Shown here piece after piece: positions 1 through 64,000 of a DNA stretch of 64,000 bases (the first letter of the stretch is position 1; each line of letters opens with the position of its first letter). The notes below the pieces were generated by a model that searched no databases, had not been told where the DNA came from, and saw only the letters and a list, made by a program, of their open reading frames with translations. Source of the stretch: Aquella oligotrophica (GTDB taxonomy: Bacteria > Pseudomonadota > Gammaproteobacteria > Burkholderiales > UBA11063); the NCBI RefSeq assembly GCF_002892535.1, contig NZ_CP024847.1:1364001-1428000 (forward strand), given 5' to 3'. The position numbers and the translations under genes are program-made.

Positions 1-582
1 AATAAATATTTGCAAGTAGTTTATGTTGAAAACTATAATGTTAGTGTCGCTGAACGTTTGATTCCTGCAGCTGATATTTCTGAACAAATTTCACTGGCTT
101 CTAAAGAAGCTAGCGGTACTGGTAATATGAAATTCATGCTAAATGGTGCGGTTACTCTTGGTACTATGGATGGTGCAAATGTAGAAATTGCTGAACTGGT
201 AGGTAAAGATAATATCTATACTTTTGGTAAGGATAGTGATACGATTATTGAGCTATACCGTACTAGTGGTTATCACTCGCGTTCATACTATGAAAATAGC
301 CAAATTATCAAAGCCGCAGTTGATTTTATTATTTCTCCAGCTATGCTTAAAGCAGGGAATGAAGAAAAACTTAACCGACTTCACGCTGAATTATTAAATA
401 AAGACTGGTTTATGACTCTGATTGATCTTGAAGAATATATCCAGGTTAAAGATCAGGTATTATCTGATTATGAAAATCAATCAGCTTGGCAGCGTAAATG
501 TTTGATTAATATCGCTAAAGCAGGCTTCTTTAGTTCTGATCGGACTATTGGTGAATATAACCGGGATATCTGGAAAATCTAA
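1..582 (+). CDS. glgP: Glycogen/maltodextrin phosphorylase, C-terminal part (5' end outside window)
   Basis: The reading frame is open from base 1, so the gene starts upstream and only about the last 193 residues are present. They contain the pyridoxal-phosphate region of alpha-glucan phosphorylases: ENYNVS, then [11 protein letters not shown], then [10 protein letters not shown], where the Lys of GNMKF is the Schiff-base lysine, followed by [11 protein letters not shown]. The enzyme releases glucose-1-phosphate from alpha-1,4-glucans in the cytoplasm. The stop codon is directly followed by the malQ start with no spacer, so the two are one operon for maltodextrin or glycogen breakdown. Family assignment is secure. 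Whether it is GlgP or MalP cannot be settled from the C-terminus; the malQ neighbour makes MalP equally possible. Confidence 0.93.
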
Positions 583-2004
583 ATGAAGCGGATAGGAATA
601 CTGCTTGGTATAGCTAGCTTGCCTTCGAGGTTTGGTATTGGTGACTTCGGTCCCAATGCCTACAAATTTGCCAATTGGCTGATTAAAGAGAAATATAACC
701 TCTGGCAAGTATTACCGCTAAATCCGCTTGGTTTTGGTAATTCCCCCTATCAGCCGTATTCCTCTTTTGCTGGTGATGAGCTATATATCAGTCCGGAACA
801 GTTAGTAAAAGATGGTTTACTTGCTGAATCTGATTTGACTGATTATCAGCCGTATTCTTCGACGATTGATTATATCGGGGTACGTAAGCATAAAGCTCAG
901 TTTTTGGCGAAAGCATATGCGAATTTCACGGCAAGTGCTATACTAAAAGCCGAGTATGATAAATTTATCAAGACTCATAACTGGGCTTACAATTATGCAG
1001 TATTCTTGACTTTTAAAAAGCTCAATGATTTTAAGCCATGGAATTTATGGCAACAAGAACATAAAGACTGGATAAAAAATCCTACTATTAGTCTTACTCA
1101 ATATCAGTCAGAAATTGATTATGAGTTATTTATTCAATTCATCTTTTATCAGCAGTGGCAAGCGTTAAAAGCATACGCTAATTCGCTTGGTATCGAGATA
1201 ATGGGTGATATTCCGATTTATCTTGGCTTTGATTCCCTTGATGTTTGGCAAAATCAAGACTTATTCTTACTTGATGAAAATCAAAATCCTACCTATATAG
1301 CTGGCGTGCCACCTGATTATTTTTCTAAAACCGGGCAGCGTTGGGGTAACCCGATTTATAATTGGGAAAAGCTAGAGAAAACCAATTTTAAATTTTGGAT
1401 TGAGCGCTTACAGGGTAATATGCAAATGTTTGATATTATCCGAATTGATCATTTTCGTGCATTTGATACCTATTGGAAAATACCTGCTAGCTGTCCTACT
1501 GCTATCGAGGGTGAATGGGTAGAAGCGCCGGGCTATGCCTTATTTGATACTATTTACCGTGAATTACCTGATATCAATATCGTGGTTGAAGATTTGGGTG
1601 ATTTACGCCCAGAAGTATTGGAACTTAGAGATCATTATAAATTGCCGGGGATGCAAGTATTCCAGTTTGTCTTTAATGCGCTTGGGGACAATAGCCGTTT
1701 TGAAACATTGCAAAATTGCGTTGTCTATAGTGGAACGCATGATAATAGTACTTTGCTTGGTTGGTATCGAAGTCTAAAAAAATGGCAGCGTAAGCAGGTG
1801 AAACGTTATTTCCGTGCAAATGAAAAAAATCTGATCCGTAAGATCTTAGCTTATATCGCTAAATGTCAGGCAAAATATATTGTTTTTGCTATGCAGGATA
1901 TTCTTGAACTAGATGACAATGCCCGAATTAATTATCCGGGCAAGATCGGTTCTCCCAACTGGGAGTGGAAATTAAGTAGCTCCGCATTTATGTCAATAAA
2001 ATAG
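583..2004 (+). CDS. malQ: 4-alpha-glucanotransferase (amylomaltase)
   Basis: A GH77 protein of 473 residues, close to the roughly 500 of bacterial amylomaltases. It transfers glucan segments between maltodextrins, making longer chains for phosphorylase. Visible family features include the N-terminal LGIASLPSRFGIGDFG, WQVLPLNPLGFGNSPYQPYS, the MGDIPIYLGFDSLDVW segment, IIRIDHFRAFDTYW with the nucleophile Asp of RIDHF, VVEDLGDL with the acid Glu, and SGTHDNSTLLGW. The ATG lies immediately after the stop of the phosphorylase gene, so translation is probably coupled. The C-terminus is complete (GSPNWEWKL is the usual end motif). Its 3' end converges with the minus-strand YfcC gene 29 bases away. 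Confidence 0.95.
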   Translation: MKRIGILLGIASLPSRFGIGDFGPNAYKFANWLIKEKYNLWQVLPLNPLGFGNSPYQPYSSFAGDELYISPEQLVKDGLLAESDLTDYQPYSSTIDYIGVRKHKAQFLAKAYANFTASAILKAEYDKFIKTHNWAYNYAVFLTFKKLNDFKPWNLWQQEHKDWIKNPTISLTQYQSEIDYELFIQFIFYQQWQALKAYANSLGIEIMGDIPIYLGFDSLDVWQNQDLFLLDENQNPTYIAGVPPDYFSKTGQRWGNPIYNWEKLEKTNFKFWIERLQGNMQMFDIIRIDHFRAFDTYWKIPASCPTAIEGEWVEAPGYALFDTIYRELPDINIVVEDLGDLRPEVLELRDHYKLPGMQVFQFVFNALGDNSRFETLQNCVVYSGTHDNSTLLGWYRSLKKWQRKQVKRYFRANEKNLIRKILAYIAKCQAKYIVFAMQDILELDDNARINYPGKIGSPNWEWKLSSSAFMSIK

Positions 2005-2033
2005 TCTTTTACTCGATTATAATAGCTATTATT

Positions 2034-3551
2034 TTATTGATAGTTTATCATAACTGCAATGATTATGAATACTGCGCTTAAAGCCATTAGAAATAGATAG
2101 AATTTGAAAATAAATTTGACCCAAGCGCTATATTCAACCCTAGCAACACCAAGTGTTCCCATTAGTGCCGCGGAGGTCGGCATAATACAATGGGTCCAAC
2201 CATCACCAAGCTGAAATGCTAATACTGCAATCTGCCGTCCAACCCCGACTAAATCAGCAAGTGGCGCCATTAATGGCATAGTTAATGCAGCCTGTCCAGA
2301 TCCTGAAGTAACAAAGATATTAAATATTGACTGGAATAAAAACATCGCAATAGCTGAGACGTATTCATTAAGTCCGCTGACCAAGTTTGCGGATGCATTT
2401 AAAACTGTATTTAACATTGTAAATTGAGTTGCATCGCCACCGCCCATCATTAGGATGATTCCATGTGCCATTCCAACTATCAGTGCAGCTGGCAATAAAT
2501 CGGCTGCTCCTGATTTAAAGGCTTTAGCCATAACATTTACATTCATCCCATTAATACGGCCAATTACACTAATTCCACCAATGACTAAGCCCATAGCAAA
2601 AAATTGAGTGGCAATCTCTGGTATATAATATGCTTTCTCAATTACGCCATAGACTACCCATACCATACCAAGTACCAAGACCGCAATAATTGACCATGAT
2701 GCAATCCCAAAATGGGCAGTAGCATCAATTTCTGACATCTGTTGACGAAAGTAATTATCACTTTCATAACTTAGCGATTTTTGTGGGTTTTTATGAATAG
2801 AGCGCGCATATATAACACTATAAATCATTATCGCTAAAGTAAATACTGCCCACATGATAATTCGGTACATCGAGCCAGATAGAACTGGAACATTGGCGAT
2901 TCCCTGCGCAATCGCGACGGAAAAAGGATTCATCCATGAGGTAGCAAATCCAACTTGAGTTGCTAGGTAGGTAACCAAAACTCCAGTAATTGCATCATAA
3001 CCCATTGCTACCATCATCGGTGCTAGTATCAGGGCAAAAGCAATGGCTTCTTCTCCCATCCCAAAAACAGCGCCACCAATAGAAAAAATAAGTGTCATTA
3101 CTGGTAGAATCAGTATTTTGCGATTACTCATTTTGACGATTAATTTCATCATCCCCGCTTCGATAACACCTGTCCGCATAATGATACCGAATGCACCGCC
3201 AATAATTAGGATGAACGCCATAACGCCAACCGCGCCACCATTGCGATCTCCAGATGTAATACCATCATAAACGAAGTTAAGAAATCCGGGGTTACCATCA
3301 GTAGCAAATATTTTAGGCGGATTTTTTACAATATTACCATTAGAATCTTTCTGAACTTGGTAGCTACTTGCTACAAGAACAGTGCGGGTTTTTGTTACAC
3401 CATCTGCCTGATAACTTACTTTCTGAGTGTCAAATTTCCCAGCGGGGACAAAAAAACTTAGTAGATAAACAAGAAGCACAACACCAAATAAAATAACTAA
3501 AGTATCTGGCATTGCTATATATTTTGATTTTTTGGTAGTGACTTGAGTCAT
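2034..3551 (-). CDS. YfcC-family inner-membrane carrier
   Basis: 505 residues and very hydrophobic, with about 12 predicted membrane segments. The start (TLVILFGVVLLVYLLSFFVP followed by AGKFD) and the conserved C-terminal region GSGQAALTMPLMAPLAD, then FQLGDGWTHCIMPTSAALMG, match the YfcC family of the C4-dicarboxylate/basic amino-acid carrier superfamily. Members of this superfamily move dicarboxylates, arginine/ornithine or other small carboxylates; the substrate here cannot be read from sequence. It lies alone on the minus strand between convergent malQ and an orphan lipoprotein, with 40 bases separating it from the latter. The start is chosen at the only ATG with full N-terminal homology. 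Confidence 0.85.
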   Translation of the reverse strand: MTQVTTKKSKYIAMPDTLVILFGVVLLVYLLSFFVPAGKFDTQKVSYQADGVTKTRTVLVASSYQVQKDSNGNIVKNPPKIFATDGNPGFLNFVYDGITSGDRNGGAVGVMAFILIIGGAFGIIMRTGVIEAGMMKLIVKMSNRKILILPVMTLIFSIGGAVFGMGEEAIAFALILAPMMVAMGYDAITGVLVTYLATQVGFATSWMNPFSVAIAQGIANVPVLSGSMYRIIMWAVFTLAIMIYSVIYARSIHKNPQKSLSYESDNYFRQQMSEIDATAHFGIASWSIIAVLVLGMVWVVYGVIEKAYYIPEIATQFFAMGLVIGGISVIGRINGMNVNVMAKAFKSGAADLLPAALIVGMAHGIILMMGGGDATQFTMLNTVLNASANLVSGLNEYVSAIAMFLFQSIFNIFVTSGSGQAALTMPLMAPLADLVGVGRQIAVLAFQLGDGWTHCIMPTSAALMGTLGVARVEYSAWVKFIFKFYLFLMALSAVFIIIAVMINYQ

Positions 3552-3591
3552 AATGATGGTTCCTGTTACTGCAAAACTATATTGTCAGCTT

Positions 3592-4566
3592 TTATTGTAC
3601 AGGAATTTCATCATCATCATATTTACTAAAATTATCTTTATTGATAAAATTAACATAATAAGGGAGCCCAGCAACATTGCTACCAAAATATGGGTAACCA
3701 AACCTTTGCCACATTGTGCCACTGGTATTGCAACTAAAGCTACCGATTTCACCAAATGATGTCCCAGTTGTATAAAAATCGGACTCAATCATTCTAGGTT
3801 TGTTATTATAGACATTTGAGTAGGTCATTTGTGCCATATTTGCCAGCTGATAAGGATTTAGATCAATAATAGCATCATATACTTTATTATATAACTCAAC
3901 CTCATTTTTATATTTGCCAGTAACATTTAATGCTACGTGATGTAATACGTCATTAGTAAACATCATGCTAAACACCTTATATAAAGCTCGCTGTTGCGAA
4001 TCAGGTGCTGAAATGGAGTTTGCTGATTCACTACAAATCTGGTTTGCATAATCAATCGTACTTAAAGCATACAAATAGATATATGTTTCCATTTGTTTTT
4101 GAAATTGATGAGAGCCAATATATTCTTCTTTCATCTTTATATACAGGCTTTGAACAGCAGTTGGTAATTTTGCAAACTTATCGGCACTAGGATATTGTTT
4201 TATAAAAACTACATTAAGGCTTTCGAGAATTTGACTTTCATCAAGACGATCAAAGACAAATGATTGATACTGGCTTGTAAAATTGATTAGCTGATTTGAC
4301 TCATAAGGGCTGGCGTAATGACTTGAAATCGCAACAAAGCGGTTAATTGGTATCGCACAATACTCAGAGCTAAACCATCCTCCCGGGTAGCACTGGATTT
4401 GGTTTGGATTAGTTAATGACAAAGTATTATAATTAACTGAAGGAACCAAAGATGGGAGAAACGAGGGGATCACTGAGGCTACAGAAGGGCATCCTGCCAG
4501 CAGTAATGCACTGGCAGTTATAAATATACCTGAAGCAATTTTTTGATATTTGCTAGAGTTGTTCAT
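3592..4566 (-). CDS. Orphan lipoprotein of unknown function
   Basis: 324 residues. The N-terminus is a type II signal peptide with lipobox LLAGC (Cys about residue 26), so the mature protein should be lipidated and exported. No domain is recognised. After the signal comes a Pro/Ser-rich stretch, then a mostly alpha-helical-looking middle rich in Tyr, Gln and Asn. It sits 8 bases downstream of prfB on the same strand, so it may be cotranscribed with prfB, but there is no functional link. Coding quality (lipobox, no in-frame breaks) makes it a real gene; function unknown. Confidence 0.75.
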   Translation of the reverse strand: MNNSSKYQKIASGIFITASALLLAGCPSVASVIPSFLPSLVPSVNYNTLSLTNPNQIQCYPGGWFSSEYCAIPINRFVAISSHYASPYESNQLINFTSQYQSFVFDRLDESQILESLNVVFIKQYPSADKFAKLPTAVQSLYIKMKEEYIGSHQFQKQMETYIYLYALSTIDYANQICSESANSISAPDSQQRALYKVFSMMFTNDVLHHVALNVTGKYKNEVELYNKVYDAIIDLNPYQLANMAQMTYSNVYNNKPRMIESDFYTTGTSFGEIGSFSCNTSGTMWQRFGYPYFGSNVAGLPYYVNFINKDNFSKYDDDEIPVQ

Positions 4567-4574
4567 CTTTCTGC

Positions 4575-5682
4575 TTACACACCCTGTTTTAGGCTGGCTT
4601 CAATGAATGGATCTAAATCACCATCCATAACTCCACGAATATTACCTATTTCAACGTTGGTACGTAAATCTTTGATTCTTGATTGATCAAAAACATATGA
4701 ACGGATCTGATGTCCCCAACCAATATCGGTTTTACTGTCTTCCAATTTCTGTTTTTCTGCTTCTTTTTTGCGTAACTCAAGCTCATATAATTTGGCTTTT
4801 AGCATTTTCATCGCTTCATCACGATTTTTATGCTGAGATCTATCATTTTGGCACTGTACCACGGTATTGGTTGGTAAGTGGGTAATCCTGACCGCTGAAT
4901 CTGTCTTATTAATGTGCTGTCCACCAGCTCCAGAAGCACGATAAGTATCGACCCGTAAATCAGCTGGATTGATTTCAATCTGAATATTATCATCAACTTC
5001 AGGATAGACAAATACGCTTGCAAATGAAGTATGACGTTTATTATTTGAATCGAAAGGGGAGTTACGTACTAGTCGGTGTACACCTGTTTCAGTTCTTAGA
5101 TAGCCAAATGCATATTCGCCACTTACCTTGATCGTTGCATTTTTTATCCCAGCAACCTCACCCGATTGTTCTTCTAATATCTCGGCGCTAAACTCTCTTC
5201 GATCACAATAGCGTAGATACATACGTAATAGCATATCAGCCCAGTCTTGAGCTTCAGTACCACCACTACCTGCCTGAATGTCAATAAAGCAGTTATTTGG
5301 ATCCATTGGGTGCGAGAACATTCGTCTAAATTCAAGCTTATCGAGTTCATCTTTGGCAGCATTTAAATCTACCTGAACCAATAAAATTGTTTCTTCATCG
5401 TTCTCAGCTGTTGCCAATTCAAACAATTCTTGGCATCCAGTAATTGTACTATCCAGAGCATCCAAGTTACTAACTACAGCTTCTAGTTGTTTCTTTTGTC
5501 TGCTTAATTCCTGCGCGCGCTCCTGATTATTCCAGATATCTGGATTTTCAAGTTCCAGATTAACTTTTTCTAAAGCTGATTTTTTCCCAGCATAATCAAA
5601 GAAACCCCCGAAGGTCATTTAACTGAGTATGAAGCGTTGTCGCAAGATTACCTATTTCATTTATTTGTTCAATTTCTAGCAT
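4575..5682 (-). CDS. prfB: Peptide chain release factor 2, expressed by programmed +1 frameshift
   Basis: RF2 reads UGA and UAA stops and hydrolyses peptidyl-tRNA. The main frame contains the GGQ motif ([18 protein letters not shown]) and the SPF stop-recognition tripeptide (LVRNSPFDS). Homology starts upstream of any in-frame ATG: an ATG at 5682 opens a 28-codon zero frame ending in LRGFL and then TGA (5598-5596). Just before the TGA the mRNA reads CGGGGG UUU CUU UGA, the family arrangement of an internal Shine-Dalgarno-like G run and CUU slippery codon. Shifting +1 gives DYAGKK, matching the E. coli DYDAKK continuation. RF2 therefore autoregulates its synthesis. The open frame from 5618 alone is not the real start. 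Confidence 0.96.
5590..5612 (-). promoter_or_regulatory. prfB: prfB +1 programmed frameshift site
   Basis: On the minus strand the sequence CTTCGGGGGTTTCTTTGATT contains the Shine-Dalgarno-like G run, the CUU leucine codon and an in-frame UGA. This is the established RF2 autoregulatory frameshift signal: when RF2 is scarce the ribosome slips from CUU to UUU and continues in the +1 frame. Confidence 0.93.
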
Positions 5683-5718
5683 TTTGTTTATTACCTAAGG
5701 GTTAATTAATTTGTTTTA

Positions 5719-5838
5719 TTGTAACTGCTCGTACTATCTCGCAATAGCTGTGTTTCAAAGCTCCTCATTTACTTCTCATGTAAACCGCGTCGCTTTGCGA
5801 CTTGCTCTTGCTAAATATTACGGCAGTTAAGGGGTTAC
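5719..5838. other. Intergenic stretch with imperfect terminal inverted repeats
   Basis: Between the amino-acid permease and prfB, a stretch of about 120 bases starts with GTAACTGC and ends with GCAGTTA, an inverted pair. Inside is a small perfect hairpin GTCGC-TTT-GCGAC (5789-5801). No ORF is seen. It could be a small dispersed repeat, or simply the permease terminator region plus the prfB promoter. Only a genome-wide search for copies would decide. Confidence 0.3.
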
Positions 5839-5851
5839 ATAATATGAGTAG

Positions 5852-7216
5852 TTACTTTTTATTCAGATACATATTTTTTTTACCACTGCTGGCGGCATAA
5901 ATCATTGATAAAATTAAAAGCCAAGCTGGAGCAATGTAAACACTTAATGACATCTCATCATTTTTTGACATAACAACAAGCACAATGAATAATATGCCCA
6001 TGATAAGCATGTTCACATATGGATAGCCAGGCATAAAATAATCAAGGCTTTTACCATTCATGATTTGCTCTTTGCGAAACATCATATGTGAAAGTAGAAT
6101 TATGTACCAGTTAATTATAATGGCAACCGTTATCAATGCAAATAGATATTGCAAGATGTTGGCTGGGAAGGTATAATTGGCAATAACAACCAAGAAAGCC
6201 ATTCCCACTGTAAAAAGTGTTGCATTGCGCGGTAAATGGTTTTTACTTACTTTAGCAAATGATTTTGGAGCTTGACCATTTAATGAGAGGCGGTATAAAA
6301 ATCTTGCTGCTACATAAATACAGCTATTTAATGCCGATAATGATGCAGTTATTGCAACTAGATTAATAATATCAGCCGCGTGATTAAATCCAAGCTTAGC
6401 AAATACATCTGTAAATGGGTTGGTTTTTGCACTGATATTTTCAAATGGATACATTAAGACGATTATACTTATGGTTAGAACATAAAACAAGATAATTCTA
6501 ATAATTACACCATTAATTGCCTTAGGAATTGATTTCTTTGGGTTTTCTGCTTCACCAGCAGCAACACTTACAAATTCGGAGCCGCAGAATGAGAGACAGA
6601 CTATGACCAATGAATTTAAAAAGCCAAGTAGCCCATGACTAAAGAATACTTTCCCATCCTTATAGTTATGAATGTTATTAGCAGCAATCTGATGCACTTC
6701 ATGATCAGCAAAAAGTAAATATGCTCCCATTACTATCATGAAAATAATAACTGCAACCTTAATCCCAGCAAACCAAAATTCTGTTTCGCCAAAGTATTTG
6801 ACACCAATCAGATTAAGCCCACCAAAGGTAACTAGTAATACAATACAAGTAATCCAATGGGGTATCTGTATCCAGTAATCAAGTAAGGTTCCAACCGCAG
6901 TTACTTCAAGCATGCAGGCACAAGTAAAAAGGAGCCAAGCATTCCAGCCCGCTACAAAACCAGCCCCAGTACCGAGATTACGGTGTGCATATTCTACAAA
7001 TGAACCAGAGGTTGGGTGATCAACTGTCATTTCACCTAATGCCCGCATTACAGCATAGATTATCACTCCACCGAGCAGATAGGCAAGAGCAATTGATGGT
7101 CCAGTCATTTGAATTGCACTGGCTGAGCCTAAGAAGAATCCAGTCCCAATTGCACCACCAATGGCAATCATCTGAATATGTCGGTTTTTTAATTTGTGTT
7201 CTAGGTTTTCTTGCAT
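5852..7216 (-). CDS. Amino-acid permease, APC superfamily (AAT type)
   Basis: 454 residues, about 12 membrane segments. The N-terminal signature LKNRHIQMIAIGGAIGTGFF followed by LGSA is diagnostic of the proton-coupled amino acid transporter family (GabP, AnsP, ProY, LysP, CycA). Also visible are ALGEM after TM2, SGSFVEYAHR, and SFCGSEFVSVAAGEAENPKK in the TM6-7 region. It imports an amino acid across the inner membrane; the substrate cannot be assigned from sequence, although the N-terminal half reads closest to ProY/AnsP/GabP-type members. Monocistronic in appearance: more than 150 bases separate it from its neighbours on both sides. Confidence 0.88.
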   Translation of the reverse strand: MQENLEHKLKNRHIQMIAIGGAIGTGFFLGSASAIQMTGPSIALAYLLGGVIIYAVMRALGEMTVDHPTSGSFVEYAHRNLGTGAGFVAGWNAWLLFTCACMLEVTAVGTLLDYWIQIPHWITCIVLLVTFGGLNLIGVKYFGETEFWFAGIKVAVIIFMIVMGAYLLFADHEVHQIAANNIHNYKDGKVFFSHGLLGFLNSLVIVCLSFCGSEFVSVAAGEAENPKKSIPKAINGVIIRIILFYVLTISIIVLMYPFENISAKTNPFTDVFAKLGFNHAADIINLVAITASLSALNSCIYVAARFLYRLSLNGQAPKSFAKVSKNHLPRNATLFTVGMAFLVVIANYTFPANILQYLFALITVAIIINWYIILLSHMMFRKEQIMNGKSLDYFMPGYPYVNMLIMGILFIVLVVMSKNDEMSLSVYIAPAWLLILSMIYAASSGKKNMYLNKK

Positions 7217-7376
7217 GGCTTTAGAAACTCCCTGTCTATTGGCCGGTAGCTTGGCATATTAAATTGGCTGCCAAAATATAAATTTGATTTAAGATTAGCC
7301 TCTATAAGGGTGTAATTATACCGTTCTTGATGTTTTGCTGCTCGTTTTTGATTAATAGTAAGTCCTATAAGCTAAC

Positions 7377-8543
7377 TTAAGAGTTAATTTCAAAGATTGC
7401 CTGAATCTCAACTGGCGAGTTAAGCGGTAGGGAATTTGCGCCAAATGTCGCTCTGGTATGAATCCCTTTATCGCCAAAAATACTGACAAGAAGGTTGGAT
7501 GCTTCATTCATTAACCCAGCATGGTTAGTATAATTAGGCTGAGTATTAAATGTTCCTGATAGCTGAACCACCTGTTTAACATTATCCAGATTACCATTCG
7601 CGGCAACTTTTAAAACAGATAAAATATTTAGTATCGTTTGCTGTGTGGCAAGCTTAGCCTGTTTTTCAGTAACAGTGCTTTCAATCATCCCCGGGTAGAG
7701 TATCTTTCCATTATTAAGAGCGACTTGATTGATATATACCAGATTACCAACTATTTTATATGGAACATAGTTTCCAACTGGTTTAGGTGTAATCGGTAAT
7801 ACTATTCCTAATTTATTTAATCTTTCTTCTACCTTGCTTGTTGTTATTTCTTTTTTAGCTGGCGCAGCTAGTGGATCTTGTTGAATTTTGGTGGAATTTA
7901 TTGCACTCGCAAGCTTTTGTCCTTGAAAATAGGCATATTTAAGTTCATCTTTAGATGGACGAACATCGCCAGGCATACAAGATCGAGTAGTAACGCCATA
8001 TGGAGTATTACCCTGCGGGATAGCTTTATTAATGTCAGGAAGGGAAGGGTTACCTAATGTTACAATTGTCATCCCATGGCTTGCTAAAATATTCCAGAAT
8101 GAAATAATTGCTGTTTCACTTCCACTACCGCTACATCCAGACATAAAAACAGTTGCAGGTACGTTTGATAACTCCTGCTTTTTCCAGATATCAAGTGTTT
8201 GTGCCATAAAGTCCATCATATTGGTACTAATATTTCCAAAATAAATCGGTGCTCCAAACGCAATTCCTCGGTATTTAACTAATTCATCGGCAGTAGCAAT
8301 AGGTATTTTATTTAAATCGTTTTGTGGATCAACCTTGTTTGGCACTTTTTTAATCACCGCGTGAAGCCCTTTATTTACTACACCAGCTTTGATTGACTCT
8401 GCCAGTTTATAGGTATTTCCGCCACTTGAATCTATCAAAATAAGTACTTCTTTATTACTTATATCCATTGCAAACCCCTTTGTCAAATAAAAACAAATTA
8501 ACATAAATCCAAATATACGCATGGTATTAGAAGTAAATTTCAT
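7377..8543 (-). CDS. Exported flavodoxin-like / RidA-like fusion protein
   Basis: 388 residues in three parts. Residues 1-25 form a signal peptide with a hydrophobic core ending near KGFA. Residues about 32-215 are a flavodoxin/NAD(P)H-quinone-reductase-like domain, with the flavin phosphate loop DSSGGNTYKLAE (38-49) and a GAPIYFGNIS loop (98-107). After a low-complexity linker, residues about 240-388 are a RidA/YjgF/YER057c domain (PVGNYVPYKIVGNLVYINQ to RATFGANSLPLNSPVEIQAI) with the conserved substrate Arg (R364). Typical RidA proteins deaminate reactive enamines/imines in the cytoplasm; typical flavodoxins are also cytoplasmic. A secreted fusion is unusual. Function unknown; redox chemistry coupled to imine hydrolysis is only a guess. 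The upstream ATG adds the signal; a later ATG at residue 26 would give a cytosolic form. Confidence 0.82.
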   Translation of the reverse strand: MKFTSNTMRIFGFMLICFYLTKGFAMDISNKEVLILIDSSGGNTYKLAESIKAGVVNKGLHAVIKKVPNKVDPQNDLNKIPIATADELVKYRGIAFGAPIYFGNISTNMMDFMAQTLDIWKKQELSNVPATVFMSGCSGSGSETAIISFWNILASHGMTIVTLGNPSLPDINKAIPQGNTPYGVTTRSCMPGDVRPSKDELKYAYFQGQKLASAINSTKIQQDPLAAPAKKEITTSKVEERLNKLGIVLPITPKPVGNYVPYKIVGNLVYINQVALNNGKILYPGMIESTVTEKQAKLATQQTILNILSVLKVAANGNLDNVKQVVQLSGTFNTQPNYTNHAGLMNEASNLLVSIFGDKGIHTRATFGANSLPLNSPVEIQAIFEINS

Positions 8544-8804
8544 AACGTTGCCTATTCTAAATTATTGATGGCATGATTATATTGAAATCAATTTCCCCTG
8601 CCTACCTTGTTTTTGCCAGGGTACCATATGACTTACCTTGTAATTATTTACCTAGAGCTATTTGGGCGGGATAAATATTTGGTTTCATGGTCCTAAAATT
8701 CTAGGTTAAACTTATTGTGATTTTACAGCTTAATGTGAAATTATTTGGGAGTAAGACTACTTTGTGGTTTTATATATGTTTAACGATTTTAACGGAGTTA
8801 AGTC

Positions 8805-8867
8805 ATGGACAGATTGCAAGATGTTCCTGCTAATGATCGTACTGATGCTGGTAACCTTTACTGGTAG
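8805..8867 (+). CDS. Small peptide gene, 20 codons; candidate RiPP precursor ending Leu-Tyr-Trp
   Basis: ATG at 8805, TAG at 8865-8867. The start is preceded by AACGGAGTTAAGTC, a good GGAG ribosome binding site 7-8 bases upstream. The peptide begins MDRLQDVPANDR and ends TDAGNLYW. It is charged and acidic with no hydrophobic segment, so it is neither a signal peptide nor a membrane peptide. An aromatic pair at the very C-terminus recalls RiPP precursors; the crocagin precursor is known to end in Ile-Tyr-Trp. A terminator-like hairpin follows at once, then a gene for an M29-peptidase-like protein, the usual layout of a highly expressed precursor and its maturation protein. An alternative is a leader peptide controlling the downstream gene. 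Too short for standard gene callers. Confidence 0.6.
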   Translation: MDRLQDVPANDRTDAGNLYW

Positions 8868-8868
8868 T

Positions 8869-8951
8869 TAGCATTTAATAATGCTAGTCCCGGACTAAAT
8901 TCAATTTTTATATAAAATCTGTTTCATACACGTAATTCGGGACTAGTTTTT
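8869..8951 (+). terminator. Two overlapping hairpins with T tract between the small peptide gene and the M29-like gene
   Basis: Hairpin A: TAGCATT-TAAT-AATGCTA (8869-8886). Hairpin B: CTAGTCCCG (8884-8892) pairs with CGGGACTAG (8938-8946) and is followed by TTTTTATAATTT. The two share bases 8884-8886, so they partly compete. B has a long loop (about 45 bases), which makes it a weak or conditional terminator. This fits partial termination that gives more peptide mRNA than enzyme mRNA, or attenuation. Confidence 0.55.
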
Positions 8952-9002
8952 ATAATTTCCTTCTTTAATAATAATCTGATATAACTAGATAGGGTTTGGG
9001 AC

Positions 9003-9938
9003 ATGCTATTAACTGACTTATATAATGAGCTTTTGAATAATCAGCTTCCAATTTATAGCGATAGCACCCAAGTGCTCAATCTTTTAGATAAAAGAGGATT
9101 TAATAATTGCCATTTTAGTGAAAATTTTGATTTTATTAATTCCGCCACTAAAGCATTTGTAATCCCGACTAGTTATGAATTTCAGCAACAATCAAATCAG
9201 CTCTGGCAACAAAAATTCGCGAGCATATTATTACTTTTTTCGGCAATCAAATTTGATAATAATATTACATCAATTGATTATACACTGCAACAATTTTTTA
9301 ATCTTGATTTGCCTGACTTATTAATAAAGCGGCAAGGTTTTTACACACAAATAGCTAATTCTTCATCGTTAATCATCCAGAGTGATGATAATAACAGGCT
9401 AGCTGTAAAGTTAAGTGAAAAGCTAGAGACAGCAAATTTTGATGAAATACTAAAGCCCGGCTGGCAATATTCATTTGCTGAGATCTGTGAGGCTTCAATA
9501 GTTAATATCAAACACGATAAATCAAGCTTCTGCTGCGATGGTAGATTTAGCTTTGATGGGGTTATCTACACTATCGGGAATCAGGCTAATCGTGAGCGCA
9601 ACCATGATAGGCTTATCCGCCTAATCGCTGCGATTAATAATGCATCGCAAAAATATTTACTAATAGAAGATAACCAGATAAGGAGCCTTATTCTTGATGA
9701 TAAAGACCAAACGGAGCTTTTAACTGCGATGGACTATGCTGCGCTCGAGCGTGGACTTGCCATTACCGAATTGGCATTTGGCTGTAATACTCGGCTACAT
9801 TATGATAATATAAACTGGCAAGTAAATTCTGTAGCCAATGAAGGTGTCTATGGCACTCATCTTGGTATCGGAATGGCAAATAAATGCCCACATATTGATT
9901 TTATCAAAGCTAGTATCACCCCTCAGAACATTTCCTAA
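9003..9938 (+). CDS. Divergent M29 (aminopeptidase T/S)-like protein
   Basis: 311 residues, no signal peptide or membrane segment. The C-terminal half resembles the metal-binding part of M29 aminopeptidases: an early Glu in FAEICEAS (E160), CDGRFSFDGVIY (the family's G-x-x-x-FDG strand), ITELAFGCN (E256), GTHLGIG (H286) and PHID (H297, D299). These correspond in order to the Glu/Glu/His/His/Asp metal ligands of that family, so a metal site may be intact. The protein is shorter than the usual ~370-410 residues, and the N-terminal half is not recognised. It follows the 20-codon peptide gene, separated only by a leaky-looking terminator, and has no other close partner. It could mature, bind or release that peptide. 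Similarity was judged by eye and should be treated as tentative. Confidence 0.55.
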   Translation: MLLTDLYNELLNNQLPIYSDSTQVLNLLDKRGFNNCHFSENFDFINSATKAFVIPTSYEFQQQSNQLWQQKFASILLLFSAIKFDNNITSIDYTLQQFFNLDLPDLLIKRQGFYTQIANSSSLIIQSDDNNRLAVKLSEKLETANFDEILKPGWQYSFAEICEASIVNIKHDKSSFCCDGRFSFDGVIYTIGNQANRERNHDRLIRLIAAINNASQKYLLIEDNQIRSLILDDKDQTELLTAMDYAALERGLAITELAFGCNTRLHYDNINWQVNSVANEGVYGTHLGIGMANKCPHIDFIKASITPQNIS

Positions 9939-10055
9939 TTTGCCTTCACAAACTCTCGTTAATAGATAGATCTGCTTAAAATATAAATCTGCATCAGTAT
10001 ATTAATTGGGGTTTAATAATCCTGAATTTTCCTTAATCTTTTCACAAAACCTGTA

Positions 10056-10149
10056 ATTTACCCCGCCAAAATATTTGGGTGGTAAATCAATTTGTGTGAT
10101 TTTAACGGGGTTTAAAAATGGGGTATAGTTTTTATACAATAGCTCCCGT
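10056..10149 (+). promoter_or_regulatory. Lipoprotein-family promoter module, copy 1
   Basis: An imperfect palindrome (10056-10087; ATTTACC...GGTAAAT arms with TTTGGGTGG in the right half) is followed by TGTGTGATTTTAACGGGG, then TTTAAAAA, then an extended -10 TATACAAT (10133-10140) and AGCTCCCG at the probable start site. Nearly the same order and spacing occurs at 22111 and 24929, each before a paralogous lipoprotein gene. I infer a shared promoter with an upstream operator. Confidence 0.7.
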
Positions 10150-10340
10150 GATAAGGGCAAGTATAGTAATAAATTAGCAATAAATAGCTAGCGATACTTG
10201 TTAGTATCACATATTTTAAGTTTGACAAAGTTTAGAAGATTAAGATCTTCCGGAGACGGAGGGGTAAATCACAAAATTTTTTTGAGAGAATTTAATCTTG
10301 CAAACTTTACCAATGGAAAATTTAACTTTAAGGAGTCCTT
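10148..10340 (+). promoter_or_regulatory. Structured 5' leader of the first large lipoprotein gene
   Basis: The inferred transcript starts near 10147, giving a leader of about 190 bases. Nested pairing is visible: GTGATA (10148-10153) with TATCAC (10205-10210), enclosing CAAGTAT (10158-10164) with ATACTTG (10194-10200). A second hairpin GAAGAT-TAAG-ATCTTC (10235-10250) is followed by CCGGAGACGGAGGGG, which contains repeated GGA motifs of the sort CsrA/RsmA binds. The gene's own ribosome binding site is AAGGAG at 10330-10335. Post-transcriptional control is plausible but unproven. Confidence 0.45.
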
Positions 10341-13256
10341 ATGTTTAATCCTAAAAAAATAGTTGTACTGATTGCCGGTGCGACAAGCTTAACGCTAACG
10401 GCGTGTGGCGGTGGAACCAGCTCTAGTGGTGGTGGATATTCAGTAAATGTAGAAGATGAGCGTGCTCAGGCAGTAACAATTAGCCGTGTACCAACTGTGC
10501 CTACTAATGGTGGTGTGCTTCATCCGATTCAACTAAGTGTAGAAAATCATACTGGTGAGAAGTTGACTTTTGTTGATTCAAGAATCATGAATAGCAAGAA
10601 TCAAGGGATACTATCTCGGGCGCTAGATAAAGCAAGCCGTGCAGTAGGTGGCACTGGTTATAATTCATACGTAGGTATGGATCAGTGTAAAACTCTAGAA
10701 AGTGATGCTTCTTGTACTTTATCAGTTACTCCTGATGTTGCTGATGGTTCTACTGTTATTCAGTTGTCATTTAAGGATGATAATGGTGAAGTCTATAACA
10801 CAGCTCAGTTGGTAAATTACTCTTCATCTTCATCAAGCCAGAATGGATTTATTGTTAATACTGATAATATGAGAGAATTCCATTCAACTAATGATTATTC
10901 TGTTACTATTCCGTTTATAGCTGATGATGATTATCAGTCAATCACAGTAAGTTCAGATATCATGGCTTTAAATAAAAGCTTTGATTGTAATGGTAAGGTA
11001 ACTAAAGGTTCGGCATGTTCAGCAACTCTTAAATTACCAGCTGCACCAAAAGCAGGTTATGCTAATAAAATCACTATTAGCGGTAAGACTACCAGCGGTA
11101 AAGTAAATATTTATACCATAAATACTCGTGCCTACTTCGATGATAGACCATCACTCGAATTAACGAGAGGTCCGGTGCATTTACAGGCAGATAATACACC
11201 AGGTGCAGACAATAGCGTTTCAATAGGTATTGTCAATAATGGAGTCTTACCTGCAACAGGTATAAATGATAAACATAGCGCATTATCTACCGAGTTTGAA
11301 GGTGTAATTTTGCAGGCAAATGCTGGTGAAAATCCGGTGACTTCGCTTAGGCGAACTTTTGATCCTGCTACTTGTGACTTTACAGGTGCAACAGCTAATA
11401 AAATAGGGCATACCGCTCCTACTGGTAGTGCTTGTGAAGCTAGTTTCACTATGAACCCAAATAGCTTGGAACAAAATGGACATGATGAATACCGAATTAC
11501 CTATAATGGTGAAGCTGGTGCTAATACTGTCAAAACCACAACCATTTATTATACTGGTTTATCTGGCTATGATCCAAACTGTCCGACCTGTCAGCGTCCG
11601 CATGATTATCAAATAACTGGTACTCTTGACTTCACTGATACTGACACTAATACTAATGGTAAAACTCAGACTATTACTATTAGTAATACAGGTATGCAGC
11701 CACTACATAATATAGCGTTTACATTACCAGTGGTAGCTGGGCTTACAATCGACCGTAATGGTTGTGATACTGGTACTCTTGCGAATAATATCCTTCAGGC
11801 AAAACAATCATGTTCAATCGATGTTCATTACCGTCCTACTGCTAATGTACCTTTTGGTTCAGCTATAGCAACTGTTAATGCAACTAGAGCTGATGATTCA
11901 AGCTTCAGTGGTAGTACTAAAACTCTTTCGGTATTTTATAGTGCAAGTGCTAACCCAACATTAAGACCTGGCTTGATTCTTAGTAGTAGTGGTGAGAAAT
12001 TTGAGCTGGCAACAGGCGATACTCGTATTCTAACGTATAATCTGTTTGTTCAGTCAAATGGTTCGGCAACAGCTACTGAAGTAACTGGTATTACTACACC
12101 GGTTGCATTGAAGCCGCATTCAGCAAACTTGAATATTTCAATTCCAGCAACGGCTCAGTCTCCTGCTGGTGGTGCTCAATTGACTAATAAATTTGCTGGT
12201 GGATTTACCTTTGATCGAGCTAATTGGCATACATTGCCAGGTCAGAATGTATCATTATCTGGTGTCGAAGTTGGTGTTGTTACTTATGCGTATGGTAATT
12301 CTCAAGGTATAGCGGCAGAAGATGCGAATACGCTAGATCATTTATTTAGCTATGCTGGTTCGACTACACCTGCCAAATTCACTCTTGGCTATGAAGTAAG
12401 TGATGACGCTGCAGTAACTACAGGGCCTACTGTTATCGGTACTATCGATGAAAATAATGGTGGTTTGACAAATGGTGGAACATTTGCCCTGACTAAGGCT
12501 AATAAACTGATACTAGATGTAGACTATGCTGCACCTAGTGGAAAAGCTTTGGATCGCTTCATTGTTGACGATGCAAGTATTCCATATGGTTTCATGGTTA
12601 ATACTACTACACCAGCTACTGGTGCATGTCCTACTGTAAGTAAAGGAAGCGTGCCAACAACTCTTGCAGCTGGTAGTTCTTGTACTGTTAGATATGAATT
12701 TGTTGGTGATAGTATTGGTGCAGCTAATACTTATACCATAGCTACACAAAATCAGGCACTACGTGTATTCAAAACTCCAGCATATATGATCAGTACTGCA
12801 AATGGAAGAAAGCGTGTACAGCCAGCGGGTGAGTTTACTTTCCGCGTGAAACCTTTTGCTGATGTGCAGACTTATGTAAATCGTATCGGTACAAGCAATT
12901 CATATGAAGCAATCTTCTATGTAAATGAATATGCAGCACATAATCTGACAGGTATGACCAACGCTGGTATTATGGTTACTCCGATCCAAAATTTTGCATC
13001 TGATGTAACGGTAAGTCAGCCATGCCAGATTAACCAGACTATTGCACTTAGTCCAGGTGGAATTGATACTGCTACTAACCAACCAGTTGCTGGTGCCAAA
13101 TTCTGTAAGATTATCTTCACAGTAAATCCTGCTGCTAATGGTGGTAATCCAAATAGACGAGTTAACTTCCGTTACTCATCTACGACTGATGGTCTTTACA
13201 ATGCAGTGCTTAAGAATCTTAATGTAGATTCTACAACAACTGTAACTAACCCTTAA
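10341..13256 (+). CDS. Large repeat-containing lipoprotein, family member 1
   Basis: 971 residues. Type II signal peptide with lipobox LTAC (Cys 22) and a Gly/Ser-rich tether (GGGTSSSGGG). The rest is a chain of beta-rich Ig-like segments. Several have the pattern of choice-of-anchor/HYDIN-type modules: an I-x-N-x-G turn (TISNTGMQPL), then a Cys, then a short acidic/Gln stretch, then C-S-I-x-V-x-Y-x-P (CSIDVHYRP). A segment near residues 180-235 (NDYSVTIPFIADDDY ... DCNGKVTKGSACSATLKLP) is the hallmark shared with the four paralogues downstream. Probably anchored in the outer membrane or displayed on the surface; adhesion, structural or inhibitor roles are all possible. Preceded by promoter module copy 1 and followed by a clear terminator. 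Confidence 0.8.
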   Translation: MFNPKKIVVLIAGATSLTLTACGGGTSSSGGGYSVNVEDERAQAVTISRVPTVPTNGGVLHPIQLSVENHTGEKLTFVDSRIMNSKNQGILSRALDKASRAVGGTGYNSYVGMDQCKTLESDASCTLSVTPDVADGSTVIQLSFKDDNGEVYNTAQLVNYSSSSSSQNGFIVNTDNMREFHSTNDYSVTIPFIADDDYQSITVSSDIMALNKSFDCNGKVTKGSACSATLKLPAAPKAGYANKITISGKTTSGKVNIYTINTRAYFDDRPSLELTRGPVHLQADNTPGADNSVSIGIVNNGVLPATGINDKHSALSTEFEGVILQANAGENPVTSLRRTFDPATCDFTGATANKIGHTAPTGSACEASFTMNPNSLEQNGHDEYRITYNGEAGANTVKTTTIYYTGLSGYDPNCPTCQRPHDYQITGTLDFTDTDTNTNGKTQTITISNTGMQPLHNIAFTLPVVAGLTIDRNGCDTGTLANNILQAKQSCSIDVHYRPTANVPFGSAIATVNATRADDSSFSGSTKTLSVFYSASANPTLRPGLILSSSGEKFELATGDTRILTYNLFVQSNGSATATEVTGITTPVALKPHSANLNISIPATAQSPAGGAQLTNKFAGGFTFDRANWHTLPGQNVSLSGVEVGVVTYAYGNSQGIAAEDANTLDHLFSYAGSTTPAKFTLGYEVSDDAAVTTGPTVIGTIDENNGGLTNGGTFALTKANKLILDVDYAAPSGKALDRFIVDDASIPYGFMVNTTTPATGACPTVSKGSVPTTLAAGSSCTVRYEFVGDSIGAANTYTIATQNQALRVFKTPAYMISTANGRKRVQPAGEFTFRVKPFADVQTYVNRIGTSNSYEAIFYVNEYAAHNLTGMTNAGIMVTPIQNFASDVTVSQPCQINQTIALSPGGIDTATNQPVAGAKFCKIIFTVNPAANGGNPNRRVNFRYSSTTDGLYNAVLKNLNVDSTTTVTNP

Positions 13257-13285
13257 TCAATTTTTCCCTTTGATTGATTAAGAAT

Positions 13286-13317
13286 AGCCGGCTAAAGTAA
13301 CTTTAGTCGGCTTTCTT
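13286..13317 (+). terminator. Intrinsic terminator after lipoprotein 1
   Basis: Stem AGCCGGCTAAAG / CTTTAGTCGGCT with loop TAA, followed by TTCTTC. It lies 29 bases after the stop codon, separating lipoprotein 1 from the next two genes. Confidence 0.85.
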
Positions 13318-13425
13318 CGGGATGACTTAACCCAGTGGTTTTGATTAAACTAATAAATTTGAAAATTTTAATTTAATAAGTTGCAATTTTCAAGTTGATA
13401 TGATGCGATATGGAGAATTTATATT

Positions 13426-16146
13426 ATGAAACTAACTACCCCTCAGATAAAAACCTGTTTACTACTTATGCTAAGTGCGCTAGTAAGTAGCTGCAATAAT
13501 GGTAATGAAGCTGTCAATCGCAACAATAATGACCAGATAGTTGGTATAAAGCCACCAGCTCCACTACGTGCTCCGGCAGTGGTGATTAGCCGGGTAGCAA
13601 CTATTCCGGTAAATAATGGGGTTAGTGGTAATCATGTAATCCGTATCGATAATCATACTAACCACGATCTACGCCTGATTAGTGCCGAAATCGACAATAA
13701 CACGATTGACGATAGCTCCGCCAACTGCAATATTCTATACCGCGATGCGGCATGTAGTATAGTAGTAGCACCCAAAGATCCTAGGGAAACAACGCTAATC
13801 AGGCTAAGCTATCAAGATGAAGCTGGTAAGATTTATAATACTGCCCAATTGATTAATTATTCAGCGACGGTAATGAGCCGCGACGGCTTTATCGTTAGCG
13901 AGGGTGAATTTGGCGAAATCTATTCGACCAATGACTATAGCCTGACGCTACCATTTATCGCCGATGATGATTATAACGAGCTAGATATTAGCTCGGATGT
14001 GATGGTACTCGATAAACACCTTGATTGTAATGGCAAGGTAACTAAAGGTTCGCAGTGTACGGCAACTCTAACCCTGCCTGCTGCTACCGGGGCAGGGTAT
14101 AGTAATCAGATTCGCCTAACTGGTAAAAAAGCCAATGGGCAAATTAATCAATATCGGATCAATAATCGGGCATATTTCGAAGATAGGCCATCACTGGTAT
14201 TAAGTGGTGGACCACTGGCGCTACTTGCGACTAATGCTACCGGTGCGAATAATCGTGTAACCCTGCGGGTAGTTAATAACGGAGTATTACCTGTAAGTAT
14301 CTGGGGTGAAGACTATAAGCCATTATCGAGCGAAGTTTATGGTAGTATCAATCAAACTAGTGTAACTTCACCATTAGTGAAGACTATCGGTAATTGTAAT
14401 TTTGATGGTAGAGTCGGTACCTCAGTTGGTAAAACTGCTAAAGCTGGTGATATTTGTGAGATACGCTTATCGCTAAATAACATCCAGCAGCCACAATCCG
14501 GACATGATCAGTACACTATTCGCTATGATGGAGAAACTGGGACAACAACAGCTAAGACAACCTTTATCTACTATACCGGGCTTTCTACCGATATTGATCC
14601 CAATCGTCCAGATGGCTTAGTAAACTATGCCTATACTATTAGAGGTAGCCTAAACTTCTTAAATACGCCAGTAACTAATCCAGCAACCGCGCGTACCGAA
14701 TATATCCAGATCCAAAATACCGGGAAAGAGCCAATCAAGGTTACTAACTGGAATGTTAGTTATCCGGCTGGGATGACTACGCGTAATGATGAATGTAGCA
14801 ATAAAACCCTAAAAAGTGCTGAAGCTTGCAATATCTATGTAAGCTATGCGCCAACAGCCGCCGTAACGAATAATAGTGCTGTAATAGGCGAGATAAAAGC
14901 GGTTCGTGCGGATAATAATAGTACGACTGATTTTATCGCACCAAATAAAAGTGTCGGGATTCTTTATAGTGCGACAGGCACCCCACCGAATGTCGGTACA
15001 TTGACATTAAGTCATGGGCGGGTGTATCTCGAAAAAGAACAAGGTGTAACAGGAGATGTTAGCGAAGATGTGATTATCGAAAATAGTGGTAAGGCTGATT
15101 ATCTGATTAGTGGCATCAGTGCAGTAACTAACCCGAATTTGTCGCGTTTTTTACGGATGGAATTACCAGCTAACTTTACTTTACCGGGTAGCACGACTGC
15201 AATCGCTAATCCATTAAGTAGCTTTGGTATAAATGGGTTTAACGCACAGGGACAAGTAGTTACATTAAAGCCAGGGCAAAAAGCGGTAGTACGTTATCAT
15301 TATAGCAGTACTACAGCTGAAGCTGGCACACTTTATCAACAGATTATCCGTGCCAATGATGGCTATGGTGTACCAATTCAGGTTGACTATGCGACTACTA
15401 CTTCACCGATCCGGGTAACTGCACCAAAGGCAGTTGGCACATTAAATACCGCTGGTAGCTTACTTACTAGTGGGGGCAGTTTTCCGCTTACTTGGGGTAA
15501 TAAGCTGACACTTGAAGTCGAGTATGCTCCGGTGGGGGGCACTGCCAAAGGCTTTATTATCGATGATAGCGATTTACCTTATGGTTATGGCGTGGTAGCA
15601 AGCTCGACTACCTGCCCGACTAGTAGTAAAAGCAGTAGTCCGACTGATCTGACTACATCATGTAAGGCAGTCTATGAGTTTTTAAATCCGGATATTAGTA
15701 ATGGTTATAGCTATACACTGGCAACAGCTAATGCTGCTAGTCAGGCTTTTAGAGCGCCAACGTACTCGCTTGAGATAAATAAAGAGCGGCGCCGGGTAAT
15801 TCCAAGCCAAGTATTTAATTACCAGACTCTGCCTTTTGTCACGATGACAACATCGCAAACTGGTTCAGGCTCTAGCCGGAGTGTAACTTTTACTATTCAG
15901 AATTATTCTGCGGCTTCATTAACTGGGATGAATAACTATCCAGTCATAATAGTACCTGATTATGCAGCTAACTCAAATATCAAAGGTGCAACTAGCTGTG
16001 TAATTAATACTCCGGCAGCTAAGGCAAGCTGTAATATTAGCTTTACTTTAAAAAATACTTCAGGTAATAAACAGCTACCAGTAGCTTATGCCTCAACTGA
16101 AGATGCTTACTATAACTCGATTCGTAGCAGTATAACGTTAAACTAA
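13426..16146 (+). CDS. Large repeat-containing lipoprotein, family member 2
   Basis: 906 residues. Signal peptide with lipobox VSSC (Cys 23). It aligns along almost its whole length with member 1: VVISRVATIPVNNG at the N-terminus, the hallmark NDYSLTLPFIADDDY ... DCNGKVTKGSQCTATLTLP, RPSLVLSGGPL, TTFIYYTGLS, CNIYVSYAPTAAV, and a C-terminal module with GFIIDDSDLPYGYG. This indicates a tandem duplication. Codon choice differs: more AGC, CTA and GCG than member 1, which is closer to member 3, so the pair has diverged or been exchanged separately. Promoter module copies were not found upstream; transcription must start in the 13320-13425 gap or read through. Member 3 starts 23 bases after its stop, so the two form an operon. 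Confidence 0.8.
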   Translation: MKLTTPQIKTCLLLMLSALVSSCNNGNEAVNRNNNDQIVGIKPPAPLRAPAVVISRVATIPVNNGVSGNHVIRIDNHTNHDLRLISAEIDNNTIDDSSANCNILYRDAACSIVVAPKDPRETTLIRLSYQDEAGKIYNTAQLINYSATVMSRDGFIVSEGEFGEIYSTNDYSLTLPFIADDDYNELDISSDVMVLDKHLDCNGKVTKGSQCTATLTLPAATGAGYSNQIRLTGKKANGQINQYRINNRAYFEDRPSLVLSGGPLALLATNATGANNRVTLRVVNNGVLPVSIWGEDYKPLSSEVYGSINQTSVTSPLVKTIGNCNFDGRVGTSVGKTAKAGDICEIRLSLNNIQQPQSGHDQYTIRYDGETGTTTAKTTFIYYTGLSTDIDPNRPDGLVNYAYTIRGSLNFLNTPVTNPATARTEYIQIQNTGKEPIKVTNWNVSYPAGMTTRNDECSNKTLKSAEACNIYVSYAPTAAVTNNSAVIGEIKAVRADNNSTTDFIAPNKSVGILYSATGTPPNVGTLTLSHGRVYLEKEQGVTGDVSEDVIIENSGKADYLISGISAVTNPNLSRFLRMELPANFTLPGSTTAIANPLSSFGINGFNAQGQVVTLKPGQKAVVRYHYSSTTAEAGTLYQQIIRANDGYGVPIQVDYATTTSPIRVTAPKAVGTLNTAGSLLTSGGSFPLTWGNKLTLEVEYAPVGGTAKGFIIDDSDLPYGYGVVASSTTCPTSSKSSSPTDLTTSCKAVYEFLNPDISNGYSYTLATANAASQAFRAPTYSLEINKERRRVIPSQVFNYQTLPFVTMTTSQTGSGSSRSVTFTIQNYSAASLTGMNNYPVIIVPDYAANSNIKGATSCVINTPAAKASCNISFTLKNTSGNKQLPVAYASTEDAYYNSIRSSITLN

Positions 16147-16169
16147 TAAACCAAGGGAATTATAACATC

Positions 16170-18524
16170 ATGCAAAAATTATCTAAAATCCACCTAAGCT
16201 TGATTAGTGCGCTGGCACTTGTTGGCTGCGATAATGTCGGCGGTGGTAGCGAAAATAGCCAAGTACGGCAAAATAAACTAACTATCAGTAATACGCCAGT
16301 CTTCCCGCATAGTGGCAGTGGCGATATTTATGCGCTGGTATTATCCAATCATACTAAAGAGGATATGCAGCTAACTAATAGTCAGCTAAAGGGGATCAGC
16401 CCCAGTGATGAAGATAGCGCAGATGATATTAGTACTAAGCTACAGCTAGCAAAATCGCTAAAAGCAACCCAGCTAACCGATCTTATTGATCTATCTGCTT
16501 GTAAGATGATTAAGGCTGGAGCTAACTGTGTCGTGACTATTGAGCTACCTAAACAAGTTGCTAGCGGCTATTTTGATTTTAGCCTGCAATATACTGACAG
16601 TAATGCTAAAGCATACACGGTAGATAAGCTAGTGGTATTTAATGCTGGGATGGTAGCAAATGATGGCGTAATCCTGACTAATCAGTATATCGAGTCGGTA
16701 GTGGTAAATTCGGATAAATATACGCTGGCAATACCGTTTCAGCTAACCGATGATTTTGAATCAGTCGCGATCCGCCAGCATGGAGTAGCACCAACGGGCT
16801 ATAATCAGATAATCTGTAATAATCAAGCAAATGATGGCAAGACTAATAATAGCCGTAAATATGCCGCTAATAATAGCTGTACTGCATTGATCGAACTGGA
16901 TAGTCATGAAGCTAATCCAGAGCTAGCATTGACGTTTAGCGATACCCATGGTAGTAGCCGCACGGTAGAGATCAAATCCAGCGTACTTTATGGTAATTAT
17001 CCTGAGCTGGTGATTATCGGTGCCCCTGCAATACTAACTAATGCTAGTAGTAAAGTGATAACTATCAAAAATATCGGGACACAAACAGCAAAAGATGTCC
17101 GCCTCAGTGAGACTGGCGATACGACTTCGTTTGATATTAATAAAGCCTCGTGCGAGGGCAAATCGCTTGAGAATAATCAGCAATGTGTTGTCCAGTATCA
17201 AGCGAAGGGTAACAACCAGACTGCAACTATCACCCAGAGCGTTAGCTATAAAGGCGATGATGGGCTGGATACTCGGATGTTTAGTACTAAATATCCGGTA
17301 TATATAAATAAAGTTGCGAATCTTAAGGCTCCCAATCAGAATAATACTACCGTTTTACCTGCACATAGAGCTATTGATGCACAAAAAGAGTATTTCCCAG
17401 AAGAGCTAGAAAATATTACCGTAAGCTTTGATCAGCCAGTTAATGCGAGTGGTTTATATATGAATGACGGTGGCATGGGCGCACTTTTTGGGGGCAAATA
17501 CAGTGGTTGTGAGGGATACACTTATTTAACACCAGATAAAATAACTTGTAAATTAAAATCTACAGACTTGCGTGATATGATAGGCGACACAATCTTTGAA
17601 ATGCGTACCGCGCAGCTTGGTAACTCAACTGGTTTGATTGGTAATAAGCCTATTAATGAGCGTTATTACTATTATACTGTGCGGCATCACCGCAATCCAC
17701 GGGTGAGCGCAATCACTAATACTAGTCAGACATTTAAACCCGGCAATACGATTAAGTTTGCGATAAACCTAGATAGTAGTAGATATAGCGCAAATAATCG
17801 CTATCGCTTTAATCCCCAGTCTGGTTATACGATTACTAGTAATAATTGCAATACTGCCACCAATGGCTGCCGGATTGAAGTTGAGTATAAAATCCCATTA
17901 GCTAATCAACTAACAGGTAGTGGGACTATCCAGCATACCTTACCGCAGCAGATACTATCGATTGTGCCAGCAAGTGGAAGTAAGCCAAGTGAGTTACGGG
18001 TAGTTCATAGCCAGACTGTTTCAGTGAGTAAGCTCCCGGCTACTCACATTACAGATTTCTGGATTACTCATGATTTTTTACAAGGATATTCTTGTACTAA
18101 GATGTACAATACTAGTGGTGCTGTAGCTTGTTATTTTCGTGTGGCGGGTATTTCTGCACCTGGTTATCAATCAGTGATAAGAAGTTTCAATCGGTTTAAT
18201 GGAAATAGCTCTTGTTTATTGCCTGTGGTAGGGCTAGGGATTGGTTTTTGTCTGACATTAAATAACCTTCCTGATTCATCACAAGGAGAAATTGATCCTG
18301 GAATTTTTTTTAGAAACCCTATTCGTACTGAGAATGGATATACAACGGCTGCTGTTGGTGCTGCCTTCTATGTGGTACTGATTCCAAATGGACAAGATAT
18401 ACGTACTAATCCACCTGGTACTATTTACGTTGGGAGATTTTGTATTCCTCTCTTTCCCATTAGTAGTTCTAGTACTGGTGCATCCGTTGTTGCACCTTAC
18501 TGTGGCTTGCCACCAGAGCAATAG
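16170..18524 (+). CDS. Large lipoprotein, family member 3, with a divergent C-terminal half
   Basis: 784 residues. Lipobox LVGC (Cys 20). The N-terminal half belongs to the family: it has an N-x-T-x-x-D-x-x-L-x-N-S start, a degenerate hallmark YTLAIPFQLTDDFE ... CNN ... NNSCTALIEL, and VLYGNYPELVIIGAP. From about residue 400 (near 17370) similarity to members 1 and 2 fades. The last ~160 residues (from 18040) are Cys-rich, hydrophobic and T-rich in codon use, unlike the preceding part. That may be a replaced tip domain. Cotranscribed with member 2; a terminator lies about 75 bases after the stop, and the toxin-antitoxin island follows. Confidence 0.75.
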   Translation: MQKLSKIHLSLISALALVGCDNVGGGSENSQVRQNKLTISNTPVFPHSGSGDIYALVLSNHTKEDMQLTNSQLKGISPSDEDSADDISTKLQLAKSLKATQLTDLIDLSACKMIKAGANCVVTIELPKQVASGYFDFSLQYTDSNAKAYTVDKLVVFNAGMVANDGVILTNQYIESVVVNSDKYTLAIPFQLTDDFESVAIRQHGVAPTGYNQIICNNQANDGKTNNSRKYAANNSCTALIELDSHEANPELALTFSDTHGSSRTVEIKSSVLYGNYPELVIIGAPAILTNASSKVITIKNIGTQTAKDVRLSETGDTTSFDINKASCEGKSLENNQQCVVQYQAKGNNQTATITQSVSYKGDDGLDTRMFSTKYPVYINKVANLKAPNQNNTTVLPAHRAIDAQKEYFPEELENITVSFDQPVNASGLYMNDGGMGALFGGKYSGCEGYTYLTPDKITCKLKSTDLRDMIGDTIFEMRTAQLGNSTGLIGNKPINERYYYYTVRHHRNPRVSAITNTSQTFKPGNTIKFAINLDSSRYSANNRYRFNPQSGYTITSNNCNTATNGCRIEVEYKIPLANQLTGSGTIQHTLPQQILSIVPASGSKPSELRVVHSQTVSVSKLPATHITDFWITHDFLQGYSCTKMYNTSGAVACYFRVAGISAPGYQSVIRSFNRFNGNSSCLLPVVGLGIGFCLTLNNLPDSSQGEIDPGIFFRNPIRTENGYTTAAVGAAFYVVLIPNGQDIRTNPPGTIYVGRFCIPLFPISSSSTGASVVAPYCGLPPEQ

Positions 18525-18600
18525 ATACAGGTGTTATCATTTTTACTAGTGGTCAGCTTTGTAGTAAGAGGACATTCTGCAAATAACTCTTGCCGCTATA

Positions 18601-18636
18601 AAACACCACCCAAAAAGGTTGGGTGTTGTTTCTATT
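18601..18636 (+). terminator. Intrinsic terminator after lipoprotein 3
   Basis: AAACA-C-CACCCAA (18601-18613) pairs with TTGGGTG-T-TGTTT (18619-18631), a 12-base-pair stem with one mismatch, then a T-rich tail. It closes the member 2-3 operon. Confidence 0.75.
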
Positions 18637-18698
18637 TATGTCATTTTATGCAGTTTTTAATCTCTGCAGATAAACTCCCCACGGCTTGCAGCGTTAGA

Positions 18699-18788
18699 CC
18701 AGAGATTGCCAACGGACGGTTCCGTAGGAAAAATTTCCTTAATACCTCGTGGGCTCTGCCCCGAGGATAGGAAATTTTAGTCCTCTGG
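18699..18788. repeat. Large multi-branched palindromic element
   Basis: Outer arms CCAGAG (18699-18704) and CTCTGG (18783-18788) enclose a small hairpin ACGG-TT-CCGT (18716-18725) and a long hairpin: AAAATTTCCT (18730-18739) with AGGAAATTTT (18769-18778), and within it CCTCG-T-GGGC (18745-18754) with GCCCCGAGG (18758-18766). No ORF fits. It lacks a clean T tract and looks like a mobile palindromic repeat (MITE/REP-like) or an insertion-sequence end at the border of the toxin-antitoxin island. Confidence 0.45.
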
Positions 18789-18790
18789 CT

Positions 18791-18893
18791 TTACTCAGTC
18801 TTTTAAAAAGCAAGTTATTGATAGTTTAACAAAGTGTAAAGTTGATTGAGGTACATTTATCAGAAAAAAAACTGAGTTCTTACTCAGTCTTTT
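18791..18893 (+). repeat. 14-base direct repeat pair flanking 75 bases
   Basis: TTACTCAGTCTTTT occurs at 18791-18804 and again at 18880-18893. The second copy is the right arm of a terminator; the first has no pairing partner nearby. The duplication may be a scar of an insertion or deletion at the island border. Confidence 0.5.
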
Positions 18894-18895
18894 TC
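18864..18895 (+). terminator. Terminator-like hairpin in the island border
   Basis: A run of A, then ACTGAGT (18871-18877), loop TCTT, ACTCAGT (18882-18888), then CTTTTTC. No intact gene lies just upstream on the plus strand, so it probably terminates a lost gene or a small RNA. Confidence 0.5.
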
Positions 18896-19260
18896 TAGGT
18901 TAGGTCATAAGTCGAACAAGAAGCGGCTTGATGTTTTAGTTGCTTATATTGGTGCACTAGCTGTATCCTTAGCCCACGCCCTAAAGCTTCGGTATAGTGT
19001 CGGATTATTTCTAAGCTTGGCGAATGTCGCTTATTCTAATTGCTAGAATACTATTTTTTCTTTTTCTGATGTAAAAATGAGGTGATAACTATTTCAGTCT
19101 GGTCTTTAATCCAGTATGAAATTATAAAAGTGAATTGTTGTATAATGTGTGGTGATGTTGTTATTTTGAATAAAACTAATGGTTTACAGTTTGCATCACA
19201 GATAATGATTGATAAAATTATGCAAGTAGAAAAGTTTGCCATTTGAGAATTATGGAACTT
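18896..19260. other. Gene-free stretch at the island border
   Basis: About 365 bases with no convincing coding frame on either strand. A 63-codon minus-strand frame at 19051-19242 has low-complexity, Ile- and Lys-rich content, no ribosome binding site worth noting and no family resemblance. I see only decayed sequence here. Confidence 0.4.
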
Positions 19261-19467
19261 TTAGAATAAGCCAAGCCATAACTTTATAGCTTCGTCCACT
19301 TTTTGAATACTCAGTTCATCTAATCTCCCAATCTTTTCACCAACATCGCTTTTTAATATTGTGGTTATTTTATCCGCCATGGCTTGAGATATAACGGTCA
19401 GTCCATTAGATTTGTCTGGTAATATATTTATTCGAAAAGGCTCAGCATTACTGATGATACTATTAGT
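19261..19467 (-). pseudogene. MazF/PemK-type toxin remnant, C-terminal part only
   Basis: Minus-strand translation reads AEPFRINILPDKSNGLT, then AMADKITTIL, then VGEKIGRLDELSIQKVDEAI and LWLGLF before the stop at 19261-19263. This is the C-terminal half of MazF/PemK/ChpB endoribonucleases (P-x-x-x-NGL, a-x-x-DK-x-x-x-L, GR-L-D, LG-L). Upstream the frame runs into a TAA (19468-19470) with no start codon, and the N-terminal strands are missing. It is a dead toxin fragment in the toxin-antitoxin island, not reported by simple ORF calling because it has no ATG. Confidence 0.75.
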
Positions 19468-19603
19468 TTACTTTACGAAGAAGTGCTAAGTGACAGATGC
19501 AAAAATACAAAGGGTAATATGTTGATAGAAAAGTGCGTCTATGTCCATAATAGAGCATTGGATACTAAGACTTTCGCTATGGGTGGTTTCAAGAACTCTG
19601 ATG

Positions 19604-19864
19604 CTATTTATATATTTCTTTACGGTGTGCAATCCTCAGTACTAGTATGATTAATATGTTGTCTTGTATTTCACAAACTAGACGATAATCTTCTGCTCTG
19701 TAGCGCCATAATCGGGAAAGTTCGCTGGTTAGTGCCTTGCCTGACTGCCTAGGATTTTCCAAAGCTATTATTTTATCAATTTCTGCTGCTATTTGTTTTT
19801 GTACTGGTTTATCTAGCTTGTCAAATAACTTTGCTGCTTTTGTAGAAAACTGGACAGCCCACAT
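19604..19864 (-). CDS. relE: RelE/ParE-family toxin
   Basis: 86 residues, the normal size for the RelE/YoeB/ParE fold. Key features are the N-terminal strand MWAVQFSTKAAKLFDKLDK, then LWRYRAEDYRLVCEI and the C-terminal ILVLRIAHRKEIY, which is typical of ribosome-dependent RelE mRNA interferases (conserved Arg of WRYR, YRLV and the R/K-x-x-Y end). Its ATG overlaps the antitoxin stop by one base (TAATG on the minus strand), so the pair is translationally coupled with the antitoxin first. Likely a plasmid-addiction-like or stress-response module; the target is inferred from the family only. Confidence 0.9.
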   Translation of the reverse strand: MWAVQFSTKAAKLFDKLDKPVQKQIAAEIDKIIALENPRQSGKALTSELSRLWRYRAEDYRLVCEIQDNILIILVLRIAHRKEIYK

Positions 19865-20082
19865 TATAAGTTATTCCGTTTTTTTAGCTCTTCCCACGAA
19901 ATAGTTGTACTATTCCCAGATCGGATATCCTCTAATTCTTTCTCCGCCAGATATATATCTTCCATATCATCCAAATACTCTATTAGTGCCTGTTTGACAT
20001 AAAAAGACTTAGTCCGGTGAGTTTTTTCAGCAAGGTTATTCAATCTTTGCTCTATTTCAGCATCAAGCCTAATTGCTAACAT
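19864..20082 (-). CDS. relB: Antitoxin of the RelB/DinJ or RHH type, partner of the adjacent RelE
   Basis: The true start is the ATG at 20082 (protein MLAIRLDAEIEQRLNNLAEK..., 72 residues), because it begins with the ribbon-helix-helix strand MLAIRLD. The longer frame to 20184 adds a stretch without homology. The N-terminal RHH should bind operator DNA; the C-terminal helix (DIYLAEKELEDIRSG onward) should wrap the toxin. Just upstream, between 20101 and 20120, lies GTTATACATGTCATAC, a near-palindrome around ACATGT that could be the autoregulatory operator. Very similar in plan to the second pair at 21485-21956. Confidence 0.85.
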   Translation of the reverse strand: MLAIRLDAEIEQRLNNLAEKTHRTKSFYVKQALIEYLDDMEDIYLAEKELEDIRSGNSTTISWEELKKRNNL

Positions 20083-20101
20083 TTGCTTATCTTTCAAAAA
20101 T

Positions 20102-20118
20102 GTTATACATGTCATACA
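20102..20118 (-). promoter_or_regulatory. Candidate autoregulatory operator of the first toxin-antitoxin pair
   Basis: TGTTATACATGTCATAC is a near-palindrome centred on ACATGT, about 20-35 bases upstream of the antitoxin start, the position where RHH antitoxins usually bind. Assigned by position and symmetry only. Confidence 0.4.
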
Positions 20119-20245
20119 GATAATTATATCAGTAACGTTAATTCTTGTCAATTGCTTTATAAAGCATGATGTTTTTCGACCCATTTACCCAAATCTGAAA
20201 CTGTAAAAATCTGGTTTAATTTATTATTTTAGGGTATAATATTGT

Positions 20246-20488
20246 ATGAAATTAAAGATGGTCAAAATTGATTTTGATAGCGATACAGTTAAATTAATGT
20301 CAGAAAGAATAAATATTCTTTCTTGGGCAATTGGTGGTATTGGCTATCTGGGATTTAACATCCAATGATTAAATAAAGCTATTACCGTTATATTAGGATG
20401 GCTAGTGCTTCAATATATATCCTTTGCTTTGCTTAAAGTAAGTAAGACGATAAAAAAAGAGGAGGAACAAAAAGGTGGAACTACTTAA
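20246..20488 (+). pseudogene. Small membrane-protein gene with an in-frame TGA
   Basis: ATG at 20246. Forty codons end NILSWAIGGIGYLGFNIQ and then TGA (20366-20368). The same frame continues without a break, LNKAITVILGWLVLQYISFA and then a Lys/Glu-rich tail KTIKKEEEQKGGTT, to a TAA at 20486-20488. The whole would be an 80-residue protein with two membrane segments. The simplest reading is a Trp (TGG) to TGA nonsense mutation. Readthrough or use of the 40-residue product cannot be excluded. It overlaps the next tiny gene by 14 bases, suggesting that the two were a phage- or plasmid-like operon. Confidence 0.5.
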
Positions 20489-20588
20489 ATTAATCTTTCT
20501 AAATGTAGTGGTTATTGCTGGGGCTTTTTATTTACTACACTTAGCAGTTAAAAACGCAAAACAGAAATCTAAACACCGGCATGTTTAG
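20475..20588 (+). CDS. 37-residue membrane peptide
   Basis: GTG start at 20475, preceded by GGAGG at 20461-20465 (nine-base spacing), one of the strongest ribosome binding sites in the region. The peptide is LLKLIFLNVVVIAGAFYLLH, one membrane segment, then a strongly basic tail VKNAKQKSKHRHV. It is followed by an intrinsic terminator. Size, a single hydrophobic helix and a basic end recall small toxic peptides, holin accessories and small membrane regulators; no family is recognised. Confidence 0.55.
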   Translation: MELLKLIFLNVVVIAGAFYLLHLAVKNAKQKSKHRHV

Positions 20589-20597
20589 CTTTCCTAG

Positions 20598-20628
20598 AAA
20601 AAAAGACCACTTAATAAGTGGTTTTTTA
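20598..20628. terminator. Intrinsic terminator, bidirectional
   Basis: A-rich arm, CCACTT-AAT-AAGTGG stem, then TTTTTTATT. It serves the tiny membrane-protein operon on the plus strand and probably also the minus-strand DUF1640-like gene that ends at 20658. Confidence 0.85.
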
Positions 20629-20657
20629 TTAGACCGTTTTCCTAACTAACTGGTGAA

Positions 20658-20987
20658 TCATAACCAATGGAAGCCTTTAGCGAGCATACCGCCTATGGTA
20701 ATTACTACTGTTATTCCTGTCCATACCGTAAATTTTAAGCTGTCGTAACGGTACTGCTCAATTTTAGCAGTTAAGCGTAATTCAGCCTCACTAATATCCC
20801 GCTTAACTAATAGCATATCATCACCTTTATCAGCAAGTTCTTTTGTTTCTAGATCTTGTTTTATATCAGCTTTTACTTCAGCGATAATTTGTTCTAGGCG
20901 TTTAGCCTGAACTTCTGCTTGCTTATCAGTAAAACCAGCTTCTTTTAGCTCGTGTATATAATCAACTATCGATAATGTCTTTGACAT
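20658..20987 (-). CDS. DUF1640/CCDC90-like coiled-coil membrane protein
   Basis: 109 residues. An N-terminal helix (YIHELKEAGFTDKQAEVQAK) is followed by a long coiled coil and ends with one membrane segment (FTVWTGITVVITIGGMLAKG). This is the layout of DUF1640 proteins, which are common beside toxin-antitoxin genes on mobile DNA in proteobacteria; their function is unknown. The ribosome binding site is AGGATTGATTAATG. No toxin is adjacent on the same strand, so if it belongs to a two-part system the partner is missing or unrecognised. Confidence 0.8.
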   Translation of the reverse strand: MSKTLSIVDYIHELKEAGFTDKQAEVQAKRLEQIIAEVKADIKQDLETKELADKGDDMLLVKRDISEAELRLTAKIEQYRYDSLKFTVWTGITVVITIGGMLAKGFHWL

Positions 20988-21083
20988 TAATCAATCCTTT
21001 TAATGAGAATATTTTAATCCATTATGTAAGTCAATGTCAGTCGATTAACCCATCTTACAGGGCAAACTAGCACTTAAATATTT

Positions 21084-21311
21084 TTATATTTGTTCAGCTC
21101 TATATTCAAATAGCTCGGCATCTTCTTTTAAGTTTTGAGCAAGTAGAATATCTTTGATAAATGTTACGGGTAAATCTTGATTTTCTGATGCTAACTTATC
21201 AAGCTTAGCCCAATACCCAATTTGTGAAGATATTGATCTATGCTCAGCAATAGCATGCCTTTTGGCTACAGTATAAAGCTCATCTTCGATTTTAATTGAG
21301 TGAAAGCTCAT
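21084..21311 (-). CDS. ParD-like antitoxin without a partner toxin
   Basis: 75 residues from the ATG at 21311 (MSFHSIKIEDELYTVAKRHA); the ribosome binding site AAGGAAATTACC favours this start over the upstream ATG at 21356. The pattern IKIEDEL ... AEHRSISSQIGYWAKLDKL ... LPVTFIKDIL matches the ParD-like antitoxin family (ribbon-helix-helix followed by QI-x-YWA). No ParE or other toxin frame abuts it: the nearest gene downstream on its strand is the DUF1640-like gene almost 100 bases away. An orphan antitoxin may counter a toxin elsewhere or be a remnant. Confidence 0.8.
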   Translation of the reverse strand: MSFHSIKIEDELYTVAKRHAIAEHRSISSQIGYWAKLDKLASENQDLPVTFIKDILLAQNLKEDAELFEYRAEQI

Positions 21312-21484
21312 GGTAATTTCCTTACAATAATATAGCATAATAGTAGCACATTTCAAATTAATTAGTCAGCATCATATGAGGAGATGCGCCAAAATATTAA
21401 AGAAATACATTGTATTTGTCTGGATGTATGCAGTATAATAATTGTGTGATACGTTTGTGTTACAAAAATCATTGAGGATAAAAA

Positions 21485-21694
21485 ATGAATATCAGACTAG
21501 ATAATGAATTGGAGCAAAAATTAAATTATTTTGCCCATGAACTTCATACAACTAAAACTGAACTGGTAAAACCATATATTTTGAGAATGCTAGAAGATCT
21601 GGAAGATTATTATCATGCTCATAAAGCCTTACAAGATGAAGGCTCAATTAGCATTGATGAATTAGAGAAAGAATTTGCTCATGTGGCAGATTGA
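21485..21694 (+). CDS. relB: Antitoxin of the second RelBE-like pair
   Basis: 69 residues, MNIRLDNELEQKLNYFAHEL at the N-terminus (ribbon-helix-helix) and an acidic C-terminal helix that should bind the toxin. Ribosome binding site GAGG at 21474-21477 before the ATG. It resembles the antitoxin at 19864-20082 in plan and partly in sequence (I-R-L-D-x-E-x-E-Q-x-L-N), so the two modules may share an origin and could cross-talk. The toxin start lies 14 bases inside the 3' end of this gene. Confidence 0.87.
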   Translation: MNIRLDNELEQKLNYFAHELHTTKTELVKPYILRMLEDLEDYYHAHKALQDEGSISIDELEKEFAHVAD

Positions 21695-21956
21695 GTTTAA
21701 GCCGAAAGCTGCTAAAGAATTAAGAAAACTCGATCCAAAGCATGCCCGGCAGATTCTTTCCTGGTTGAGAGTTCGGCTGGATAGTGGTGCAGATCCCAGA
21801 TTATTTGCTGAACAGTTAACTGGAAATTTTAAAGATTTCTGGAGATTCAGAATAGGTGATTTTAGAATTGTATTTCAACCTGAAGAGCAAAAGTTATTAA
21901 TTCTTGTTGTTCGAATTGCTCATCGTAAAGAAGTTTATCATACTGACTTAAACTAA
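21681..21956 (+). CDS. relE: RelE-family toxin of the second pair
   Basis: 91 residues from the ATG at 21681 (MWQIEFKPKAAKELRKLDPK). A TTG two codons upstream is possible, but the first module also starts MW, which supports this choice. Conserved positions include FWRFRIGDFRIVF and LILVVRIAHRKEVYH. Compared with the toxin at 19604 it is a paralogue with the same C-terminal RIAHRKE(I/V)Y. Family role: ribosome-dependent mRNA cleavage, held off by the antitoxin. Confidence 0.92.
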   Translation: MWQIEFKPKAAKELRKLDPKHARQILSWLRVRLDSGADPRLFAEQLTGNFKDFWRFRIGDFRIVFQPEEQKLLILVVRIAHRKEVYHTDLN

Positions 21957-22011
21957 TTCCAACCTAATTTAGCTAGCTATAATTGTCATACTTGGACAAC
22001 TATAAGTATCG

Positions 22012-22038
22012 AAATTCACCTAAGACAGGTGATTTTTG
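22012..22038 (+). terminator. Intrinsic terminator after the second toxin-antitoxin pair
   Basis: AAATTCACCT / AGGTGATTT stem with a one-base bulge and loop AAGAC, followed by TTTTTG. Ends the plus-strand toxin operon before lipoprotein 4. Confidence 0.75.
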
Positions 22039-22110
22039 TATTTCTAGCAGGTAAAATCGACATCCATTAATCAATTCCTAGCTTTAGCAAATCTATTTTG
22101 CAACCACATT

Positions 22111-22202
22111 TTTACCCACCCAAATTCTTTGGGTGGTAAATCTATTTGTGTTATTTTATGCGGGTTTTAAAATCTGGGGGAATTTCATACAATAGCTCCC
22201 GT
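22111..22202 (+). promoter_or_regulatory. Lipoprotein-family promoter module, copy 2
   Basis: Almost perfect palindrome TTTACCCACCCAAA / TTTGGGTGGTAAA (22111-22140), then TGTGTTATTTTATGCGGG, TTTTAAAAT, and -10 CATACAAT (22186-22193) followed by AGCTCCCG. The -10 and start-site block is identical in ten positions to copy 1. It controls lipoprotein 4; the leader is about 80 bases. Confidence 0.72.
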
Positions 22203-22282
22203 AGCAAATCAAAGCTTAGTTTAAGCAGTAGCTTGACTAACTTTGGCTAAATTAGTTTAACAAAACATAAAAAAGGGAAATC

Positions 22283-24805
22283 ATGAAAAGAAATCAAATC
22301 TCATTATTACTTAGTTCACTAGTTATCTCAGCATCTATTCTTGCTGGTTGTAATTCTGGGACTAGCTCGGCTGGTTCATCAACTGCTACTGAGACGGCAA
22401 CTGAAGTTCGTCAGTCACCAGTTGGCATTTCGCCAATGGCAGCCATTCCATTAACTGGTGTAGGGCATCAGTTTACTTTACGTATCTCTAATAGCTCGGC
22501 AAATGACTATAGCTTGGATAAAATCGAAGTGATTGATCCACTAACTGGTAGAAGTGCGCTTGATAAAGTTAGCGTTAATCGTGATCTATGCGAAAAAGTT
22601 GCTAAAAATAGCTACTGCGCGATCAAAATTACGCCACAAGTAGATAAATCTGCTGCATTCATCATCAAAGCGACCTTATCGGCTAATGGTAAGCAAGAAG
22701 TAGTAAGCCAACTAATCCGTATTAGCGATAAAGTTAAATCACACAATAGTATTTACTTTACCAATGATATTAGTGAAGTTGTCGCAGACAAAAAGTCTAA
22801 CTATACTTTGGCATTACCTGTGGTACTCGATGATGATTTCTCAGCGATGAAAGTAAGTAATGGTTTACTTGATTGTGAAGGTAAATCCAAAGGTTCTTCA
22901 TGTACTTATATCTTAAATGGCTCTATCAGTGCCGATAAGACTTTAGTTGCGACCAATATCGAGGGTACGCATAAGAAAGATGGTACTAAAGAGCAGCTAC
23001 TAAAATCAAATACTTTAGTGCGTGCTAATATGAATTATACGAAAGTTTTATTATCTCAGCCAGCAGATATCGTTGCAAAAAAAGATGGTTCAGCACATGA
23101 TCCAGTTAGCGTAATTGCCTATAATCTTGGGAATGTAGCAGCGACAGATATCAATGTAAAAACCTCAGTAGGCTTCAGTGCGACTAATACTTGCGGTACA
23201 GAACTTGGTGGTGGTACCGGCTGTGCTATTCCGGTGAGCGTAACAAATAGCGATGAGCAAGTAAGTGTTAGCGGTAGCCTTACGTTTGAATATAATAGAG
23301 GTAAATCTGCAAGTACCCAACTATTTTATGATGCGCTAAATCTAGATACCAAACTTGAGCTTACACCTAAAGGTAACCCAGATTTTAACAGTATGGTGAT
23401 CGGAGATCAGCCGCGAACAGCTATTTACACCCTCACGAATAGTGGTGATAAAACCTTGACTGGCATTCAGATTAGACTTGATGCTCCTGATTTTAGTCAT
23501 AGTTTGTGTCCAAGTGCACTAGCTAGTGGCGAAACATGTGATATTACAGTTACATATAATCCACAAGCGGTAAATTCAGGTAATACCAATCTTGCAGTTA
23601 CTGGTAAATACACGACAAAAGAAGGTCAAACTACTACTGATAAAACAATCTATGCCGCTACTCCAATTACTTACTCAGCGCTTAATGCATTTACTAGTTT
23701 TAAGGTATCGCCAGAATTAGGGCATAATTTTGTTGCAAAAACTGGTACTTCAGTCAGCCATGATTATACAATCACCAATGTAAGTAACTATGCTTCAACA
23801 CTTAGTGCGGCAAAAGTTTCAACTAATGTGGCTTCTACTGCTGGCGAATTTACTTTGGATAAAGGATGTGAAACAACTCTGAACGCTAATGGCGGGAGTT
23901 GTAAACTCGGGGCTATCTTTGCGCCAAAAGTAGACCATAATATCAAAGATATTGCAATAACTGTACCAGCTTCAGGACCTAATGGTAGCGCAGGAGAAGA
24001 TCTCGAATTAAAAGCTAATTTATTCTCGAAAGCAGATGCTGCTGATGCGCCGAATATTACAGTAGTGGGTCCAATAGTTTTCCCTTACGAGGGTAATTTA
24101 GGTGGCTCATTTGTTGTAGACGCCGATGATATGTTTGCTGCAACGAGAATTTCTTTTGGCATGTTTAGTGGTAGAAAGGTATCATTACACTATACTTTTG
24201 AAAATAAGGGGCCTGGGGCGGCTAATAATTTCAATGTTGCAGTCAGTGGAATTTCTTCATCTTTTGCAATTGATATAGATAACACTAATTGTCCAATTGG
24301 TGAAACTTCAAGAGTTTTCGCAAAAGATGATAAATGTGATGTTTCGGTAAATATTCCTAAAGAGAAGTATTTCGCAGCCGGAATGCTAAATGGTGCTGAT
24401 TTTACTGATAATCTGGTTTTACCATATAGCTATGAAAACCTTGCCACAACTACTTATGAAGAGAAAACTACCAATCCGGTTGAAGTAAAAATTTCTACCA
24501 ATGTAGCAGAAGGTTTAACTCTTACACCTAAAATGGATGGTAATAATGTTATTCTAGATGTAGAACATGCTGGGCTAAATAAACTGGTATCTAAAACAGA
24601 TACTGAGATTACTGTATCTGCTACAATTAAAGGTATCCCTGATCCAAAATTAAGCTGTGATGTAGCGGCTGGTTCTTTGAAAGAATGTACAGTTCTTAAA
24701 TTACCTGCTTCTTTTCCTAAAGGCGAACATTCTCTTGATGTAACGATCACACCAAAAAGCGATGCTAATCTTAAACAGCATAGAGTTGTTAAGTTTACTG
24801 TCTAA
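22283..24805 (+). CDS. Large repeat-containing lipoprotein, family member 4
   Basis: 840 residues. Lipobox LAGC (Cys 23) and a Ser/Thr/Gly tether. The family hallmark is SNYTLALPVVLDDDFSAMKV followed by DCEGKSKGSSCTY. After it come several modules of HYDIN/choice-of-anchor type, e.g. YTLTNSGDKTLTGIQI with CPSALASGETCDITVTYNP, and YTITNVSNYASTL with CETTLNANGGSCKLGAIFAP. The pairs of Cys per module could form disulfides in the oxidising periplasm or outside. Ribosome binding site AAGGGAAATC before the ATG. Controlled by promoter module copy 2 and closed by a terminator at 24843. Confidence 0.8.
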   Translation: MKRNQISLLLSSLVISASILAGCNSGTSSAGSSTATETATEVRQSPVGISPMAAIPLTGVGHQFTLRISNSSANDYSLDKIEVIDPLTGRSALDKVSVNRDLCEKVAKNSYCAIKITPQVDKSAAFIIKATLSANGKQEVVSQLIRISDKVKSHNSIYFTNDISEVVADKKSNYTLALPVVLDDDFSAMKVSNGLLDCEGKSKGSSCTYILNGSISADKTLVATNIEGTHKKDGTKEQLLKSNTLVRANMNYTKVLLSQPADIVAKKDGSAHDPVSVIAYNLGNVAATDINVKTSVGFSATNTCGTELGGGTGCAIPVSVTNSDEQVSVSGSLTFEYNRGKSASTQLFYDALNLDTKLELTPKGNPDFNSMVIGDQPRTAIYTLTNSGDKTLTGIQIRLDAPDFSHSLCPSALASGETCDITVTYNPQAVNSGNTNLAVTGKYTTKEGQTTTDKTIYAATPITYSALNAFTSFKVSPELGHNFVAKTGTSVSHDYTITNVSNYASTLSAAKVSTNVASTAGEFTLDKGCETTLNANGGSCKLGAIFAPKVDHNIKDIAITVPASGPNGSAGEDLELKANLFSKADAADAPNITVVGPIVFPYEGNLGGSFVVDADDMFAATRISFGMFSGRKVSLHYTFENKGPGAANNFNVAVSGISSSFAIDIDNTNCPIGETSRVFAKDDKCDVSVNIPKEKYFAAGMLNGADFTDNLVLPYSYENLATTTYEEKTTNPVEVKISTNVAEGLTLTPKMDGNNVILDVEHAGLNKLVSKTDTEITVSATIKGIPDPKLSCDVAAGSLKECTVLKLPASFPKGEHSLDVTITPKSDANLKQHRVVKFTV

Positions 24806-24842
24806 GGGGTGCTTGATTTAAACAAGATTTTACAATCATGTT

Positions 24843-24870
24843 AACCCAGATTTTTGATCTGGGTTTTTTA
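24843..24870 (+). terminator. Intrinsic terminator after lipoprotein 4
   Basis: AACCCAGAT-TTTTG-ATCTGGGTT followed by TTTTTA; nine-base-pair stem. Confidence 0.9.
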
Positions 24871-24928
24871 TGCTTTAATTTATGAGCTATAAGTATAAGT
24901 AAGCCCTATACCCAATCAATTATTCTAT

Positions 24929-25020
24929 TTTTACACCCCTAAATAAATAGGGGGTAAAGATACATGTGTAATTTTAAGCGGGTTTTAAATTGCAGGGTAA
25001 AACTATATAATCATCTCTGT
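24929..25020 (+). promoter_or_regulatory. Lipoprotein-family promoter module, copy 3
   Basis: Palindrome TTTACACCCCTA / TAGGGGGTAAA (24929-24958), then TGTGTAATTTTAAGCGGG, TTTTAAAT, and -10 TATATAAT (25004-25011). The order and spacing match copies 1 and 2, while the palindrome's inner bases differ, so the arm ends (TTTAC...GTAAA) and the TGTGTNATTTTA block are the constrained parts. It controls lipoprotein 5. Confidence 0.65.
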
Positions 25021-25076
25021 AGATACAGTCAGCTTCTTGATTTAAAATCTATTTTCAAATGTTTTGAGGAAGGTAT

Positions 25077-28000
25077 ATGAAAAATATATTACTATTTGTA
25101 CTTGTAGGTACTGTGCTTGCTGCATGTAATTCTGCAGCACCAGGAGCAAAAGGTGCTTTAGTTGAAGTACCTGATGTAACAACTACAGCAAATGATAGCA
25201 AGGTTTATTTTGATACATTCGCTGCTATACCCAAGGTGGCAACTCCCAGTAATTATATTATCCGTCTGCATAATGATAGTAATGATAGTTACCAAATAGT
25301 TTCAGCAACACTTTCTCCACTTTTAGTTAGTGATAAAAATAAAGCTCTAGCAACGTTGGATAAAAATAATTGTAGCACCATTACTAGACACTCGCAATGT
25401 GGATTTATTCTTAATTTCCCGGCAAATAATACTGCGAGCTACACATTAACTACAGTAGTTGAGGATAGTAGTCACAAACAACATACTATCAAAAGCTTTC
25501 TAATTAGTGATCAGAATAAAAGCGGCGCTAATGGGATTAATTATTCATTTCTAAGTACGGTAAATAGTCATAATGGTATCTATCATCTGGCAGTACCAGT
25601 TTATTTTGGTAAAGATTTTAATAAAGTAAGCGTTAGTGAGGGAACTCTTTACTGTCGCAATGGCTACCATGCTGGTAGTAGCTGTACTTATTATAAGGAT
25701 GGTCAGGTAAGTAAAGATGAATTGTTACTTAGCAAACTAAGTGCAGTAACAGCAGATAATCGTGATGTAGAAGTATCTGGTAAATCACTTATTAGTAAAT
25801 CTGGCACGCCTTTTTTATTAATGTCTGTACCTGAGGATGTCGAGCTTAAACCCGGTTCTGCTCCTGTAAAATCAGTAATCAGTATTGTCAATATAGGTAA
25901 TCAGCCAGCAACGGGAATTACTATCGATTCATCAAAGCTTGCCGCTGGGGTAACCCTATTGCCAGCTGGCTGTGGTACAGATCTTGCCGCATATGGTAAC
26001 TGTAATATTGAGATTAGTTATAATGGTGTGAGCACCAATGGCAGCAGTATCCTTAAGCTTTCGCACGATTATACGTCGGCTAAAAGAACGCTGGTGCAGC
26101 AATTCATGCATATAATAAATCGTGATGAACCAGCATTGGAATGGGATAATCCACCAAGCAATATTTTTGAAGGTTCAGTAGTCCATGATGAAGTAAGCGA
26201 AACCTTTATCCTCAAAGCCAAAAATATTAAATTCTCTGCGATTAAGTTATCACACGATAGTAATAGTGATTTTACAGTTGCGGCTGATCCAGCTGGCTTA
26301 TGCAAGGGTAATCAGATAAGTATAGCTAGTGATGGTAGTGAAGAATGCCACATAACTATCAGTTATAAGCCGATGACTCAATTAGCTAACCCAGCCATTT
26401 TTTATATTACCGCTACTGGTAGCTATATTGATGCAACTGATACCGAGCGCTCACTTGCCTATCCTTTGGCGCTATCTTATTCCGCTCCTTTTACGCCAGC
26501 AAGCCTTATTCAGATAAATGATGGGAATAAAATTGAGCTAAAAACAATAGCTGGAGAGCCTAAAGATTTTGTTATCAAAATCGAAAATAACAGTAAGTAT
26601 AGCATATCTCTTGGTAGCCCGGTTTTTACGCCAGCTATTCCGGATGCTACTATTGCTGATCCGGCAAAATGCCTAACTATTGCACCACAAAGTTCTTGTG
26701 AATTATCTGTAAACTATGACCCTAAAGCTACCATGGTAAATAGCATGATGAGTAGCTTGAGGCTACAGGTTATTAAGCTTAATAATAACGACATTTCAGC
26801 GACAAGTGAATTTGCCACAAGTGTAGTTGAGTATGCCGCAGTTAGCCCGAGTAAGCCAAGTCTTGTTGTTTCGTTTGATAAAGTTAGTGGTAATCAGACT
26901 CAGGATGTCAGTGGTTACTGGGTTCATAAAGATAATACTATTGAATTTAGCTATAAAGCTACTAATACAGGAGATGGGATTGCCAAAAATATCAGTGTTA
27001 CTAGTTCTAATGGCTGGACTATTGATGACACCAATTGTCAGAGTAGGCAGCTATCTAAAGGTGATAGCTGTCAAGTGAAATTTAGCCACGCTTATAGCAG
27101 TGTAGGTCAGCAGGAGTTAAAAGAACAAGATGTGACTATCAGCTATGGTTACGGAAATGCTAATGATACTGATAGTATCAAGCTTGGGACTGATACAAAA
27201 AATGTAGTAGTTTATCAAATGCCAAATTTGATTCACGTATCAGGTGCAATTGGTCAATTAGACGATGTGTTTCCAGGTAGTAAATTAACTACTACTTTTC
27301 GTATTGATGACGGTTATCCAGGTATGCCTGGGTATGAAGTAAAGATAGCTCATAGCATTGATATTAATTCTGATGGTCTGATATGGAATAATCCTTCATG
27401 CACGCTAGATTATCAAAAAATGACTTGTGATATTTTGACCGATACGGACTATAGCCTGCTAGGAGAAAGTCGTAAGGCATCATTTGTAAGTACTGGCGGT
27501 TTATCGCTATCTAATAAAGATCTAAATATAAAATTTAGGGATTTTGCCGTAGTTGGGGACAATCGTCCAGCTGATTTTGTTAGGAACGGAAAATGTGTTT
27601 TAGATAAAATTACTGGTCTAATGTGGCCTACCGACCCCCTTTCTGATATTAGTAATAAACCAATTCGTACTATAAAAGAAGCTATGGATAGCATTGAAGC
27701 TCTTAATCAAGAAAATTTCTGTGACTATAGCGATTGGGTTTTACCAAATATTAATGAACTAAAATCATTGGTTAACTATAGCTCCAGTAATTTCCCTCAA
27801 TGGTTGGCTGATAATAACGGTCCTAATGTTGCCGGACTAAATCGGTTTGGCTTTTTTTCATCAACGCTTGGTCAGGCTGGAAGGTATATTGTTTTTAGTT
27901 TACATGAAAATATTCCATATTTCCCATTAAGTTTTTTGGGTGTTGGTTCGTATTTGCTACCAGTACGGCATGACTCAACAGTTAAGCCAATTGTTACAAT

Positions 28001-28502
28001 CTGGAAAACTGGTCAAACAAATCCTTTTGGTGTAACTGGTAGTGATGGTGAAACCCAGCGTGGTAAAGAGCGTCCAAGCGTTCCATTTGAAGATGTTAAA
28101 TCTGATCCAAGATGTGTTAAAGATAATAGCACGGGTAAAATCTGGTTCAAAACCCTTATTCCTAGTGGTAAATATTCTGCACTATTAAAAACTGTACAAG
28201 ATTATAATCATATGACAATGTGTGGTGTTACTGGCTGGCATGTAGCGACTATTAATGAATACCATTCACTTCAGAACTATGGTGAAGATGGTACATTTAC
28301 TTATCTTAAAAGATATGGGCTAGATTTAGAGACTAATAGTGGCGTTTATAATTTTACTGGCAATGTAATAAACTCTGGTGGCAAGCTTTCTATGATACGC
28401 TTTGATTTTGCAGCAATTAGGGTGCGTAATACGGATATTACCAATACTGATGGTGAGGTTGATGCTGGTGGTGATGCCCCTGCAGTGCTAGTTGCTGGTT
28501 AA
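25077..28502 (+). CDS. Largest lipoprotein, family member 5, with two C-terminal Lcl/DUF1566-like domains
   Basis: 1141 residues. Lipobox LAAC (Cys 17). The family hallmark is degenerate (GIYHLAVPVYFGKDFNKVSV, then YCRNGYHAGSSCTYY). Several HYDIN-type modules follow (e.g. IVNIGNQPATGITI ... CGTDLAAYGNCNIEISY). At about residues 834-965 comes a DUF1566 (Lcl C-terminal) domain: FVRNGKCVLDKITGLMWPTD, CDYSDWVLPNINELKSLVNY, FFSSTLGQ, LLPVRH. A second, shorter copy follows at about 1010-1120: CVKDNSTGKIWFK, CGVTGWHVATINEYHSLQNY, IRVRN. Lcl domains are known from adhesins and collagen-like surface proteins, including Legionella Lcl. Best reading: a surface adhesin with a stalk and a tandem binding tip. 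Own promoter module and terminator. Confidence 0.82.
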   Translation: MKNILLFVLVGTVLAACNSAAPGAKGALVEVPDVTTTANDSKVYFDTFAAIPKVATPSNYIIRLHNDSNDSYQIVSATLSPLLVSDKNKALATLDKNNCSTITRHSQCGFILNFPANNTASYTLTTVVEDSSHKQHTIKSFLISDQNKSGANGINYSFLSTVNSHNGIYHLAVPVYFGKDFNKVSVSEGTLYCRNGYHAGSSCTYYKDGQVSKDELLLSKLSAVTADNRDVEVSGKSLISKSGTPFLLMSVPEDVELKPGSAPVKSVISIVNIGNQPATGITIDSSKLAAGVTLLPAGCGTDLAAYGNCNIEISYNGVSTNGSSILKLSHDYTSAKRTLVQQFMHIINRDEPALEWDNPPSNIFEGSVVHDEVSETFILKAKNIKFSAIKLSHDSNSDFTVAADPAGLCKGNQISIASDGSEECHITISYKPMTQLANPAIFYITATGSYIDATDTERSLAYPLALSYSAPFTPASLIQINDGNKIELKTIAGEPKDFVIKIENNSKYSISLGSPVFTPAIPDATIADPAKCLTIAPQSSCELSVNYDPKATMVNSMMSSLRLQVIKLNNNDISATSEFATSVVEYAAVSPSKPSLVVSFDKVSGNQTQDVSGYWVHKDNTIEFSYKATNTGDGIAKNISVTSSNGWTIDDTNCQSRQLSKGDSCQVKFSHAYSSVGQQELKEQDVTISYGYGNANDTDSIKLGTDTKNVVVYQMPNLIHVSGAIGQLDDVFPGSKLTTTFRIDDGYPGMPGYEVKIAHSIDINSDGLIWNNPSCTLDYQKMTCDILTDTDYSLLGESRKASFVSTGGLSLSNKDLNIKFRDFAVVGDNRPADFVRNGKCVLDKITGLMWPTDPLSDISNKPIRTIKEAMDSIEALNQENFCDYSDWVLPNINELKSLVNYSSSNFPQWLADNNGPNVAGLNRFGFFSSTLGQAGRYIVFSLHENIPYFPLSFLGVGSYLLPVRHDSTVKPIVTIWKTGQTNPFGVTGSDGETQRGKERPSVPFEDVKSDPRCVKDNSTGKIWFKTLIPSGKYSALLKTVQDYNHMTMCGVTGWHVATINEYHSLQNYGEDGTFTYLKRYGLDLETNSGVYNFTGNVINSGGKLSMIRFDFAAIRVRNTDITNTDGEVDAGGDAPAVLVAG

Positions 28503-28850
28503 CTTCTATGTCTTGATAAAGCAAGGGTTAGTTTCTAATCTCACTTTATTTAGCTTGTAAGTGTTTAAAATAGCTTGCAGTAGTAGCAAATAATCCGTTT
28601 ATAAAAAACTCGGTCGTTTACGACCGAGTTTTTTATAATACCATTTTAACAATTTAGAGCATGATGGATTCTTTTATTTATTCACATTACCTTATCCCGA
28701 GTTCGCGTTAGTAGCTAAGATTATGTTTGGATAAAAATACTAGCAGTGTAGTAATATAAGGTTGGTCTAAAGGTCATTATTATCTGCTGGTTCATGAATT
28801 TGTGCGAAAATAACTCCCTTTATGGCAATTTTATAATTTGGAGCTAGATT
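28503..28850 (+). other. Intergenic region between lipoprotein 5 and metA
   Basis: Holds the lipoprotein 5 terminator (28603-28637) and about 200 bases of metA upstream sequence. I looked for a SAM riboswitch fold and did not see one. Ribosome binding site GGAG at 28841-28844 precedes metA. Nothing else is recognised. Confidence 0.5.
28603..28637 (+). terminator. Strong intrinsic terminator after lipoprotein 5
   Basis: AAAAAACTCGGTCG-TTTA-CGACCGAGTTTTTT; the A/T flanks make it effective in both directions. Confidence 0.95.
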
Positions 28851-29789
28851 ATGCCTGTAAAAATACCTAATAATTTACCAGCTACAGATATACTTAATTC
28901 AGAAAATATCTTTGTAATGTCTGAGGATAGGGCCGCGCATCAGGATATTCGTCCATTAAAAATAGTAATACTGAATTTAATGCCAAATAAAATTGTTACT
29001 GAAACGCAGATTTTGCGTCTTTTAGGGAATACTCCACTACAAATTGAGATTACTTTTTTACATCCGCAATCTCATGCGTCAAAGAATACTGCCAATGAGC
29101 ATTTAGAGAATTTTTATAATTCGTTTGATAATATTAAGAATGATAAATTTGATGGTATGATTATTACTGGCGCACCATTGGGGCAAATTGATTTTGAAGA
29201 AGTTGATTTTTGGGACGAATTGTGTTCAATAATGGAGTGGAGCAAGCATAATGTATTTTCCTGTTTACATATTTGCTGGGGAACATTAGCTGGGCTTTAC
29301 TATCACTATAAAATTCCAAAATATAATCTTGCTCAAAAAATGTTTGGGGTATTTCCGCATCAAGTAAATCATCAGTTAAGTAAATTATTAAGAGGTTTTG
29401 ATGATGTATTTTGGGTTCCTCATTCGCGCCATACTGAGGTAAAAAGAGAAGATATTCTCTTACATCCAGAGCTGAGAATTCTTGCTGAATCTGATGAGTC
29501 TGGTGTTTATCTTCTAGCAACCTCTGATTATCGCCAGGTCTTTATTACCGGACATTCTGAATATGATACTATGACCCTTAGCGACGAATATTTTCGTGAT
29601 TTGAGTAAAGGGTTTACCATAGATATGCCGATAAATTATTTCCCTGCGAATGATCCTAGCAAAAAACCAGCTTCTTTGTGGCGCGGACATGCGCACTTAC
29701 TTTTTGCCAATTGGCTTAATTACTGTGTTTATCAGGAAACACCATTTAGTTTATCGGAGGTTGGATTAGTTTGCGATTACTCTATTTAA
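28851..29789 (+). CDS. metA: Homoserine O-succinyltransferase
   Basis: 312 residues, aligned without gaps to the E. coli numbering at the active site: nucleophile Cys142 (HICWG), His235 and Glu237 (TGHSEYD). Residue 111 is Gly in ITGAPLG; in this family Gly at 111 goes with succinyl-CoA use and Glu with acetyl-CoA, so succinyltransferase is the better call. It activates homoserine for methionine synthesis in the cytoplasm. The last 19 bases overlap the start of the next gene, implying coupled translation despite no evident functional link. Confidence 0.95.
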
Positions 29790-30553
29790 GTCCTCTAGCT
29801 TTATTAATTCCCTATTCAGAGGCAATGGCAAATGAATCGAGTCCTTTCCAGAAATTTGACAATAACATTTCTGCGGGGATAGCCGTTATTTCTTCGCCAG
29901 GTAACTATTGGGCATCAAATCTGAATGCAAATGGTCAAGCATTATTTAATAATGGAGTTTGGCTTAATCTTCTGGCAGCGACAAAACTGTCATTTAATTT
30001 TGATAACAACAACAATAGCAGTGTTAGTAAAACTTATAATAATTCATCGGCAAGTAGCTTTGGACTAACAGGTGGATACGCATTTTTGATCGATGGTAAA
30101 TATAATGTTATTCCGCATGTTGGATTTTCATATACTAATCAGTTGCTTGCTGTTAATGAAAATAGTATTCAGCAGTTCATTATCGAAGATCCTGCATATA
30201 ATTATTCATTTGGGCTTAAAAATGAAATGATATTAATTCCTGCAAAACTAAAAATAGCACTGGATTTAAATTTCAATATAGGTGATCATCAGTCTGTAGT
30301 TCCAAATTCATCTGATGGTAGTCTTGGGCATTATAATTATACGCTTTATACCTTTACTGCTACTCCAGCAATTCAGTGGAATTTTGCAGAAAAATTTACT
30401 ATTATTGGGTATTACCAGTTTAATTATAACTTTAGCAATAGTATGAACTCTCCAAATGTAAACTATCCAGATATTGGTGTTAGCTCAAGCCAGTACTTGA
30501 TGAATAATTATGTCCAAAACGCACTTGGAGTGAATTTTGGTGTCCTTTTTTAA
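29771..30553 (+). CDS. Outer-membrane beta-barrel-like protein
   Basis: 260 residues from a TTG start at 29771, chosen because GGAGG lies 10 bases upstream and a signal peptide follows ([20 protein letters not shown]). The mature part shows alternating hydrophobic strands, many Asn/Ser/Tyr, and ends in Val-Leu-Phe, the terminal aromatic expected of BAM-assembled barrels. Strands such as [27 protein letters not shown] and [10 protein letters not shown] fit a small porin-like or transport-related barrel. No specific family is recognised. Its 3' end overlaps the convergent LuxR gene by four bases. Confidence 0.7.
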
Positions 30554-31293
30554 TAAGCGATCAACTCCGAAACTGGCATTTCAACTTTGGGCAACAAATC
30601 TGTAGGTACATAGCGATCAAAACCGAGCCTTATCAATTTCGCAAAAAGAGCATCACGGTTATATACTTCAAATTTAACAAATAGTTGATCTCGAAATAAG
30701 CTGTCAATTGTGCTTTTTGAAATATCTCGTCCAGTTATTTTTGATAAAGTGAAAGCAATATCCTTACTACTAAGTCCAGATAAGAATAAGAATATTGCTT
30801 CTTTTTCACGTGTAGTCAATTTATATTTACTTATATCAATACTGTAATCACAGTCAAAGACTCCTAGGCTTCTAATTATTTGTAACTGCATACTGATAAA
30901 TGAAAGCGTTCGATAACTACAAAATATCCCGACAACATTATCAGTTGCAGGATTGATTATTGGCGACTTTTCCAATGAGAACGGCTGCAATTTATCGTCA
31001 AATTCAGTAATTGCAAAGCTTCTAACTTTTTTTCGTTCTTTTATTACCTGATTAAGATCAATATTTTGTTGCTCTTGTAAATGCTTTGGATTTGTCTGCA
31101 CAAATTCAAAATTATCATTTTTTTCTGGGTGAAACACTTTTATGTATAATGGGCTTGCGTATTTTACTGACAAATCGGTACCCCTAATTAATGTGCACCA
31201 GCCACGGATAACCTGATCAAAATTCTTGAACGAATTAATTATTAGTTCAAGGAAGTCATGATCATTTAAACTGATACTATCTCCGCCACTCAT
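30550..31293 (-). CDS. PAS-like sensor with LuxR-type HTH
   Basis: 247 residues. The N-terminal ~140 residues look like a PAS-like ligand or signal domain (FKNFDQVIRGWCTLIRGTDL, later VVGIFCSYRTLSFI). Residues about 156-225 form a LuxR/GerE helix-turn-helix: KLTTREKEAIFLFLSGLSSK, then DIAFTL...KSTIDSLFRDQL. There is no receiver domain. It is the last gene after the SDR, symporter and GH31 genes on the same strand (58 bases from the SDR), so it may regulate that glycoside locus. Similar PAS-LuxR proteins also control other processes, so the link is by position only. Confidence 0.8.
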   Translation of the reverse strand: MSGGDSISLNDHDFLELIINSFKNFDQVIRGWCTLIRGTDLSVKYASPLYIKVFHPEKNDNFEFVQTNPKHLQEQQNIDLNQVIKERKKVRSFAITEFDDKLQPFSLEKSPIINPATDNVVGIFCSYRTLSFISMQLQIIRSLGVFDCDYSIDISKYKLTTREKEAIFLFLSGLSSKDIAFTLSKITGRDISKSTIDSLFRDQLFVKFEVYNRDALFAKLIRLGFDRYVPTDLLPKVEMPVSELIAY

Positions 31294-31351
31294 ATGAGAT
31301 ATCTCCCTTAATTGAATAGAATTTATCTATATTGTAATAGATATTAGATAT

Positions 31352-32179
31352 TTAGACTCCAGAATATGCGGCAAAGCCACCATCAACTGGTATTACAACT
31401 CCATTTACAAAGCCGGAAGCTTTACTGTCCGCTAGCCAGAGTAGGGTACCAACCAATTCGTGAGCTTCACCAAATCGAGCCATTGGCGTATGAGTAATGA
31501 TTTTTTCTGCGCGACTAGTCCATTTCCCCTCATCAGTTTTTAATAATTTGTGGTTTTGTTGGGTAAGAAAAAATCCTGGGGCAATAGCATTTACCCGGAT
31601 ATTAGTTTTAGCAAAGTGTACCGCTAGCCACTGGGTGAAATTATTAATTGCTGCTTTCGCTGCACTATAGGCAGGAATCTTAGTTAGCGGGCATAATGCA
31701 CTCATTGATGAGATATTAATGATAGTCGCTTCAGCTTTATTAAGCATTTGCTTACCGAAAACCTGACATGGTAATAAGGTACCCATGAAATTAAGACGAA
31801 ATACAAAATCAATCCCATCTGCTTCAAGATCAAAGAAACTGGTAGCATCTGGTTTATTAGCAATATCTTCTGAGTAATACTCTTCGCTACTAGTTCCTTT
31901 AGGATGATTTCCACCCGCACCATTTAGAAGTAAGTCACAACTACCAAGTGTCTTTTCTATAAATTCTGCGGCATCTTCTAGGCTTTTGCGGTCAGTAACA
32001 TCGGCACTAACTGCAATTGCAATCTCATTATTTGCTTCGATCTCTTTAATTAGATCAGCTGATTTCTCTTTATCGCGTCCAATAATCGCTACTTTATAGC
32101 CATTATAAGCTAGAGCTTTACAAAACTCATTACCAAGTACACCACTTCCACCAGTAACTACTGCTACTTTTTTCGTCAT
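31352..32179 (-). CDS. Short-chain dehydrogenase, UxuB/YjmF-like (D-mannonate oxidoreductase type)
   Basis: 275 residues, classical SDR: cofactor loop TGGSGVLG (9-16), NGAGG (86-90), catalytic Ser in ISSMS (157/158) and YSAAK (Tyr171, Lys175). The C-terminal part, LVGTLLWLADSKASGFVNGV then PVDGGFAAYSGV, and the QQNHKLLKTDEG insertion resemble the SDR-type fructuronate reductases of the YjmF group. It would interconvert a hexuronate or related sugar acid with NAD(H). Sits 17 bases after the GPH symporter gene in an apparent operon, so its real substrate is likely derived from the glycoside taken up there. Confidence 0.8.
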   Translation of the reverse strand: MTKKVAVVTGGSGVLGNEFCKALAYNGYKVAIIGRDKEKSADLIKEIEANNEIAIAVSADVTDRKSLEDAAEFIEKTLGSCDLLLNGAGGNHPKGTSSEEYYSEDIANKPDATSFFDLEADGIDFVFRLNFMGTLLPCQVFGKQMLNKAEATIINISSMSALCPLTKIPAYSAAKAAINNFTQWLAVHFAKTNIRVNAIAPGFFLTQQNHKLLKTDEGKWTSRAEKIITHTPMARFGEAHELVGTLLWLADSKASGFVNGVVIPVDGGFAAYSGV

Positions 32180-32196
32180 CTTAATTCCTCTACTTT

Positions 32197-33543
32197 TTAA
32201 TTTGCTGATAATTGTTTGCGTGCTGCAATTTCGTGTACAATCTCTTGACAGCGATCATCGGTTAATTCGTACCATAAAGTTATGATTATTGCAGCTATAC
32301 CAATGGTTATTGCCGGATATAATAGTAGTAAGCCCTTAATTCCGGCCAGTGAAGCACTACTTTGGATAGCTTTGGGTACATAGCCAATTAATGTCAAACC
32401 AAGACCTGCCGAAAATCCGGAGATTGATTGGGCAACTTTACGCGAAAAGCTAAAAGCAGCATAGGTAACGCCAGCAGCCCGCTTACCTGTTTTCCATTCG
32501 CCATAATCGATAATATCAGAAATCAGTGCCCAGACTATGCCATTAGGAATACTTATTGCGATAAATGCAATACTTGCAAGAATTGTAAAACTGATCGGGT
32601 TTGAAGGAATAAAAAAATTAATGATGTCTGCAGTAATACTAATCCCGAAGCCAATTAGCATACTTTGCTTTTTACCGAAGATTTTTACCATTTGTGGAAT
32701 GGCAAATATTGACAAGATCGAGCTACCGATAATAATGAAATTAATAATTGCAAGAAGCTTAACATCATTCAAATTATATTCACAGAAATATACTAGCATC
32801 GCAATCTTGATATTATATGCAGAAATCGTAAATAAAGACATAATAATCAAAATCCAAAGCGGCTTATTGCCTTTTAGAGCACCTAAGAGATCACGAGTAC
32901 GAAGTTTCTCATTTGCGGGTGGGGTAATGTTTTCTTTGGTGAATTTATAGCAGGTATAATGAGAAATTATTCCTAATACCCCCATTATCGCAGCAGCTAC
33001 TGGGAAGCCAATTTTATTATCATTAAAGAGTAATACAATTGGCATAAAAACTACGCCAGTAATTAGTAAGGCAATCAGTGAACCAGCCTGTCTAAATGAT
33101 GCTAATTGCGTACGATCATTGACATCCTGCGTCATCGCTGCTGCAAGTGAACCATAGGGGATATTAACCATAGAATAACAAAGTCCCCAAATCATATAAC
33201 TAGCATAGGCGTAGATTAATTTTCCTTGAACTGAGACATCTGGAAAGATAAAGGTAATTACGGTCAAGGCTGCAAGAATAAATGCCGAATTAATCATAAC
33301 TGGGCGGTATTTGCCATTTTTACTAGCTTTTCGTTTATCAATATATGAGCCAGCCAAAACATCCATAAAGGCATCAAAAATTTTACTAAATAGGAATACA
33401 CCACCAGCTGCCGCACCACTAATGCCGCAAACATCGGTATAGAATTTTAGCAAATATGCTTGACCAAGATCAAAGGTGAAGCCGTTACCAAGATCGCCAA
33501 CACCATAAGCCGCTTTTTCTCTAAAGCTAAGTTTTTTTGTCAT
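32197..33543 (-). CDS. GPH-family glycoside:cation symporter
   Basis: 448 residues, 12 membrane segments. The N-terminal LSFREKAAYGVGDLGNGFTF and the loop FDAFMDVLAGSYIDKRKAS followed by GKYRP are the signature of the glycoside-pentoside-hexuronide family (MelB, XynB, YicJ, GusB). Also seen: IPYGSLAAAMTQDVNDRTQL and IDYGEWKTGKRAAG. It brings a glycoside into the cytoplasm with Na+ or H+. The neighbouring GH31 enzyme points to an alpha-linked xyloside or glucoside. Middle gene of the three-gene set with a 75-base gap from the GH31 gene. Confidence 0.9.
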   Translation of the reverse strand: MTKKLSFREKAAYGVGDLGNGFTFDLGQAYLLKFYTDVCGISGAAAGGVFLFSKIFDAFMDVLAGSYIDKRKASKNGKYRPVMINSAFILAALTVITFIFPDVSVQGKLIYAYASYMIWGLCYSMVNIPYGSLAAAMTQDVNDRTQLASFRQAGSLIALLITGVVFMPIVLLFNDNKIGFPVAAAIMGVLGIISHYTCYKFTKENITPPANEKLRTRDLLGALKGNKPLWILIIMSLFTISAYNIKIAMLVYFCEYNLNDVKLLAIINFIIIGSSILSIFAIPQMVKIFGKKQSMLIGFGISITADIINFFIPSNPISFTILASIAFIAISIPNGIVWALISDIIDYGEWKTGKRAAGVTYAAFSFSRKVAQSISGFSAGLGLTLIGYVPKAIQSSASLAGIKGLLLLYPAITIGIAAIIITLWYELTDDRCQEIVHEIAARKQLSAN

Positions 33544-33618
33544 GATTACCCCTTAATATAAGTCTTGTGTGTATTTGTTATTATTCGAATCTGATATTAC
33601 ACACAAATATTTATCCCT

Positions 33619-36117
33619 TTACATGCCAATTAAGTCAAAATGTGCGAAGCTAACAATTATTTCACTATCTTTATTGGGGAAAGTGGTTTTTATTTCAACT
33701 ATGCCCTTACTGGTGCTATAGTACCAGCCTTCACTTATTTCATTAAATTTATCACGGTGTAGGAATTGTTTAATCTTACGCCCATCAATTGTAACAAAGA
33801 ATGGTCCTTTATCCTGATTTATCAGTTTTAATTCCATTATATTGGTATGCGGTATGAAATTGCCTTCATGTTTGAAACTGATTTTTGTCTGTTCGCCAAT
33901 CCTATTGACACGGATTAAGGTATTTCTATAACTACCTTTTAAATAGTCATTAGTTAATCCATCATCTTGATATAAGTTAAATTCGCCATCCTTGCCACCA
34001 ATAATCAATTCCAAATGCTGGAATTGTCCATCATTGAGTTTAGCTTCATCATTAGATAAGGCAATTATTGAGTTATCCCGAATAAACATCGGAATTGAAT
34101 CGAGAGTTACAGCTAGATTAATCTTAGTGCCGCCAGGATATTTTTGGTAACTATTAAAGTCATACCAGCTCGCTGAATTTGGCAGATAAACCTCTCGTGA
34201 AGTTGCTTTGGGTTCTACTATGTTAGCTATAAATAAACTACTGCCGAGCATGAAATCAACACCTTCATTATAGATATTCAGGTCATTTTGAAATTCATAA
34301 ACTAGTGGTCGCATAATCGGCGTGCCAAAAAGATGAGCTTCACGCATTAGCGAATAAAAATATGGCATTAAGCGGTAGCGGAGTTTAATCGCATCACGAA
34401 TTTGCTGGGTATGTTCACCATACATCCATGGCTCGGTAACAGTGTTATCGGTATTACAAGAATGGATTGAAAACCGTGGCTGAAAAATACCATTTTGTAC
34501 CCAGCGGACAAAGAGCTCTGGGTCTGGGTGCGGACCCCAAAAACCACCGATATCGCAGCCATTATTGGCTACACCGGATAGCCCCATACCAAGGATAGTT
34601 GCAATATTGAATTTTAATGATTGCCACGAGGTATAGTTATCACCAGCCCAAGTTTGTGAATAGCGTTGAATGCCAGCAAAACCACCACGATTTACCGAGT
34701 ATGGACGCAAATTAGGATTATATTTAAGCATGGCTTGTCTGCCCGCGTAAGCCATCAGATTAGGTTGGATTGATTTTAGCTTGGCAAGTTTAGCGCCTTT
34801 ACCATCAAAATCACAGTAGGCATCTTTATCAGCCAGAGAATCATACTCACAATTATCATTCCAAAGAGAGGTTACACCATGTTTAAGTAGGCTATCAGTT
34901 ACATATTGCTGCCATTTATCGCGTGAGGATTTTTTAGTGAAATCAACAAATGAACCCATCCCGCCCCACCAGTAATCAACATAAGGCGTAGCGTGGTCTG
35001 TAGCTGTTGTGATAAATATTCGTTGATCTGCCATAGTTTGATAGTTAGGATTGGAAGTTAAAACTCCCGGTTTAATATTGGGTGTAACTGGCACCCCTAG
35101 CTTATGCATGCTAGCAAAATATTTCGATGGCTCCGGGAATTTTTGGTTATTCCATGTAAATAGCTGGCGTTTATTTTGACTATCTACCGTATATCCTGAA
35201 GATAGATGAAAGTTATCAATAGGGATATCTTCATTACGACATTTCTCAACAAAACTGATTATTTCCTGATCACAATCCTTGGGAAGTTCGACATAATACA
35301 TCGTTGAACCAAGATAGCCAAGGGCGTAGGCTGGAAGCATAGCTGATTTACCAGTTAAAGAGGTATAACCTTCAATAACCTTGGCTAAACTTGGACCATT
35401 AATTACAAATAAATCAAGGTCTCCGCCATCAGCAGAGTAATAACTATAGCGATGGTGGTAATTACTATGATCAACTCCTATATCAAATACTGCTTCATAA
35501 GTATTATGATAAAACAGCCCAATAGCATGTTTGGTTACAGCATTTAGCTTGATATAAAACGGGATATGTTTATATAAGGGATCACTATTTTCCGGGTCAT
35601 AGCCAAGCGTATCTTTGGCATTTTGGACTAATCTTCTACGTAGTTTATTTAAGCTACCTGTTTTTTCACCAAAGCCATAAAAATAATCTTTTTCAATATC
35701 AATCTCTGTGTAATGATAAATTCGTCCAAGCTGATCTTCAACATAAGGCTTTGATTTTAGGTCAGAATAAATCAATTGCTCTTGATTATTGAAAATCTGA
35801 ATGTAGTAAGGGGATTTATTGATAATTATTTTTAATGAATCAGTCTTGAAGTATAAACTATCTTCACAATCGGTGATCTGTGGTGTAATTGCAGTTATTT
35901 TCTGGCGTTCATTACCAAGTAATGAATCAAAGCGATCTTCCCAAGCTACGGTAGTTAGTACATACGATTCTTCAGAAAAGTCATTATTAAAGGCTGTCCG
36001 AATACGGATTATGTCGTTTGTTAGTAGATAGATCTTGACATAGCAGGCATCACATTCAAGGGTAATACTATTATCTCGATTTACGGTGTGGGTAATTAGT
36101 TGTTTGGGTAGTTTCAT
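33619..36117 (-). CDS. GH31 alpha-glycosidase (alpha-glucosidase/alpha-xylosidase type)
   Basis: 832 residues without a signal peptide, so cytoplasmic. Residues 1-250 form the N-terminal beta-sandwich (FYGFGEKTG at 147-154 is a family landmark). The TIM barrel follows with the nucleophile Asp421 in LWNDNCEYD (the usual D-x-x-E spacing is kept as D421/E424) and the acid/base Asp493 in WAGDN, preceded by RPYSVNRGGFAGIQRYSQTW. C-terminal beta domains end the protein. It cleaves alpha-linked glycosides from the non-reducing end; specificity is not readable. Operon leader together with the GPH symporter and SDR. The start region has only a weak ribosome binding site. Confidence 0.92.
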   Translation of the reverse strand: MKLPKQLITHTVNRDNSITLECDACYVKIYLLTNDIIRIRTAFNNDFSEESYVLTTVAWEDRFDSLLGNERQKITAITPQITDCEDSLYFKTDSLKIIINKSPYYIQIFNNQEQLIYSDLKSKPYVEDQLGRIYHYTEIDIEKDYFYGFGEKTGSLNKLRRRLVQNAKDTLGYDPENSDPLYKHIPFYIKLNAVTKHAIGLFYHNTYEAVFDIGVDHSNYHHRYSYYSADGGDLDLFVINGPSLAKVIEGYTSLTGKSAMLPAYALGYLGSTMYYVELPKDCDQEIISFVEKCRNEDIPIDNFHLSSGYTVDSQNKRQLFTWNNQKFPEPSKYFASMHKLGVPVTPNIKPGVLTSNPNYQTMADQRIFITTATDHATPYVDYWWGGMGSFVDFTKKSSRDKWQQYVTDSLLKHGVTSLWNDNCEYDSLADKDAYCDFDGKGAKLAKLKSIQPNLMAYAGRQAMLKYNPNLRPYSVNRGGFAGIQRYSQTWAGDNYTSWQSLKFNIATILGMGLSGVANNGCDIGGFWGPHPDPELFVRWVQNGIFQPRFSIHSCNTDNTVTEPWMYGEHTQQIRDAIKLRYRLMPYFYSLMREAHLFGTPIMRPLVYEFQNDLNIYNEGVDFMLGSSLFIANIVEPKATSREVYLPNSASWYDFNSYQKYPGGTKINLAVTLDSIPMFIRDNSIIALSNDEAKLNDGQFQHLELIIGGKDGEFNLYQDDGLTNDYLKGSYRNTLIRVNRIGEQTKISFKHEGNFIPHTNIMELKLINQDKGPFFVTIDGRKIKQFLHRDKFNEISEGWYYSTSKGIVEIKTTFPNKDSEIIVSFAHFDLIGM

Positions 36118-36479
36118 AAATATTTTCTGCTTAAAGAGGTTTATTTTGCATATAAAACCATGGGTGCGCTTAATTAGACTCGTGATTAATAACTCCTAAG
36201 ATTTTAACAGGTAATTTGCTTGTCTGGAAAACTTTTATAGCAGAGTTAATGAAGGATTTCCTCTGTTGATGAAAATATCAGACATTGTTGTTTTTTTGCA
36301 TTGCAATATATTGATCTAACAGATTGAGTTATATCACTTAAAATATTCATTGTAAATTAACTTTTTCAAAAGGTTTAAAATTTGGGCGATAGAAAATAAT
36401 TTTTGCTAAAATACCCCACTTGGTGTGCATGGGAATGCAGAATATTTCTAATTTACCAGTTTTATGAAAGTGGCTATTT
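36118..36479. other. Divergent promoter region between the GH31 gene and potA
   Basis: 362 bases without a coding frame. It must contain the promoters of both divergent operons. A plausible plus-strand -10 is TAAAAT in TTGCTAAAATACC (about 36404-36415). No operator palindrome stands out. Confidence 0.45.
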
Positions 36480-37568
36480 ATGGCTATTTTGGAATTGAAA
36501 AATATTATTAAACAGTTTGGTGATACAACTGTGGTTAATGATGTTAGCTTGAGTATAGAGCAGGGCGAATTTTTTACCTTACTCGGACCGTCAGGGTGTG
36601 GTAAAACAACGTTATTAAGAATGATTGCTGGGTTTGAAAGTCCTGATTCAGGGGAGATCCTGCTTGATGGTAAAAATATAAATGCACTACCACCAGAAAA
36701 AAGACCATTACATACAGTATTTCAAAGCTATGCTCTCTTTCCTCATATGACGGTACAAGAAAATATTGCATTTCCCTTAAAGATGGCAAAATGGAATAAA
36801 GACAAGATAATTCCTCAAGTAGCTGAATTGATGGAAGATGTTCAGCTGGAAAAATTTGCTGATCGTTACCCGCATGAATTATCTGGTGGGCAACGCCAAC
36901 GGGTAGCAATTGCTAGGGCATTGGTGGATAGACCTAAATTATTACTTCTGGATGAACCCTTATCCGCATTAGATGCTAGATTACGTGAACATATGCATGT
37001 TGAATTGGTCAAACTTCAGGAAGAGACCGGGGTTACTTTCATTTATGTTACCCATGACCAAAGTGAAGCATTAGCGCTATCTAGTCGGATTGCGGTCATG
37101 AATCATGGTAATGTTGAACAACTTGGAACGCCAAGAGATATTTATTCTCGCCCCAAAACCTATTATGTCGCTGATTTTATTGGTAAATGTAATTTATTGA
37201 AAGCCAAAGTTACCGAAATTGAACCGGATACACTTAGAATCAGGATTGCGGATAGTTTTGAATTATCGCTTCCAAATGAAACTGGTATTACAAAAGTTGG
37301 GCAGGAAGGGTGGTTTGCCATCCGTCCAGAAAAAATCAAGGCTAACTGGGATCCTCGCAGTGAAGATGGTATTGCCAATTTTAAGGCAGTAGTCAAAGGT
37401 TACTATTATTATGGCGACGGCACCCTTTATGAGTTTACGCTGGAAAATGGTACTGTTTTACAATGTATGTTGGCTAATAGCCGACCACATCAGGCTGCAT
37501 TCTTTCAGGATAATGATGAGGTATATATTTCAATCAATCCACTAGCTGGTAATTTTTTGGTGAAATAG
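36480..37568 (+). CDS. potA: Spermidine/putrescine ABC transporter ATPase
   Basis: 362 residues. Walker A GPSGCGKTT (36-44), Q-loop FQSYALFPHMT, ABC signature LSGGQRQRVAIARAL, Walker B LLLLDEPLSALD, H-loop YVTHDQSEA. The C-terminal ~120 residues form the TOBE regulatory domain (GWFAIRPEKI). It powers polyamine import through PotB/PotC. The stop is one base before the potB start, so the cluster is a tight operon: potA, potB, potC, potD, potD2. Confidence 0.95.
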   Translation: MAILELKNIIKQFGDTTVVNDVSLSIEQGEFFTLLGPSGCGKTTLLRMIAGFESPDSGEILLDGKNINALPPEKRPLHTVFQSYALFPHMTVQENIAFPLKMAKWNKDKIIPQVAELMEDVQLEKFADRYPHELSGGQRQRVAIARALVDRPKLLLLDEPLSALDARLREHMHVELVKLQEETGVTFIYVTHDQSEALALSSRIAVMNHGNVEQLGTPRDIYSRPKTYYVADFIGKCNLLKAKVTEIEPDTLRIRIADSFELSLPNETGITKVGQEGWFAIRPEKIKANWDPRSEDGIANFKAVVKGYYYYGDGTLYEFTLENGTVLQCMLANSRPHQAAFFQDNDEVYISINPLAGNFLVK

Positions 37569-37569
37569 T

Positions 37570-38481
37570 ATGATACATATGAATAATGCGGGTAAAGAGA
37601 AGTGGGTCTTATCCTTGCCTCCAGTGATTTATCTGGTTGGATTATTTTTAATTCCAACGATACTAATGATATTTATCGCTTTTCGGGAACCGGGTGATTA
37701 CGGCGGAGTTGCTCCCCTTATTACTCATAATAATGGAAGCACCTCACTTAATCTGACCTTGGATGGGTTTCGTTATGCCTTTAGTAGTAGTTTTATCTGG
37801 AAACTATTTTTAAGGTCAATGCTATATTCAATCTTGACCACTTTCTGCTGTCTTTTGATTGGATATCCACTAGCTTTATTGATTGCTAAAAGTGCAAAAA
37901 AATATCGTGACTTATTATTGTTATTGGTGATTATTCCATTTTGGAGTAATTTTCTGATTCGTGTCTATGCCTGGATGATACTTTTAGGTCCAAATTCGGC
38001 GATAAGTAATGTTGTAAATAGTATTCGCCACTTATTTGGATTAGAGCCGCTTGATCTACTATTTTCTTCAGCAGCAGTGATTATTTGTCTCGTTTACATT
38101 AACTTACCATTTATGATCTTACCGCTTTATGCTAATTTGGAAAAACATGATTATGCCCTGATTGAGGCTAGCCGTGATTTGGGTGCGAATAAATCTCGTT
38201 CTTTCTGGCAAATAACAGTACCCCTGAGTATGCCTGGTATTTTAGCTGGTTGCGGTCTGGTTTTCATTCCGTGTATTGGAATGTTCGTTATTCCTGAACT
38301 AGTTGGAAATAACTGTTCAATGATGATAGGAAATCTTATTAAGCAGCAATTTTTACAGACAATGAATTGGCCTCTAGGTAGTGTAACTTCAATTGTCATG
38401 ACATTGCTTGTTTTAAGTATTTCACTATTTGTTGGTTTTTTGGCGAGCCGTAGTGGAGGTTTGAAATATGCAAGGAAGTAA
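37570..38481 (+). CDS. potB: Spermidine/putrescine ABC transporter permease
   Basis: 303 residues, six membrane segments; begins KWVLSLPPVIYLVGLFLIPT. The EAA loop reads EASRDLGANKSRSFWQITVP with LSMPGILAG following, the contact site for PotA. In E. coli-like systems PotB pairs with PotC. It overlaps potC by 14 bases, so translation is coupled. A second ATG at 37579 is possible; the first is used because of its placement right after potA. Confidence 0.93.
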   Translation: MIHMNNAGKEKWVLSLPPVIYLVGLFLIPTILMIFIAFREPGDYGGVAPLITHNNGSTSLNLTLDGFRYAFSSSFIWKLFLRSMLYSILTTFCCLLIGYPLALLIAKSAKKYRDLLLLLVIIPFWSNFLIRVYAWMILLGPNSAISNVVNSIRHLFGLEPLDLLFSSAAVIICLVYINLPFMILPLYANLEKHDYALIEASRDLGANKSRSFWQITVPLSMPGILAGCGLVFIPCIGMFVIPELVGNNCSMMIGNLIKQQFLQTMNWPLGSVTSIVMTLLVLSISLFVGFLASRSGGLKYARK

Positions 38482-39244
38482 TAAAATTTCAAAAAGCTTG
38501 CGTGTTACGGGTACATTGGTATATTTATTTTTATACTTACCTTTAATTGTACTAATTGTTTATTCTTTTAATGATTCACGGGTTAATGTAGGTTGGGTCG
38601 GGTTTACCCTAAAGTGGTATAAAGTCCTTTTTGCTGACAAACAGTTAATAAATGCTGCGATTAATTCATTAATAATTGCCTTGATTGCAAGTACTGTTTC
38701 GGTGATTCTTGGTACTTTGGCAGGCGTGGCATTACATAAGTATAAAGTTCCGTTGCTTTCAACGTTAGTGATGATTCCTGTTGCCGCTCCTGAGCTTCTG
38801 GTTGGTGTTTCACTTCTGTTATTTTTTATTTTAATAAACTTTACTTTAGGTATGGCATCAATTACGCTGGCACATATTGCTTTTTGTGTTTCGTTTGTAA
38901 CCATAGCAGTCAAAACACGTATGCATGGCATGGATAATAGTCTTCTTGATGCAGCCCGTGATTTGGGTGCTAGCCCGGTTAAATCATTTTTCCTGATTCT
39001 TATCCCGACAATTTTACCGGGGGTAATAGCAGGCTGGCTAATGGCATTTACATTATCTATCGATGATTTTGTGATAACTTTCTTTACTGCTGGTGTAGGT
39101 TCAAGTACTTTACCCTTAGCCATTTATTCAATGTTAAAAATGGGGGTTACTCCAGAAGTAAATGCGGCATCTACCATAATTATTCTGGTTACATTGGTGT
39201 TAACTTCTGTTGCAACCAAACTTTCTCCTCAACTATTTAAATAA
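38468..39244 (+). CDS. potC: Spermidine/putrescine ABC transporter permease
   Basis: 258 residues, six membrane segments. SLRVTGTLVYLFLYLPLIVL opens the protein, and the EAA loop is DAARDLGASPVKSFFLILIP with TILPGVIAG. FTLSIDDFVITFFTAG near the end is characteristic of PotC/PotI. Overlaps potB by 14 bases. Confidence 0.93.
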   Translation: MQGSNKISKSLRVTGTLVYLFLYLPLIVLIVYSFNDSRVNVGWVGFTLKWYKVLFADKQLINAAINSLIIALIASTVSVILGTLAGVALHKYKVPLLSTLVMIPVAAPELLVGVSLLLFFILINFTLGMASITLAHIAFCVSFVTIAVKTRMHGMDNSLLDAARDLGASPVKSFFLILIPTILPGVIAGWLMAFTLSIDDFVITFFTAGVGSSTLPLAIYSMLKMGVTPEVNAASTIIILVTLVLTSVATKLSPQLFK

Positions 39245-39253
39245 AGAGTACTG

Positions 39254-40330
39254 GTGAAAAAGATTTTTAAATATTTTCTAGGGCTTCTCATTATTAGTCG
39301 AGTTGCTTTTGCCACTGAAACAGTTAATTTATATATTGGCTCAAATTATATTGCCGATAGTACAGTTAACCGTTTTGAGAAAACTTATAGCTGCACGCTT
39401 AATCAGAATTTTTTCAATGATAATGAAGAAATGCTTGCCAAAATTGCTGCTGGTGCCAATGGCTATAGTGTTATTGTTGCTACTAGTTATGCGGTAGAAG
39501 AATTAGCACATATGGGTAAAATAAAACCGCTAGATAAAACGAGACTACCAAACCTGAAGTATATTGACAAGCAGTTTTTGAATCCACCGTACGATCCGGA
39601 CAATAAATATTCTGTTCCTTATGCCTATACTCCAGTTTTTCTTGCTTATAATAAGGATAAAATGACTGAGTTGGGTATTACTCCCGATAGTTGGGCAGTT
39701 ATTTTTGATCCGAAATATCTCGTAAAACTTAAAGGACATGTGACTGTTTTTGATTCAGCACGAAATGTTCTTGCTGCTGCTTTACTTTATCTTGGCAAAG
39801 ATCCAAATACAACCAATTGGAAAGATTTACAAAGTGCGCGTGAGGTAATTGATAGAGCATCACCTTATTGGGCTCGTTACGATAGCGATAGTTATTATCG
39901 TGGCATTTTGCGTGGTGATGTCTGGATTGCAATGAGCTATTCAATAGATATCTTTAAAACTATAGAGGATGCTAAAGCCTCACACTCAAAGATCAAAATA
40001 GAGGCAGTGTTGCAAAAAGAGGGAAATATGTATGAGTTGGATAATATGGTAATTCCAGTTTTCAATAATAATGATAAACTGGCATACGATTTTATGAATA
40101 CAGCCCTTGACCCACAAAGTGCCTATGAGCTATCCTCAATGACTGGGTCAAGTGTACCCAATCCTACTGCGATTGCCAAACTAGATAAAAATGTTACCAA
40201 TATTGACTGGATTTATCCGAAAAACATGAAGAAAATGTATGTTTTTAAAGCGTATGATCCCAAAACCAGAATTATGGTAAATGAGATGTGGACAGAAATG
40301 AAAATGAGTGGCAACTGCGGGGTATTCTAG
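39254..40330 (+). CDS. potD: Polyamine-binding periplasmic protein, copy 1
   Basis: 358 residues from a GTG start at 39254 (nine bases after potC). Signal peptide MKKIFKYFLGLLIISRVAFA, cleaved about residue 20. The mature start ETVNLYIGSNYIADSTVNRF and PYAYTPVFLAYNKDKM, WAVIFDPKY, and EGNMYELDNMVIP are PotD/PotF-type binding-protein landmarks. It captures spermidine or putrescine and delivers it to PotBC. It is followed after 48 bases by a close paralogue, so the transporter has two alternative receptors. Confidence 0.92.
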   Translation: MKKIFKYFLGLLIISRVAFATETVNLYIGSNYIADSTVNRFEKTYSCTLNQNFFNDNEEMLAKIAAGANGYSVIVATSYAVEELAHMGKIKPLDKTRLPNLKYIDKQFLNPPYDPDNKYSVPYAYTPVFLAYNKDKMTELGITPDSWAVIFDPKYLVKLKGHVTVFDSARNVLAAALLYLGKDPNTTNWKDLQSAREVIDRASPYWARYDSDSYYRGILRGDVWIAMSYSIDIFKTIEDAKASHSKIKIEAVLQKEGNMYELDNMVIPVFNNNDKLAYDFMNTALDPQSAYELSSMTGSSVPNPTAIAKLDKNVTNIDWIYPKNMKKMYVFKAYDPKTRIMVNEMWTEMKMSGNCGVF

Positions 40331-40378
40331 TTATTGACTCTGGGTTAAGTCAGAGAATTAATAGGAGGAGTTAGACTA

Positions 40379-41449
40379 ATGAAATCATGGTGTGGTATTA
40401 TTTACTTGCTCCTGATGTCTTCATATAATTCCGCCTTTGCTGAAAATGTGATTAATCTTTATACTACTTCAAATTATATTGCTGATAGTACTGTTAGCAA
40501 TTTTGAAAAACGCTGCAAATGCAAACTATTTTTGAATTATTTTAGTGACCCACAGGAGATGTCAGCAAAGCTTGTAGCTGGTGCTAGTGGTTATGATGTT
40601 ATTATTGGAACTGGTTACGCGCTTCAGGATATCAATAATGCTGGCAAACTTGCCCAACTTGATTTAAATAAAATTCATAATTTGGCTAATATTGAATCAA
40701 AATTCATGCATCAGCCTTTTGATCCTAAAAATTCATTTTCAATTCCATATGCCTATACTCCAGTTTTTCTTGCTTATAATAAGACGGTTCTCGATAAATT
40801 AGGGATTGTTCCTGATAGTTGGGCAGTTATCTTTGACGAAAAATATTTGAAACAATTACGAGGAAAAGTTACAGTTTTTGATTCGCAACGTAATGTTTTT
40901 GCAGCGGCATTGCTGTATCTTGGTAAGGATCCAAATTCAACTAATCTAAAGGACTTGGAAAGTGCCCGTAAATTGATTGAGCGAGCCTCGCACTATTGGG
41001 CTCGTTATGATAGTACAATTTATTATCGCTCTCTTTTGGATGGTGAAATCTGGGTTGCTATGAGTTATTCAAATGATTTATATAATACTCTTCAGGATAC
41101 TAAAAAGATTAAGTTGAACTATACTTTTGCGGGGATGCTACAAAAAGAGGGGAATATGGTTGAGCTAGATAATGTTGTAATTACTGCAAATACTAAAAAT
41201 ATTGATCTCGATTATCTATTTATCGATACGGTTTTGGAAGCCAAAAGTGCTATTGCCTTGAGTAATGAAACAGGTGCTAGCGTACCAAATTGGCAGGCTT
41301 TAGCTTCTTTACCTAGCGATATCGTAAGTAATACTTGGATTTATCCGCAACAGAATAATCTAATCTTTGGCTTTACAGCATACCCACCAAAGATTCGCGT
41401 TATGGCAAATGAAATGTGGACCGAATTAAAAATGGAGTGTCATTATTAA
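40379..41449 (+). CDS. Polyamine-binding periplasmic protein, copy 2 (tandem duplicate)
   Basis: 356 residues. Signal peptide ending YNSAFA. Shares with copy 1 the strings SNYIADSTV, PYAYTPVFLAYNK, GIVPDSWAVIFDEKYL and LQKEGNMVELDNVVI, so it arose by tandem duplication. It has its own strong ribosome binding site (AGGAGGAGTT before ATG at 40379), unlike copy 1 (GTG start, weak site), so it may be made in larger amounts. Differences cluster in the N-terminal lobe. The two may bind different polyamines or set different affinities for the same transporter. Confidence 0.9.
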   Translation: MKSWCGIIYLLLMSSYNSAFAENVINLYTTSNYIADSTVSNFEKRCKCKLFLNYFSDPQEMSAKLVAGASGYDVIIGTGYALQDINNAGKLAQLDLNKIHNLANIESKFMHQPFDPKNSFSIPYAYTPVFLAYNKTVLDKLGIVPDSWAVIFDEKYLKQLRGKVTVFDSQRNVFAAALLYLGKDPNSTNLKDLESARKLIERASHYWARYDSTIYYRSLLDGEIWVAMSYSNDLYNTLQDTKKIKLNYTFAGMLQKEGNMVELDNVVITANTKNIDLDYLFIDTVLEAKSAIALSNETGASVPNWQALASLPSDIVSNTWIYPQQNNLIFGFTAYPPKIRVMANEMWTELKMECHY

Positions 41450-41489
41450 GCTGGGAAAAATAAGCCGGAAGGTGCCACCTTTATTATGG

Positions 41490-42280
41490 CCAAGTTATAG
41501 TTTTCTGCTAAAAACTTTTTATTAATTTTCAGAAATCCCGTGGGTTTATTTGTACCCATAGTCTTGCCTATACATTTCTGTTGGCCTTCATCCCATTTTC
41601 AATTGCAACTGCAAGTATCAGTGATTGGCTGCCATTTTCAAACAGTTTAGTAGATGAAGTCCAAACTTATTTTTTCTCTCGCTTTCTACCACAGTCTGGT
41701 ACAGATATTTATGATCTGTTTAAACTTTCTTTCAAGCATTCGACAAGGTTATCAATTGTTGGTGTTATTTCTCTACTGGTAACTACTTATGGCATGATGT
41801 TTGCAATTGAACAGCATATTCATCAAATGTGGCACTTAAAACGACAAAGAAAAATTTTACAGACATTATTTATTTTTAGCTGTTTTTTTATTTTGGGTCC
41901 GATTATTACTTATTCAATTGCGTATATTTATCGGTTTATATCAGCCAAATTAGATATTCCAGTAGAAATACAGTATATAATATCAGAGTGCTTATCAGTT
42001 CTAATTACGACCTCATCTTTTTATTGCTGTTTATAAGTTTATTCCAAATAAAAGAGTAAGCTGGCAGTATGCTGTAATCTCAGGTGTAATAGCAGCAGGG
42101 CTCTTTTCACTTTTACGTTGGGTATTTGTGATTTCAATGATGAATTTAAAAGAGGAATATTCCCTTTTATATGGTTCATTAGTAACACTACCAATATTTC
42201 TGCTTTGGATTTATCTAAATTCCTTTATTTTTCTTTATTGTGCACAAATTATTTTATGTAGCGGAAAAAAGAAAAGATAG
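41490..42280 (+). pseudogene. YihY/BrkB-family membrane protein, frameshifted
   Basis: The middle frame is open from about 41518 to 42036, reading SLAYTFLLAFIPFSIATASI early on and ending at a TAA. The continuing family sequence is in the +1 frame from about 42024: VYKFIPNKRVSWQYAVISG, then YSLLYGSLVTLPIFLLWIYL, to a TAG at 42278-42280. Together they make a YihY/BrkB (former 'RNase BN') inner-membrane protein with one indel near 42025. There is also no good start codon for the N-terminus: an ATG at 41495 is followed after three codons by TAG. At least two lesions make it a pseudogene. It lies alone between the pot operon and purD. Confidence 0.8.
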
Positions 42281-42350
42281 AAAATTAAAAAAGATTTATT
42301 CAAGTTGAGTGATAATATATTAAAATTATTCCATATTTTAGGAAAGTACT

Positions 42351-43637
42351 ATGCAAAATCAAGATAGCAAAAAAGTAAATAAGATATTAATTATTGGTAA
42401 AGGTGGACGGGAGCATGCGCTAGCTTGGAAGTTTGCATCTGATGATCCTAAAACCGAGATATTTGTTGCAGAAGGCAATGCAGGCTGTGAATTAGTGCCA
42501 AATGTTAGTAATATTGCTTTAACTGAAATTGAAGATTTGGTTGGCTTTGCTATGCAAAATAAGATAGATCTTACAGTAGTGGGAAGTGAAGAACTTTTAG
42601 TTAAAGGTATTGTTGATAAATTTGAAGCTAATAACTTGAAGATCTTTGGACCCAATAAGCAGGCTGCAATGCTTGAAGGTAGTAAGGCTTATGCCAAAGA
42701 TTTTATGACAAAATATGGTGTAAAAACAGCAAAATATCAAAATTTTACTGATTATGCTGCCGCGCTTAAATATCTGAAACAAGTTACATTTCCGGTGGTA
42801 ATCAAGGCTAGTGGTCTTGCTGCTGGAAAAGGTGTAATTATAGCCCATAATAATGATGAAGCAGAAACCGCATTGGCTGATATGTTATTAGGTATGGTGT
42901 TTGGCGACTCAGGGTCGGAAGTGGTTATTGAGGAATTTCTTGAAGGTGTAGAAGCCTCCATCCTCTCTTTTACGGATAGTAGAGTAATTATTCCGTTAAT
43001 AAGTGCCAAAGATCATAAAAAGATTGGAGATGGTGAAACTGGTCTAAATACTGGAGGTATGGGAGTTATTGCACCTAATCCATACGTAACAGATCAAATT
43101 AATCAGGAGTTTGTTAGAGATATCCTTGAACCAACTTTACATGGTCTTAAGATGGAAAAGATGGATTTTGCCGGAGTAATCTTTTTTGGTGTGATGATTA
43201 CTAAAAATGGTGTTTACCTTCTTGAATATAATATGCGGATGGGCGACCCAGAAACTCAAGCCGTACTACCTTTGATGAAGAATCAGCTATTTCCAGTGAT
43301 AAATAGAGCCATTGATCGTAAACTTGATTCGGTTACTCTTGAATGGGATAGTGGAGCAACTTGCTGTGTAGTAATAGCTTCAGGTGGTTATCCCGAAAAA
43401 CATCATAATGGCTATGCGATAACTGGGCTAGAAAAGTTTGATTTGGCAGATAGCTATCTTTTTGCTGCTGGAGTGAGCAAAAAACATGATGATTTTGTTA
43501 CTGCTGGTGGGCGTGTGTTAAACGTTGTAGCTAAAGGAAGTACTCTTGATGAAGCTAGAAATAAAGCATATAAAGCAATAAATTCAGTAAGTTTTAAAGA
43601 CATGTATTATCGCAGTGATATTGGTAAAATCAGCTAA
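42351..43637 (+). CDS. purD: Phosphoribosylamine-glycine ligase
   Basis: 428 residues, the normal length. It makes glycinamide ribonucleotide in purine synthesis. N-terminal ILIIGKGGREHALAWKFASD, the ATP-grasp region FPVVIKASGLAAGKGVIIAH, and the C-terminal NMRMGDPETQAVLPLM are diagnostic. The gene is followed by a clear bidirectional terminator shared with the convergent ppk2 gene. The other purine gene in the window, purB, is 5.5 kb away and not in the same operon. Confidence 0.96.
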   Translation: MQNQDSKKVNKILIIGKGGREHALAWKFASDDPKTEIFVAEGNAGCELVPNVSNIALTEIEDLVGFAMQNKIDLTVVGSEELLVKGIVDKFEANNLKIFGPNKQAAMLEGSKAYAKDFMTKYGVKTAKYQNFTDYAAALKYLKQVTFPVVIKASGLAAGKGVIIAHNNDEAETALADMLLGMVFGDSGSEVVIEEFLEGVEASILSFTDSRVIIPLISAKDHKKIGDGETGLNTGGMGVIAPNPYVTDQINQEFVRDILEPTLHGLKMEKMDFAGVIFFGVMITKNGVYLLEYNMRMGDPETQAVLPLMKNQLFPVINRAIDRKLDSVTLEWDSGATCCVVIASGGYPEKHHNGYAITGLEKFDLADSYLFAAGVSKKHDDFVTAGGRVLNVVAKGSTLDEARNKAYKAINSVSFKDMYYRSDIGKIS

Positions 43638-43648
43638 TATTTAAGCAA

Positions 43649-43680
43649 TAAGGCAGGGCAATCAACCCTGCCTTTATTTT
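43649..43680. terminator. Bidirectional terminator between purD and ppk2
   Basis: AAGGCAGGG-CAATCAA-CCCTGCCTT followed by TATTTT. Serves both convergent genes. Confidence 0.9.
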
Positions 43681-44839
43681 ATACAATAACGTTTTCACCC
43701 TGTTCAAAGACAGTCTGTGCGCGTCCGACGATTAGTGGATCAATTTGTCCAATGCGTTCCGGATCTTTTCCTTTATATGGTAATTTATTTAATATATAAC
43801 GAAGTGCATTAAGGCGGGCACGTTTCTTACAATCTGATTTAACTACTGTCCAAGGTGCATCAGCAGTATCAGTTGCAAAAAACATTGCTTCTTTAGCTTT
43901 GGTATAATTCTCCCATTTATCAAGTGAAGCAACATCAACTGGAGATAACTTCCACTGTTTTAAAGGATGAACTTTACGTTCTTTAAATCTGCGTCGTTGC
44001 TCCTCCTGACTTACTGAGAACCAGAACTTAATCAAGAAAATTCCACTTCTTGCAAGCATCCGTTCAAATTCAGGAGTCTGACGCATAAATTCTTGATACT
44101 CATCTTCGCTACAGAAATCCATTACACGTTCAACTCCAGCCCGGTTATACCATGAACGGTCAAATAATACAATTTCACCTCTGGTTGGCAAGTGTTGTAC
44201 ATAACGCTGAAAATACCACTGTCCTTTTTCGATCTCCGATGGTTTTTCTAGTGCTACAACACGTGCGCCGCGTGGGTTTAAATGCTCCATAAAGCGTTTG
44301 ATTGTACCACCTTTACCAGCGGCATCACGACCCTCAAAAAGGATTACGACTTTTTGTCCAGTTTCTTTTACCCACGCCTGTAATTTTAGTAACTCAACTT
44401 GAAGCCGATACTTTTGTTTTTCATAGTTTTTACGTGACATCAGGTTTAGGTATGGATAACCACCATTACGCCAGTTTTTATTTAAAATATCATCAGGATT
44501 CGCTTTTATATGATTTGATGATTCTTCAGTGAACAAAGATTTTTTTAATGCTTCAATCTCATCAGGGGATAACCCACCCAGAATACTTTTTATTGAATTT
44601 ACTCCCTGATCTGTAACTTTACCATTCATTTTGTCAATGGCATCTTTTATTGCTTCGTTATGTAAGCCGTCTGCAGCAATTGAGGCGCTGGTGATTTGGT
44701 ATGATTCTATTGCTCCAGTTGATGAAGTAGGAGTAACATCTCCACTTTTAGTTGCTCTTACTCTAGTATTAATTTTTTTTGTTATTTCGGAATTTTTTCT
44801 GGTTTGGGTGCTCTTAGTCATGGGCGTTTTCTTTGCCAT
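43679..44839 (-). CDS. ppk2: Polyphosphate kinase 2
   Basis: 386 residues. The catalytic core begins at about residue 130 (YPYLNLMSRKNYEKQKYRLQ). Walker A is EGRDAAGKGGTIKRF (from 169), lid/Walker B region EIVLFDRSWYNRAG (from 222), later SVSQEEQRRRFKERK. Enzymes of this class use polyphosphate to phosphorylate nucleotides. The first ~120 residues are a Lys/Ser/Thr-rich extension followed by a small helical region that short PPK2 enzymes lack; its role is unknown. It is transcribed on its own from a promoter in the 44840-45051 gap. Confidence 0.92.
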   Translation of the reverse strand: MAKKTPMTKSTQTRKNSEITKKINTRVRATKSGDVTPTSSTGAIESYQITSASIAADGLHNEAIKDAIDKMNGKVTDQGVNSIKSILGGLSPDEIEALKKSLFTEESSNHIKANPDDILNKNWRNGGYPYLNLMSRKNYEKQKYRLQVELLKLQAWVKETGQKVVILFEGRDAAGKGGTIKRFMEHLNPRGARVVALEKPSEIEKGQWYFQRYVQHLPTRGEIVLFDRSWYNRAGVERVMDFCSEDEYQEFMRQTPEFERMLARSGIFLIKFWFSVSQEEQRRRFKERKVHPLKQWKLSPVDVASLDKWENYTKAKEAMFFATDTADAPWTVVKSDCKKRARLNALRYILNKLPYKGKDPERIGQIDPLIVGRAQTVFEQGENVIV

Positions 44840-45051
44840 AATGTTTCCTTATTGAAGTTGAAGAAGCCTTTTCGGGTAGCTTACCTTATTATTAATAAAC
44901 AATACAGTTATTTTACCATATTTTTATTGTGGTTAATTGTGGAAAACATGATTTTTTATAAGGTTTTTAATTTCCCATGTAAAAACGCGGTGTTAAATTT
45001 GTTTGCAATCTTTTACAATGAGTCCTTAAGCAAAATAAAGGGGGGAATTTC

Positions 45052-46626
45052 ATGAATCATAAAAGTCTAAGTTTAATCAAACAAATGACATTAGCCAGTG
45101 CTGTTTTATTTGGTATAACTGCATGCAATAGTGGTGGAAACGCAAATAACAATAATAACACTAATAGTAATTCATTAGCAATTTCGGCTTCAAGCAAAAT
45201 GTCAGCTAATCAGCACATCCAAAATACCCAAAATATATCAGGTGGAATGAAAGATCCACAAACTTCGGGCTACACAATGATTGTTGGTGCACCGTACAAT
45301 ACAGCAGGTGATAAACCAGCGGCGCAGTTTTATAATGATTTACTTACGCGAATAACAAATCAGTCTAGTCTAAAAATTAGTCGGATTCTATTGAATGTTG
45401 ATAATCCTGCACAGAACCCGGATATCTATGGATTAAATACTACTGTTGCTAATAGTGGTCTTGCTATTCAATTTATTGAGTCAGTTGCTAAATATAATTT
45501 AACCGCCCAAAATAAAATTGAAATCTATGCTTTTACCGATGTAGAGGCAGGTGATCAATATGGTTGGGGTGCTTGGAGCGTTCCAGCGGATTCTGTTAAT
45601 ATTCCTAGCTGTAATAATGTGGTAAGTCAAAATGATTTAAATCATGCAAATATGTTGAAATCTGTTTGCTGGGCAAGCTATGTAAATAAACTTATAGTTA
45701 AAGATGGATATGCATCAAATTCAATTGTTGGTAATGCTTATGATGGACAAAAAAGTGCATTGCAGGATACTGATCTAAATCGTGAATGGTTATATAATCA
45801 AGAGTCAGCGGATAATTTAAACCTCGGCTGGATTAGTTCAGGTTTAAAGTCATGGGTAAATCTGAACCTTATAGAGGTATATGATTTGGATAAAGGTAAT
45901 GACTACGCCACACCACGACTTGATACAGTAGCACCTGATGGTGTTGATACTCTTACTACAATTTATAACATGGCAACCAAAGGGCAAGATATTGGAATGT
46001 CCGTAAATTATGCCAATGGGGTAGATACATTAACTGGCTCATTTCCTGGTCCACAAAAATTATTGACTTTAGCTCCCGGAAATGCTGAATCTGATTTTGA
46101 ATCAGGAATGGTTGGGGCAAATATCTATCAATGTGCAATCAATCATGGAAGCAGCGATTATGGCTGTGATGGTACATATACCAATAATGTAGATATAAAT
46201 GCAACCCCAGACCAGCAAATAATGCAAAGCTTTGGTCATATTTTTAATAATGCTGTAGATAGTCCATTAGGTAATAATGTTTATGGAGCAATTCCTCCTG
46301 CTACAGGATGGTCTATCCCACAAAATAGCTCTGTAGTCTATTTGTTATCAACTCAGTATATTGGTCCAGTTGGTTCTTATGCTGGCTCAGGTAAACAATG
46401 TATTGATGGAACAAATTGTAGTTGTGTTGCTTCCAAATATAATCCACAAGCTTCATGTGGTGATGAAAATGGTTTTGGCAGTTGGGGAAATTATTTATCA
46501 CAATTTCAGTCAGTTGCAAGTAGTTTCTTAACATCACAGGGATGTGATAGTACAAATTTCCCAGGAGGCTGTGGAATGGGAATTTATATGTATGATTATA
46601 TTCCACAACAATGGTTTAATAATTAG
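45052..46626 (+). CDS. Orphan exported lipoprotein of 524 residues
   Basis: Lipobox ITAC (Cys 25), then an Asn/Ser/Gly-rich tether. The rest is rich in aromatic residues, Asn and Gly, with a single-domain look (e.g. SGYTMIVGAPYN, KIEIYAFTDVEAG, LNREWLYNQ), and the C-terminal third has several Cys. I recognise no family; the alternating strand/helix pattern could suit a TIM-barrel-like hydrolase, but no catalytic motif is visible. Ribosome binding site AAGGGGGG. The region upstream (GCGGTGTTAAAT, 17 bases, TTTACAAT at about 45013-45020) resembles the -35/-10 part of the large-lipoprotein promoter module, without the palindrome. Confidence 0.75.
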   Translation: MNHKSLSLIKQMTLASAVLFGITACNSGGNANNNNNTNSNSLAISASSKMSANQHIQNTQNISGGMKDPQTSGYTMIVGAPYNTAGDKPAAQFYNDLLTRITNQSSLKISRILLNVDNPAQNPDIYGLNTTVANSGLAIQFIESVAKYNLTAQNKIEIYAFTDVEAGDQYGWGAWSVPADSVNIPSCNNVVSQNDLNHANMLKSVCWASYVNKLIVKDGYASNSIVGNAYDGQKSALQDTDLNREWLYNQESADNLNLGWISSGLKSWVNLNLIEVYDLDKGNDYATPRLDTVAPDGVDTLTTIYNMATKGQDIGMSVNYANGVDTLTGSFPGPQKLLTLAPGNAESDFESGMVGANIYQCAINHGSSDYGCDGTYTNNVDINATPDQQIMQSFGHIFNNAVDSPLGNNVYGAIPPATGWSIPQNSSVVYLLSTQYIGPVGSYAGSGKQCIDGTNCSCVASKYNPQASCGDENGFGSWGNYLSQFQSVASSFLTSQGCDSTNFPGGCGMGIYMYDYIPQQWFNN

Positions 46627-46686
46627 AATATGTTGAGGATTTAGAAATACTATTCTGCTTGAGTAATAAACGAGATATCAAAAAAG

Positions 46687-46761
46687 TGGTGCACCCGACA
46701 GGAATCGAACCTGTATCATCAGCTTCGGAAACTGACATTCTATCCATTGAACTACGGATGC
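46687..46761 (-). tRNA. tRNA-Arg (anticodon CCG)
   Basis: On the minus strand the acceptor stem GCATCCG pairs with CGGGTGC, followed by A and an encoded CCA. The anticodon arm is TCAGT-TTCCGAA-GCTGA, with CCG at the anticodon position (reads CGG codons). T arm AGG-TTCGATTC-CT is normal, and the D arm is present. No gene is found antisense. Confidence 0.92.
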
Positions 46762-46802
46762 ATATTGGATTTTATAGAGCGGTCATCATTTTATCACAGA
46801 TT

Positions 46803-46834
46803 AAAAAAGCTCAGTTTTAAAACTGAGCTTTTTA
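46803..46834. terminator. Bidirectional terminator between tRNA-Arg and the RRM gene
   Basis: AAAAAAGCTCAGTTTT / AAAACTGAGCTTTTT, a near-perfect palindrome with T tract on both strands. It closes the minus-strand RRM gene. Confidence 0.88.
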
Positions 46835-46852
46835 TGATCGAAAATTCAAAGC

Positions 46853-47116
46853 TTATGCTTGACCAGCAGGCTTATCTTCTTTCCATTTTACAACAATTTG
46901 ACGTTTTTTTTGTACGCTAGAATTCAGGTTGTTTAAGCATGCCTGAGCTTCTTCATGACTTGACATCTCTACAAAGCCAAAACCACGACTACGTTTATTT
47001 TCATCAGTTACAACTTTACCGTAAATAACAGTACCATACTGACCAAAAATCTGTTTTAACTCATTGGTATCTATAGACCAATCTAAACCAGCTACAAATA
47101 ATTTCGTATTACTCAT
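46853..47116 (-). CDS. RRM-domain RNA-binding protein
   Basis: 87 residues from the ATG at 47116 (MSNTKLFVAGLDWSIDTNEL); the longer frame to 47188 adds a non-homologous hydrophobic stretch. RNP2 is LFVAGLD and RNP1 is RGFGFVEM, the two strands that bind single-stranded RNA. Small single-RRM proteins of this type occur in many proteobacteria, often linked to cold shock, but the RNA targets are not known here. Monocistronic between two terminator/promoter regions. Confidence 0.92.
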   Translation of the reverse strand: MSNTKLFVAGLDWSIDTNELKQIFGQYGTVIYGKVVTDENKRSRGFGFVEMSSHEEAQACLNNLNSSVQKKRQIVVKWKEDKPAGQA

Positions 47117-47356
47117 CAAATAACCTATAATAAAACAAAAATTAACACACAATTCTATAAGACCAACAAAATGATGAATAACCGACAATCATACAGGCAT
47201 TAAGCATGGCTTAAGAACTAGTCTAACATCATTATAGCATACCTATTTATAAATACAAAATTTTTATCAAAAATACATGATAAAATATTGGTTTTGTTGT
47301 TTATCTTCAACAAATCTAACGTGATCACAAATTATTAGCAAAAGGACAAGTATTTA

Positions 47357-49120
47357 ATGCAGCGTACAAACTACTGTGGCTTTATTACAGAAGCTTATTT
47401 GAATCAGGATGTTACCATTAAGGGCTGGGTTCATCGCCGTCGCGATTTGGGTGGGTTAATCTTCATTGACTTGCGTGATCGTGAAGGTCTGGTTCAAGTT
47501 GTTGCCGAGCCAGATGCAAGCTGTTTTAATATTGCTAATGAGCTAAAACACGAATATGTGGTAGAAATTAGCGGTAATGTAAGATCCCGTCCGAATCCGA
47601 ATAATGAGCTAAATACTGGAAAGATTGAAATTGTTGCTACTACGATAAAAATCCTCAATACTGCAAAACCAACTCCAATTCTAGTTGATGATAATAATGT
47701 TAGTGAAGTGAATCGGCTTACACATCGGATTATTGATTTGCGTAGTCAGAAAATGCAGCATAATATTCGTTTAAGAGCCAAATTAACTTATTCTATTCGT
47801 AAATTTTATGATGAAAATGGATTTTTAGATATTGAAACACCTTTCTTAACCTTGTCAACTCCTGGTGGTGCGCGTGATTTCCTAGTTCCTTCACGGATGA
47901 ATAAGGGTAAATTTTATGCATTGCCGCAATCACCACAAGTTTTTAAACAGCTTTTTATGGTCTCAGGCTTTGATCGTTACTATCAGATCGTGCGCTGTTT
48001 TCGTGACGAAGAATTACGCGCTGACCGTCAACCAGAATTTACCCAAGTCGATATTGAGACTTCATTCCTATCTGAAGAAGAAATTCGTGAAATAAATGAA
48101 AAAATGATTATTCAGGTCTTTAAAGAAGTTATGAATGTTGATTTACCGAAGCTACCGGTAATGACTTATGCTGATGCGATGTATTATTATGGTGTTGACA
48201 AGCCTGATTTGCGATTAGAAGATTTTAAATTTATTGATTTAACCGCACAATTAAAAGATTGTGGTTTCAAGGTATTTAATGACGCAGCTAAACGTGGGGA
48301 TGGACGAATCGTTGCCTTGAAGTTACCAGCTTCAGTGACATTGTCACGTAAAGAAATTGATGAATTAACTCAATTTGTAGCTAAATATGGAGCTAAAGGA
48401 CTAGCTTATATTAAGGTAAATGATGTAAGTAAATTGAGTGAAGAAGGCTTACAGTCGCCGATAGTTAAGTTTTTATCAGCTGATGATTTAAAAACAATAA
48501 TTGAAACGACAGGAGCTTCTAGTGGCGAAATATTATTATTTGGTGCGGATAAGGCTAAGGTAGTCAATGAATCAATGGGAGCGCTTCGTCTAAAACTTGG
48601 GCATGAAAAAGGCTTGGCTAAAGGCGAATGGAAGCCATTATGGGTAATTGATTTCCCAATGTTTGAATATGATGAGGGAGTAGGCAAGTATATGCCTGCG
48701 CATCACGCTTTTACAGCACCAAAAGATGAGCATGTTGAACTGCTAACTACCGAACCAGAAAAATGCTTGGCAAAAGCTTATGATATGGTATTAAATGGCT
48801 GGGAAATTGGCGGTGGTTCAGTACGGATACATAATGCAGAAGTTCAGACAAAAGTATTTAAAGCAATGAATCTTACTGATGAAGAGGCTAGACAAAAATT
48901 TGGGTATCTGCTTGATAATCTTCAGTTTGGTGCTCCACCTCATGGTGGAATAGCATTTGGGCTAGATCGCATTGCGACCATAATGTGTAAAGCTGACTCT
49001 ATTCGAGATGTAATTGCATTACCTAAGACAACAACTGGTCAATGTTTATTAACTAATGCACCAAATACTGTTGAAGAAGGACAATTGCAGGAAGCTGGAA
49101 TTGCGCTACTGGCTAACTAG
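47357..49120 (+). CDS. aspS: Aspartyl-tRNA synthetase
   Basis: 587 residues, bacterial type. N-terminal OB fold ([20 protein letters not shown]), class II core with [20 protein letters not shown] (motif 2) and [13 protein letters not shown] (motif 3), and the bacterial GAD insertion in between. It charges tRNA-Asp. Discriminating versus non-discriminating character cannot be judged safely by eye. purB follows 39 bases later on the same strand, so they may be cotranscribed. Confidence 0.97.
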
Positions 49121-49159
49121 ATAATGTACGTTTATTTAAAAAGTTTACAAGGTTAATTA

Positions 49160-50512
49160 ATGAGTAATATATTTGCAATAAGTCCGTTAGATGGTAGATA
49201 TGCGGATAAGGTGAAAAGCCTGAACGAAACGGTTTCGGAGTTTGGATTAATTAAATACCGCGTTATGGTAGAAATCGAATGGTTTAAATTTCTATTTAGT
49301 AAACCTGAATTTGGCTTACCAAGTCTTGAAGCTAAAGATATTGAATTACTTGATTCTATAGTCAATGATTTTAATGAGATTGGTGCGCTTAGAGTCAAAG
49401 AAATTGAAGCAACAACTAATCATGATGTAAAAGCGGTTGAGTACTATATCAAAGAAAAAATTGCGCATAATCCAGATCTAGATAAATATCGTGAGTTTAT
49501 CCATTTTGCCTGCACATCGGAAGACATAAATAATACCAGCTATGGGCTAATGCTAAAAGATGTAAAAAATGTGGTTATTCTTCCAGAATTAAGTAAACTC
49601 CAACAAAGGCTTACTGAATTAGCTGATCAATATCGTGATGTTTCGATAATGTGTCGGACACATGGTCAGCCAGCTACACCTTCAACAATGGGTAAAGAGT
49701 TATATAATGTAGTTTATCGTTTAGAGCGTCAGATTAAGCAGTTAGAAAAACAAGAGATACTAGCTAAAATCAATGGTGCAGTCGGTAATTATAATGCTCA
49801 TTTGGTTGCTTATCCAGAATTACAATGGGATACGCTCGCTAAAGAGTTTATTGAATTACGACTTGGACTTCATTTTAATCCATATACAACCCAAATTGAA
49901 CCACATGATTATCAAGCTGAGATTTATGATAATCTCCGCCGAATTAATACCATTCTTATTGATTTATCGCGTGACATGTGGTCATATATTTCGATAAATT
50001 ATTTTAAACAAAAAGTAAAAGCAGGGGAAGTTGGAAGTAGTACTATGCCGCATAAAGTTAACCCGATTGACTTTGAAAATGCTGAAGGTAATTTTGGACT
50101 AGCCAATAGCGTTCTTGGGCATTTATCAGAAAAACTGCCAATTTCACGCTGGCAACGTGACCTTACTGATTCAACAGTTCAGAGAAATATTGGTGTTGGG
50201 ATTGGTTATACTTTACTTGGCTTAAGTTCATTATTAAAAGGACTAGGGAAAGTTGAAATTAATTTAAATGCTATAAATCATGACCTAGATAATAATTGGG
50301 AGCTTTTGGCGGAGCCAATTCAGACTGTGATGCGTAAATGTAATGTTGCCAATGCTTATGAACAGTTGAAAGAACTTACTCGTGGTAAAAAAGTTAATGC
50401 CGAAGGAATTAAGGAGTTTGTTGCTGGGCTTGATTTACCAGATAGTGAAAAAACCAAGCTAGCTTCACTAACGCCACATAACTATATTGGATTGGCAAAT
50501 AAATTATACTGA
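49160..50512 (+). CDS. purB: Adenylosuccinate lyase
   Basis: 450 residues, the E. coli-like PurB form. Signature loop GSSTMPHKVNPIDFENAEG; also TSEDINNTSYGLML and CRTHGQPATPSTMGKE. It acts twice in purine synthesis, on SAICAR and on adenylosuccinate. No regulator is adjacent. Confidence 0.97.
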   Translation: MSNIFAISPLDGRYADKVKSLNETVSEFGLIKYRVMVEIEWFKFLFSKPEFGLPSLEAKDIELLDSIVNDFNEIGALRVKEIEATTNHDVKAVEYYIKEKIAHNPDLDKYREFIHFACTSEDINNTSYGLMLKDVKNVVILPELSKLQQRLTELADQYRDVSIMCRTHGQPATPSTMGKELYNVVYRLERQIKQLEKQEILAKINGAVGNYNAHLVAYPELQWDTLAKEFIELRLGLHFNPYTTQIEPHDYQAEIYDNLRRINTILIDLSRDMWSYISINYFKQKVKAGEVGSSTMPHKVNPIDFENAEGNFGLANSVLGHLSEKLPISRWQRDLTDSTVQRNIGVGIGYTLLGLSSLLKGLGKVEINLNAINHDLDNNWELLAEPIQTVMRKCNVANAYEQLKELTRGKKVNAEGIKEFVAGLDLPDSEKTKLASLTPHNYIGLANKLY

Positions 50513-50611
50513 TTTAATTGGGTCAAATAAATAAACCTGATTTAGTTTGATGTTAATGGTGAATTTTGATTATAATTATGTTGTATGAAATATAGTCCTT
50601 AGGAGGCGAAA

Positions 50612-51061
50612 ATGTTTAGAAAAGTTTATGTTCCAATTGATAATTCAGACATCTCTGATAAAGTCTTAACTGAAGCAATTGATTTGGTTAAAGCAACAGG
50701 CGCTGAATTACGGATTAGTCATGTAGTTAACCTAGAGCAAATTACCTTTGGTATTGAAATGGTTGGGGTTGCTGAATTGAAAGATGCACTATTAAATATT
50801 GGTAAGACTCTTATTGATCAAGTAAAAGCTAAAATCTCTCAATCTGGTGTAAATGCAGATGTTAAACTAATTGAAAATTATGGTTCAGATATCGCAACAT
50901 TAATCTCTGAAGATGCACGTGAGTTTGGTGCCGATCTATTTATCCTTGGGTCACATCATCTTGGTTCATTCTCACATTTTATTACTGGTGGTATTGCTGA
51001 GGAATTGGCTCATGACACGCAAATTCCTATCTTATTAATAACTAAACACAAGCAAAAATAA
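50612..51061 (+). CDS. Universal stress protein, UspA family
   Basis: 149 residues, single USP domain: MFRKVYVPIDNSDISDKVL, and the ATP-loop pattern LGSHHLGSFSHFITGGIAEE resembling G-2x-G-9x-G. Strong ribosome binding site TTAGGAGGCG before the ATG. Monocistronic, with a terminator right after the stop. Confidence 0.92.
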   Translation: MFRKVYVPIDNSDISDKVLTEAIDLVKATGAELRISHVVNLEQITFGIEMVGVAELKDALLNIGKTLIDQVKAKISQSGVNADVKLIENYGSDIATLISEDAREFGADLFILGSHHLGSFSHFITGGIAEELAHDTQIPILLITKHKQK

Positions 51062-51064
51062 TGA

Positions 51065-51092
51065 TAAAAGGTAGCTTCGGCTACCTTTTATT
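51065..51092 (+). terminator. Intrinsic terminator after the universal stress gene
   Basis: AAAAGGTAG-CTTCGG-CTACCTTTT, a UUCG-type loop, then ATTTG. Confidence 0.92.
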
Positions 51093-51186
51093 TGCTATTT
51101 CTATTAGTTAATTTTTGGAGTAGCACGGCATAAAGCATGCTTGAAATTAATCAAGCAGAAATAACTGTGCTGTAAAATATACCTAC

Positions 51187-51618
51187 TTAGTAGCTTGATT
51201 CATAATTATGTGCGTAATCCTGATTAAAAGATATGTCATCTAGCTCATCATCGTTTACGCTATCATCTAGCCCATTATTTCTATTTGCTAGAATATGCAC
51301 CTCATTAGCAACAATTTCTGTAGTAAACCGATTGTTATTTTGCTGATCGACCCATTTTCTGGTACGTAATCTACCTTCAACATACATATGGCTACCTTTT
51401 TTGGCAAATTTACCAATTATTTCTGCGAGTTTGCCATAAACAACAACTCTATGCCATTCTGTTTGTTCTTTTTTTTCACCGCTAGCCTTATCTCGCCAAG
51501 CTTCTGTCGTGGCCAAACTAAAGCTAGTCACTGGCTCACTATTTGTCATATATCGAACTTCCGGATCTCCACCCAGATTCCCAATTAAAATCACTTTATT
51601 CACCGATCCGCGCGCCAT
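51187..51618 (-). CDS. ssb: Single-stranded DNA-binding protein
   Basis: 143 residues. OB fold beginning [20 protein letters not shown], then [13 protein letters not shown] and [16 protein letters not shown]. The acidic tail [14 protein letters not shown] is short, and the last residues are not the usual DDDIPF, so the interaction tip is atypical ([13 protein letters not shown]). It protects single-stranded DNA in replication and repair. Confidence 0.93.
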
Positions 51619-52023
51619 AAGCCCCCAAGGTATTATATCAAGTATGTAATTTTATATCTAAACATGAGTTTATCATAAGCTACTATTTTGCTCAACTTTG
51701 ATGACTTGGTGGTTATACTAAAATTATGTTTTATATCAGTATGATATTGTGTGTGGTTAGCAATATACCCATGTGAAATAATTAAAAATCAATAAAAAAC
51801 GTTGTATTTAGTAACGATTTTGCCAGTAGTTATGTCATGGCTATTGTAATTTTATAGCCTCTCTTGATAATATTGGATAGATTGTAATTGTTATTGATTA
51901 ATATGAAATAAATAGCCTTAAACGGCAAGGTATGAAGTATTTTAGAAAATAATAGCTAGTAAACTTCGGCTTATTTAAGTATATGATATAATCCAGCTAC
52001 ATGTTTACTGAGAAAGACTTCAT
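51619..52023. other. Divergent promoter region between ssb and the HAD gene
   Basis: 405 bases, very AT-rich, with no coding frame on either strand. An extended -10, TGATATAAT, at 51984-51992 suits the plus-strand HAD gene and recurs before the permease at 57233 and the GspN-like gene at 59227. No repeat or operator is evident. Confidence 0.45.
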
Positions 52024-52845
52024 GTGTTATTGAATAAGACGGTTATTGACGAAAAATTAATCATAAAAAAAGAAGTGGTTAAGACTTTTGTTTTTGATCT
52101 CGATGGTACCATAGTTTATAATGGTAAGCCAGTAGATGAAAAATTTAATCAACTATTACTAGACATCAAAGATGCCGGGCATCAGATTATTTATGCTACT
52201 GGGCGATCATTTCGTGATTTTATCCCAGTAATTCCTGAGTGGTCAGTTTGTCAACCAAGTGTTGTTTTTGGTGGTGGGTTAGTTATTGCCAATGATGAGA
52301 TAAAATTTCAGCAATTTATTGATGAAAGTTATTTACATGAAATAATTGATTTTCTTGAGAAAAATCACGTTCACTATCTGGTTGATGGGCAGAGCAATTT
52401 TTATCACCCATCGAAAGAGCACTGGCTTTATCAGGATATAGTAAGATTAACAGGTAAAGTAAAAGCCGAAAGTGCACATCATGTAATTTGTGATGGTGCT
52501 TATAAAATACTTATCCTTGATTTTGAATGGCTCGGTCATTTTCAGCAATATATCATTGATAAATCGCTAACCATAAAATGTCATTTTTATGATAAGTGTT
52601 TTGATATTATGCCTGCTAACGTTAATAAATATAACGGTTTAAGTATTCTTTCTTTACCTGATCCTGATAATATCTATGTGTTTGGTAATGATCAAAATGA
52701 TCTCGAACTAATGCAAAATCTGCCAAATAGTATCATGCTTGGGCATCATCAGGAGCTATCTCAATACGCAAAAATCCAGATTCCTTACAATGATGATTTA
52801 TTTACTAATTTTAAGACTGTTGTTAATGTCATACTAGGAAAGTGA
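52024..52845 (+). CDS. HAD-superfamily (Cof/IIB type) phosphatase
   Basis: About 273 residues. Motif I is VFDLDGTIVY (nucleophile and acid Asp), motif II YATGRSF, motif III Lys in YKILIL, motif IV GNDQNDLELM. The cap region is of the IIB type. It likely dephosphorylates a sugar phosphate or other small metabolite in the cytoplasm. The start is uncertain: the frame opens with GTG at 52024 and TTG at 52030, and no ATG precedes the homologous part. Confidence 0.88.
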   Translation: MLLNKTVIDEKLIIKKEVVKTFVFDLDGTIVYNGKPVDEKFNQLLLDIKDAGHQIIYATGRSFRDFIPVIPEWSVCQPSVVFGGGLVIANDEIKFQQFIDESYLHEIIDFLEKNHVHYLVDGQSNFYHPSKEHWLYQDIVRLTGKVKAESAHHVICDGAYKILILDFEWLGHFQQYIIDKSLTIKCHFYDKCFDIMPANVNKYNGLSILSLPDPDNIYVFGNDQNDLELMQNLPNSIMLGHHQELSQYAKIQIPYNDDLFTNFKTVVNVILGK

Positions 52846-52848
52846 TAA

Positions 52849-54165
<1,317 letters not shown>

Positions 54166-54178
54166 TAAAGGATTTAGT

Positions 54179-54475
54179 ATGAAAAAATTATTAATTTTAG
54201 CTGGGTTTATGAGTGTTGGATCTGTATTTGCTGCACCAAGTGCACCAATGATGGCTGAAAGTGTGCCTGCTTCTTGTAAACAATATCACCAACAAATGAA
54301 GCAAAATCATCAGGCAATTGATGCTGCTTACGATAAAAAAGATGCTTGCACTATGGGTAAACTAATGATGCAAAATCGTCAGATTTTTGAAAGCCATCTT
54401 GAATGTTTTCCTAAACGCCGTCAGATGATGCAACAACAGCAGGGCGCACAAGGTATGGCGCCAATGCCAAAATAA
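54179..54475 (+). CDS. Small secreted Met/Gln-rich protein
   Basis: 98 residues from the ATG at 54179; the ribosome binding site AAAGGATTTAGT supports this over the earlier ATG inside serS. Signal peptide MKKLLILAGFMSVGSVFA, then a mature protein with two Cys in the centre (SCKQYHQQMKQ and ACTMGKL), a third in ECFPKRRQ, and a Met/Gln-rich tail (QMMQQQQGAQGMAPMPK). Such Met-rich periplasmic proteins sometimes bind copper, but no known motif is present. Function unknown. Confidence 0.72.
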   Translation: MKKLLILAGFMSVGSVFAAPSAPMMAESVPASCKQYHQQMKQNHQAIDAAYDKKDACTMGKLMMQNRQIFESHLECFPKRRQMMQQQQGAQGMAPMPK

Positions 54476-54501
54476 TTAATTTCTGATAGTGTAAGATTTT
54501 A

Positions 54502-55299
54502 ATGAAAAAAATTATTGGAGTTGCTTTAGTAGCGGCTATTCTTGCTGGTGCTTGGTTATATTTACGTAATCATAATCAGGATATTAGTGCGGTTGAGTAT
54601 TCACAGGTAGTCAATCATTCTGAGTCGCAATTATTGGCAGCTAGTGCTGGGACGATTGAAAAATTAAGTCTAACGACGATGCTTGAAGCAGGAATTAAAA
54701 CCACGGCTGGAGTAATTAAAAGTACTAGGCTTGAAGAAGTTAAGGGTGTTGGTCAATACTCGCTGATGCTTGATGATAAGCCAACTGGCTTAACAACTGT
54801 TTCGCAGATTGAACTGATTAAGGGCTTTAGTATTGATAATAAGCAAGTAATGCTTCTTGGTTTTGATCAGGGTGGCAATCAGTGTAGTCGTCAATATGTG
54901 ATGCTGACCATTAGCAATAAATTAGATATTAGTAAGCCATTTGGTTCATGTTTACCATTAACTGCAATTATTCAGGAAAATAATTCGGTAATAATGGTAA
55001 TGCCGCAAAATAATCCATATCTTGGTGATGATTTTACTGTCAGTTATCGTTATGAAAATGGTGTAATTAGTCAGCTTACTAAGGTAAAAACTACAGATGC
55101 TAAGCAAAAATTTGGCAAAATGTCTGCAACAGATATACTAAATGTGGCGACTAAAGATGGCTGTTATCAGGATGGTGTGATGCTGGATGATAACTCTTGT
55201 GGTAATGGGCGTAAATATTGTGCGATGTTTAAGAGTATCGTTAAAGAACCAAAAAATCAGGATTACAAATTTTTAAAAGATTTTTGTACAGGACTATAA
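54502..55299 (+). CDS. Exported or membrane-anchored protein of unknown function
   Basis: 265 residues. A single N-terminal hydrophobic segment (IGVALVAAILAGAWLYL) could be a signal anchor. The mature part is mostly beta-like, with five Cys in the last two thirds (NQCSRQYVM, GSCLPL, GCYQDG, SCGNGRKYC, DFCTGL), suggesting disulfides. No domain recognised. It is followed after three bases by ogt. Confidence 0.7.
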   Translation: MKKIIGVALVAAILAGAWLYLRNHNQDISAVEYSQVVNHSESQLLAASAGTIEKLSLTTMLEAGIKTTAGVIKSTRLEEVKGVGQYSLMLDDKPTGLTTVSQIELIKGFSIDNKQVMLLGFDQGGNQCSRQYVMLTISNKLDISKPFGSCLPLTAIIQENNSVIMVMPQNNPYLGDDFTVSYRYENGVISQLTKVKTTDAKQKFGKMSATDILNVATKDGCYQDGVMLDDNSCGNGRKYCAMFKSIVKEPKNQDYKFLKDFCTGL

Positions 55300-55302
55300 A
55301 TT

Positions 55303-55791
55303 ATGTTTGCATTAACTCGGTTAAATTACTCTTTTCCCGGATTTATGTTGCAGGTTGAGCATGACCATGATTATATTTATCGTGCAAACTTTGCTAGACC
55401 TGATGATTCTTTACCGGAAGTCTCGGGCGTGAAGTATGAGTTAACTAGCGAAATAATTCGACAGCTGGATGAGTATAGCCAAAATCCTGATTATCAGTTC
55501 AACCTTCCATACCGTTTTAATGGTAGTATTCATCAGCTAAAAGTCTGGCAGATAATTCGTCAGATCCCACGCGGGTATACTATTAGTTATAGCGATGCAG
55601 CAAGTCTTATCCATTCTGCTCCACGAGCTATTGGTGGTGCTTGTGGTAAAAATCCATTACCAGTATTTATTCCATGTCATCGGATAATTGCTGCTAATAA
55701 CAAGCTTGGTGGTTTTAATTCTGGTAATATATTTTTTAGTCTTGATATCAAAAAATGGTTGTTGAAGCATGAAGGTGTTATTATTTCCTAA
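55303..55791 (+). CDS. ogt: Methylated-DNA-protein-cysteine methyltransferase
   Basis: 162 residues. The active-site block IPCHRII contains the methyl-accepting Cys, preceded by RAIGGACGKNPLPVF, with the winged-helix region VWQIIRQIPRGYTISYSDAA. It removes methyl or alkyl groups from O6-guanine, a suicide repair reaction. The N-terminal domain is short and reduced as in Ogt. Last gene of the serS run. Confidence 0.95.
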   Translation: MFALTRLNYSFPGFMLQVEHDHDYIYRANFARPDDSLPEVSGVKYELTSEIIRQLDEYSQNPDYQFNLPYRFNGSIHQLKVWQIIRQIPRGYTISYSDAASLIHSAPRAIGGACGKNPLPVFIPCHRIIAANNKLGGFNSGNIFFSLDIKKWLLKHEGVIIS

Positions 55792-55951
55792 TAGCTTAAT
55801 TTAGTTCCATCACATTGCTATCGGTGGATTTTTTCTCCAAATCATTTTTCCCTGATTTTCTAAATTATTTCAAATCTTACTCTTGAAAAAATCTTGAAAG
55901 ATACCATATCTAGTCTAACTATAACAATTAAATTTAATTAGGGTTAATAAA

Positions 55952-57115
55952 ATGTCCAAACGTGATTATTATGAGGTCTTAGGTGTAGCTAAAGGTGCCT
56001 CAGATGATGAAATTAAAAAAGCCTATCGTAAACTAGCAATGAAATTTCACCCAGATCGGGTTTCTACATTGCCAGATAAGGAGAAAAAAGAGGCTGAGGA
56101 CAAATTTAAAGAGCTACAGGAAGCCTATGCAGTACTATCTGATGGTCAAAAACGCCAAATGTATGATCAGTTTGGTCATGCCGGTGTTGGAGGTAACTCT
56201 GCTGGTGGCGGTGGTTTTGAAGGGTTTACTGGCGGTGCCGGATTTGAAGATATTTTTGATGTTTTTGGTGATATTTTTGGCGGTGGTGGCAGACGCGGTG
56301 GCGGAAGAAATCCTAATGGTGCGATGCGTGGTAGCGATTTGGAGTATAATATCCAAATTACACTTGAAGAATCAGCTATTGGCGTAGAAAAAGAAATAAA
56401 ATTCCCGCGCACTGAAAAATGTGGTACCTGTGATGGAAAAGGTACTAAAAAACCTGAAGATGTTGTTACATGTAAAACATGTAATGGTGTTGGTCAGGTT
56501 CGTTTTGCCCAAGGGTTTTTCTCAGTACAACAGACTTGCCCGGACTGTCATGGCAGGGGTAAAACAATTAAAAGCCCATGTACCGATTGTCGTGGTAGTG
56601 GTTTAATCAAAGAAAATCGTAAAGTTAAGGTTACGATTCCAGCTGGGGTTGAAAACGGTAGTACTCTCCGTCTAACAGGTGAGGGTGAAGCTGGCTTAAA
56701 CGGTGGTCCAAATGGTGATTTATATGTCCATGTAACTGTAAAACAGCATAAAGTCTTTACAAGACAAGGCAAGGATCTGCACTGTGAAATACCGATTACT
56801 TTTATTGTAGCTTCGCTTGGTGGTGAGGTTGATGTACCAACTTTAGATGGTAAAACAGTAAAACTTAAAATTCCAGAGGGAACGCAGACCAATCAAGTAT
56901 TACGTATCCGTGAAAAAGGAATCAAGGGACTACGTAGTGTATTAATTGGTGATTTATACTGTCATATTTATGTTGAAACTCCAGTTAAACTAACTGATAC
57001 ACAAAAAGATCTATTAAAGCAATTTGGAGAAAGCAGTAGCGGTGCAAATTCGCCACATCATCCAAAATCAGCATCTTTTTTTGATAAGGTAAAAGGGTTC
57101 TTTGCTGGTGAATGA
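55952..57115 (+). CDS. dnaJ: Chaperone DnaJ
   Basis: 387 residues. J domain with HPD in KFHPDRV, a Gly/Phe-rich linker, four zinc-binding CxxCxGxG repeats ([32 protein letters not shown]), then the two C-terminal substrate-binding domains. It stimulates DnaK in protein folding. dnaK is not in the window, so dnaJ is separate from the usual dnaK-dnaJ pair here. The terminator hairpin for it is at 57203-57231. Confidence 0.98.
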
Positions 57116-57196
57116 GTAATGGAAAATACTTAAAAATAATTATCCAATTTTGGATAACTGTTATTCATTAATTAATGATTAATTCTTTTACATAAA

Positions 57197-57232
57197 TGAT
57201 ATAATCCTACAAACGTTTTGTAGGATTTTTTC
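57197..57232 (+). promoter_or_regulatory. Overlapping promoter, terminator hairpin and ribosome binding site before the sugar permease
   Basis: The extended -10 TGATATAAT (57198-57205... within ATGATATAATCC) overlaps the left arm of a perfect 11-base-pair hairpin, AATCCTACAAA-CGT-TTTGTAGGATT (57203-57227), followed by TTTTTC. The only Shine-Dalgarno-like bases before ATG 57233 are AGGA inside the right arm. A transcript coming from dnaJ would fold, terminate and bury the binding site. A transcript begun at this -10 (start near 57211) would lack the left arm and leave it free. This is inferred from sequence alone. Confidence 0.5.
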
Positions 57233-58602
57233 ATGAAGCAGCAAAATAATACACTTAATTTTATTGTTTTATACTGTTTGTTTTTTGGGTGGGGGTTTGT
57301 AACCTGTCTGAATGACCTTTTAACGCCAATCTTTAAAGGTTTATTTTCCATTTCTCATTTTCAGGCAAATCTGGTAGCATTTGCCTTTTTTACTGCTTAC
57401 TTTATCGGTTCGTTAATTTATGTTATGGCAGCCAAATTTGGCATTAAATTTTTTGAAAATTTGGGCTACAAAGGACTGATTCTTTTTGGACTGATTTTAT
57501 CCGCAATTGGTTGCCTAATTTTTGTTCCAGCTGCAATTTATAAAAGCTATGGAATATTCTTAACTGGGCTTTTTGCGATTGGTTTTGGCTTTACTTTTCT
57601 ACAAATCTCGGCTAATCCATTGGTACTTATCACTGGAAACCCAGATACTGCCGCTAGTCGTTTAAATCTTGCAGGCGGGTTTAATTCTCTGGCAACGGCA
57701 ATTGCACCAATTATTGGCGTATTGGTGTTTTACGAACTACTTCAGGTAAAAACTAATTCTGAAAATCTTAAATATCCATATATTATCTTAGCAGGCTTTT
57801 TTGGTCTATTGGCTCTCATGATTTACAAATTTTTACACACTAAAGAAGAATATGCTTCTCATGATACTGGTGGTAAGTTATTTGCCTTAAATCATCTAAA
57901 TCTGATCTTTGGAATGGGCGCGATATTTTTCTATGTAGGTTCAGAAGTTACAATAGGTACTAATTTGGTAGCGTTTTTAAAATCTCCGGAAACAGTTTCG
58001 TTACAGGAAGATGTAGCTGGTAAATTACTTGCTTTCTATTGGGGGGAGCTATGATTGGGCGCTTCCTTGGTTCAATAGCTTTAGGTAAATTAGCTAATAC
58101 CAGCAAATTGTTATTGATGATCGTTGTTAGTGCAGCATTAACCGCATTTCTTATGTACTCAATTGGTTCAGCCGAAGCACAATTAACATATTATGCAATC
58201 TTCCAAGTAGTTGCAATTATATTATTCCTTGTTTGTAAATCTAGCCCACGTTTAAATTTGGTGTTATTTTCAATTGTAAATATTGCAAATCTTATTGTAG
58301 CAATCATGTTACATAATACTATGTTTGCAGCTTGGGCGATCTTATCAATCGGAATTTTCAATTCAGTTATGTGGCCAAATATTTTCGATCTTGGTATTGC
58401 AAAATTAGGGCAATATAAAGAGCAAGGTGCATCTTTATTGGTCATGATGATTCTTGGTGGTGCGCTATTACCTGTTATTCAGGGTAAGATTGCCGATGTT
58501 GGTAATATCGTTGACTCATACTGGGTTCCTGTAGTTGGCTATGTGTATATTCTCCTTTATGGTCTATTTTATTCTCAACGTGAGATAAAGTGGATAAAAT
58601 AG
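57233..58602 (+). pseudogene. FucP-like sugar:H+ symporter split by a G-tract frameshift
   Basis: The first frame (57233-58054) is the N-terminal 273 residues of an MFS fucose/hexose permease: WGFVTCLNDLLTPIFKGLFS, then GFGFTFLQISANPLV and GGFNSLATAIAPIIGV. It stops eight residues past the G tract. The second frame (from 58039 to 58602) continues the same family: GGAMIGRFLGSIAL and FNSVMWPNIFDLGIAKLG with GQYKEQGASLLVM. The break is at 58041-58046, where six Gs occur and seven would restore one 450-residue protein. The change could be a sequencing slip, a true mutation or phase variation. Confidence 0.8.
58041..58046 (+). repeat. Homopolymeric G tract at the permease frameshift
   Basis: GGGGGG in TATTGGGGGGAGC; a seventh G joins the two halves of the symporter (tat tgg ggg gga gct). 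A short tract, below the length usual for classical phase-variable genes, so switching is uncertain. Confidence 0.6.
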
Positions 58603-58655
58603 TAGAGAATTGTTATAATAGAGTAATTATACATTTTTTATAGATTGAAATTATT

Positions 58656-58979
58656 ATGATAGTTACAACCACAAATGACGTGCCAGGAAAGGAAATTACT
58701 CAGGTTCTTGGGATTGTACATGGTATCGTAGTTAGAACACCAACCATAGCACAGGGGTTTTTGGGTAATATCAAAAATATTTTTGGTGGTCATAATCAAG
58801 CATTTACAGATATGTGTGAGCAGACTCGTGAACATGCCTACCAAAATATGATTGCCCAGGCTCAGGCAATGGGTGCTAATGCAATTGTGGCAATGCGTTA
58901 TGATTCTGATAGCGTTGGCGGTGATCAAACTCGGGCAAATGAGGTTTTCTGTTATGGGACAGCGGTAATTGTCAGATAA
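58656..58979 (+). CDS. YbjQ/UPF0145-family protein
   Basis: 107 residues, full length for the family: VTTTNDVPGKEITQVLGIVH, then VVRTPTIAQGF, and near the C-terminus AQAMGANAIVAMRYDSD and NEVFCYGTAVIV. Members form a pentameric beta ring; a heavy-metal-binding name is in use but function is not established. Own terminator. Confidence 0.93.
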   Translation: MIVTTTNDVPGKEITQVLGIVHGIVVRTPTIAQGFLGNIKNIFGGHNQAFTDMCEQTREHAYQNMIAQAQAMGANAIVAMRYDSDSVGGDQTRANEVFCYGTAVIVR

Positions 58980-58995
58980 GTTTTATCGAGTTATC

Positions 58996-59026
58996 TAAAG
59001 CCAGGTTAATGCCTGGCTTTCTTTAT
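58996..59026 (+). terminator. Intrinsic terminator after ybjQ-like gene
   Basis: AAAGCCAGG-TTAATG-CCTGGCTTT followed by CTTTATTT. Confidence 0.9.
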
Positions 59027-59105
59027 TTAAAATGTAAAAACTATTTACTTTTATCTTATTGAAAGTCCAGTCTGCTGTAGATAAAAATGCAGCTATTGGT
59101 ACTAA

Positions 59106-59166
59106 ATGATATAATTATAGCTATAAAACTAATTGAATAAATCCCCATACTGGAATGGGGTATTTT
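59106..59166 (+). promoter_or_regulatory. Promoter and attenuator-like hairpin before the GspN-like operon
   Basis: Extended -10 TGATATAAT at 59107-59115; about 30 bases downstream CCCCAT-ACTGGA-ATGGGG (59143-59160) is followed by TATTTT. As the previous gene already has a terminator upstream, this hairpin sits in the leader of the next operon and could attenuate it, or be a structural leader. Confidence 0.4.
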
Positions 59167-59226
59167 AATGTAAATTAAAAATTTAATAAAAATAAATAGA
59201 AACAGATTATTAAAGTAGAGTTATAG

Positions 59227-59952
59227 ATGAAAAAATGGCAAAAAATATTGCTGATTTGTGTTTTTGCTTTTGCTTTTCTTGGTAGTATTGTCATAAATAT
59301 GCCAGCATGGATGGTTGGCACCTTAGTTTATAAGTATTCCAAACATAAATTGGATACAATTAATGAACAAGGAACCTTTTGGAATGGTAAAGCAATGTTG
59401 ATTGCAATTGATAGGGAAGGGAAAACAGCAGTTCCATTAATTGTAATTGGCTGGAAAATTAGACTCGGACTAACTAAGCTGATAGATATCAATTTTTCCT
59501 CTTCTAATCAGACAATAGCAAATGCAGCATTGACAAAAACAGGTTTGTTGGTTGATAACGTTAATCTTTCATTATCACTAGATCAGATAACTCCACTTGT
59601 TGAAAATTTAAATAGTTTGAGTCTTTCCGGTAATGTTCATTTGACCGCAAATAAATTGACAATATCTAACAAAATGCAGGGTAATATCGATATTAAACTT
59701 GATAATGTTGCTTCAGGAATGGCACCAGTTAATCCGATCGGTAGCTATCATGTTGTACTTGATCTTTCAAATCTTGGTATTAATATTGATAGTAATCCTG
59801 ATTCAGTTATCACTATAAGTGGCTCTGGTAGTGCTAATGGCTTAATGTTGAGTTCCAGAGTTAAAGAAGATAAAAAAGAACAATTATTACAATTTATGAC
59901 CATGCTTGGAATACCTCAGGCAGATGGTTCATATCAATTTAAAGTATTTTAG
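59227..59952 (+). CDS. Type II secretion GspN-like protein
   Basis: 241 residues: an N-terminal membrane anchor (LLICVFAFAFLGSIVINMPA), then a beta-rich periplasmic part with the family's GTFWNGKA turn near residue 50 and GSYHVVLDLSNLGINI with ISGSGSANG near the C-terminus, resembling GspN/AsmA-like folds. GspN proteins are accessory to type II secretion, but no other gsp gene is in the window, so the call is by fold likeness only. Four bases separate it from rlmB. Confidence 0.55.
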   Translation: MKKWQKILLICVFAFAFLGSIVINMPAWMVGTLVYKYSKHKLDTINEQGTFWNGKAMLIAIDREGKTAVPLIVIGWKIRLGLTKLIDINFSSSNQTIANAALTKTGLLVDNVNLSLSLDQITPLVENLNSLSLSGNVHLTANKLTISNKMQGNIDIKLDNVASGMAPVNPIGSYHVVLDLSNLGINIDSNPDSVITISGSGSANGLMLSSRVKEDKKEQLLQFMTMLGIPQADGSYQFKVF

Positions 59953-59955
59953 TCT

Positions 59956-60705
59956 ATGAATTTTATTTTTGGACTTCATAGCGTCGAAGCATTGTTAAAA
60001 AATAATCCCGAGCAAATTGAGATTGTTTATATTGATAACCATAGACAGGATAAACGAGTAATTCAGCTTGTTGAGTTATTAGATCAGGCTAGCATCAAAT
60101 ACGAATATATTAGCAAAAATATTCTTGATAAAAAAGCACCTGGTGTGAACCATCAGGGCATAGTTGCTATGGTAGCAAATAAGTCTTCATTTTTGCCACA
60201 GCTTAGCTTTAAAGATTTTCTCAAAGAGAAATCAGTCAATGAGTCTTCTATAGTTATTGTTCTAGATGGTATTACTGATCCGCATAATCTTGGAGCAATA
60301 ATTCGCACTTGCGACTGTTTTGGCGTTGATGCGGTAATTGTTCCCAAAGATAATTCGGCTAGTGTTAATGCTACTGTAGCTAAAACTTCAGCAGGTGCGG
60401 TCAATTATGTACCAGTAATTGTAGTAAATAATTTGGCGAGGACATTGGAAGAATTAAAAGAACATGATTACTGGATTGCTGGGACTACCTTAGCTGAAAA
60501 CTCGGTTGAGTTATTTGATTTTACTCCAGATAAAAAAATTGTTTGGGTCATGGGGAGTGAAGATAAAGGTATTCGGCGATTGGTTGCTGAAAACTGCGAT
60601 TATTTGGTTAGTATTCCGATGGAAGGGAATACTCAATCACTGAATGTTTCAGTTGCGGCAGGTGTCGTTTTGTCATACACAAAATACATAAAGAATAAAA
60701 ATTAA
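59956..60705 (+). CDS. rlmB: 23S rRNA 2'-O-ribose G2251 methyltransferase
   Basis: 249 residues, TrmH/SpoU family. N-terminal L30e-like RNA-binding part (FIFGLHSVEALLKNNPEQIE) and the C-terminal trefoil-knot methyltransferase: DPHNLGAIIRTCDCFGVDAV (motif 1), WVMGSEDKGIRRL (motif 2), IPMEGNTQSLNVSVAAGVVL (motif 3). RlmB is preferred over TrmL or TrmH by the length and the N-terminal domain. tyrS follows after 26 bases. Confidence 0.93.
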   Translation: MNFIFGLHSVEALLKNNPEQIEIVYIDNHRQDKRVIQLVELLDQASIKYEYISKNILDKKAPGVNHQGIVAMVANKSSFLPQLSFKDFLKEKSVNESSIVIVLDGITDPHNLGAIIRTCDCFGVDAVIVPKDNSASVNATVAKTSAGAVNYVPVIVVNNLARTLEELKEHDYWIAGTTLAENSVELFDFTPDKKIVWVMGSEDKGIRRLVAENCDYLVSIPMEGNTQSLNVSVAAGVVLSYTKYIKNKN

Positions 60706-60731
60706 TTTAATTAGGGTAATAGTTTGTAATT

Positions 60732-61928
60732 ATGGATATTAATCAACAGTTAACGATAATAAAAAAAGGTGTCGAAGAGTTATTGCTTGAAAATGAACTT
60801 ATTGAAAAATTAAAGCAAAACCGTCCATTAAGAGTAAAAGCTGGTTTTGATCCTACTGCTCCTGATTTACATCTTGGACATACTGTATTACTTACCAAAA
60901 TGCGTCAGTTACAAGATTTAGGGCATCATATTATGTTCCTTATTGGCGACTTTACTGGAATGATCGGTGATCCTACTGGTAAAAATGCTACCCGCCCGCC
61001 ATTAACTCCAGAGCAGATTAAAATAAATGCTGAGACTTATACCAAACAAGTATTTAAGATTCTTGATCCACAGAAAACCGAAATCTGCTTTAATTCTACT
61101 TGGCTAGCAGAGCTTGGAGCTGCTGGAATGCTAAAGCTTGCAGCCAGTCAGACGGTTGCTAGAATGCTTGAACGCGATGATTTCTCAAAACGCTTTAAAA
61201 ATAATCAGTCTATTTCTATCCATGAATTTATGTATCCATTACTACAGGGCTACGATTCAGTTGCGATGAAAGCTGATATTGAATTAGGTGGTACTGATCA
61301 GAAGTTTAATCTATTAATGGGGCGTGAGTTACAAAAGCAGAATAATCAGCCATCCCAAGTGGTTTTAATGATGCCGCTACTTGAAGGGCTTGATGGTATT
61401 AATAAAATGTCTAAATCCCTAGGTAATTATATTGGTATTGCAGAATCGGCTACTGAAATCTTTGGTAAAATCATGAGCGTTTCCGATGATTTAATGTGGC
61501 GCTATTTTGATTTGGTATCATTAAAATCTCCAGAGGAAATTAGTGAGCTTAAACTTGCAGTGAATAATGGCGAAAATCCACGGAACGTAAAAGTTAAACT
61601 AGCAATGGAGTTAGTCGCTAGATTCCATGATGAAGAGGCGGCAAATGCTGCTTTAGCTGATTTTGAGACTAAATTTAAGCGTAATGAGATCCCTGAAGAT
61701 CTACCTACGCAGGAACTAGCTCTTGAAGCCGATAGTATTACTATTGGTGTGTTATTAAAGCAGGCTGGATTAGTTGCTTCAAGTAGCGAAGGCATGAGAA
61801 TGATAGAGCAGGGCGGAGTTAAAATTGATGGCGAAAAAATTAGTGATAAAAATTATCAGTTAGCTAAAGGTAGTAACTTTGTCGTTCAGGTTGGCAAGAG
61901 GAAATTTGCCAGAATTAATTTAATTTGA
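60732..61928 (+). CDS. tyrS: Tyrosyl-tRNA synthetase
   Basis: 398 residues. HIGH motif is HLGH ([10 protein letters not shown]) and KMSKS is intact ([12 protein letters not shown]). A C-terminal S4-like domain is present ([20 protein letters not shown]), which binds the tRNA arm. Class I enzyme charging tRNA-Tyr. Confidence 0.97.
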
Positions 61929-61999
61929 ATTTGACTTAATTATTGGTGATAAATCTTATTTTGTTGATAAATATATAGTTTTGCTGGAACACACCTACT

Positions 62000-62596
62000 T
62001 TAGATACGGCTATAGAGAATAAGATTTATCATTCGCTCAAAGAGATCATCAAAGTCTATCGGGCAGCGTAACGGCAAATTCTGTTGCTGGGGAATATTTT
62101 TTAACATATTCATCAATACGCAAATCACAAAATCAATTTTTTCCGTAGGTTCATTGCGTGACGAATAGTAAATGCCAAGAATTTTATAGAAAAAGTCCCT
62201 GACATTATTTACCATATTAGTAAAATACTGATGTGAAAAATTCTGATCGGGAGATGTTGTTTCACGGACAAAGATTTTTAGGCGACTTTGTCCATTTCTT
62301 GAAAGAAACATTTGGTGAAACGCCCAGATGATTTCACGTAGTCTTATTTCCATTTGAGTTGAATCTAATAAGACAAAAGCGTCAGCATTAAGTTCATTTA
62401 ATAATTGTTCAACCTCATCTACCAGAAATACAACTACAGCTTTATAAAGCTCTGCTTTGCCACCAAAATGATAGGATATGGCTGAAAGGTTAACGCCAGA
62501 GTCATTTACGATATCACGAACCGATACAGTGTCATAACCATATTCGCCAAAGAGTTTTATTCCTGTATCAATCAGTTTATTGTATGTGCTATCCAT
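62000..62596 (-). CDS. TetR-family regulator with CerR-like C-terminal domain
   Basis: 198 residues. N-terminal TetR helix-turn-helix (LIDTGIKLFGEYGYDTVSVR, then DIVNDSGVNLSAISYHFGGK). The C-terminal ligand domain, with FVRETTSPDQNF, resembles the DUF1956/CerR group. It lies downstream of the Anbu genes on the same strand with a 65-base gap and could regulate them or be an unrelated single gene. Confidence 0.85.
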   Translation of the reverse strand: MDSTYNKLIDTGIKLFGEYGYDTVSVRDIVNDSGVNLSAISYHFGGKAELYKAVVVFLVDEVEQLLNELNADAFVLLDSTQMEIRLREIIWAFHQMFLSRNGQSRLKIFVRETTSPDQNFSHQYFTNMVNNVRDFFYKILGIYYSSRNEPTEKIDFVICVLMNMLKNIPQQQNLPLRCPIDFDDLFERMINLILYSRI

Positions 62597-62661
62597 AATT
62601 TATTGTGTACTGCCTGTAAAATTTTCTAGTTATTATAACACACATATCTGGAAAGACAGGT

Positions 62662-63396
62662 TTACCACCATTTTGGTGCCTCAATACTTTTAAAGACATT
62701 TCTTAATCCTTCTTTCCATTGTTTCCGGATACGATTAAGTGTTTCATCATCTTCTTCTATAGTGTAACTGAGAACTGAGGGTATGTTTTCTCCTGTTTTT
62801 GTATCTGGCAAGTAGCTGATCTTTATCGGGAGTCCAACAGATAGATTGGAACGCATTGTTGCATCAAAGGAAACAATAGCACACTTGATGGCATCTTCAA
62901 CCGATGTGTTATGGTGTATGGTTCGATCAAGCATTGGCTTGCCGTACTTTAATTCTCCAATCTGAAAAAATGGTGTTTCAGGTGTTGCTTCGATAAAGTT
63001 ACCAGCAGGATAGATCATAAATAATTTTTGTACTTCACCTTTTATTTGTCCACCTACGAGTAAAGAGCAACTAAAGTCAGTACCACTATCTCTCCTTGTA
63101 TGACGTTCAATAATTTTTCGGGTTAAATTTCCAATTGTTTTGGCTACGTCAAACATTGATTCCAGTGTATATAAGTTTCCTTCCTGCTTATTTTCAATAT
63201 CTTGTTTTAAAGTGGAGATTATTTCTTGTGTTGTTGCCAGATTACCTGAATTCAATACCACAATTTCCATTACTCCTGGCAGTGAAAATATATGGGTTTT
63301 GCAAAATAAAGAAATATTATCAATTCCGGCATTAGTTCGGCTATCCGAAGCAAATACCAGACCAGATTCAAGTTTCATTGCTAAACAATAAGTCAT
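62662..63396 (-). CDS. anbu: Anbu proteasome-type peptidase
   Basis: 244 residues. The start MTYCLAMKLESGLVFASDSR then TNAGIDNIS exposes Thr2 as the N-terminal nucleophile after Met removal, and the sequence matches the 'ancestral beta subunit' (Anbu) proteasome homologues. Other core bits are CSLLVGGQIKG and IGELKYGKPMLDR. Anbu usually occurs with a transglutaminase-like protease, an alpha-E protein and a circularly permuted ATP-grasp protein. Its 3' neighbour upstream on the strand is exactly such a transglutaminase, 14 bases away. Its substrate is unknown. Confidence 0.93.
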   Translation of the reverse strand: MTYCLAMKLESGLVFASDSRTNAGIDNISLFCKTHIFSLPGVMEIVVLNSGNLATTQEIISTLKQDIENKQEGNLYTLESMFDVAKTIGNLTRKIIERHTRRDSGTDFSCSLLVGGQIKGEVQKLFMIYPAGNFIEATPETPFFQIGELKYGKPMLDRTIHHNTSVEDAIKCAIVSFDATMRSNLSVGLPIKISYLPDTKTGENIPSVLSYTIEEDDETLNRIRKQWKEGLRNVFKSIEAPKWW

Positions 63397-63410
63397 TATT
63401 AATTTTTCCT

Positions 63411-64000
63411 CTATTGATTATTACTTACTAATGACGATACAGTAATTTGCTCGCTCCCGCCGCCAATTCTGCAACCCCGAATTGGACCAGCATCAAGATA
63501 ATCAAGCCCATAAGCCATTTCAATATGATGTTCACCAGCTCGGCATTGGTTACTTATATCAAAGCTATACCAAGCATTATTGAGCCAGACCTCAGCCCAT
63601 GCATGGCTTGCTGTGTGGCTTTCATCAGTTGTATATAGGTATCCGCTTACATAGCGGGCTGGGAATTTCATTAGCCTACAGCAAGCAATAAAAATATGTG
63701 TGTGATCCTGACAAACGCCTCCACCAAGGATGAATGCTTCACTGGCTGTATTTGCAGAGTGTGTAACACCTCTAGTATATGGAACAATCTCCAGTATTTG
63801 TGCTGATAAGTAGTCAAGCATTGATACTTTTGTACCTAGATCGGTAGTATTACAATATTGGTACCTTAATTTAATCTGATTGCTAAGCTCTATCATTCCT
63901 GAGTGTAAATTTGATAGTTCTGTATGATTAAGGTAGTATTCAAGTGGTAAAGTTCCTTTTTCCGGATTGGGCTTGTCTTTATCAACCTCAACTTTTCCTG
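63411..64000 (-). CDS. Transglutaminase-like protease of the Anbu locus (N-terminus outside window)
   Basis: The frame is open from the stop at 63411 to the window edge, so the gene is truncated here and starts beyond 64000. The visible part includes GKVEVDKDKPNPEKGTLPLE, then the transglutaminase catalytic triad: GGGVCQDHTHIF (Cys), SHAWAEVWL (His) and WYSFDISN (Asp). The C-terminal motif DYLDAGPIRGCRIGG is typical of the DUF/transglutaminase partner of Anbu. It likely acts as a cysteine protease or cross-linking enzyme together with Anbu; the system's role is not known. Confidence 0.9.
   Translation of the reverse strand, partial: GKVEVDKDKPNPEKGTLPLEYYLNHTELSNLHSGMIELSNQIKLRYQYCNTTDLGTKVSMLDYLSAQILEIVPYTRGVTHSANTASEAFILGGGVCQDHTHIFIACCRLMKFPARYVSGYLYTTDESHTASHAWAEVWLNNAWYSFDISNQCRAGEHHIEMAYGLDYLDAGPIRGCRIGGGSEQITVSSLVSNNQ

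Follow-up and report, generated by a model that had tools for sequence, protein, structure and literature searches.

What does a CgnB-like protein do when the only gene encoded with it specifies a 20-residue peptide ending in Leu-Tyr-Trp? Such a pair lies on the forward strand of the window, by which we mean the whole stretch of 64,000 nucleotides from Aquella oligotrophica analyzed here (Table 1). The chemical role of CgnB is unsettled, since it acts with CgnC and CgnE in the crocagin pathway, and a pair with neither an adjacent crocagin-type oxygenase nor a second copy is therefore a clean case for the reaction of CgnB itself. The pair would also be a very small RiPP gene set, and it informs the origin or the breakdown of crocagin-type pathways. 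We conclude that the two genes probably form a reduced, apparently intact crocagin-type RiPP pair, and we favour reading them as a working pair whose chemistry is left undefined. An initial annotation of this DNA, which placed both genes at exactly the coordinates given below, had guessed at a very small crocagin relative or a new peptide-modifying pair; sequence, fold, metal ligands, precursor C-terminus and clade all support that guess.

Table 1. Features of the gene pair, in positions of the window.
Feature	Position	Strand	Evidence
Imperfect direct repeat, upstream half	8738..8808	+	72% over 29 nt, 79% over 24 nt
Ribosome-binding region TAACGGAGTTAAGTC of the peptide gene	8790..8804	+	sequence reading
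Putative crocagin-type precursor peptide gene, 20 aa, MDRLQDVPANDRTDAGN-LYW	8805..8867	+	ORF, GN-x-YW end, Arg at -8, NF038375 score
Predicted hairpin between the genes, 12-bp stem, long loop, T-run	8868..8960	+	z -3.01, -17.6 kcal/mol
Single-copy CgnB-like protein, 311 aa, six predicted di-zinc ligands	9003..9938	+	phmmer, ligand alignment, predicted fold

By sequence and by its modelled structure, the larger product is a member of the CgnB/CgnE family with a predicted zinc site. A phmmer search of the PDB aligns residues 5-302 of its 311, nearly the whole length, with CgnB of Chondromyces crocatus (6zsv; E 3.2e-39, 31% identity over the aligned part) and also finds CgnE (6zsu; E 6.5e-30), while a profile of 24 family members matches the two at 2.5e-77 and 8.7e-60, respectively. 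The fold comparison with CgnB and CgnE that the initial annotation had proposed gives the same answer: the AlphaFold model (pLDDT 89.6, pTM 0.90) superimposes on 6zsv over the whole chain with a TM of 0.91, and its top four Foldseek matches are all chains of CgnB and CgnE (TM 0.91-0.92). Beyond these, the matches at E 0.001 or better are limited to three chains of the Fe(II) ring-cleaving dioxygenase NicX (TM about 0.5). According to PMC7910607, the iron ligands of NicX are His265, Ser302, His318 and Asp320, whereas the window protein carries the six-ligand set of CgnB instead of this His/Ser/His/Asp set. Its residues E163, E256, E280, H286, H297 and D299 align one to one with E161, E252, E274, H280, H291 and D293, the zinc ligands of CgnB as given by Adam et al. 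(PMC10070186); two of these six positions are occupied by K and Y in CgnE.

The protein had been described as M29-like, with ordered E/E/H/H/D ligands in its C-terminal half. The ordered series is there, but the ligands number six and E163 lies in the middle of the protein, and the M29 likeness stands at the level of fold only, Pfam Peptidase_M29 having no match in the protein or anywhere else in the genome. A plain M29 aminopeptidase was rejected, the protein having no Pfam match even at E 1. Neither Pfam nor NCBIfam holds a family for it, and we take the single NCBIfam line, at E 0.036, as chance. Besides this protein, the Pfam scans within the window covered its two flanking genes.

The smaller gene, with the product MDRLQDVPANDRTDAGNLYW, has the good initiation attributed to it, with GGAG 5' of its ATG. 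The peptide resembles CgnA and the NF038375 precursors in its length of about 20 residues, its three-residue core ending in Tyr-Trp, the Gly-Asn before that core and the Arg at -8; it differs in that the first residue of the core, a position with known variation, is Leu where CgnA has Ile, and in having an acidic instead of a basic leader. An x-Tyr-Trp core preceded by Asn characterizes precursors of the crocagin A family, and the GN-LYW of the window peptide is the GN-x-YW end found in cyanobacterial crocagin-type precursors. In PMC10070186, Arg13 of the 21-residue CgnA, which occupies the -8 place, was mutated together with two Lys, and product formation was severely reduced. With the NF038375 model for crocagin precursors, the window peptide scores 16.1 bits, short of the cut-off of 27; two cyanobacterial precursors (16.9 and 17.3 bits) also fall below it, and the Mycetohabitans precursor has no match to the model.

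By itself, the GN-x-YW motif is weak evidence, and it is the position next to a CgnB homologue that carries weight. GN-x-Y-W-stop occurs twice in the whole 2.82-Mb genome, against once in a backwards control, which makes the motif alone unconvincing, and the second genomic match sits within an apparent serine acetyltransferase gene. The window has 1022 short ORFs of 15-60 aa, of which six end in YW and one, the peptide described here, in GN.YW.

The leader of the window peptide has a net charge of -2, whereas basic residues in the CgnA leader are emphasised in PMC10070186. Six of the seven other leaders that we computed are basic (+2 to +7), and the seventh, from Francisella, is again -2. The charges of the proteins vary alongside, at -11 in the window and 0 in Francisella, where the leaders are -2, and at -13 to -22 in the six others, where they are +2 to +7; a connection between the two charges is suggestive but rests on few independent lineages.

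How far does the pairing recur? A single-sequence search of genome contigs found no relative. We searched a collection of 84,980 species at the DNA level with the pattern E-G-x2-G-x-H-x3-G-x6-H-[IM]-D-[FL], built from the window, CgnB and two relatives on plasmids, and recovered 64 loci. Four of the six ligands are present in these loci by selection, since the search pattern contains them; E163 and E256 are free of it and are kept in 50 and 49, respectively, of the 50 longer rows (pattern loci and two plasmid loci). The initial annotation had reckoned with the case that no small ORF is conserved beside the homologues, and what we find is a YW-ending ORF (15-130 aa), on the same strand and at most 1.5 kb upstream of the gene, at 9 of the 64 loci, with none at the other 55, some of which have little or no upstream DNA. 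All nine are loci whose proteins share a tree group with the window protein. Their peptides end in RTKLGNAYW, RTKLGNIYW, RSKLGNIYW, RSNLGNVYW (three), RSKLGNVYW, RRTAQNRYW and RLTNLQTYW, and an Arg stands eight positions before the Trp in all ten precursors compared, the window's included.

The proteins nearest to that of the window come from seven cyanobacteria (38-43% identity; L023, L046, L039, L043, L051, L064 and L011), whose upstream precursors end in GN[AIV]YW, followed by Mycetohabitans sp. B8 (32%) and Francisella sp. SYW-9 (28-30%, with 30% over 255 columns). In the four cyanobacterial genomes searched (L023, L046, L039 and L011), two family copies and a PhyH oxygenase, the counterpart of CgnC, lie on the same contig, whereas the genome of the window has neither a second copy nor a match to this CgnC counterpart at E 0.01. 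Francisella (L006) is like the window in having one family copy in the genome with a peptide, ending in TYW, just upstream; dinB-like and DJ-1-like genes follow downstream, which we list as a further likeness, while the contig starts at the peptide gene, placing the pair at a contig edge. Elsewhere in the Francisella genome a PhyH gene gives a weak CgnC match (E 0.0019). On a contig other than the pair's (L103, 5504-7782), a 495-aa transporter-like gene adjoins a PhyH oxygenase, and these genes could be a split part of the Francisella pathway. Of the two copies in Mycetohabitans sp. B8, the second has one altered ligand and is followed by an NRPS condensation domain; the sole PhyH match of this genome (E 4e-5 to CgnC) is on another contig. 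With respect to PhyH, this is at odds with PMC10070186, which states that every two-copy locus has a homologue of CgnC.

The same paper reports CgnB/CgnE homologues in about 100 genomes, with metal sites intact wherever there is a single copy, and candidate precursors for single copies obtained from RiPPER; our set of loci may overlap with theirs in part. The family is real and was outlined earlier in PMC10070186, the window adding a reduced form with a YW precursor. Literature searches on crocagin, on CgnB with a precursor peptide and on crocagin genome mining returned no title on single-copy pairs.

In its own cluster CgnB acts with CgnE, CgnC and CgnD, whereas the window protein is the only family member found in its genome. 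The initial annotation held that no full crocagin pathway is present beside the pair, and this extends to the whole genome for both parts searched: there is one family copy, hence no second, ligand-broken copy of the CgnE type as in a crocagin cluster, and no gene matches the cyanobacterial CgnC at E 0.01, nor does a CgnC-type oxygenase stand in the cluster. The oxygenase search covered the PhyH type, and PhyH-type genes occur at two places, both far from the pair. The one at 2678638, a weak match, far under the cut-off, to a carbohydrate-cluster oxygenase model, belongs to an apparent glycan cluster and was set aside as a CgnC. The other is a lone gene at genome position 763434-764291, which scores 23.5 bits against a cut-off of 22 (21.4 in another scan).

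This lone gene could do the job of CgnC in trans, the pathway being split between two places in the genome and yielding a crocagin-like tetracycle. The CgnC counterparts in the cyanobacterial clusters are PhyH genes, as this one appears to be; it stands apart from the second PhyH gene and resembles the pair in its distribution, a search of 23 other relatives (14 from the genus) having failed to find it. We nevertheless consider a split pathway of this kind unlikely, as the gene is at the edge of the PhyH model and has no match to cyanobacterial CgnC at E 0.01, and the genome lacks the second CgnB-like copy that, according to PMC10070186, was needed in vitro for efficient reaction.

It is also rather improbable, in our estimate, that the pair is a remnant, left when an ancestor's full crocagin-type cluster lost CgnC, CgnE and its tailoring genes, with the precursor and cgnB now decaying or idle. 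Two genes only remain, and sampled relatives lack them: searches of 60 other relatives (22 from the genus, many of these genomes incomplete), of 398 others of the order and of 397 others of the phylum did not find it, these samples overlapping and including incomplete genomes, so that no close copy is at hand to show selection on the pair. The phylogeny leaves room for such a loss. In a tree of 44 rows (of 60, two odd rows and 14 near-copies were left out), the nine YW loci, the window, CgnB and the second copies form one group with support 100/99. This first tree favoured a split of the window copy before the B/E duplication (95/96 and 94/92), a claim that we dropped: a smaller tree that omits Francisella and further long rows does not decide the order of the splits, and AU tests (p 0.13 and 0.19) reject neither alternative. 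A post-duplication origin, joining the window copy with the cyanobacterial B copies, is accordingly not rejected (AU p 0.13).

The state of the two genes nonetheless speaks against decay. Both ORFs are open, and the zinc ligands, the GN-x-YW end and Arg-8 are all kept, whereas the zinc site is broken in every one of the eight second copies examined (seven from the loci, and CgnE). Eight other B copies have 36 invariant columns in common; the window protein keeps 35 of these and seven second copies, CgnE included, keep 23-31, which argues that the window copy evolves as a working B copy. Francisella sp. SYW-9 supplies a second single-copy lineage, and the G+C of the pair (0.35) is close to that of the window (0.37), leaving no mark of recent debris or import.

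The surroundings of the pair offer some further observations. The other half of the imperfect direct repeat is at 10068-10121, ahead of the next gene, and the two halves flank the cassette. A same-genus genome (G014) shares the flavodoxin-like gene, the surroundings differ, and no empty site is demonstrable in this comparison. Downstream, 10341-28502 of the window holds a run of large genes (971, 906, 784, 840 and 1141 aa) that read as lipoprotein-like, the first with a weak choice-of-anchor D match under its cut-off.

The stretch between the two genes had been annotated as a leaky-looking hairpin. The hairpin itself stands, folding better than 200 shuffles (z -3.0), with a loop of about 40 nt and TTTTT after it; its role as a leaky terminator is possible, and is one of two readings. 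A terminator scan does not list it, permitting loops of 3-8 only. Folding all of the intergenic sequence (8868-9002) gives the 5' arm (AGUCCCGGAC...) a different partner, the bases directly before the cgnB start codon (z -2.4), and the longer stretch 8800-9005 folds no better than its shuffles (z -0.75). Rfam gives three sub-threshold matches, none of them located at the hairpin. Structure at this place recurs in part: four of the five stretches tested between a peptide gene and cgnB have z values of -2.4 to -3.7, the fifth, from Francisella, having 0.07. Hairpins lie at the same place in L025, L039 and L043, and no strong one lies there in Francisella, while the L023 and L046 stretches, folded without shuffles, show no comparable single hairpin.

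That the small ORF might be an attenuator for the downstream gene, read through its Trp or Tyr codons, and not a substrate, would suit its shortness, its terminal TAC-TGG and the two competing RNA folds, one with the T-run and one across the next gene's start region, but we set this aside as very improbable because in other lineages, too, this C-terminus and Arg-8 are found next to members of the protein family, and there the peptides are biosynthetic precursors.

For the working pair with undefined chemistry, we picture the following course. The 20-residue precursor would consist of the leader MDRLQDVPANDRTDAGN and the core Leu-Tyr-Trp, and the structured intergenic stretch may cause it to be made in excess over its CgnB-like partner. 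Given that CgnB binds CgnA (PMC10070186), the CgnB-like protein may likewise bind the precursor and hold its C-terminal Tyr-Trp at the zinc site, and the product would be a modified C-terminal LYW unit. For CgnB itself, PMC10070186 proposes a zinc-driven elimination following Tyr hydroxylation; in vitro, CgnA with CgnB alone gave no product, and there was no aminopeptidase activity (Adam et al., PMC10070186). This outcome implies that the pair uses an oxygenase in trans, carries out a reaction that studies of crocagin have so far missed, or is idle. If the chemistry is that of crocagin, beta-hydroxylation must come in trans, for example from gene 763434-764291; otherwise the CgnB-like protein would perform a simpler, oxygenase-free reaction on the peptide. 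As NicX shares the fold, oxygen chemistry on Trp is conceivable even for a CgnB-like protein, although the window protein carries the ligands of CgnB and not those of NicX. A wider idea, possible although we hold it doubtful, is that single-copy CgnB-family proteins are self-sufficient peptide-modifying metalloenzymes, a Trp peptide with a CgnB-like protein being the ancestral RiPP unit from which crocagin pathways grew by duplication of the protein and the addition of an oxygenase.

Another single-copy arrangement emerged from the pattern loci. Twenty-nine of the 64 (28 from Pseudomonas, one from Paucimonas) have a different short peptide, typically ...SGPENFGWAPLAWA..., ahead of the single-copy gene, a count that is not independent, since ten of these peptides served as seeds for the profile. 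In 30 of the 64, 25 of which also have this peptide, there is a divergent gene resembling that of L060. The L060 gene belongs to NCBIfam NF051887, 'PheS-related mystery ligase SrmL' (the model was run on L060 alone, and the other loci were assigned by tblastn). L060 and 24 further loci (24 Pseudomonas and one Paucimonas in all) thus combine a divergent PheS-like ligase, a peptide of 29-55 aa with a GWAPLAWA-like motif and a single-copy CgnB-like gene. The arrangement looks like a RiPP-like system, for which we found no description; as a guess, the ligase may have the peptide as its substrate or may be a PheRS copy that confers resistance. A literature search on the name SrmL gave nothing relevant among the matches listed. 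The genome of the window has no SrmL over the cut-off, and its one match under the cut-off has a parallel in all 14 control genomes.

A further Pseudomonas group with CgnB-like genes (L009, L031, L036, L052-L054, L061, L063 and L068), in which we recognised no precursor, includes one locus, L068, whose neighbours encode an N-formylglutamate amidohydrolase, an amidohydrolase and an amino acid permease. Viral contigs and phages yielded no relative, and plasmids two distant ones. On these Deinococcus and Thermus plasmids, the distant CgnB-like genes are directly preceded by peptides of 98 aa (L002, 3852-4148) and 85 aa (L003, 3918-4175) that end in CPCGTF and CPCGVGI, respectively, and are possibly another type of precursor.
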